Shown: one piece after another, positions 1 to 24,327 of the stretch
How the letters are laid out: every line of letters starts with the position of its first letter
How positions within the stretch are numbered: the stretch's first letter is position 1
IMG/VR virus record: IMGVR_UViG_3300027779_000152
Span: 1 to 24,327 of that record
DNA: 24,327 bases
DNA from: a virus
Direction: 5' to 3' (one strand)
Translations under genes and position numbers: made by a program
The notes under the pieces: model-generated
Database searches by the model: none
Told to the model about the DNA's origin: nothing
What the model saw: the letters and a program-made list of their open reading frames with translations, nothing else

Positions 1-912
1 ACTACTGTAGTAGATTTTAATTTTGATGCGGCAACAACTTCAACTGCAATGAGTATATCCGCAGATGGACTTGTTACAGGTACGGCCTTTAAAGTTGATA
101 GTGATTCTTCTGATACTGGTACAAGAAGTATTGCAAGTATAATTCAAAATCATTCCTCCGCAGTTGGTGCTACTGCACTTACAGTACAAGCTGATGCTGG
201 CAGAGGAATATTTATTAATACTGATCTTGCGGCCGGTGGATATGCACTTGAAATTGATGCAGAAATAACCACAACAAATACCGCCAAGATTGCAGCTATT
301 AGCACTAGTGGAACAACATTAGAAGTATCCTCTGTTGGTGTATTAACAGGAAAAGTTATTGATGTTACAGCCGATGCCGCCACTACTGGTACTGGTATTA
401 ATATGTCAATGGACGGATTAACTACTGGTGCAATGATGGCTCTTACTTCAGATTCTGCTGATACTGGAACAAGAACTTTAGTAACGATTACAAATGATAA
501 TGCCTTGGCAGTCGCGGCAGTTCCACTTGTAGTAACACAAGATTCTACGAATTGTGTAGCAAAATTTGTAGGAACATCAACAATAGTTGTTCCAGTTGGA
601 ACAACTTCCAATAGAGGTCCTTCTGTACAGGGTGGTATAAGATATAATACTACAACAAGTTCTTTTGAAGGATATAGTGGAGCAACATGGGCCGGTCTTG
701 GTGGACTTATTGATGTTGATCAAGATACAAAAATTCTTGCAGAAACATCAGCGGGAGCAGATAATGATGATTTAGATTTTTATACTCAAGGAACACAACG
801 GATGAAAATTGATGAAACCGGCGCAACAACAATTACAGGAAAATTAAGTGTTAAGGGTGGATATTCAGCGTATCATCAAATGACGCATGCCACATTGGCA
901 TTAGGATTATAA
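1..912 (+). CDS. Virion structural / tail-fibre-like protein, C-terminal part (5' end outside window)
   Basis: The frame is open from base 1, so the gene begins upstream; the first in-window ATG (49) is internal. The visible ~303 residues are Thr/Ser/Ala/Gly-rich and beta-predicted. They contain two copies of a ~60-residue unit built around DGLxTG...SDSxDTGTR (bases about 10-189 and 358-546). The C-terminal part has GGIRYNTTTSSFEGYSGATW and then a GTQRMKIDETGATTITG segment. Such phrases are usual at the ends of phage fibre or appendage proteins, where a trimeric shaft leads into a small head domain. No chaperone or peptidase motif is seen at the end. It is followed after 48 bp by a late-promoter-like AATAAATA and the next structural gene. 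The role as a distal tail or capsid fibre is inferred from composition and neighbours; the receptor-binding part cannot be identified. Confidence 0.75.
   Translation, partial: TTVVDFNFDAATTSTAMSISADGLVTGTAFKVDSDSSDTGTRSIASIIQNHSSAVGATALTVQADAGRGIFINTDLAAGGYALEIDAEITTTNTAKIAAISTSGTTLEVSSVGVLTGKVIDVTADAATTGTGINMSMDGLTTGAMMALTSDSADTGTRTLVTITNDNALAVAAVPLVVTQDSTNCVAKFVGTSTIVVPVGTTSNRGPSVQGGIRYNTTTSSFEGYSGATWAGLGGLIDVDQDTKILAETSAGADNDDLDFYTQGTQRMKIDETGATTITGKLSVKGGYSAYHQMTHATLALGL
10..546 (+). repeat. Two-copy ~60-residue protein repeat inside the fibre-like gene
   Basis: Copy one is about 10-189 and copy two about 358-546, offset by about 348 bases. Both read DAATT-T-MS-DGL-TG followed by SDS-DTGTR and then a hydrophobic beta stretch ending in VQAD or VTQD. 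At DNA level the copies have diverged, so this is an old internal duplication in a shaft-like structure and not a recent tandem repeat. Confidence 0.65.
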
Positions 913-918
913 TAAATA
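911..918 (+). promoter_or_regulatory. Possible late promoter (AATAAATA, 7/8 to T4-type TATAAATA)
   Basis: The AATAAATA octamer sits 42 bp before the ATG of the next gene and overlaps the stop codon of the fibre-like gene. One mismatch to the T4 late -10 element read by the phage sigma factor gp55. AT-rich surroundings make a chance match possible. Confidence 0.4.
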
Positions 919-960
919 GTATTGAAAAACCAATTATAACAAGATAAAGGAGAACACCAA

Positions 961-1311
961 ATGGCAATTCCCAGCGGATCTGGAACGGAAGTACTAAAGA
1001 ACGCATTGTTCACCGTCACCGATACAACAGAAGCCAAACTGATTGATGGTGTTGCGAACCACGTATATACCGTTATAAGTATTTCGGTTTGTGAAACCGC
1101 AGGAGCAGCTGAAATTTTTAACTTGTTCATAGCTGATGACGGCGGTGCAACAGATTATGAAATTCTTTCAGATACATCAGTAAATGCAAATAAAACTTTT
1201 ATATTCAATGACCGGGTCGTATTAACAGGAACGGATGAATTAATATTTAAATCTAATGCAACTTGTGACATTGACATCGTGGTATCATATATCGATCAGG
1301 ACTGGAGTTAA
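961..1311 (+). CDS. Small beta-rich virion structural protein (116 aa), unnamed
   Basis: Family not recognised with certainty. The ATG is preceded by a good ribosome-binding site (AAAGGAGAA). The protein alternates hydrophobic and polar residues throughout, with segments such as HVYTVISISVCE, IFNLFIADDG and DIDIVVSYIDQDW, which suggests a single beta-sandwich domain of the decoration or appendage kind. There is no signal peptide or membrane segment. The plan (a strand pair near hYTVISISVCE and a final DIDIVVSYID strand) looks like the N- and C-terminal parts of the two Cys/Tyr-repeat proteins just downstream, which share KTWIAYGVCK and WLYYEEE strands. The three genes may therefore come from one fold family. 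Position between fibre-like genes supports a virion component; function unknown. Confidence 0.65.
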   Translation: MAIPSGSGTEVLKNALFTVTDTTEAKLIDGVANHVYTVISISVCETAGAAEIFNLFIADDGGATDYEILSDTSVNANKTFIFNDRVVLTGTDELIFKSNATCDIDIVVSYIDQDWS

Positions 1312-1314
1312 CAC

Positions 1315-1917
1315 ATGGCAAGAGGTAAAACAGGAGAAATAGGAGCACACGCACAAAAAATATTTAAAGCCTCTATTGCTGGTGCATCATTGCCGTCAAT
1401 TTCAGCCTCTAGTGTTCCAAAACATAAAACTTGGATAGCGTATGGAGTTTGTAAAACCGTTGAGGCCGCGGCTTATGCTATACAGACCGCCCAGACAACA
1501 GCTGTTGCAACATCAACTGTAACTACTAGAGGTGAAGCCGAATCTGGTGCAGACAGCGGAACCGGTGGTGGAACAGAAGGCGCTGCAGATAGTGGAACCG
1601 CTGGTGGAGTATTCTGTAATCACGGAGGTAGATATTACAGGGCACAGGGGTGTGCTAGATATTGTGCCCATTATTGTGCAAGATACTGTGCAAGATATTG
1701 TGCTCACTACTGTGCTAGATATTGTGGACTAGCGGGATACGGCTATGGTTTTGGATACGGCTATGGTTTTGGATTTGGATACGGATATGGAACAGCCAGA
1801 GGATATTCTGCAGACTGTACTGCAATTGCTGTTCATGGAAGTGGATCGTGGACCCAAATTGTTCCCGCAGGATTTACAGTAACTACATGGTTATATTACG
1901 AAGAAGAGGTTTGTTAA
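1315..1917 (+). CDS. Cys/Tyr-repeat structural protein, paralogue A (200 aa)
   Basis: Not a family I recognise. It starts 3 bp after the previous stop. Residues 1-60 (KIFKASIAGASLPSIS..KTWIAYGVC) and 165-200 (CTAIAVHGSGSWTQI...WLYYEEE) look like beta strands of one small sandwich domain. Between them is a long low-complexity insert. It comprises a Gly/Ser/Glu linker (about 70-100), a CNHGG motif (101-105), seven cysteines spaced exactly four residues apart (C113 to C137, units CARY or CAHY), and a Gly/Tyr/Phe tract (141-159, GYGYGF type). There are eleven cysteines in all. There is no signal peptide, so unless it is modified the protein is cytoplasmic until virion release. A second copy follows at once. 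The insert may be a surface-displayed, metal-binding or disulfide-bonded loop; this is inference. Confidence 0.75.
   Translation: MARGKTGEIGAHAQKIFKASIAGASLPSISASSVPKHKTWIAYGVCKTVEAAAYAIQTAQTTAVATSTVTTRGEAESGADSGTGGGTEGAADSGTAGGVFCNHGGRYYRAQGCARYCAHYCARYCARYCAHYCARYCGLAGYGYGFGYGYGFGFGYGYGTARGYSADCTAIAVHGSGSWTQIVPAGFTVTTWLYYEEEVC
1651..1725 (+). repeat. 12-bp coding tandem repeat (CARY/CAHY), six units plus a final Cys codon
   Basis: Units read TGTGCTAGATAT, TGTGCCCATTAT, TGTGCAAGATAC, TGTGCAAGATAT, TGTGCTCACTAC, TGTGCTAGATAT and then TGT. Third positions vary while Cys, Ala and Tyr are kept, and the third residue alternates Arg and His. This indicates protein-level selection on an array that may have arisen by slippage. 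Confidence 0.9.
1735..1791 (+). repeat. Gly-aromatic coding repeat (GY/GF dipeptides)
   Basis: Nineteen residues alternate Gly with Tyr or Phe. Codons are GGN followed by TAT, TAC or TTT, giving an 18-bp near-repeat (GGATACGGCTATGGTTTT) in the first part. The same tract follows the Cys repeat in the paralogue. Confidence 0.85.
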
Positions 1918-1953
1918 GGCAACCCAAATAAACACATAAGGAGTTAAAATTTT

Positions 1954-2562
1954 ATGTCAGGTATTGTAGGAAAAAAAGGCAGGACTGGCGAAGTTGAGGG
2001 GGTTGTATTTAAAGCTTCCATTAATACTACATCTTTACCAACGATTACGACTGCTAGCGTCCCAGTAGGAAGAACTTGGATAGCACATGGAGTTTGTAAA
2101 CTTGTTGAGGCCGCTACCATGTCTATAGGTGCAACATCAACGAACACAAAGGCAACCACACTATCGATGGGGCAAGGGGGAACCGGTGGTGGAGCAGAAG
2201 GCGCTGTAGATAGTGGAACAGCAGGTGCTGTAGATAGTGGAACCAGTGGTGGAGTATTCTGTAATCACGGAGGTGGACATTACAGGGCACAGGGGTGTGC
2301 TCAATATTGTGCTCATTACTGTGCAAGATATTGTGCTCACTACTGTGCTAGATATTGTGCAAGATATTGTGGAATAGCTGGATACGGATATGGATTTGGT
2401 TATGGTTATGGCTTTGGTTTCGGTTATGGATATGGAACCGCAAGAGGATATTCTGCACAATGTAAAGCCATTGCTGTTGCGGGAAGTGCTTCGTGGACCC
2501 AAATTATACCTGCAACTTTTTCGGTTACTTCATGGTTATATTACGAAGAAGAGCAGTGTTAA
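1954..2562 (+). CDS. Cys/Tyr-repeat structural protein, paralogue B (202 aa)
   Basis: Tandem paralogue of the upstream gene with the same plan: beta-like N-terminal part (to about residue 60), Gly-rich linker, CNHGG motif (103-107), seven cysteines at four-residue spacing (C115 to C139), Gly/Tyr/Phe tract (143-161), and a beta-like C-terminal part ending WLYYEEEQC. It also has eleven cysteines at equivalent places. The linker carries a doubled unit (GAVDSGTA then GAVDSGTS) absent as a pair in paralogue A. The two DNA sequences are nearly identical across the linker end, CNHGG motif and Cys array, but clearly diverged in the N-terminal third. This suggests gene conversion or strong constraint in the middle. 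The start has a strong AAGGAG site about 10 bases upstream. Probably a virion surface component; function unknown. Confidence 0.75.
   Translation: MSGIVGKKGRTGEVEGVVFKASINTTSLPTITTASVPVGRTWIAHGVCKLVEAATMSIGATSTNTKATTLSMGQGGTGGGAEGAVDSGTAGAVDSGTSGGVFCNHGGGHYRAQGCAQYCAHYCARYCAHYCARYCARYCGIAGYGYGFGYGYGFGFGYGYGTARGYSAQCKAIAVAGSASWTQIIPATFSVTSWLYYEEEQC
2296..2370 (+). repeat. 12-bp coding tandem repeat (CAQY/CAHY/CARY), six units plus a final Cys codon
   Basis: The order of third residues is Gln, His, Arg, His, Arg, Arg. The other paralogue has Arg, His, Arg, Arg, His, Arg. Unit number is the same but unit order differs, consistent with shuffling of units within or between the arrays. Confidence 0.9.
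2380..2436 (+). repeat. Gly-aromatic coding repeat (GY/GF dipeptides), second copy
   Basis: Residues 143-161 of paralogue B. The peptide is identical to the tract in paralogue A, but it uses different synonymous codons at several places. The peptide therefore appears to be under selection rather than recently copied. Confidence 0.85.
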
Positions 2563-2573
2563 TAAATATAACG

Positions 2574-2581
2574 TATAAATA
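2574..2581 (+). promoter_or_regulatory. Late promoter, exact TATAAATA
   Basis: Exact match to the T4-type late -10 octamer, 34 bp before the ATG at 2616, followed by an ATAAT-rich leader and an AAGGAG ribosome-binding site. There is no equally good motif before the enzyme block starting at 3077. Read-through from here is the simplest way to express that block at late times (inference). Confidence 0.75.
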
Positions 2582-2615
2582 ATAATAATAATTTAATTTT
2601 TAAGGAGAAGTAAAA

Positions 2616-3047
2616 ATGGCAGATATTGCACCAGGAGCATTTAATACGTTTAGTGATATGCGTTATAAACTAATGTTGAGGTATATTGCTGAATTAGAAT
2701 TAACACAATCAACTCAAGCGCCTGATAATCCAAGAGGTTTAACTGCTGCAGAAATAACAGCATTCAAAGCGTATAGGAAAGCATGGCACGATATAGCACA
2801 TGGTGATTTAGCTGGCGTACGTACAAATGAATTCGCTGAAATGATGTTACAAGGTATAGAGTTCCCAGAGTTTCCTGAAGGATGGAGAGTAACAACCCGC
2901 TCTGTTGGAGATTTACCTCCAATTCTTTGCAAAACGGACCACCTTGATGTATATGATGCAACTCTTGAACGTGATGAGGGTGATTTCACATTTACCATCA
3001 CAGATCACCGTATCGAAGGTGAATCAGATGAAGACGGGATTGCATAA
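2616..3047 (+). CDS. Small acidic protein, possible tail-fibre assembly chaperone-like (143 aa)
   Basis: The start is fixed by AAGGAG eight bases upstream. The protein is soluble, with a helical N-terminal half and no signal or membrane segment. Residues 43-60 (TAAEITAFKAYRKAWHDI) followed by FPEFPEGW (83-90) resemble the AYRxAxRDI...FPexvxWP pattern of small phage tail-fibre assembly/chaperone proteins that are encoded right after fibre genes. The C-terminal third (FTFTITDHRIEGESDED) is acidic. Position directly after fibre-type genes fits that role. The match is from memory of the motif only; alternatively it is an uncharacterised virion protein. Confidence 0.45.
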   Translation: MADIAPGAFNTFSDMRYKLMLRYIAELELTQSTQAPDNPRGLTAAEITAFKAYRKAWHDIAHGDLAGVRTNEFAEMMLQGIEFPEFPEGWRVTTRSVGDLPPILCKTDHLDVYDATLERDEGDFTFTITDHRIEGESDEDGIA

Positions 3048-3076
3048 TCCCTACAGATTATAATGTTAAGTAAATA

Positions 3077-3598
3077 ATGGAAATTATAGATAATTTTGTG
3101 CATCAAGAAAAATTTGATGAATTACAAGATTTGATTCTTGGTGCAAATTTTTCTTGGTATTATAATTCTATGATTGATTATGCAGAGGATGTAGACAAAT
3201 TTCAGTTCATCCATGGCTTTTATACCAACCATTCCCCATGTTCTCCATATTTTCACAATTTAAATCCCGTATTGGAAATAATAAATCCAATATCATTATG
3301 GCGTATAAAAGCAAATTTACTTACGATAACACCGAATATTGTTGAAAATGATTTTCATATTGATATGGGTGGCATATCAAATGAAAAATTAAACCAATTG
3401 ACAACAGCTATTTTTTATTTGAACACTAATAATGGGTATACTGAATTTCAGGATGGAAGAATTGCAATGGAAAACACTAAAGTTAAAAGTGTTGCAAATA
3501 GATTGGTTACTTTTCCGGCTAGCTTGAGACATCGTGGAACATCATGTACAGATGAAAAAAATAGAGTTGTTATAAATTTTGATTATTTTAAAGGTTGA
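3077..3598 (+). CDS. 2OG-Fe(II) oxygenase (173 aa)
   Basis: Cupin-type non-haem iron dioxygenase that would couple 2-oxoglutarate decarboxylation to oxidation of an unknown substrate. The iron triad is visible: H94-x-D96 in FHIDMGG, and H152 in SLRHRGT. R163 in KNRVVINFDYF is placed to bind 2-oxoglutarate. Strands TTAIFYLNTNNGYTEF and VANRLVTFPA match the double-stranded beta-helix core of the prolyl-4-hydroxylase-like superfamily. The length is short but typical for phage members. The ATG has only a weak ribosome-binding site. It is the first gene of the enzyme block, six bases before the glycosyltransferase gene. Phage 2OG oxygenases are common in T4-like cyanophages, with mostly unknown substrates. 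Confidence 0.85.
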   Translation: MEIIDNFVHQEKFDELQDLILGANFSWYYNSMIDYAEDVDKFQFIHGFYTNHSPCSPYFHNLNPVLEIINPISLWRIKANLLTITPNIVENDFHIDMGGISNEKLNQLTTAIFYLNTNNGYTEFQDGRIAMENTKVKSVANRLVTFPASLRHRGTSCTDEKNRVVINFDYFKG

Positions 3599-3604
3599 TT
3601 TATT

Positions 3605-4546
3605 ATGAATAATATAAAAAATATTTTATACTATTACCACGATTCATGTGGTTTGGGTGATTTTTATCTACTATTTCCCATATTTGACGCATTAAGAACT
3701 AAGCACAAAAATGACAATATTACTTTATTATCAAATGATACAATAAAAGATATTGCATATAATAAAAAATGGTTTGATAATTATGAAAATATTGTTGACT
3801 TTGATTTTCCAATAAATCGTTTTGATAGAGTTTATAACTGGGATGTTCAAAAACAGGGTATCACTTTATTCTATCCCCCCAAAAAACATTTCTGGGAAAT
3901 TGTTTCTGAAAATTTAGATATTACATTAAATAGATCCAACTTTTCTGATATCTTTCGATTAGAGTTGACAGCCCATGAGAAAGATCAAGTGGATCAAATA
4001 CTTTCAAAAGACAAAACCAACATCGTTCTTCACACAGGACATTCCTATAAATTTCCCTATGGTAAAACTCCCGATTATGAGTGGTGGTATAATTTAACAA
4101 CAGAATTACCTGATGCTAACTTTATTCAAGTTGGTACAAAACAGGAACCACCTGTTGATAGACCTTCTAGAATAGTTCCAGATTATCATATTCATGCCGA
4201 GAATTGTATTGATTTAAGAGATGAGATTAATCTTCGACAAGTTGCATATTTGCTTGAACGCACAGATACATTTGTTGCTATTGATTCAATTGTTGCTCAT
4301 TTATCATTACATTCAAATAAAAAAGGTATTGTGATGTGGGGTAGTTCTAATTCTAACACACATGGACATGAGCACAATATAAATTTGGAAGCAATACGTC
4401 ATTGTGGTAAACCTCCTTGTATTGATTTGGGAGGCTTCATTGTTCCAAATGATCAAAATCAAAACTGTTGCCTTATGCCTGACAATGTTAAAGAAGATGT
4501 TTGGCCACTTATGGCTGAAGTAGTACATGAGATAAATTCAATATGA
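3605..4546 (+). CDS. GT9-like glycosyltransferase A (313 aa)
   Basis: Resembles glycosyltransferase family 9, the ADP-heptose:LPS heptosyltransferase superfamily with a GT-B fold. The N-terminal SCGLGDFYLLFPIFDALR (14-31) corresponds to the family's GDxxxxxPxxxALR start. IVLHTGHSYKFP (140-151) begins the second Rossmann domain. FVAIDSIVAHLS (223-234) matches the conserved DSxxxH nucleotide-sugar-binding motif (D227, H232). The Cys-containing tail (PPCIDLGG...NQNCCLMPD) is also GT9-like. It would transfer a sugar to an acceptor in the cytoplasm. The donor is unknown; a heptose is not implied. Its stop overlaps the next start as ATGA, so the two glycosyltransferases are translationally coupled and probably act on one glycan. 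Confidence 0.75.
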   Translation: MNNIKNILYYYHDSCGLGDFYLLFPIFDALRTKHKNDNITLLSNDTIKDIAYNKKWFDNYENIVDFDFPINRFDRVYNWDVQKQGITLFYPPKKHFWEIVSENLDITLNRSNFSDIFRLELTAHEKDQVDQILSKDKTNIVLHTGHSYKFPYGKTPDYEWWYNLTTELPDANFIQVGTKQEPPVDRPSRIVPDYHIHAENCIDLRDEINLRQVAYLLERTDTFVAIDSIVAHLSLHSNKKGIVMWGSSNSNTHGHEHNINLEAIRHCGKPPCIDLGGFIVPNDQNQNCCLMPDNVKEDVWPLMAEVVHEINSI

Positions 4547-5391
4547 AAAATTTATATGTCGTACATGGAGGAATGGGAAAAAATATCCTTTTCACTTCAT
4601 TAATTCCATCTCTGTGTAAAAAAGATGGAGTTGAAAAGATTTCTGTAATGTCTCCCTGGCCTTTTATATTTCGTTACAATAAACAAATTGACGGGGTTGA
4701 GCCGTTTGATAGACAGTTTGGTTGGAAATTACATCCACACCTAACAAAATATGACAACATTATTTACCACGAACCGTATTATTCTAATTATATTATAGAT
4801 GAAAACATACACATGGTAGATGATTGGGCACGGGGGTTAGACATAGAACCTGTTATCAATAAACCGCATGTGCCGATAATGAATATTAAGGACGGCCACA
4901 CATTTTATTCCATATCTCCAGATGAAACTTGTGGTCCACCTGAAAAAAAATATTGTGTAGTTCATTTTAATGGTGGATACGGGCAACAAGGTGATAATAT
5001 AATTATTCCAAGAGATTATAGACTTGATCTCGTTCAAAAATTGATATCTAAAATTAGAAAAGAATTTAATTTAGATGTGATTTGTTTTCGACTACAAACC
5101 GAGCCAAAACCATCCGATACTATAACTTTTAAAGCAAATACTGAAGACGGCCTATTAAATATACTACCAATTATTAATGATTCAGAATTTGTTATTAGTA
5201 TAGATTCTTCATTAAAACATTTAGCGGCATGTACCGATACAAAAACAATAGCTCTTTATAATAAAACAGAAACACGTCCAGAAAAGATTGGATATAGTTT
5301 TCAAACTAATCTAATGTGTGAAAATGGTATTTGTATTGATATAGATCCTAAAACTATTTTCGATACAATTGAGAAAGAGTGTTATGGATAA
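4543..5391 (+). CDS. GT9-like glycosyltransferase B (282 aa)
   Basis: A second, diverged GT-B/GT9-type protein. VVHGGMGKNILFTSLIPSL (6-24) is the N-terminal glycine loop and helix. YCVVHFNGGYGQQGD (137-151) opens the C-terminal Rossmann domain. FVISIDSSLKHLAAC (216-230) is the DSSxxH motif (D221, H226), followed by TKTIALYNKTETRPEKIGY. It is shorter than typical heptosyltransferases (about 320-350 aa). The ATGA overlap with glycosyltransferase A and the 8-base overlap with the following oxygenase place it firmly in one operon. Donor and acceptor unknown. The two copies are dissimilar enough to suggest successive sugar additions rather than a recent duplication. Confidence 0.7.
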   Translation: MKNLYVVHGGMGKNILFTSLIPSLCKKDGVEKISVMSPWPFIFRYNKQIDGVEPFDRQFGWKLHPHLTKYDNIIYHEPYYSNYIIDENIHMVDDWARGLDIEPVINKPHVPIMNIKDGHTFYSISPDETCGPPEKKYCVVHFNGGYGQQGDNIIIPRDYRLDLVQKLISKIRKEFNLDVICFRLQTEPKPSDTITFKANTEDGLLNILPIINDSEFVISIDSSLKHLAACTDTKTIALYNKTETRPEKIGYSFQTNLMCENGICIDIDPKTIFDTIEKECYG

Positions 5392-6373
5392 AGGCTCTAT
5401 ATTCACCAGAGTACATAATAGAATAAATTATATTAATTTTCAAGAGATTTTCCCTCTTAAACCAGGACTAAAGGACCGTGTAGAACTTGTTAAATTAGAT
5501 CTAGGTGAAGACTATCCAGAACCTTTCAATTATTTCGTTACTCTACATGATGTATATCTATTTCCTGAACGAGTAAAAGAATATGCGGAATCTCTGCAAT
5601 ATACAAATGCGGCCAGTATTGTGAATTATGCTCCAGTATCTCGTACTTTCGGTCCAATTTCTATTGTTGTATATGAAACTCTTACTGAAATTATCAATAA
5701 TGTTTATGGTAGGCATTTCACACATTTTCCTCTAGATTATCTCGCCATGTTTTCATTTATATCCGATGATGCAATGACTTGGCACCGGCATAATGATGGA
5801 CATTATGACATTCAAGAAAATGACGAAAAAAATTTAAACGGTGTTTTACATTTAGAAGACCATATCGGCACAGAACTTATGGTGTATAAAGATCTTCCTC
5901 ATATGACCCGTCCGCTAAGTGGGGCATCTGCTACTTTTCCAAAAGGTGCAGATTCTCATCTTAAAACAATAATCCGATCCTCTGGAAAGTGTAATACACT
6001 AACTTGTTATTATGGTCACATTTTACATAGACCCGATTATCCAAGTCTCAAAGATACGCAAAAAGGTGGTCGGTTAACTCAAAACATGTTCTATGATGAT
6101 ATGACTAGGAAATATATTGGAGATAAAAGAGAAGAATCATCAAAAAAACAGTTCGAAGCAATTGAAGATTTTATTAAATATGATACAATGAATGATTTCT
6201 TACTGACTGAGGCAACGCCGTGGAAAGATAAAAAAACGCTGAACTTAACTCACAGTACCCACCACATAAATAAAATGGATGATCCCCTATTATCAAAATA
6301 TATTAAAGCAAAAAAAGAATCAGGACTATATGATATAATATTTAAAAAGGAAAAGGAAATTGGACAAAATTAA
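5384..6373 (+). CDS. 2OG-Fe(II) oxygenase-like protein, possibly DUF6445-type (329 aa)
   Basis: I start it at ATG 5384, which overlaps the previous stop by 8 bases. An upstream in-frame TTG (5369) would overlap further and has no better ribosome-binding site. Residues 50-110 (FVTLHDVYLFPERVKEYAESL) form the helix-rich entry seen before iron/2OG folds. The triad is H136-x-D138 in TWHRHNDGHYD, then H212 or H215 in YYGHILHRPDY, and R230 in GGRLTQNMF. The strand pair GVLHLEDHIGTELMVYKD is the core beta-helix. The general pattern recalls DUF6445 proteins, which are often encoded beside tryptophan halogenases in bacteria, and the next gene here is such a halogenase. The C-terminal ~90 residues are extra and unassigned. 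Substrate unknown. Confidence 0.65.
   Translation: MDKGSIFTRVHNRINYINFQEIFPLKPGLKDRVELVKLDLGEDYPEPFNYFVTLHDVYLFPERVKEYAESLQYTNAASIVNYAPVSRTFGPISIVVYETLTEIINNVYGRHFTHFPLDYLAMFSFISDDAMTWHRHNDGHYDIQENDEKNLNGVLHLEDHIGTELMVYKDLPHMTRPLSGASATFPKGADSHLKTIIRSSGKCNTLTCYYGHILHRPDYPSLKDTQKGGRLTQNMFYDDMTRKYIGDKREESSKKQFEAIEDFIKYDTMNDFLLTEATPWKDKKTLNLTHSTHHINKMDDPLLSKYIKAKKESGLYDIIFKKEKEIGQN
6353..6362 (+). promoter_or_regulatory. Ribosome-binding site deciding a TTG start
   Basis: The sequence AAAAGGAAAAGGAAAT runs directly into TTG at 6360. No ATG or GTG lies in frame between the upstream stop (6336-6338) and the GxGxxG-like loop of the halogenase. TTG is therefore the only sensible start, and it is supported by AGGA motifs. 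It overlaps the preceding gene by 14 bases. Confidence 0.7.
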
Positions 6374-7970
6374 AAAAATAATAATTGCCGGCGGTGGTTC
6401 TTCCGGTTGGATGACAGCATCTTGTTTAATTAAAAATTGCCCAGATATACAAATTACTGTAATTGATACGGAAACTATTCCAATAATTGGAGTAGGAGAA
6501 TCTACCATTTTACATATAAATGATTTTTTACGAAATTTAGATTTAGCTGATGATGTTTGGATGAAATATTGTAATGCTACTTATAAATTATCAATAAATT
6601 ATACAAATTGGAATGGTGATGGTAAAACCTATAGATATCCTTTTAGTGAATCAAGATGGATGGATAAGTATAAACCAATTGACTGGTTTATTAAAGAATC
6701 TGTTATGGGTACAAATAATAGTTCAGAATATTGTGATTTTGCGGTCAATACAGGCGAATTGATGCGAAATAACAAATTAGTAAAGTATAGTGAATATATT
6801 CCTGGTTGGAATTTTGATTATAATACCGCATATCATTTTGACGCGGCTTTGTTTGCAAAATTTTTAAAAAATGAATATTGTATTCCTAAAGGCGTACAAC
6901 ATTTTAATGATAGAATAATTGATGTTGAAAAGTGTGAAGATGGTTCTATTAAATCACTAATGACTGAAAAATCTAATAAAATGTCGGCAGATTTATATAT
7001 TGATTGTACCGGATTTAAATCTTTATTATTAGAAAAAAGTTTACAAGAACCTTATATTTCTTTTGGTGATAAATTAATTAATGACAAGGCTGTAGCGACA
7101 CATTTATCTTATGTTGATAAAGAAGTAGAACTAGTACACAATACAGATGCATATGCCCTATCTTCAGGTTGGGTATGGAATACTCCTCTTTGGAATAGTA
7201 TTGGTACGGGTTATGTATATAGTTCTCAATTTTTAACAGAAGAAGATGCAGAAAAAGAATTTAAAGATTATTTAATTAATGAAAGGAACGTTGTTCATTC
7301 ACGTAAAGAAGTAGAAAATCTAACCTTGCATCATGTACCTATTCATTCGGGTATACATGAACGAGCCTGGGTAAAAAATGTTTGTGCGATAGGATTATCG
7401 TATGGATTTGTTGAACCTTTAGCTTCTACTGGATTAATGTTCATTACACGCCAAGCTCAAAATTTAGTAAATATATTAAAAAGAAGAAAAAATAATGCGG
7501 TAACAGGTATAAGTAGGTCTATCTATAACAACCAGGTTAAAGATATGGTATTACAGGGTTATGAATTTATTTGTGCACATTATGCATTTACTGAAAGACA
7601 GGACAGCCCTTATTGGAATTATCTAACAAATGAACTAGATTACTCTGTAGAAAATATTATTAAAGATTCATTATTTATTGATGTTATTCCAAAGAAAATG
7701 TGTAATACATATAATAACTGGTGGAATACTGCAGGACGGGCTGATGATTTTCTTCTTTTTATTGTAGCCGGCTGTGGTTTTAATCCTACAGAACATATTT
7801 TTACAGATTTAGTTTTAAATAATCACGTAGGATCTAACACCACATTACTTGATGAATCTACACGGCTTAATAAAGATATTATAGAATATCGAAATAAACA
7901 ACGTAATTATGTTAAAACATTACAAACACATTATCAATTCTTAAAAAATACAATTTATAAGGAAGAATGA
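6360..7970 (+). CDS. Flavin-dependent halogenase, tryptophan-halogenase family (536 aa)
   Basis: This family uses reduced flavin, O2 and halide to make hypohalous acid, which halogenates electron-rich aromatics. Visible are the FAD-binding loop IIIAGGGSSGWMTA (7-20), GVGEST (44-49), and K76 in NATYKLSINY at the place of the catalytic lysine (PrnA K79). Further matches are AYHFDAALFAKFL (157-169), YIDCTGFKSLL, and the family signature W-x-W-x-x-P (W271, W273, P276) with SGWVWNTP. VEPLASTGLMF (351-361) matches the PrnA EPLESTG loop, but the residue equal to PrnA E346 is alanine (A355). Length is normal for the family (about 500-540). The TTG start has a good ribosome-binding site and the end overlaps the next gene by ATGA. 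A virus-encoded member, VirX1 from cyanophage Syn10, is known and iodinates varied substrates, so a phage halogenase has precedent. Partner flavin reductase not seen here; substrate unknown. Confidence 0.93.
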   Translation: MDKIKKIIIAGGGSSGWMTASCLIKNCPDIQITVIDTETIPIIGVGESTILHINDFLRNLDLADDVWMKYCNATYKLSINYTNWNGDGKTYRYPFSESRWMDKYKPIDWFIKESVMGTNNSSEYCDFAVNTGELMRNNKLVKYSEYIPGWNFDYNTAYHFDAALFAKFLKNEYCIPKGVQHFNDRIIDVEKCEDGSIKSLMTEKSNKMSADLYIDCTGFKSLLLEKSLQEPYISFGDKLINDKAVATHLSYVDKEVELVHNTDAYALSSGWVWNTPLWNSIGTGYVYSSQFLTEEDAEKEFKDYLINERNVVHSRKEVENLTLHHVPIHSGIHERAWVKNVCAIGLSYGFVEPLASTGLMFITRQAQNLVNILKRRKNNAVTGISRSIYNNQVKDMVLQGYEFICAHYAFTERQDSPYWNYLTNELDYSVENIIKDSLFIDVIPKKMCNTYNNWWNTAGRADDFLLFIVAGCGFNPTEHIFTDLVLNNHVGSNTTLLDESTRLNKDIIEYRNKQRNYVKTLQTHYQFLKNTIYKEE

Positions 7971-9238
7971 ATTTTAAAAACCGATTTTCTATTGCCCATC
8001 CTGAAAAAGATATGAAGGATTTTCCTAATCATTATTATTTGGTTTTGAAAAATACCCCACAATCTATTTTAGATGAAATTGAAGATATTTACTTTGGAAA
8101 AATGTTTTATTACACATATAGGAGACAAAGAAAATTTGTCGGTAATGCTATGGGGCAAGAAGCGACCGATGGACATATAGATAGTCTTCTCCGAATACAA
8201 GAGGAGCTTGGAGTTGAAGTTTCTCTTACAATGAATCAAACTGTATGGCCTAATGAAATGATTCTAGAACAAACTCTACAAGATGAGTTTGTAGAATGGA
8301 TTGGTAAGTATTATGATAGAGGATTAAGAAGCTGTACAATTTCTTCCAAACATTTAATGAGGACAATGAAATTACAACATCGATGTCCTAATATGAAATG
8401 GAAGAATACTGTAAACCATATAATATCTGATGGACAACAAGTAGCCGATACAATAGGAATTGGTTATGATACAATACTTCTTGATCGTTCATTAAATAGA
8501 AACATTAAAGAGTTAAGAAGAATTAATAAGTTAATACAAAGACAAACAAGGCCGGTAAAAACATCGCTTCTCGTATCAGAGGGGTGTTTATATAGTTGTC
8601 CTTTTAAATTAGAACATGATATGTCATCTACAGTTATAGGTGGAAACTATTGGGGTGGTGACAATGCTCTTTCGGCTCTTTCGTGTAATAATTGGAAATC
8701 TGATGAAATGGATAGACTACCAAGAAATGGTATTGACATGGTTACTACTGATAAAGAAATGTTAGATCAATATTTGGATAAGAAGGTGGGAGGAGTAGAC
8801 ATACTAAAAACTTCTGGTAGATTTGATGGCCGATTCTATAACAAATATTCTGAAGATGATATTAAAAATAAGAATATAAAATTAATGAGACAGTTGAGAG
8901 TACAGAAAAAATTCTATACTGACCCGCCACCTTTAGTTGCATCATCATTTGGTGATGTTTATGAATTGAATGCAGTTCCTTTTGATCAATGGTTATTACT
9001 TTATCCAACAGAAGATGAAGCAAACTTAACAAAAGATAGTTACCAAAAGTATTATGATGAATATTTACAGGATGAACTTTGGTTATCTGAAAAGGGTAAG
9101 AGGTTGAATAGAATACTTTTAAATTGTAAATCACAATGTTATGATTGTCATGAATGTGAAAGAACATTTGGAATACCAGATTATGACAGTTCAATAAATG
9201 AAATAGATGCAGAAGAAAGATTTGCCAGAGTGAGTTAA
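7967..9238 (+). CDS. U32-peptidase-like Cys-rich protein, possible Fe-S TIM-barrel (423 aa)
   Basis: The ATGA overlap ties it to the halogenase. Segments recall the U32 family TIM barrel: VEVSLTMNQTVWPNEM (83-98), IGYDTILLDRSLNRNIKEL (165-183), LLVSEGCLYSCPFKLEH (201-217), a middle VGGVDILKTSGRF (274-286), and Cys-rich NCKSQCYDCHEC (386-397). Cysteines C207, C211, C240 and C387/391/394/397 could hold one or two iron-sulfur clusters. Known U32 members with Fe-S clusters (UbiU/UbiV, TrhP, RlhA) act in hydroxylation of ubiquinone or RNA rather than proteolysis. I see no radical-SAM CxxxCxxC near the N-terminus. The assignment is by motif memory and moderate. An oxygen-transfer or maturation role in the same pathway as the halogenase is inferred from coupling. 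Confidence 0.55.
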   Translation: MNFKNRFSIAHPEKDMKDFPNHYYLVLKNTPQSILDEIEDIYFGKMFYYTYRRQRKFVGNAMGQEATDGHIDSLLRIQEELGVEVSLTMNQTVWPNEMILEQTLQDEFVEWIGKYYDRGLRSCTISSKHLMRTMKLQHRCPNMKWKNTVNHIISDGQQVADTIGIGYDTILLDRSLNRNIKELRRINKLIQRQTRPVKTSLLVSEGCLYSCPFKLEHDMSSTVIGGNYWGGDNALSALSCNNWKSDEMDRLPRNGIDMVTTDKEMLDQYLDKKVGGVDILKTSGRFDGRFYNKYSEDDIKNKNIKLMRQLRVQKKFYTDPPPLVASSFGDVYELNAVPFDQWLLLYPTEDEANLTKDSYQKYYDEYLQDELWLSEKGKRLNRILLNCKSQCYDCHECERTFGIPDYDSSINEIDAEERFARVS

Positions 9239-9239
9239 A

Positions 9240-10481
9240 ATGAATATATTAGGAATAAATGGATCTGTGGGCTGGGATGGAAATATTGGGGTTATTAATG
9301 GTCAAGATTATTGGGTACATGGATCAGGAGCTACATTATTTATAGATGGAGAATTAAAAGGTTCTTTGTCAGAAGAACGATTAACAAGATTAAAATATGA
9401 TGGTGGTTATCCAAAAGCCGTTATTGGTCAACTTCTCCTAAAGAATGATTTAACAGTAGATGATATTGATATAGTAGCTTATGTAAGTAATGCATGTATG
9501 ATGGCATATAGTTTAAAGTTGCAGGGGCACACTAATAAATTATTATCATCTATATTTCCAAATGCAAAGATGATGTTTATAGATCATCATTTAGCTCATA
9601 CAGCCGCTTCCTTTTTATCATCAGGTTTTTCAGAATCTAATATATTTTCGTTTGACGGCGCTGGTGATTTTTATCCTACTATGGGTCAACGTTTAAAGTT
9701 AAATAATTCTGTTTTTTCTAATGGTTTCCGTGATAATAAAGACATAGTACCTTTACAGCAAACATTTTTAGATGAAAATTTTAATTTGTTTGGTTCTTTA
9801 TATACAGAATTTTCATCAATGATTTATCAGCTTAAAGTTGAGGGTAAGATAGAAAATAAAATGATAGATGATTATGCAAAAGTACAGGCTGAATTAAATC
9901 TTACTACATTTGATTCGGCTGTTGATATGACAGATTATGAATATAAGTTTGATGATAATATGTATATGGGCCCCATTTTACGTGAAACTCATCCTGGTAA
10001 AATTATGGGATTGGCTTCTTATGGGGATTATAATAATATTGATGTTCCAGATATATTTGATTTAATATTTTATGATAATATGCCAGTTATACATCTCAAT
10101 CAATCGTTAAAGAGGGTTATTTTTAATAAATGTGAAAATTCTGAGTTTAAAGCAGAGGATTTAGCTAGTTGGTTACAACATCAATTTGAAAAATATTTAT
10201 TAATATATTTAAATAATATCCCAGAAAAATATAAATTAAAAAAATTGTGTCTAGCTGGTGGTTGTGCATTAAATATCATTACAAATTCTAAAATTATAGA
10301 AGATGGTATATATGAAGATGTCCATGTTAATACGGCGCCAAATGATGATGGATTAAATTTTGGTGCTGCAATTTACTGTACGTGGAAAAATGAAAAAGAC
10401 TTAATACTACCTGAAAATATTGGTTGTATCGGATTCGATTATCCACTTAATAATATAGAAGAATATGAAAATAAAACATAA
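9240..10481 (+). CDS. Carbamoyltransferase, N-terminal Kae1-like domain (413 aa; split gene)
   Basis: NodU/CmcH/TobZ-type O-carbamoyltransferase, which transfers carbamoyl from carbamoyl phosphate via a carbamoyl-adenylate to a hydroxyl of a sugar or small molecule. Visible are MNILGINGS with SEERLTRLKYDGGYP (44-58), the metal-binding IDHHLAHTAASF (114-125; H116, H117, H120), FDGAGD (138-143), a later HPGKIMGLASYG, LAGGCALN, and APNDDGLNFGAA. The family normally runs on for ~180 residues in a second domain. Here the frame stops at 10481, and that domain is encoded in the +1 frame from 10465. The start is 1 bp after the preceding stop. Either a genuine two-subunit arrangement, a frameshift, or a base error explains the break. 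Confidence 0.85.
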   Translation: MNILGINGSVGWDGNIGVINGQDYWVHGSGATLFIDGELKGSLSEERLTRLKYDGGYPKAVIGQLLLKNDLTVDDIDIVAYVSNACMMAYSLKLQGHTNKLLSSIFPNAKMMFIDHHLAHTAASFLSSGFSESNIFSFDGAGDFYPTMGQRLKLNNSVFSNGFRDNKDIVPLQQTFLDENFNLFGSLYTEFSSMIYQLKVEGKIENKMIDDYAKVQAELNLTTFDSAVDMTDYEYKFDDNMYMGPILRETHPGKIMGLASYGDYNNIDVPDIFDLIFYDNMPVIHLNQSLKRVIFNKCENSEFKAEDLASWLQHQFEKYLLIYLNNIPEKYKLKKLCLAGGCALNIITNSKIIEDGIYEDVHVNTAPNDDGLNFGAAIYCTWKNEKDLILPENIGCIGFDYPLNNIEEYENKT

Positions 10482-11034
10482 AAAATATGAAAATTTTAAC
10501 AATTTATGTGAAATAGTTGTTGATGCTTTATTGGAAAACAAAATAATCGGATGGTTTCAAGGTAAAAGTGAATTTGGTCCTAGAGCTTTAGGGAATAGGT
10601 CTATACTAGCAAATCCAACTATTAAAGACAATAAAGATTATATTAATGAGAGAATAAAACATCGGGAAAGTTGGAGGCCATATGCGCCAATTATGCTAGA
10701 AGAATATTTACATGATTGGTATGACATTCCTAAAAAATCTTCACCTTACATGTTATTTAATGCTACTATTTTACCTGAAAAAGATGGTCAAGTACCCGCA
10801 GTAACTCATGTAGATGGAACGGCCAGAGTACAGACAGTAACCAAAGAATTAAATAAACCAGTTTTTCAGTTATTAACCGAATTTAATAAAAGAACTAATG
10901 TTCCTATATTATTGAACACATCATTTAATGTTGGTGGAGAACCTATAGTAGAATCCCCTGAAGACGCGATAAAAACATTTAAAGGTTCAAATATTGATGT
11001 GTTAGTTATGGGAAATTATATAGTTACAAAATAG
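10465..11034 (+). CDS. Carbamoyltransferase, C-terminal domain (189 aa; split gene)
   Basis: Matches the C-terminal domain of NodU/CmcH carbamoyltransferases: IIGWFQGKSEFGPRALGNRS (28-47), then RESWRPYAPIMLEE, SSPYML, HVDGTARVQTV and PILLNTSFNVGGEPIVESPEDA. This half carries conserved substrate-binding parts and is not known to act alone. Its ATG lies 17 bases inside the preceding frame, with GAAG upstream as a weak ribosome-binding site. Its frame is closed by TAG at 10456-10458, so any frameshift fusion must occur between 10459 and 10478. Joined, the two parts give a protein of about 595 residues, normal for the family. It is the last gene of the enzyme block, and a 74-bp gap with a late promoter follows. 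Confidence 0.85.
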   Translation: MKIKHKKYENFNNLCEIVVDALLENKIIGWFQGKSEFGPRALGNRSILANPTIKDNKDYINERIKHRESWRPYAPIMLEEYLHDWYDIPKKSSPYMLFNATILPEKDGQVPAVTHVDGTARVQTVTKELNKPVFQLLTEFNKRTNVPILLNTSFNVGGEPIVESPEDAIKTFKGSNIDVLVMGNYIVTK

Positions 11035-11052
11035 CCACAGATTTCCTAATCA

Positions 11053-11060
11053 TATAAATA
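11053..11060 (+). promoter_or_regulatory. Late promoter, exact TATAAATA
   Basis: Exact T4-type late -10 octamer 48 bp before the GTG at 11109, in the 74-bp gap between the enzyme block and the structural run beginning with the Ig-like protein and gp13. It restarts transcription of the structural genes independently of the upstream block. Confidence 0.75.
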
Positions 11061-11108
11061 GTATAGAAACAACTATATAAAAAATACTATTATAAAAGGA
11101 GAAGGATT

Positions 11109-11453
11109 GTGGCATTGACCCTCCAAAAACAAACTGTAAACATTGCATTAGATCAAGGTTGCACGTTTGAAAAAGTAATATTCGCGCAAAATTCTGTTAG
11201 TCAGAATGTCTCTATCTCTACAGGGACTTGCGCCGCTAAGATGCGTCAATCTTACCATTCATCAAATAATGTTACTGTTTTAACAACTGCTGTTTCGGGA
11301 TCAAACGTAACAATTTCTCTGACTGCGACACAAACATCAGCCGTTTCTCCTGGTAATTATGTTTATGATGTTGAATATACACAATCAGGTGGTACAATAG
11401 TAGAACGATTAGCAGAAGGAATTATAACGATATCTGCAGAGGCAACAAAATGA
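11109..11453 (+). CDS. Ig-like / baseplate-upper-protein-like structural protein (114 aa)
   Basis: A GTG start is chosen because AAAAGGAGAAGG lies directly upstream and no ATG fits. The protein is almost wholly beta: DQGCTFEKVIFAQN, a CAAKMRQSYHS strand, TVSGSNVTISLTATQTSAV, and SPGNYVYDVEYTQSGGTIVERLAEGIITI. This pattern (a disordered start, a ligand-like strand, then GxYxYDVxY and a final strand set) is typical of small phage Ig-like domains found at the N-terminus of baseplate or fibre-attachment proteins. It overlaps gp13 by ATGA, so it is probably made with the neck. The exact location in the virion is unknown. Confidence 0.6.
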   Translation: MALTLQKQTVNIALDQGCTFEKVIFAQNSVSQNVSISTGTCAAKMRQSYHSSNNVTVLTTAVSGSNVTISLTATQTSAVSPGNYVYDVEYTQSGGTIVERLAEGIITISAEATK

Positions 11454-12460
11454 CACAACCAACTACTAGAACAACTTTTAAAGATTATTGTAAACGGAAA
11501 CTTGGCTGGCCAGTAGTAGAATTGAATATTGATGATGACCAAGTAGAAGATTGTATCGATGATTCTCTCCAATTTTACCAAGAATATCATTTTGATGCAA
11601 CTGAAAACACATTTCTAAAACATCAAGTATCTGGATCTACTCTTAAATTAGCAGGAGCTCCTACTGGAACCTTTTCAAATGGTGAAATAATTACTGGCGG
11701 AACAAGTGGTGTTCAAGCAACAGTACACGCATATCATAGTGCTAATACTACTTTAAGATATAAAGGCCCAGAAGTTAAATCGGGAGGGGATGGTAATACG
11801 TTTTATGCAAATACCACTACAACCTTCTCTACTGGCGAAACTATTACAGGTAATACAAGTTCAGCAACCGCAACAACTCATGCATCTACTGCAACTGCAA
11901 TAGGTGACTTTGATAACAAATACATATCGATAGCCGAAGCAATTATTGGAGTTCGAAGAGTTATTCCTTTTTCTGATAATTCTAGAACTAATTCTATGTT
12001 TTCCTCTAAGTATCAGTTTGCACTTTCTGAAATGCATTCATTGGGGAGTGGTGGTTTAGCAGGTTTTGAAATTGCACAAGAACATTTACAATTGATCAAT
12101 GAAATGTTTACAGGTCAACCAATGTTTAGATATAATCGACATGCAGACAGACTATATCTTGATATTTCATGGGGCTCAGATGCCGACATAGATGATTTTA
12201 TTGTTGTTGAAGTAGATAAAATTCTTGATCCATCTACGTATGCTGATATTTGGGGTGATATGTTTCTCAAGAGATACAATACTGCATTGATGAAAAAACA
12301 ATGGGGTCAAAATCTTACTAAGTTTGAAGGAATGCAACTTCCCGGTGGAGTAACGATGAATGGAAGACAACTTTATGATGATGCAACTACAGAACTAGAA
12401 ACCATTCAAACAGAAATGTCACTACGGTATGAACTACCAATAGATCATCTAATAGGATAA
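11450..12460 (+). CDS. 13: Neck protein gp13 (head completion)
   Basis: The T4 gp13-like start TFKDYCKRKLGWPVVELNID (9-28), followed by DDQVEDCIDDSLQFYQEYHFD, is diagnostic. The C-terminal half (ADIDDFIVVEVDKILDPSTYADIWGD...MLPGG-type ending at LRYELPIDHLIG) is the family body. gp13 and gp14 form the neck that closes the filled head and receives the tail. At 336 residues it is a little longer than T4 gp13 (309). The difference lies in a Gly/Thr-rich stretch (about 62-150) with two FSxGExITGxTS motifs, absent from the T4 protein as I remember it. Gene order 13-14-15 matches T4. Confidence 0.9.
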   Translation: MTQPTTRTTFKDYCKRKLGWPVVELNIDDDQVEDCIDDSLQFYQEYHFDATENTFLKHQVSGSTLKLAGAPTGTFSNGEIITGGTSGVQATVHAYHSANTTLRYKGPEVKSGGDGNTFYANTTTTFSTGETITGNTSSATATTHASTATAIGDFDNKYISIAEAIIGVRRVIPFSDNSRTNSMFSSKYQFALSEMHSLGSGGLAGFEIAQEHLQLINEMFTGQPMFRYNRHADRLYLDISWGSDADIDDFIVVEVDKILDPSTYADIWGDMFLKRYNTALMKKQWGQNLTKFEGMQLPGGVTMNGRQLYDDATTELETIQTEMSLRYELPIDHLIG

Positions 12461-12463
12461 TAA

Positions 12464-13333
12464 ATGGCAACAAATCAGTATTTTAATCTGCATGGTACAA
12501 ATACACCTGAACAAAGATTAATAGAAAATTTGAATATTGAAGCAATAAAGACTTTTGGAATAGATGTAAATTATTGTCCCAGAACATTGAATGATGAAGA
12601 TACATTGATGGGAGAGGATAATACTGCATCTTATAATAGTGCTCATACAATTGAAATGTATATTAAATCCATAGACGGATTTGAGGGTGAGGGTGATTTC
12701 ATTTCAAAGTTTGGAATACAAATAAAAGATCAAATTACTTTTACTGTTGCAAGACGCAGATGGGCGGAATTGAATGTTCAAGGTGAGGGAAGGGCTACCG
12801 CACCGGCAGGAGGAGATTTGATTTATTTTCCTCTTACTGGAGCATTATTTCAAGTAATGTTTGTAGAAGATGAAACTATATTTTATCAAACTGGTGGATT
12901 ACAGACTTATGATCTTCTATGTGAGATGTTCTTTTATTCTGATCAATCACTTAATACTGGTATTGAAGTTATAGATGCAATTGAACGAGCACAATCTTAC
13001 TCAATTGATTTTACAATGAATACTGGTAGTGGTAACTATACTGTTGGTGAGCAAGTTTATCAGGGTGCATCCCTCGCCGCTGCTACAGTCAAAGGAGAGG
13101 TGGCCAGTTGGAACGCAACTGATAAAGTATTAAATCTCATAAACATGACAGGAAACTTTTCTGGAGTTGTAAACATTGTTGGAAATGATTCTAGTGCGTC
13201 TTATTCTATTACTTCTTTTGATGCCCAATCATCCGCTGCTGATACAGCAGCAAGTGTAAGTAATGTAGAAATAGAAGCCGCGGCGGATGCTATTATTGAT
13301 TTCACCGAAGGTAATCCATTCGGGAGTCTATAA
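12464..13333 (+). CDS. 14: Neck protein gp14 (head completion)
   Basis: T4 gp14-like. NQYFNLHGTNTPEQRLIENLNIEAIKTFGID (4-34) and the YCPRTL motif are the usual N-terminus, followed by FGIQIKDQITFTVARRRWAE (83-102) and QTYDLLCEMFFYSDQSLNTG. It partners gp13 at the head-tail joint. Residues about 188-252 (NYTVGEQVYQGASLAAATVK...NIVGNDSSASY) form a small beta domain inserted before the acidic C-terminus, related in style to the insert in gp13. It starts 3 bp after gp13; its stop shares a base with the gp15 start (TAATG). Confidence 0.9.
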   Translation: MATNQYFNLHGTNTPEQRLIENLNIEAIKTFGIDVNYCPRTLNDEDTLMGEDNTASYNSAHTIEMYIKSIDGFEGEGDFISKFGIQIKDQITFTVARRRWAELNVQGEGRATAPAGGDLIYFPLTGALFQVMFVEDETIFYQTGGLQTYDLLCEMFFYSDQSLNTGIEVIDAIERAQSYSIDFTMNTGSGNYTVGEQVYQGASLAAATVKGEVASWNATDKVLNLINMTGNFSGVVNIVGNDSSASYSITSFDAQSSAADTAASVSNVEIEAAADAIIDFTEGNPFGSL

Positions 13334-14277
13334 TGTTAGGAACAACTTATTATCATGAAACTATTAGAAAATATGTAGCAATTTTTGGTACACTTTTTAA
13401 TGACATAAACATTCAAAGGAGAAATTCAGCTGGTGTTATAACAGAACAGATTAAAGTTCCTATTTCATATGAAGCCAAAGACAAATTGATTCTTCGAATG
13501 AGGGCAGTACAGGCTGATGAGGGTGTTTCAACAACCCTTCCAAGAATGGGATTTTCTCTAACTGGAATTACTTATGATGGAACTAGGAAATTAAATACTT
13601 TAGGTCAAACTTATGCCGCAAATACTGCTGCGGGAACCAGTTCCCTTATGAAGCAGTATAATCCTGTTCCTTATAATTTTGATTTTACATTGTCGGCATT
13701 GGTAGATAATTCAGAAGATGGTGCACAGATTTTTGAACAGATTGTTCCTTTCTTTACCCCAGAATTTACAGTTAGTGTGAATTTAGTTGACGCCATGAAT
13801 ATTAAGCCTGATATTTCTATAATATTAAATGGTGTTTCCCTTGAAGATTCATACGAAGGTGAACTTAGTTTAAAGAGAGAGATTATATGGACTTTGAATT
13901 TTCAAATAAAAGGATATATCTATCCAGATATCAAGTCTGGGTCAATTACTAAAAGTGTAATCGTAAATCTTAGAATGCCTTCAGAAGAGGTAGATGTTCC
14001 AGAATATATTGTCTTAGAAGACAGCACAGATTTTTCAGTTAACTATTTACTGTTGAATGCAGATGCTGGGTCTCCAGACGCAACAGGAATAATGAAGTTC
14101 ATAACAGAAACTAGTTCAACAGGAACAGGAGCAGCAGGAATTAAATCAAGATTAACAGTTACACCTGGACCGGGAGATGTCACCGCGAATGATGATTTTG
14201 GTTATACACAAACTTTTGAACATTTTAATGACAATATAGATGTGAATTTGACAACCGGATTAGATGTGAATCTGTAG
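13333..14277 (+). CDS. 15: Tail sheath stabiliser / tail terminator gp15
   Basis: The start TYYHETIRKYVAIFGTLFNDI (5-25), followed by QRRNSAGVITEQIKVPISYEAKDK, fits T4 gp15, the hexameric ring that caps the tail tube and sheath and binds the neck. Further matches are LPRMGFSLTGITYD, MKQYNPVPYNFDFTLSAL, EQIVPFFTPEF and LSLKREIIWTLNFQIKGYIYPD. It is longer than T4 gp15 (314 against 272) because of an extra C-terminal ~85 residues rich in Thr/Gly and acidic residues. The TAG stop shares its G with the GTG start of the next gene. Confidence 0.9.
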   Translation: MLGTTYYHETIRKYVAIFGTLFNDINIQRRNSAGVITEQIKVPISYEAKDKLILRMRAVQADEGVSTTLPRMGFSLTGITYDGTRKLNTLGQTYAANTAAGTSSLMKQYNPVPYNFDFTLSALVDNSEDGAQIFEQIVPFFTPEFTVSVNLVDAMNIKPDISIILNGVSLEDSYEGELSLKREIIWTLNFQIKGYIYPDIKSGSITKSVIVNLRMPSEEVDVPEYIVLEDSTDFSVNYLLLNADAGSPDATGIMKFITETSSTGTGAAGIKSRLTVTPGPGDVTANDDFGYTQTFEHFNDNIDVNLTTGLDVNL

Positions 14278-14648
14278 TGTTATTTCGGATTCTTTTAGTA
14301 ATTTTAATGATGACTTCTTTTTCATCGGTTTCCGCAGCCCAAAAAGGAGTATATAAAACTGAAGATATTTTATTGTTGTTTAAGTCTTGTTATGAAACCA
14401 TTCATTTTTTAGGTACTACAAAATATAAAAGAAATAAACATACATTAACTGAAATAGATATATCTAAACAATGTTTTTGTGTATGTGATAAAGTTAGAGA
14501 AAAACATAACCCTAAACATTTTTTAGTGAAATCACCTTTAGAAATACATAATATTATTACTCCTCTGGCTAATGATTGTTTAAAAGAAACTGGACAGTCT
14601 TGGTATGATGATGTAGAACCTGATATGGAGAAGAAAGATGACAGTTGA
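14277..14648 (+). CDS. Small secreted Cys-containing protein of unknown function (123 aa)
   Basis: Not recognised. A GTG start in TAGTG overlap with gp15 is the only one in place. Residues 1-20 form a clean signal peptide: positive R4, hydrophobic LLVILMM, and a likely cleavage after VSA (18-20). There is no lipobox cysteine. The mature part has C38, CFCVC (66-70) and C101, which suggests disulfides in the periplasm, and a charged EPDMEKKDD end. Such an exported protein is unusual inside a neck/terminase operon, where T4 has nothing between 15 and 16. It could be a periplasmic effector, a superinfection or lysis accessory, or an envelope modifier; none is supported beyond the export signal. 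The end overlaps gp16 by 11 bases. Confidence 0.65.
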   Translation: MLFRILLVILMMTSFSSVSAAQKGVYKTEDILLLFKSCYETIHFLGTTKYKRNKHTLTEIDISKQCFCVCDKVREKHNPKHFLVKSPLEIHNIITPLANDCLKETGQSWYDDVEPDMEKKDDS

Positions 14649-15051
14649 TGATCGTATAGATGAAATATTAGAAATTACAAGTTTAGTTCCTACTCCGGAA
14701 ATAAAACCGGAGACCAGCCCAAGAATTAAACCGAATTCTGATAGTGATGTTAAACATGATGACATTGATTATAATTATGCCCGTGAAAATTACTACAATC
14801 TAATCGAAAGAAATCAAGACGCAGTAGAAGAGATGTTGGAGATTGCTAAACAATCTGAACATCCACGCGCGTTTGAAGTAGTTGGTCAATTGATTAAATC
14901 TGGATTAGATGCAAATAAAGAATTAATGTCTCTACATAAAACCAAAAAAGAACTAAGTATTGAAACAAATAGTAGTGTTAATGTTAATAATGCAGTCTTT
15001 GTAGGATCTACTGCCGAATTACAAAAACTATTAAAGGCAAAGCGTGGCTAA
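14638..15051 (+). CDS. 16: Terminase small subunit gp16
   Basis: Recognised by YNYARENYYNLIERNQDAVEEM (45-66) and LEIAKQSEHPRAFEVVGQLI (67-86), the conserved core of T4-like gp16. This subunit forms rings, recognises DNA and modulates the gp17 ATPase during packaging. The N-terminal ~40 residues are acidic and Pro-rich. The C-terminus ends in AELQKLLKAKRG. At 137 residues it is slightly shorter than T4 gp16 (164). In T4 gene 17 follows directly; here an oxygenase gene intervenes, with its GTG start overlapping the gp16 stop by 8 bases. Confidence 0.9.
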   Translation: MTVDDRIDEILEITSLVPTPEIKPETSPRIKPNSDSDVKHDDIDYNYARENYYNLIERNQDAVEEMLEIAKQSEHPRAFEVVGQLIKSGLDANKELMSLHKTKKELSIETNSSVNVNNAVFVGSTAELQKLLKAKRG

Positions 15052-15754
15052 TGTGGATCAACTAGAAATTGAAATAATACAGCCTTGGTCTGATATTTTA
15101 ATGAAAGTTAAACTTCCTCAAATGGTTGTAGATGCGATGTTGGATATTACTAATCAAGTTCTTCAAGATCCAGATCGTGAAAACTTGTCAGTGCGTGGTG
15201 ATGGTATAGCACAAATTGCACAAACACCTAACATATCTCATGAATTAATGCAAAATTACAAAATTGAGATGCGAGGGGGAACCGTATTTCATTTTTTTAT
15301 GGATTGTATTAAACAGTATATTAAAACTTGTCTGCACCAAGCATCTACGCCTTTTGGTAAAAGCTTTGTTGATTCTGTAAAAAATATAGAATGGTTGACT
15401 GATATGAGAGCTTGTTGGTGTAATAGTCAATGGACGGGAGAATATATTCCACTTCACATTCATTCAGAATGTTCAATATCAACCATTATGTATCTCAAAG
15501 TTCCTGAATTTTTACCATCAATAAACCCAGTTGGTGATGATGATGGATGTATTACGTTTCTTGGTGGAGCACCAAGCGGTACTGCACTTACTCACAATTT
15601 ATTGAAATTGAAGCCTATAGTTGGAGATTTTTATATTTTTCCATCACATTTTTACCATACAGTATATCCATTTAAAACTGATGGTAATTTTGAAAGAAGA
15701 AGCGTTTCATTTAATTCTACTTTTATAAATAAAGCTGAATTGGAGAAAGGTTAA
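15044..15754 (+). CDS. 2OG-Fe(II) oxygenase-like protein between terminase genes (236 aa)
   Basis: A GTG start overlapping gp16 by 8 bases is chosen; an ATG at 15051 is in another frame. The iron triad is plausible as H140-x-E142 in LHIHSECSIST with H205 in FPSHFYHTVYPF; R218 or R219 in FERRSVSFN may bind 2-oxoglutarate. STIMYLKVPEFLPSI and CITFLGGAPSG are core beta-helix strands, as in the 2OG-oxygenase group with HxH-S-SxxxYLKVP (similar to the gene after gp17). The N-terminal ~115 residues are extra and helix-rich. It separates terminase small and large subunits, which are adjacent in T4. Substrate unknown; a metabolic cargo gene rather than a packaging factor is inferred. Confidence 0.7.
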   Translation: MANVDQLEIEIIQPWSDILMKVKLPQMVVDAMLDITNQVLQDPDRENLSVRGDGIAQIAQTPNISHELMQNYKIEMRGGTVFHFFMDCIKQYIKTCLHQASTPFGKSFVDSVKNIEWLTDMRACWCNSQWTGEYIPLHIHSECSISTIMYLKVPEFLPSINPVGDDDGCITFLGGAPSGTALTHNLLKLKPIVGDFYIFPSHFYHTVYPFKTDGNFERRSVSFNSTFINKAELEKG

Positions 15755-15756
15755 AC

Positions 15757-17388
15757 GTGGCGAGTGAAAATTATTTAGGAAATCCTAACCTCAAGAATGT
15801 TGGACAAAACATAGAATGGACAGAGGAAACCCTTACTGAATATATGAAATGTAAGGAAAATCCTGAACACTTCATAGAGAATTATGTCAAAATTGTTCAT
15901 GTAGATAAGGGTTTAGTTCCCTTTGATATGTATGATTATCAAAGGGATATGATACATAAGTTCAATGATAATCGTTTTGTAATCTGTAAAATGCCTAGAC
16001 AAACAGGCAAGTCTACCACGATTATTAGTTTTTTACTTCATTACATCCTGTTCAATGAAAGTGTTAACGTTGCTATCCTTGCTAACAAAGGAGCAGTAGC
16101 AAGAGAACTTCTTTCTAGATTACAACTTGCTTATGAACATTTACCTAAGTGGTTACAACAAGGTGCGGTTACGTGGAACAAAGGTAATATTGAAGTAGAG
16201 AATGGATCTAAGGTTATCGCCGCAGCAACTTCTAGTTCGGCTGTTCGTGGTAGTTCATTCAATATTATTTTTCTTGATGAGTTCGCCCACGTACCACAAA
16301 ACATAGCCGAACAATTCTTCACTTCTGTTTATCCTACAATTTCTTCTGGTGAATCTACTAAAGTTCTTATTGTTTCAACTCCACTTGGTATGAATATGTT
16401 TTACAAAATGTGGATTGAATCGATAGAGAAGAGAAATGATTATGTGCCAATTGAAGTACATTGGTCAGAGATGCCAGGACGTGATGAAAAATGGAAAGAA
16501 GAAACAATACGTAATACTTCTGAAGTACAGTTCACTCAAGAGTTTGAATGTGAATTTGTGGGATCAACGTATACATTAATTGCTCCATCAAAACTTAGAA
16601 CGTTGGTATTTAAGACTCCAATTCATTCTAATAATAATTTAGATGTTTATGAAGAACCAATAAAAAATCATACATATGCATTGGTAGCCGATACTGCTCA
16701 GGGAAAGGGTTTAGATTATTCTGCATTTAATGTATTCGATGTTTCCGGAATGCCATACAAACAAGTAGCAAAATTTAGAGATAATACTATTTCTCCTATG
16801 TTATATCCAAATGTAATTTTCAATGTGGGGAATAAGTATAATCAGGCTCATGTTTTGGTTGAGGTAAATGATATTGGTTCTCAAGTCGCGGATACTCTAC
16901 ATTATGATTTAGAGTACGAAAACATAATGATTATTACAATGAGAGGTAGAGCGGGACAACAGATTGGTGGTGGATTCGCAAAGAACATTCAATTAGGATT
17001 AAGAACTAGTAAACAGATCAAGAGGATAGGGTGTGCAACTCTAAAAGATTTGATAGAACAAGATCAATTACTCTTACCAGATTTTGAAACAATTAGAGAA
17101 CTCACAACCTTTGCTTTAACAAATAATACATATCAAGCAGAAGAGGGTTCACATGATGATCTAGCAATGACTCTTGTTATATTTGGGTGGCTAGTACAAC
17201 AGAGATATTTTAAGGAGTTAACAAATATGGATATACGAAAGAAAATGTGGGAAGAACAAATGGAAACTTTAGAACAAGATATGTTGCCGTTTGGAATTAT
17301 AGATGATGGACAGGAAGAGGAAACCTTTAAAGATAATGAAGGTACTGTATGGACGGTGGATGATGAGACTAGAAGGCTATATTACTAA
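15757..17388 (+). CDS. 17: Terminase large subunit gp17 (packaging ATPase-nuclease)
   Basis: Motor that cuts concatemeric DNA and pumps it into the prohead through the portal. ATPase: Walker A MPRQTGKST (79-87, K85) and Walker B IIFLDE (170-175, D174, E175), then a coupling STPLG motif (207-211). Nuclease, RNase-H fold: D312 in LVADTAQGKG, E369 in LVEVND, and D467/D468 in SHDDLA, equal to the acidic triad of T4 gp17. The DYQRDMI adenine-binding Q motif (60-66) is present. At 543 residues it is shorter than T4 (610). The GTG start with AGGTTAAAC upstream is accepted, since no ATG lies closer. The stop shares a base with the following oxygenase (TAATG). The protein appears complete and intact. 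Confidence 0.95.
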   Translation: MASENYLGNPNLKNVGQNIEWTEETLTEYMKCKENPEHFIENYVKIVHVDKGLVPFDMYDYQRDMIHKFNDNRFVICKMPRQTGKSTTIISFLLHYILFNESVNVAILANKGAVARELLSRLQLAYEHLPKWLQQGAVTWNKGNIEVENGSKVIAAATSSSAVRGSSFNIIFLDEFAHVPQNIAEQFFTSVYPTISSGESTKVLIVSTPLGMNMFYKMWIESIEKRNDYVPIEVHWSEMPGRDEKWKEETIRNTSEVQFTQEFECEFVGSTYTLIAPSKLRTLVFKTPIHSNNNLDVYEEPIKNHTYALVADTAQGKGLDYSAFNVFDVSGMPYKQVAKFRDNTISPMLYPNVIFNVGNKYNQAHVLVEVNDIGSQVADTLHYDLEYENIMIITMRGRAGQQIGGGFAKNIQLGLRTSKQIKRIGCATLKDLIEQDQLLLPDFETIRELTTFALTNNTYQAEEGSHDDLAMTLVIFGWLVQQRYFKELTNMDIRKKMWEEQMETLEQDMLPFGIIDDGQEEETFKDNEGTVWTVDDETRRLYY

Positions 17389-17996
17389 TGATTCATTATA
17401 TTAGACAAGAAACAGAATGGTTGTTTCCTGTGCCCCTGTGGAAATTTAGTTTGCCTAATTGTAAGAATATTAATAAAAAAATAGAGAAGAGAATTTACCA
17501 AAAATCTAAAGAGGAAAAAACTAGATCGGCCTCTAATGAGGGTGGATGGCACTCTATAGGAAATATGTATGATGATCCGGTGATGGAACCTGTCACAACA
17601 TTAATTTCACAAGGAATCAACGAAATACGTATTGAATCCGGTATGACTTATGGTACTTATAAAACTTTTCTTTGGTCTAATTTAAATCGTTCAGGAGATT
17701 ATAATATTATGCATGCTCATCCTGACAGTCATTTGAGTGGCGTTTATTATGTTAAAGTGCCTGAGGGGGATTGTGGTGAATTGAGATTATATAATCCAAT
17801 GTATCTCTATACTTATCCCAATTCACAAGGTAAAAATCCCCCACATACCACGCCTAGAGTTAATATAAAAAGTGAGGAAGGTGTCTTATTGATTTTTAGA
17901 TCACCGATTATGCATGATGTTACTAGGAATAATACTCAAGAAGATAGGATTAGTGTATCATTCAATATAGTATTTGATTCTAATCTTTATAAATGA
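17388..17996 (+). CDS. 2OG-Fe(II) oxygenase, TIGR02466-like (202 aa)
   Basis: The pattern fits the small 2OG-oxygenase group described by TIGR02466: LWSNLNRSGDYNIMHAHPDS followed by LSGVYYVKVPEGDCGELRLYNP. The iron ligands would be H111-x-D113 and H176 in RSPIMHDV, with R187 in EDRISVSFNI for 2-oxoglutarate. The N-terminus EWLFPVPLWKF (10-20) is the family's usual FPTPLW-type opening. The full length is present. It overlaps gp17 by one base and its last 17 bases lie opposite the convergent HNH-like gene. Members are common in marine T4-like phages; substrates are unknown. Confidence 0.8.
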   Translation: MIHYIRQETEWLFPVPLWKFSLPNCKNINKKIEKRIYQKSKEEKTRSASNEGGWHSIGNMYDDPVMEPVTTLISQGINEIRIESGMTYGTYKTFLWSNLNRSGDYNIMHAHPDSHLSGVYYVKVPEGDCGELRLYNPMYLYTYPNSQGKNPPHTTPRVNIKSEEGVLLIFRSPIMHDVTRNNTQEDRISVSFNIVFDSNLYK

Positions 17997-18468
17997 AGGG
18001 ATCTATATCCGCAAAGTTAACTTCAGTAGGTGGGTTGTTTATTTCTGTTATTAAATCTTCAATTTTATTAGATAGATCAGGTCTTTCCTTTTTTAATCTG
18101 TTTAGAAAACTTAGAGAACCAGTAACTAATTGATCTGGACGGATAGATAATCTTTTTCCTATTCTTCTTTTATCGGATACTTCAAGGTGTTTGGGATTTA
18201 CACAGGATGGATTGAAACATGTTTGAGTCACTACTTCAGTAGATGTTAGTTCACCTCGTACTCCGGAAATGGATGAGAAATTACCATACATCATAAACGC
18301 ATATCTACTGGCGGGAATAGTTTGACCCATTACAGAAAACATTCCATGACCTGTTTTATTTTTTGAAGCGAGCCAGATATGACACTCTGTATTTTTTTCA
18401 GAACGATCAACTTTTTTAAGAAACCGATCTTTTATTTTTTTACTGTCTATTAATTTATATTTGTCCAT
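17980..18468 (-). CDS. HNH-endonuclease-like protein with altered motif (162 aa)
   Basis: The only minus-strand gene. AAGGAAGT directly precedes its ATG. The layout is that of the phage HNH_3-type or HNH-homing-like proteins: CHIWLASKNKTGHGMFSV (29-46), ASRYAFMMYGNF (53-64), then TQTCFNPSCVNPKHLEV (81-97). C84 and C89 form the usual zinc knuckle, and N91 and H94 are the N and last H of HNH. The first catalytic His (normally HxC) is Gln (Q82), and the usual AHR is ASR. Nuclease activity may therefore be lost or altered, leaving a DNA-binding protein. The C-terminal ~60 residues are charged and helical. It has its own late-like promoter. Could be a homing nuclease relic or a regulator. Confidence 0.65.
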   Translation of the reverse strand: MDKYKLIDSKKIKDRFLKKVDRSEKNTECHIWLASKNKTGHGMFSVMGQTIPASRYAFMMYGNFSSISGVRGELTSTEVVTQTCFNPSCVNPKHLEVSDKRRIGKRLSIRPDQLVTGSLSFLNRLKKERPDLSNKIEDLITEINNPPTEVNFADIDPFIYKD

Positions 18469-18498
18469 ACTTCCTTATAAATTTATGATAACACTTAA

Positions 18499-18506
18499 TA
18501 TTTATG
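18499..18506 (-). promoter_or_regulatory. Possible late promoter on the minus strand (CATAAATA)
   Basis: On the minus strand this reads CATAAATA, 7 of 8 to the T4-type late element. It lies about 30 bases before the ATG of the HNH-like gene, which itself has an AAGGAAG ribosome-binding site. AT-rich DNA makes chance matches common. Confidence 0.4.
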
Positions 18507-18526
18507 ATTTTAGAGAACTGTAAAAA

Positions 18527-18534
18527 GATAAATA
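18527..18534 (+). promoter_or_regulatory. Possible late promoter for gp18 (GATAAATA)
   Basis: GATAAATA, 7 of 8 to the T4-type late element, 63 bp before the gp18 ATG. A short inverted repeat, TATGGT (18542-18547) with ACCATA (18561-18566), sits between it and the AGGAGAG ribosome-binding site. The leader may thus hold a small hairpin. Confidence 0.45.
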
Positions 18535-18597
18535 AAAGTAATATGGTATAAAATCTATAAACCATAATCTTTCAACTTTATCTATAGGAGAGATAAG

Positions 18598-20790
18598 ATG
18601 CCTTTTACAATTAGTCCAGGCGTTGTAACCAAAGAAATTGACTTAACAACTATTGTACCTGAAGTTTCTATGACAGAAGGTGCGATAGCCGGTCCTTTTA
18701 AATGGGGACCCACGTATGATATCGTTACAGTCAGTAATGAATCAGAATTATCAAGTCGCTTTGGTAAACCAAACGCAGCCACATATAAAACATATTTCAC
18801 TGCTGCAAGTTATCTCGCATATTCGGGAAATCTTAAAGTGGTTCGTGCAAGTGGATCAGATGCAAATAATGCAGCAATGACCACAGCACTACAAGTAAAA
18901 AATGATGAACACTATGAGAATACATACGACCCAGACATGGGTGGATCATTAATCACCACTGCTGGAGCATTCATTGCAAAATATCCAGGAGATCTTGGAA
19001 ACAGCCTAAGAGTTTCCATGTGTGGTGCCACAAGAGCAAACACAAATAATGATGGAACACTTAACAGTAATACAGATGTTTCACCTACTTGTACTTCTGC
19101 AGTATTCACAAAAGCTAATACTACTGTTATTGGAATAGGAACAACATTTTCGAATGATGTTGCTGTTGGAGATGCACTCTATGTTAATAGTACAGCATTT
19201 TGTGTAGTAACTGCTGTTACATCCAATACAGTTTTGGTTGCAATCGGTGCAGATTCAACAATCGCAAATACCGGTGCATATATTCGTAAAGCACGATCAG
19301 CATTTGGTCAACCAATAACATCTATGGTTGGAACTCTTGCGTGTTCAGCTAATGGAACTACAATAACTGGAACAGACACAGCACTTAATACTCAATATAA
19401 TGTGGGTGATCTTGTTAAACTTGTTGGAATAGCCGAAGAACGTAAGATTTCAGCAATCGCCAATTCAACTTCTATGACAGTTACAGTACCTTTTGTTGCA
19501 GCCGCGTCCACTAATACTCACTCACGTAGATGGGAATATGCAGATGCATTCGATAGTGAGCCTGTTACCTCATCTCATGCACGAAGAAATAGCGGAAACT
19601 ATGATGAAATTCATGTTGTTGTTGTAGACGAAGATGGAGAATTTACTGGAGCAAACAATACTGTAGTGGAATCATATACAGGATCAGTTGCCGGAGGAGC
19701 CAAAGGTGAAGACGGACAGAGTATCTATTACAAAGATTTAGTTAATAGGGGTTCAAAGTATATTCGCTGGATGGATCATCACGCAAATGGTGATGCAGAT
19801 ACCCTTCTTGACGGTGGAACAACCGCTTGGGGTGGAGCTGCAAGCGGAACATTTAACGCTAAAGGAACTATCATTTCTGGAAGTCTAACTGGTGGAAGCG
19901 CTGGAACTGCAGCAACTGCCGGAAATATTCAAACAGGTCTAGATAAATTTAAAAATGCAGAAGAAGTAGATGTTACTCTTCTGATGACCGCTGATGCAGA
20001 TGCAGCAACCGCCATTCATGCAATTAATAATATTGCAGAATATCGTAAGGATTGTGTGGCATTTATTTCACCTACACAAGCAAATGTTGTTAATAACGCA
20101 GGAAGCGAAGTTGATGATGTTATAGCATTCCGTAATTCGATGCCAAGTTCTTCATATGCTGTACTTGACTCTGGATGGAAATACATGTACGATAAGTACA
20201 ATGATGTTTATCGATATATTCCATTGAATGGTGATATCGCTGGATGTTGTGCCTTCACAGATGATGCACGTGATCCTTTTTGGTCGCCTGCTGGTATTGA
20301 TAGAGGTAATATTCGTAATGCCATTAAACTTCCTTTTAATCCAAATAAGACACAAAGGGATGATCTTTATAAAAATAGTATTAATCCTGTTACAGCACTG
20401 CCAGGAAATGGAATACTTCTTTTTGGAGATAAAACACTATTAGCAAAACCGAGTGCATTTGATCGTATCAATGTACGAAGGTTGTTTATCCTTTTAGAAA
20501 AATCTATCGCACAAATGGCAAATTCCTTCTTGTTCGAATTCAACGATGCATTTACACGATCTCGATTCGTGGCAACCGTTGAACCTTTCTTGAGAGATAT
20601 TCAAGGGAGAGGTGGAGTTCAAGATTTTGCCGTTGTCTGTGATGAGGGCAACAATCCAGGAGATGTAGTAGATCGAAACGAATTTCGTGGAGATATCTAT
20701 ATAAAACCATCTCGTTCAATTAACTTCATACAATTACAATTTGTTGCTGTTAGAAGTGGCGTTGAATTTGAAGAAATTATTGGCCGTTAG
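18598..20790 (+). CDS. 18: Tail sheath protein gp18
   Basis: Contractile sheath subunit. The N-terminus FTISPGVVTKEIDLTTIVPE (3-22), followed by GAIAGPFKWGPTYDIVTVS, and the C-terminus (FLFEFNDAFTRSRFVATVEP, DNNPGDVVDRNEF-type, SINFIQLQFVAVRSGVEFEEI) match T4-like gp18. A strong AGGAGAG site precedes the ATG. It is 730 residues against 659 in T4. Residues about 165-232 and 245-312 look like two tandem copies of a small beta unit (TxVxGxGT..F...VxVGDxLxV...V.AVxSNTxLxV), inserted in the outward-facing domain region. The C-terminal inter-subunit arm is intact. The next gene is the tube protein, separated by a structured 121-bp leader. Confidence 0.93.
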   Translation: MPFTISPGVVTKEIDLTTIVPEVSMTEGAIAGPFKWGPTYDIVTVSNESELSSRFGKPNAATYKTYFTAASYLAYSGNLKVVRASGSDANNAAMTTALQVKNDEHYENTYDPDMGGSLITTAGAFIAKYPGDLGNSLRVSMCGATRANTNNDGTLNSNTDVSPTCTSAVFTKANTTVIGIGTTFSNDVAVGDALYVNSTAFCVVTAVTSNTVLVAIGADSTIANTGAYIRKARSAFGQPITSMVGTLACSANGTTITGTDTALNTQYNVGDLVKLVGIAEERKISAIANSTSMTVTVPFVAAASTNTHSRRWEYADAFDSEPVTSSHARRNSGNYDEIHVVVVDEDGEFTGANNTVVESYTGSVAGGAKGEDGQSIYYKDLVNRGSKYIRWMDHHANGDADTLLDGGTTAWGGAASGTFNAKGTIISGSLTGGSAGTAATAGNIQTGLDKFKNAEEVDVTLLMTADADAATAIHAINNIAEYRKDCVAFISPTQANVVNNAGSEVDDVIAFRNSMPSSSYAVLDSGWKYMYDKYNDVYRYIPLNGDIAGCCAFTDDARDPFWSPAGIDRGNIRNAIKLPFNPNKTQRDDLYKNSINPVTALPGNGILLFGDKTLLAKPSAFDRINVRRLFILLEKSIAQMANSFLFEFNDAFTRSRFVATVEPFLRDIQGRGGVQDFAVVCDEGNNPGDVVDRNEFRGDIYIKPSRSINFIQLQFVAVRSGVEFEEIIGR

Positions 20791-20806
20791 TCAATAAATT
20801 TAGTCA

Positions 20807-20814
20807 TATAAATA
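20807..20814 (+). promoter_or_regulatory. Late promoter, exact TATAAATA
   Basis: Exact T4-type late octamer 17 bases after the gp18 stop. It allows the tube protein to be made separately from the sheath. Transcripts would begin close to the structured element at 20821-20899, so nearly all gp19 mRNA from this promoter would carry it. Confidence 0.8.
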
Positions 20815-20820
20815 TATAAA

Positions 20821-20902
20821 AGATGGGGGAAGACGATGACTTCCGAAGGGAGAACTTTTAAAAAAGACTTCCCCATCACATCTTAAACTTTAGTCATCGG
20901 AG
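20821..20902 (+). promoter_or_regulatory. Structured 5' leader of gp19 with pseudoknot-type pairing
   Basis: Two interleaved inverted repeats are read directly. The first is GATGGGGGAAG (20822-20832) with CTTCCCCATC (20868-20877), 10 pairs with one bulged G. The second is CGATGAC (20834-20840) with GTCATCG (20893-20899), 7 perfect pairs. The order A, B, A', B' gives an H-type pseudoknot or two mutually exclusive hairpins. An alternative small hairpin is GGAAG (20828-20832) with CTTCC (20840-20844). B' overlaps the first G of the GGAG ribosome-binding site (20899-20902), which is 9 bases before the gp19 ATG. Translation control is inferred. Confidence 0.6.
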
Positions 20903-20911
20903 AAAAACACA

Positions 20912-21460
20912 ATGTCATTTAATATCGACACATTTACTGCAAAATTAAAGACTGGTGGAGCATTAGGAAGTTTATTTGAATGTGAACTTACTGCCGCTAA
21001 AGGACAAGATGCCTCAACCACGATGTCAGACTTCAAATTCTTATGCAAAGAGGCTGTACTTCCGGCTTCAACCATAGAGCCCGGAACTGTTACATACATG
21101 GGAAGAGCTTTACAAATTCCTGGTAATAGAGCCGCACAACAATTGAACACAACTGTTTATAATGATGAGGACATGGCAATCAGAAATACAATTGAAAATT
21201 GGATGGAGATGTTAAATTCCCATAGGACAAATTCTAGAAACACAGGTATGGCCGGTTTTAGGAGTTATACTGGAAGTTTGAAGGTGAAACAACTTTCAAA
21301 GGAAGATCAGGGAGCAGTTAAAACTTATGATTTTATTGATTGTTGGCCTTCATCTTGTGCAGAAGTTCCTCTGTCATGGGAAACTAATGAAATTCAAACT
21401 TTTGCCGTAACATGGGAATATAATTATTGGAAATCTGGTGAAAGTGGTACAGGTAATTAA
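20912..21460 (+). CDS. 19: Tail tube protein gp19
   Basis: Rigid inner tube subunit through which DNA passes. MSFNIDTFTAKLKTGGALGSLFEC (1-24) and LPASTIEPGTVTYMGRALQIPGNR (50-73) are typical, with AEVPLSWETNEIQTFAVTWEYNYW near the end. It is slightly longer than T4 gp19 (182 against 163). It starts at ATG with a GGAG nine bases upstream that is partly sequestered in the leader. High expression is expected for a tube subunit, matching its separate promoter. Confidence 0.93.
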   Translation: MSFNIDTFTAKLKTGGALGSLFECELTAAKGQDASTTMSDFKFLCKEAVLPASTIEPGTVTYMGRALQIPGNRAAQQLNTTVYNDEDMAIRNTIENWMEMLNSHRTNSRNTGMAGFRSYTGSLKVKQLSKEDQGAVKTYDFIDCWPSSCAEVPLSWETNEIQTFAVTWEYNYWKSGESGTGN

Positions 21461-21509
21461 TTTTGATATGAAGAAAACTTACTAATTAAAAACTTAAGGA
21501 GAAAATAAA

Positions 21510-21959
21510 ATGGCAGATGCTGCAACCGCTTCATGCTCGGTGACCCTGTTACCAGATGAAATTTCAAAGGTAATCACAGGAGCAATGACTGTTACCCCTG
21601 CTGATGCAAATCATAAATGGTACTACAAACTAACAAATGTAAGTAACGCTTCAACCGATTTAATGGCTGGGTATTTTACAGATTATACAGCCATCGATGA
21701 TGATACTGCACCAATAGCACTCGATGTTGCAGATACTGTTGCATTTTTATTCGTACAAAACACCGATGCTGCAAACGCAATTTATATCAATCTCGCAGCG
21801 GGAACCGCCGCAGCAGCTGCCGGTAACATTTATCTTAATGCCGGAGAAAGTTGGTATGCACGACTTACAACTACGTTGGTAGGTAGTATTCATGCAATAT
21901 CATCGACAAGTACTGTTAATTGTATTGTCGCTGCATTATGTGATGATGTTTCGGTATAA
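21510..21959 (+). CDS. Beta-rich structural protein between gp19 and gp20 (149 aa)
   Basis: Not recognised. The AAGGAG site is eight bases before the ATG. The protein has alternating beta segments: HKWYYKLTNVSN, TVAFLFVQNTDAANAIYINLAAG, GNIYLNAGESWYARLTTTL and STVNCIVAALCDDVSV. The QNTDAANAIYINL...LNAGESWYARL phrase looks like small capsid-decoration or head-fibre-like sandwich domains that many phages carry. T4 has no gene here between 19 and 20. It is followed by a strong hairpin, so it probably ends a transcript with gp19. A virion component is inferred. Confidence 0.6.
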   Translation: MADAATASCSVTLLPDEISKVITGAMTVTPADANHKWYYKLTNVSNASTDLMAGYFTDYTAIDDDTAPIALDVADTVAFLFVQNTDAANAIYINLAAGTAAAAAGNIYLNAGESWYARLTTTLVGSIHAISSTSTVNCIVAALCDDVSV

Positions 21960-21968
21960 TAATATTCG

Positions 21969-21993
21969 TGGGAGTAGTTTTTTTCTACTCCCA
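21969..21993 (+). terminator. Hairpin terminator after the gp19-downstream gene
   Basis: TGGGAGTAG (21969-21977), seven T, then CTACTCCCA (21985-21993), a 9-bp perfect stem with a T-rich loop. Only a short ATTTAA tract follows, so it could be an imperfect Rho-independent terminator or an RNA processing or stability hairpin. It lies 23 bases before the gp20 ATG. Confidence 0.65.
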
Positions 21994-22015
21994 TTTAACC
22001 TATTAGGAAGAATGT

Positions 22016-23593
22016 ATGGCAGTTGAATTATTTGGATTTTCTATAGGACGAGTTGACAAAGACGCAAAGAATAAAGAATCTTTTGCACTCCCAGAGCCGG
22101 AAGACGGGGCTGTTGAAATTGGTCCATCAGGAGGAGCGTACGGTACGTATGTAGATCTTGAGGGTCATGCCAAAAATGAATTAGACTTAATTAGAAAATA
22201 TAGGGAGATGGCTACATTTCCCGAATGTGATCAAGCAATAGATGATGTTGTTAATGAGGCCGTTGTTACAAATAGGGAAAATTCTCCTGTCAGCATTAGC
22301 CTAGAAAAATCAAATCTATCAGATGATATTAAAGAAAAGGTAAAGTACGAATTTAAAGAACTGATTCGTTTGCTCGATTTTCGTAAAGTTGGTTATGAAA
22401 TGTTTAAAAAGTGGTATGTTGATGGTAGATTATATTTTCACATTATCATTGATAATAAAAACCCCAAACGTGGTATATTAGAACTACGCTCAATAGATCC
22501 CCTAAAAATAAAAAAGGTTAGAGAACCAAAGGTTACTCAAGATGATCACGGCACAGCAGTTATAGATACTACTGGATTTCAAGAGTATTATCTATTTAAT
22601 GAAAGAGGAATTTCTACTGCTCAAGCTGGAGGTATGACAGTTCAAATTGCCGCTGATTCTATCTCTTATGCACATTCTGGTATATTAGATCCCGATAGAA
22701 AATTAGTTTTAAGTCATCTACACAAAGCAATTAAGCCCTTAAATCAATTACGTATGCTTGAAGATGCAGTGGTTATCTATCGTATCTCACGTGCTCCTGA
22801 ACGTAGAATTTTCTACATTGATGTTGGTAATCTACCTAAGATCAAAGCAGAACAGTATCTACGTGATATCATGAGTAAATATAAGAATAAATTGGTATAT
22901 GATTCCAATACTGGTGAGATTAAAGATGAACGTAAGCACATGAGTATGTTAGAGGATTATTGGCTTCCACGAAGAGAAGGTGGTAGAGGTACAGAGATTT
23001 CTACGTTGCCTGGAGGGGAGAATCTTGGTGAATTGGCAGATGTTGATTACTTCAAAACAAAACTATACAAAGCACTCAATGTTCCCCCTTCACGGTTAGA
23101 ACAAGACTCAGGCTTTATACTAGGACGAGCTGAAGAGATTTCAAGAGATGAAGTTAAATTTACTCGTTTCATTGAACGATTGAGAGCTAGATTTAATATT
23201 TTGTTCAATGATCTCATAGAGAAACAGTTATTACTTAAAGGAATTGTTTCATCTCAAGACTGGGGAGTTATAAGGGATAATATAATATACGAGTGGGAAT
23301 CAGATTCACACTTTGCAGAACTGCAACAAGCAACAATGATGAGAGAACGGTTAGGTACGTTAGTAAATGATATGGGATATAGAGATGAAGTTGTTGGTAA
23401 ATATTTCTCTCAAGAATATATCAATAAGCACGTTCTTAAATTGTCTCAAGAAGAAATTGACAATATGAAAGAACAAATTGCAGCAGAGAAAGCGGAAGCT
23501 GCGGCCGCTGAAGGTGGAGGAGAATCAGAAGATCAACAATGGGAATTTGATCCTTCAGCAAACAAGCCAGACTTAAAGGTGATTAGTAACTAA
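22016..23593 (+). CDS. 20: Portal protein gp20
   Basis: Dodecameric portal at the head vertex through which gp17 packages DNA. Typical stretches are LDLIRKYREMATFPECDQAIDD, followed by VVNEAVVTNRENSPVSISL, KKWYVDGRLYFHIIIDNKNP, LELRSIDPLKIKKVRE, LNQLRMLEDAVVIYRISRAP and ERRIFYIDVGNLPKIKAEQYL, then DYWLPRREGGRGTEISTLPGG and LNVPPSRLEQ. Length is 525, the same as T4 (524). The C-terminus is an Ala/Glu-rich acidic helix (about 480-515). An AGGAAG site precedes the ATG. This gene is the usual marker for T4-like marine myoviruses. Confidence 0.95.
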   Translation: MAVELFGFSIGRVDKDAKNKESFALPEPEDGAVEIGPSGGAYGTYVDLEGHAKNELDLIRKYREMATFPECDQAIDDVVNEAVVTNRENSPVSISLEKSNLSDDIKEKVKYEFKELIRLLDFRKVGYEMFKKWYVDGRLYFHIIIDNKNPKRGILELRSIDPLKIKKVREPKVTQDDHGTAVIDTTGFQEYYLFNERGISTAQAGGMTVQIAADSISYAHSGILDPDRKLVLSHLHKAIKPLNQLRMLEDAVVIYRISRAPERRIFYIDVGNLPKIKAEQYLRDIMSKYKNKLVYDSNTGEIKDERKHMSMLEDYWLPRREGGRGTEISTLPGGENLGELADVDYFKTKLYKALNVPPSRLEQDSGFILGRAEEISRDEVKFTRFIERLRARFNILFNDLIEKQLLLKGIVSSQDWGVIRDNIIYEWESDSHFAELQQATMMRERLGTLVNDMGYRDEVVGKYFSQEYINKHVLKLSQEEIDNMKEQIAAEKAEAAAAEGGGESEDQQWEFDPSANKPDLKVISN

Positions 23594-23597
23594 AATT

Positions 23598-23614
23598 TAT
23601 AAATAGTATAAATA
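23598..23614 (+). promoter_or_regulatory. Two tandem exact late promoters
   Basis: TATAAATA occurs twice, at 23598-23605 and 23607-23614, separated by a single G. They lie 34 and 25 bp before the ATG of the gp67-like gene. Both are exact T4-type late octamers. The pair lies ahead of prohead core and, presumably, major capsid genes downstream. Confidence 0.75.
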
Positions 23615-23638
23615 TAACAGAAATAACAGAGGAAATTT

Positions 23639-23851
23639 ATGTCTAATGAAACTACAATTGGTGATATCGTAGCATTTTCTAGATCAGACGATGCTGCAGG
23701 AGTAAAGTCCGCAATAGGTGACGTGCTTCAACAAAAAGTGATGGTATCATTAGAGAGTAAGAAAAAAGATTTCGCAAAAACTTTTTTAACTAAACCAAAT
23801 ACAGACTCGAAAGAGCCGGAAAGTCAAGAGGAAGTAACGGATGGCAGCTGA
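23639..23851 (+). CDS. 67: Prohead core protein gp67-like (70 aa)
   Basis: Small, charged and helical, with the position (directly after 20) and length of T4 gp67 (80 aa), a minor scaffold protein of the prohead core. It reads TIGDIVAFSRSDDAAGVKSA (6-25), then VLQQKVMVSLESKKKDFAKTF (29-49) and an acidic tail. Assignment rests mainly on synteny and on the LESKKKxxA helix. It has an AGAGGAAA ribosome-binding site and overlaps the following gene by 11 bases. Confidence 0.7.
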   Translation: MSNETTIGDIVAFSRSDDAAGVKSAIGDVLQQKVMVSLESKKKDFAKTFLTKPNTDSKEPESQEEVTDGS

Positions 23852-24327
23852 AACACAAGTACTATTAGACACAGAAAAAAAATATATTGCTAAATTCTTT
23901 TCCGATGCGACAGAAGCGGATGTTAAGAAAGTAGATTTATCGACACTAGCTTGGGCAAAACATACAATGACCCTTTCTGGAGCAGCAAGTCCAAATTTTA
24001 AGATTGGTGAAGTAATAACAACCGCGGCTACTGAACATTTTCTTGTTACAGGTTTTACAGCCGGAGCATCCACAGTAGAAGTTGTTGGATGGGATAATAC
24101 GAACAAAAAAGCAACAAGTATTCTAACTACTAGTTCGAATGGAGATGCAATTTCGGGTGCAGTATCAGGAGCTAATACAAGAACGCTTGCAAATAGTGGA
24201 GCCTTGATAGGTTTAGAGTGGAATGTATTAGTTACTAAAATAATGTGGATAACAAATGGTTTACAAGTTGCAATTGAATGGGATGGATCAGGCAACGAAG
24301 CATATATTGCAGAATTAAGAGGTAATG
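23841..24327 (+). CDS. Virion structural protein, 5' part (runs off window end)
   Basis: ATG at 23841 lies inside the end of the gp67-like gene (GAGGAAGTAACGGATG upstream). The frame stays open for 162 codons to the window end. MAAETQVLLDTEKKYIAKFFSDA begins a helix, then beta-rich TLAWAKHTMTLSG, a NFKIGEVITTAATEHFLVTG unit (52-71), DNTNKKATSILTTSSNGDAIS, and LIGLEWNVLVTKIMWITNGLQVAIEWDG. The GEVIT unit is similar in style to the small beta insert in gp13. In T4 gene 68 then 21 (protease) follow 67, while marine T4-like phages often have a structural gene here. No protease motif is visible in this part. Confidence 0.75.
   Translation, partial: MAAETQVLLDTEKKYIAKFFSDATEADVKKVDLSTLAWAKHTMTLSGAASPNFKIGEVITTAATEHFLVTGFTAGASTVEVVGWDNTNKKATSILTTSSNGDAISGAVSGANTRTLANSGALIGLEWNVLVTKIMWITNGLQVAIEWDGSGNEAYIAELRGN

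Follow-up and report, generated by a model that had tools for sequence, protein, structure and literature searches.

In the tail fiber protein gp37 of phage T4, an elongated domain (residues 882–1009) is inserted in the collar domain and carries seven irons, held by histidines, along the length of the trimer; the iron-binding histidines are essential (PMC6957217). HxH motifs are also reported in the fibers of marine phages (PMC11705849), an Fe-S cluster bound by cysteines lies on the outer surface of the phage lambda tail tip (PMC10721106), and adhesins of the gp38 type are small, glycine-rich, fiber-adjacent proteins (PMC12892980). The receptor-facing proteins of the uncultured T4-like phages of the sea are largely uncharted.

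Here, we have tried to follow one pair of adjacent genes, ORF A and ORF B, in the DNA of such a virus (the window, by which we mean the whole stretch of 24,327 nucleotides of IMG/VR record IMGVR_UViG_3300027779_000152 that was analyzed). Each encodes a ladder of cysteines spaced four residues apart and, just after it, a tract in which glycine alternates with tyrosine or phenylalanine. We argue that this design is genuine and kept by selection in a handful of related marine phages, and that it is likely to form an arm of a novel sort at the end of the tail.

Architecture of the Two Genes

ORF A (1315–1917, plus strand) encodes 200 amino acids, with β-strand flanks (approximately residues 12–50 and 163–200) around an insert of 110 residues. 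Within the insert, a tract rich in Gly, Asp, Glu, Ser, and Thr (1528–1611, plus strand) lies 5′ of the array, CARYCAHYCARYCARYCAHYCARYC, whose seven cysteines stand at an exact spacing of four (1651–1725, plus strand) and whose third-position residues read R H R R H R; a GLA link then leads into the Gly-Tyr/Phe tract, GYGYGFGYGYGFGFGYGYG, which is 19 residues long (1735–1791, plus strand). An initial annotation of this DNA had described the seven cysteines and the 19-residue tract, and the translated frame bears out both; its statement that each cysteine is followed by Ala, Arg/His, and Tyr is true of the first six and fails at the seventh, after which comes Gly-Leu-Ala. Absent from that annotation was a second copy of the whole architecture, ORF B (1954–2562, plus strand; 202 aa), a tandem paralogue directly 3′ of ORF A with a seven-cysteine array (2296–2370, plus strand; third-position residues Q H R H R R) and a 19-residue Gly-Tyr/Phe tract (2380–2436, plus strand) of its own. 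When ORF A was shuffled 20,000 times, the period-4 cysteine run was never longer than four, and so the array is not a matter of chance.

Two AlphaFold2 models draw the flanks as β strands, with a block pLDDT of mostly 75–92, and give the insert values mostly under 40; where they draw any structure there, it is short helices and not strands. With confident strands on both sides, the models support the idea, already put forward in the initial annotation, that the array and the Gly tract are inserted between the two halves of a small β domain. The companion idea that cysteines at i and i+4 would form one face of an α helix does not survive, as each step drifts by about 40° and seven cysteines would span about 240°. 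In an extended strand (and this is geometry, not a result), the cysteines would share a face with the Arg/His at i+2, opposite the one that bears Ala and Tyr. Searches with the two models in Foldseek and VIA returned no tail-protein fold and no usable match, an absence that is uninformative because the inserts are unpredicted in the models.

Relatives

With ORF A as the query, IMG/VR yielded ten loci from eight distinct phages (L012 and L018 repeat the sequences of L011 and L017, respectively); every locus has two or three tandem copies, with five to eight cysteines in register. Two further carriers are contigs binned in metagenome-assembled genomes of Pelagibacterales and Chloroflexi (L028 and L029); their gene order is that of the phages, and they are probably viral contigs that were misbinned. 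The set used for conservation comprised 20 proteins from 9 distinct contigs, the window counted. Elsewhere, there was little to find: no relative of ORF A or ORF B among 50,697 records of isolate phages, none in plasmids, nothing credible in Pfam, PHROG, or PDB-sequence searches with the two proteins and their profiles, and no Pfam family for either in hmmscan up to an E of 0.1. One match to an antibody (E 0.012) covers a short stretch only, and we took it for a chance, composition-driven similarity. From the few IMG/VR loci and the lack of credible relatives elsewhere, it follows that the family is small, uncultured, and, in what was searched, undescribed, in keeping with the initial annotation, whose author knew of no described phage protein with this architecture.

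General scans for period-4 Cys or CxxY arrays gave, among the matches listed, no new array joined to a Gly-aromatic tract; those matches were mostly low-complexity or wrong-frame repeats. Five viral contigs (L176, L182, L216, L250, and L255) have extended repeats of a tetrapeptide, FCxG in one frame and, in some of them, apparently SVxx in another; these are not kin to the cysteine-ladder family and are apparently a different period-4 repeat protein. Gly-Tyr runs lie within otherwise ordinary phage protein domains at eight other loci (L038, L047, L061, L065, L072, L093, L099, and L100), and Gly-aromatic loops seem to be recurrent in phage proteins.

Selection on the Array

Across the 20 proteins, the spacing of four is unbroken while the number of cysteines in register runs from five to eight, which supports the initial annotation on this point. 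The invariant core is C117-x-H119-Y-C121-A-R123, with Y116 and Y120 nearly invariant, and conservation extends to Y132, C133, and C137 as well as to some of the Gly-aromatic tract. A comparison of codons over 241 pairs of units within arrays found 28 synonymous and 0 nonsynonymous differences at Cys, 124 and 47 at Ala, and 100 and 23 at Tyr, with 152 nonsynonymous differences at the third position of the unit; Cys is the sole strictly invariant position of the repeat. Because synonymous codons vary freely and no Cys is altered, selection must act at the level of the protein. One might have supposed that the array is a by-product of slippage in repeated DNA, with no function, as the number of units does differ among phages. 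Yet neighboring units differ synonymously while the protein is kept, and even phages that have diverged share the register and the core unchanged; the codon pattern contradicts slippage without selection, and we regard that origin as barely credible.

The third position is variable but not haphazard. Taking one array per lineage, Arg and His change places in 18 of 22 steps, against a mean of 12.4 in shuffles (P 0.003), and because this alternation goes beyond what the shuffles give, the real unit has eight residues. Neither this alternation nor the sister family without cysteines, described below, figures in the initial annotation.

Homogenization and a Sister Family

Between the window and its near-identical relative L009, the fiber-like protein and the 116-aa neighbor upstream of ORF A are 98–99% identical, ORF A is 85% identical, and ORF B is 81% identical. 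Over the gene, most informative sites (63) join the copies as orthologues between the phages, ORF A to ORF A and ORF B to ORF B; in one variable block of approximately 100 bp (1549–1650, plus strand; alignment columns 241–342), 13 sites join A with B within a genome, and 0 sites support the orthologues. From these sequence patterns, we read the block as a segment homogenized by gene conversion or its equivalent, evolving in concert within each genome and ending on the base that adjoins the start of the array. Such homogenization suggests that ORF A and ORF B must both show the same version of what precedes the array.

A scan for the Gly-aromatic tract, whose other matches were mostly simple repeats, led to one more phage, L080, with a partial terminase 89% identical to that of the window. 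Its four tandem paralogues (L080:5555–7450) have the β domain and the Gly-aromatic tract without the cysteine array; its place is taken by a cassette rich in His and Asn, with HxH in the form of HGH or HPH. A hidden Markov model of the N-terminal flank, with the Gly tract excluded, placed the four L080 copies at the top of 34,699 ORFs, with E from 8e-5 to 0.39; by itself, the C-terminal flank matched them weakly. An I-P-H anchor ahead of the L080 cassette is common to several members with cysteine arrays. With the same domain and tract, a different cassette, and a shared anchor, the arm cassette, whether Cys ladder or His/Asn, looks to be the swappable part.

Gene Neighborhood

The terminase, approximately 60% identical to its counterparts in HTVC008M and cyanophages, places the virus among T4-like marine myoviruses, and the contig also has neck, sheath, and portal genes. 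Upstream of ORF A are the C-terminal part of a repeat-bearing, fiber-like virion structural protein (1–912, plus strand; phrog_6005) and a conserved gene of 116 aa (961–1311, plus strand) with no detectable homology to ORF A or ORF B; leaving the window aside, this pair directly precedes the family genes at seven of the eight distinct loci that carry the array. Downstream, a protein of 143 aa (2616–3047, plus strand) resembles tail assembly chaperones (PF16778) at E 0.14, and a homologue of it at E 0.027, both below the Pfam cutoff. The family genes of L017 adjoin a homologue of the L-shaped tail fiber assembly proteins and also lie beside neck and tail completion genes, and a Gly-rich PF21722 protein follows the fiber and baseplate genes in the Pelagibacter phage HTVC008M. 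From this context of genes, we infer that ORF A and ORF B are virion structural proteins.

Between the tail-end and neck genes lies a block of 2OG-Fe(II) oxygenases (3077–11034) that includes two glycosyltransferase-like genes, a protein of 423 aa that is 99% identical in L009 and is without a Pfam match, and two ORFs (9240–10481 and 10465–11034) over which a NodU-like carbamoyltransferase is split. A flavin-dependent tryptophan halogenase (6360–7970) sits within the structural cluster; near-identical L009 has no halogenase at that spot, and so the gene is a recent gain or loss. With this halogenase and several 2OG oxygenases so close, the Tyr/Cys repeats might be their substrates, in the manner of a modified peptide, but the empty locus of L009 and the presence of a halogenase in only two of nine relative records (fragments), one of which, L080, has no cysteine array, make this very improbable. 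Elsewhere in the window, an ORF resembling an HNH-type homing endonuclease (17980–18468, minus strand) has the terminase region on one side and the tail sheath gene on the other, and the late-promoter-like motif TATAAATA is not enriched (7 found, 4.8 expected).

A Proposed Role

What might such an arm do? We propose that ORF A and ORF B are accessory, adhesin-like virion proteins of the tail region whose arm faces the receptor and is stiffened by the Cys/His ladder, and our confidence in this is evenly poised. The most likely place for the proteins would be where the tail meets the receptor, on the fiber tip or the baseplate, each anchored by its small β domain. The 110-residue arm between the halves of that domain would begin with a flexible, acidic Gly/Ser/Asp stretch, continue as the Cys-Ala-Arg/His-Tyr ladder, and end in the Gly-aromatic tract, which if extended would put every ring on one face. 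With their side chains sorted by face in this way, the two tracts could pack as a stiff bundle of strands, probably across several chains; the cysteines, with the alternate histidines, would staple the arm through metal ligation or disulfides, and its exposed end would touch the host. Several things count against the proposal: none of the 50,697 phage records gives a match, AlphaFold2 is not confident in the insert and draws short helices where it draws anything, Foldseek and VIA gave no tail-protein fold, and the likeness of the neighboring gene to a chaperone is below threshold. Seven exposed thiols would also be chemically odd in oxic seawater, unless they are stapled.

How the staple is made divides the possibilities further. 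In a sharper form of the arm proposal, trimeric arms would bind a line of metal ions (Fe, Zn, or Cu), or else of Fe-S clusters, through C-x-H-x-C, and the array would do with thiolates what the HxH iron ladder does in the T4 gp37 needle. The invariance of C-x-H-Y-C, the alternation of Arg and His, and the HxH-bearing, His-rich cassette at the equivalent place in L080 all speak for it, and the seven irons of the T4 needle (PMC6957217) and the HxH motifs of marine phage fibers (PMC11705849) are precedents; against it, ORF A and ORF B have no HxH, about every second unit carries an Arg, which is no ligand, and trimer and fold are putative, with no structural match. We consider the metal array a tentative possibility, and its most explicit version, in which period-8 C-x-H-Y-C-x-R units from several chains would align so that ions or clusters are bound in a row along an arm of the tail tip, an unlikely one. 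The main rival to a Cys/His metal staple is a stack of disulfides between adjacent chains or between paralogues A and B, zipping up the arm in oxic water after lysis. It would make good sense of the strict invariance that Cys alone shows within the unit, and of A and B arrays that are equal in length within a genome at most loci; it would also leave the invariant His and the alternation superfluous, odd numbers of cysteines do occur, and the oxidative folding of five to eight identical repeats would be prone to mispairing, so that we think it improbable as well. The proteins could, finally, belong elsewhere on the virion, for example as decoration of the head or neck, with the Gly-aromatic arm as a generic sticky surface. 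The gene context is, after all, the entire structural cluster, and the L017 copies lie beside neck and tail completion genes, but the fiber-like protein and 116-aa gene directly ahead of the family at seven of the eight distinct loci beyond the window, together with the synteny with HTVC008M, make this location decidedly improbable.

Comparison with Known Systems

Returning to the stapled tail-end arm, we can ask how far described systems resemble it. Cysteine-liganded metal in a phage tail tip has its precedent in lambda gpL, although gpL has four irregularly spaced cysteines and belongs to another family and to a siphophage; comparison of ORF A and ORF B with described tail-tip families such as this one gave no credible Pfam or PHROG match. 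The gp065 protein of HTVC008M, a related marine myovirus, is Gly-rich and occupies a comparable slot after the fiber and baseplate genes, but it is poly-Gly, has no cysteine array, and shows no sequence match; it does match the PF21722 (Gly_rich_2) profile, for which neither ORF A nor ORF B gave a match above the cutoff. With the gp38 adhesins of T2-type phages, built as a polyglycine-II sandwich, our proteins share small size, richness in Gly, variable segments beside Gly-rich motifs, and nearness to a fiber gene (ORF A lies downstream of the fiber-like protein with one 116-aa gene between them, the distal-fiber identity being putative). Unlike those adhesins, they carry a cysteine array, have no Pfam match, and alternate Gly with Tyr or Phe, with none of the Gly-Gly runs of the polyglycine-II motif.

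The resemblance to the tip of T4 gp37 (collar D10 with needle D11) is of another kind. In gp37, and putatively in ORF A and ORF B, all of them from T4-like phages, a small domain has between its halves a long, repetitive, Gly-rich insert, along which residues of a metal-ligand type form a ladder; in ORF A and ORF B, the halves are strands predicted with good confidence, and the insert is without prediction. However, gp37 is a 1,026-aa fiber end, whereas ORF A and ORF B are separate small tandem genes, with a strictly alternating Gly-aromatic tract and Cys/His in place of His, and because they have no Pfam collar match and no HxH, they are not members of the collar-needle group. What the family offers is a compact design, a fixed β anchor with a swappable arm, partly homogenized between paralogues, and by analogy, it may work as the gp37 needle does, stapled in its case by Cys and His. 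Metal binding by the ladder, if real, would bear directly on the proposal that iron is carried by phage tails in the sea; if ions or clusters are truly lined up there by thiolates, these phages would carry Cys-bound metal, and their adsorption would depend on metal or redox state.

What the first reader, a model, noticed from the sequence alone, without database searches (positions are those of the whole stretch)
3077..11034. Coupled operon of halogenase, oxygenases, glycosyltransferases, U32-like protein and carbamoyltransferase inside a phage late region
Eight adjacent frames (seven functions if the split gene is one) are joined by gaps of 1-6 bases or by overlaps of 4-17 bases. They sit between fibre-type genes and gp13. 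Oxidation, halogenation, sugar transfer and O-carbamoylation are tailoring reactions of natural-product or surface-glycan pathways, but no NRPS/PKS core or sugar-nucleotide synthesis gene is visible. This points to a pathway that modifies an existing substrate: host LPS, a host metabolite, or virion protein. I do not know a described phage system with this full set.
Basis: partly seen in the sequence, partly recalled or inferred. Interest (0 to 1): 0.88.

Follow-up and report, generated by a model that had tools for sequence, protein, structure and literature searches.

The report
Phage tail-tip chemical modification cassette
A marine virus of bacteria carries, in one block beside the genes for the tip of its tail fibres, enzymes that add oxygen, halogen, sugar and carbamoyl groups; the block is swapped between related viruses together with its tip protein, so it most likely decorates the virus's own host-gripping tip rather than serving host metabolism.

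Summary
The block is real. Eight tightly packed frames (3077-11034) encode a 2OG oxygenase, two GT9-like glycosyltransferases, a DUF6445/2OG-like protein, a VirX1-type flavin halogenase, a divergent U32-like protein and a carbamoyltransferase made as two proteins. It lies between tail-fibre genes and gp13 of a T4-like phage. Ten related contigs (IMG/VR, two MAGs) keep the order, and wherever they reach far enough they also carry two or three odd fibre-tip proteins with [RH]YCA and GYGYGF repeats. Phages with 96% identical gp13 lack tips and enzymes together; homology resumes right after the block's last stop codon. The halogenase is an optional insert: the nearest relative lacks it cleanly. 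The pattern is general: a Gly-rich fibre tip occurs in exactly 20 cultured-phage records, all 20 with a VirX1-type halogenase, and the U32-like family lies beside a tip gene in 60 of 60 testable loci. I conclude this is an exchangeable receptor-binding-tip cassette with its own tailoring enzymes, most likely modifying the tip post-translationally. The literature I could read files such genes as auxiliary metabolism. The substrate is inferred, not shown (confidence about 0.6).

The parts
1..912 (+). C-terminal part of a fibre-type virion protein (open at the window edge)
   Evidence: phrog_6005 virion structural protein, E 1.2e-27; 99% identical in L006 but 56-72% in the other cassettes, while gp13 stays at 80-97%
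961..1311 (+). small conserved ORF in front of the tip genes, probably a fibre or tip protein
   Evidence: present in every cassette that reaches this far; no Pfam or PHROG family
1315..1917 (+). YCA tip protein 1: beta framework with an insert of [RH]YCA repeats and GYGYGFG; proposed substrate
   Evidence: aligned; repeat region 4 amino-acid changes in 54 codons against 61 in 143 elsewhere, with 20 synonymous differences in each (YCA1 against YCA2); AF2 pLDDT about 75-86 for the two flanking beta parts, about 30 for the insert
1954..2562 (+). YCA tip protein 2, paralogue of the first; proposed substrate
   Evidence: no match in 50,697 cultured-phage records
2574..2581 (+). T4-type late promoter sequence TATAAATA before the block
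   Evidence: 5 of 6 plus-strand copies lie in intergenic DNA (2.7% of the window), expected 0.38, Poisson P about 5e-5
2616..3047 (+). small ORF, possibly a fibre assembly chaperone; one or two copies per cassette
   Evidence: Phage_tail_APC only at E 0.14; conserved position
3077..3598 (+). A: 2OG-Fe(II) oxygenase
   Evidence: PF13640 28.3 bits; phrog_274 E 5.9e-46; shared with L006 only
3605..4546 (+). B: GT9-like glycosyltransferase
   Evidence: PF01075 25.2 bits, cut-off 22; present in every cassette
4543..5391 (+). C: GT9-like glycosyltransferase
   Evidence: PF01075 26.3 bits; one or two copies in relatives
5369..6373 (+). D: DUF6445/2OG-like oxygenase
   Evidence: PF20043 17.2 bits, below cut-off; paralogues at 54 and 38 bits; invariant H220, R235 and Q238
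6360..7970 (+). E: VirX1-type flavin-dependent halogenase, optional insert
   Evidence: PF04820 E 1.8e-104; best solved match VirX1 6qgm, E 3e-111 over residues 2-533; window 6349-7961 replaced by 22 bp in L006
7967..9238 (+). F: divergent U32-like protein with invariant Cys, candidate oxygen-independent hydroxylase
   Evidence: C207, C211, C240, C387, C391 and the K281..G284-R285 motif invariant in 14 relatives, C394 and C397 nearly so; hhalign to U32 56-73%; Foldseek 5d88 E 7.8e-6 from a poor model
9240..10481 (+). G: carbamoyltransferase N-terminal (Kae1-like) half as a separate protein
   Evidence: PF02543 105 bits; HHLAH at 116, DGAGD at 139, GGCALN at 340
10465..11034 (+). H: carbamoyltransferase C-terminal (YrdC-like) half as a separate protein
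   Evidence: PF16861 233 bits; 4e-56 to 7xb6, 1.5e-37 to TobZ
11053..11060 (+). late promoter TATAAATA and right edge of the exchanged block
   Evidence: conserved in cassette-bearing and cassette-free relatives; homology to L014/L017 resumes just after the CbC stop codon
11109..11453 (+). backbone gene next to gp13, like an L-shaped tail fibre assembly protein
   Evidence: phrog_3304 E 3.7e-9; 93-94% identical in cassette-free phages

Best explanation
The region is an exchangeable receptor-binding-tip cassette: one or more fibre-tip proteins plus the enzymes that chemically finish them. Proposed mechanism. (1) The tips (YCA1/YCA2) are made late together with the enzymes. (2) The 2OG and DUF6445-type oxygenases and the U32-like protein hydroxylate residues of the exposed [RH]YCA / Gly-aromatic insert. 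(3) The two GT9-like enzymes put sugar on the hydroxyls. (4) The two-protein NodU/TobZ-type carbamoyltransferase carbamoylates sugar or side-chain hydroxyls. (5) Where present, the VirX1-type halogenase halogenates aromatic side chains (Tyr or Trp). The finished tip is assembled on the fibre and changes host binding or resistance to host and environmental attack. SHOWN by sequence: the enzyme families, conserved order, joint gain and loss with the tip genes, the optional halogenase, selection on the tip repeat, late-promoter-like sites at both ends. INFERRED: that the tip is the substrate, the order of reactions, the residues, and the benefit.
For: (a) Same order of tips and enzymes in ten contigs besides the window; every one that reaches upstream carries YCA tips. 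(b) Against L008 the backbone is 96-97% identical (gp13, gp14) while fibre, tips and enzymes are mostly 48-84% (D 25%); L014/L017 have gp13 at 96% and no block at all, with homology resuming right after the CbC stop: fibre, tips and enzymes are exchanged together. (c) gp13-anchored loci of 8 kb or more: a known tip family and F/halogenase both present 7, both absent 25, enzyme only 1, tip only 0; Fisher P 2e-6, loci not fully independent. (d) F family: 60 of 60 loci with 4.5 kb upstream carry one of three tip families. (e) Halogenase: a Gly-rich tip family (PHROG tail fibre) is found in 20 cultured-phage records, all 20 among the 24 with full-length VirX1-type halogenase; S-RIM44 isolates with gp13-15 97.6% identical have both or neither. 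In IMG/VR 38 of 51 testable halogenase loci have a tip family, and 57 of 80 have 2OG oxygenase genes. (f) YCA repeat under strong purifying selection while the rest of the protein diverges. (g) Weak family matches of the halogenase to QhpG and LodB, flavoproteins that from general knowledge act on protein-bound Trp: a precedent for protein substrates.
Against: No modified residue has been seen. L097 and L098 have three YCA genes with no enzyme gene nearby, though these fragments are 8.8 and 5.0 kb. 13 of 51 testable halogenase loci have no recognised tip family within reach, and S-B64/S-H35 carry the halogenase among replication genes. Linkage also fits enzymes that rewrite the host surface for the same receptor. 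The GT9 family is best known for LPS core sugars. F is U32-like only on weak evidence. Several F-locus tips were used as queries for the 60/60 count, so it shows consistency rather than an independent test.
Confidence: 0.6

Rival explanations
1. The enzymes rewrite the host's cell surface (LPS or capsule) late in infection, to stop superinfection or to keep progeny from sticking to debris. Tip and enzymes travel together because both concern the same receptor.
For: GT9 is the LPS heptosyltransferase family; NodU-type enzymes carbamoylate sugars (general knowledge); linkage to the tip is also expected here.
Against: Late-promoter-like sites and position inside the virion operons fit virion maturation better than takeover of the host surface. 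Halogenases, runs of 5-11 2OG oxygenases and a U32-like enzyme are not glycan chemistry. No membrane-anchoring or sugar-nucleotide gene is in the window.
Confidence: 0.17
2. A small-molecule tailoring pathway or auxiliary metabolism (halogenated indole or antibiotic, 2-oxoglutarate or nitrogen status), as published for cyanophage prnA, 2OG oxygenases and carbamoyltransferase.
For: Published assignments: PMC9964418, PMC3037559, PMC9146016, PMC10452541. A second, shorter halogenase class does lie near psbA, hli and nrd genes (S-MbCM6, P-SSM2). L207 has GT, halogenase and carbamoyltransferase genes without a tip in the DNA held.
Against: Joint gain and loss with the fibre tip has no reason under this view; no core biosynthesis gene is present.
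Confidence: 0.12
3. DNA hypermodification, with the carbamoyltransferase acting on hydroxymethylated cytosine as in the 5hmC carbamoyltransferase of MetaGPA phages.
For: That carbamoyltransferase has the same two Pfam domains and modifies 5hmC (PMC8670742).
Against: The published clusters pair it with a thymidylate-synthase-type hydroxymethylase and dCMP deaminase; none is seen in the window, though most of the genome is unseen. Here the partners are fibre tips.
Confidence: 0.03
4. No joint pathway: unrelated late-region genes piled up at a recombination hot spot.
For: The interval before gp13 is a hot spot with varied content, and the halogenase comes and goes.
Against: B, C, F, G and H are kept in constant order in every cassette down to 48-66% identity for B, C, F and G, and the tip families track the enzyme families.
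Confidence: 0.08

Closest known systems
VirX1, the viral flavin halogenase of cyanophage Syn10 (PDB 6qgm)
   Same: Full-length match, E 3e-111; 37% identical to the Syn10/Syn9 gene; also located behind fibre-tip genes in its Syn9 relative.
   Different: Known from the literature for iodinating small substrates in vitro; no tip link is mentioned in the papers I could read. The window gene lies with GT, U32-like and carbamoyltransferase genes, not with a run of 2OG oxygenases.
NodU / TobZ-type O-carbamoyltransferases
   Same: Both domains with the expected motifs.
   Different: Made as two proteins, often with a gene between them; acceptor unknown.
U32 family (UbiU/UbiV, TrhP, RlhA)
   Same: Partial profile alignment over about 110 columns, conserved Cys and a K-x-x-G-R motif; U32 structure as best fold match.
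   Different: Below Pfam detection; extra C-terminal C-x3-C-x2-C-x2-C; often fused to a methyltransferase in cyanophages.
5hmC carbamoyltransferase clusters of phages (MetaGPA, PMC8670742)
   Same: Phage-borne carbamoyltransferase with the same Pfam domains.
   Different: That cluster has a hydroxymethylase partner; this one has fibre tips, GTs and a halogenase.
Bacterial adhesin and flagellin glycosylation islands (from general knowledge, not tested here)
   Same: Modification enzymes encoded beside the surface protein they modify and swapped with it.
   Different: Here in a phage, for a fibre tip, and with halogenase, oxygenases, U32-like and carbamoyltransferase genes.

Membership tests
VirX1-type flavin-dependent halogenase | FAD motif GxGxxG, WxWxxP, catalytic Lys (PrnA K79) and Glu (PrnA E346) positions | tested here: met
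   G11, G13, G16, K76, W271, W273, P276 and E352 invariant in the alignments
VirX1-type flavin-dependent halogenase | best match to VirX1 over the full length | tested here: met
   6qgm E 3e-111, residues 2-533
VirX1-type flavin-dependent halogenase | halogenating activity | not testable with these tools
   needs biochemistry
NodU/TobZ carbamoyltransferase | Carbam_trans_N and Carbam_trans_C domains | tested here: met
   105 and 233 bits
NodU/TobZ carbamoyltransferase | HxxxH-type and GGCALN motifs of the Kae1-like half | tested here: met
   HHLAH 116, GGCALN 340
NodU/TobZ carbamoyltransferase | both domains in one polypeptide | tested here: not met
   two frames, with a whole gene between them in relatives
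U32 (UbiU/V, TrhP, RlhA) | match to the Pfam U32 profile PF01136 | tested here: not met
   no hit for F, L093 or L264 homologues nor in the six-frame search of the window
U32 (UbiU/V, TrhP, RlhA) | profile similarity, cluster Cys and C-terminal K-x-x-G-R | tested here: inconclusive
   hhalign 56-73%; motif residues invariant in F and in the three E. coli paralogues of A11; Foldseek 5d88 from a model with pLDDT 46
GT9 glycosyltransferases | PF01075 above the curated cut-off | tested here: met
   25.2 and 26.3 bits, cut-off 22
Fibre-tip cassette with tailoring enzymes (proposed here) | tip gene and enzymes gained and lost together | tested here: met
Fibre-tip cassette with tailoring enzymes (proposed here) | tip protein carries the modification | not testable with these tools
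   needs virion mass spectrometry
5hmC DNA carbamoylation cluster | thymidylate-synthase-type hydroxymethylase beside the carbamoyltransferase | tested here: not met
   no such gene among the window ORFs; partner described in PMC8670742
NRPS/PKS biosynthetic cluster | core assembly-line gene | tested here: not met
   none among the window ORFs or cassette neighbours

The most novel reading that the evidence does not exclude
T4-like phages of the sea and other waters build non-canonical chemistry (halogenated and hydroxylated aromatics, O-carbamoylated glycans) onto their receptor-binding tips with dedicated, exchangeable enzyme cassettes, each enzyme set matched to one tip family. This would be the native role of the viral halogenases and of the runs of 2OG oxygenases now filed as auxiliary metabolic genes.
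Probability: 0.5. Interest if true: 0.93.

Novelty: new variant of a known kind. Interest (0 to 1): 0.82.

Why it matters
Flavin halogenases and long runs of 2OG oxygenases are common in cyanophages and related phages. The papers I could read assign them to antibiotic synthesis, nitrogen status, DNA repair or simply auxiliary metabolism, with no native substrate. The coupling found here gives them a concrete and testable substrate, the adjacent fibre tip. If right, it adds halogenation, hydroxylation and carbamoylation to the ways in which phages vary their adhesins, and it would mean that tip sequence alone does not define host range in these phages. It also offers enzymes that may act on peptide-bound Tyr or Trp.

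Tried and rejected
Single-protein search of IMG/VR with the halogenase: nothing; an alignment query later gave 593 relatives. AF2 of F and of YCA2: low confidence (mean pLDDT 46 and 48), so only the top fold match of F is used, and weakly. PF01136 in the window: none. Carbamoyltransferase half and Gly-rich tip in contigs whose halogenase has no tip nearby: weak carbamoyltransferase matches in two, no tip, and no positive control for the tip query. Considered and rejected: frameshift or assembly error in the carbamoyltransferase (refuted by the inserted gene in relatives); a natural-product cluster (no core gene); a tie between the halogenase and a Trp in the tip (hal-minus L006 and hal-plus L093 both have the Trp, so no rule). 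A Fisher value printed used an arbitrary total and is not relied on. TATAAATA counts for the whole window are not significant (7 against 4.8); only their intergenic placement is. Paper searches for a published link between halogenase or oxygenase and tail fibres found none, but most subscription papers, including the VirX1 paper, are not held.
Full report
OBSERVATION. The window is a 24,327-base IMG/VR virus fragment from the late region of a T4-like phage; its portal protein is 54-55% identical to those of cyanophages and Pelagibacter phage Mosig. Domain scans give a 2OG oxygenase, two GT9-like proteins, a DUF6445-like protein, a Trp halogenase, a protein without a Pfam family, and the N and C domains of a carbamoyltransferase in two frames. 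PHROG names A's family 'DNA endonuclease V' (phrog_274), but Pfam and the neighbours say 2OG oxygenase.

THE UNIT IS BIGGER THAN REPORTED. Just upstream lie two paralogous proteins (1315-1917, 1954-2562) with five or six [RH]YCA tetrapeptides followed by GYGYGFGYGYGFGFGYGYG. The repeat part is almost invariant at the protein level (4 changes in 54 codons between the paralogues, with 20 synonymous differences), while the rest differs at 61 of 143. The model has confident beta structure only at the two ends, with the repeat as an unmodelled insert. I read these as fibre-tip proteins that display the repeat; they match no Pfam or PHROG family and no cultured phage.

CONSERVED ORDER. A search with F found six close relatives and other searches added more. 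The order fibre, 961, YCA x2-3, 2616, GT, GT(GT), D, [halogenase], [methyltransferase], U32-like, [2OG], CbN, [DUF6445], CbC, 11109, gp13 holds with small variations across L006, L007, L008, L009, L010, L011, L029, L045, L065 and L093, and in two contigs binned with Pelagibacterales and SAR202-type Chloroflexi MAGs (L262, L263). L007 is close to L008/L009, so I speak of about ten related contigs rather than twelve. Two of the cassettes, the window and L093, carry a halogenase.

MODULARITY. L006 is 91% identical in DNA on both sides but lacks window 6349-7961, replaced by 22 bases: the halogenase is an optional insert. In all cassettes checked other than L006 and the window, CbN and CbC are separated by a DUF6445-type gene or an ORF-sized gap, so the carbamoyltransferase is truly a two-protein enzyme.

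EXCHANGE AS A BLOCK. L014 and L017 have gp13 96% identical to the window and no block: a fibre gene is followed directly by 11109 and gp13. DNA homology to the window resumes right after the CbC stop codon, at a late-promoter-like sequence. Against L008, gp13 and gp14 are 96-97% identical, while fibre, tips and enzymes are mostly 48-84%, and D only 25%. Fibre, tips and enzymes are therefore replaced together. TATAAATA copies lie in intergenic DNA five times where 0.38 are expected, including before 2616 and before 11109.

GENERALITY. (i) Halogenase. Of the 80 nearest IMG/VR relatives, many show Gly-rich tips, a small ORF, [F-like], [2OG], halogenase, then 5-11 2OG oxygenases, then gp13-15; 57 of 80 have 2OG genes. 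Where 4.5 kb upstream is available, 38 of 51 have a recognised tip family. In 50,697 cultured-phage records the Syn9 Gly-rich tip is found in 20, all of them among the 24 records with a full-length VirX1-type halogenase; RefSeq duplicates are included, so this is 11 of 11 named phages with the tip, and 11 of 13 with the halogenase. S-RIM44 isolates carry both or neither with gp13-15 97.6% identical; the isolate without has a short stretch with another tip and one 2OG gene. The exceptions S-B64 and S-H35 have this halogenase and no such tip; in S-B64 it lies among replication genes. A second halogenase class (26-30% identical) lies near psbA, hli and nrd genes. (ii) F family. 123 cultured cyanophage records have a relative, in several cases fused to a methyltransferase, behind 'sericin-like' proteins of a third tip family. 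In IMG/VR, 60 of 60 testable F loci have one of three tip families upstream. Some of those tips served as queries, so this shows consistency. (iii) gp13-anchored loci: 7 with both, 25 with neither, 1 enzyme only, 0 tip only.

F AS U32-LIKE. No Pfam match. hhalign with E. coli U32 proteins gives 56-73% over 110 columns ending just before the first conserved Cys, against 0.5% for a halogenase control. F keeps K281, G284 and R285 like the KIEGR of U32, plus C207, C211 and C240. Its only fold match below 1e-3 is a U32 peptidase, from a poor model. U32 is likely but not proven.

MECHANISM. U32 enzymes and 2OG oxygenases hydroxylate (general knowledge), GTs can glycosylate hydroxyls, NodU/TobZ-type enzymes carbamoylate hydroxyls, and VirX1-type enzymes halogenate aromatics. 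Taken in that order they form a plausible route on a displayed Tyr/Cys/His/Arg-rich loop. The core kept in every cassette is GT, GT, F, CbN and CbC; halogenase, methyltransferase and extra oxygenases vary. The route, the residues and the benefit are inference.

WHAT IS KNOWN. Published readings of these genes are antibiotic protection by PrnA (PMC9964418), 2OG and nitrogen status or DNA repair (PMC3037559), auxiliary metabolism including carbamoyltransferase as nucleotide metabolism (PMC9146016; PMC10452541). I found no paper that ties them to fibre tips, within a library that lacks most subscription journals. The DNA-carbamoylation system of PMC8670742 shares the carbamoyltransferase but not the partner genes.

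VERDICT. Best reading: a tail-tip cassette with its own tailoring enzymes (0.6). The coupling of tip and enzymes is the strong result; the substrate is the open step.

Noticed in passing
window 15044-15754 and 17388-17996: Two more 2OG oxygenases (PF13759) flank the terminase gene gp17.
   Followed up: no
window 17980-18468, minus strand: ORF with a weak match to a homing-endonuclease zinc loop (PF05551, E 0.04), between a 2OG gene and gp18; 94% identical in L008. Possibly a free-standing homing endonuclease.
   Followed up: partly
window 14277-14648: Small protein with a signal-peptide-like start between gp15 and gp16; no PHROG match.
   Followed up: no
L097 5477-7532 and L098 1157-3212: Three YCA tip genes plus the 11109 gene sit inverted between gp14 and gp15 of a more distant phage, with no enzyme gene in the fragment.
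   Followed up: partly
L154 6266-14982, L156 11605-13164, L250 7258-14796: Other mixtures of fibre or tip genes, F-methyltransferase fusion, halogenase(s) and 2OG or DUF6445-like genes; L250 lies next to gp13.
   Followed up: partly
L193 and L207 (13073-17644 in L207): GT, halogenase, unknown, CbC, CbN in a row in contigs without a recognised tip gene; three halogenase genes on each stretch.
   Followed up: partly
L068 461-7201: Cassette with Cys/Gly-rich tips, F-like gene, methyltransferase-like gene and 2OG gene between fibres and gp13 of a phage with gp13 72% identical.
   Followed up: partly
L264 5881-7188, L265 5926-7182: Homologues of F (43%) in deltaproteobacterial or proteobacterial MAG contigs, with no phage genes nearby: a possible cellular source.
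   Followed up: partly
S-SZBM1 virion proteome table (PMC9146016): Fibre proteins 51-54 were detected, the Gly-rich tips 48-50 are not listed, though each has 8-9 tryptic peptides of usable size. This could mean low copy number or modification.
   Followed up: partly
cultured phages S-MbCM6 (L103) and P-SSM2 (L104): A second, shorter phage halogenase class (T4-GC 212) lies in the photosynthesis/nucleotide gene region, away from fibres, so phage 'prnA' genes are of two kinds by place and sequence.
   Followed up: yes
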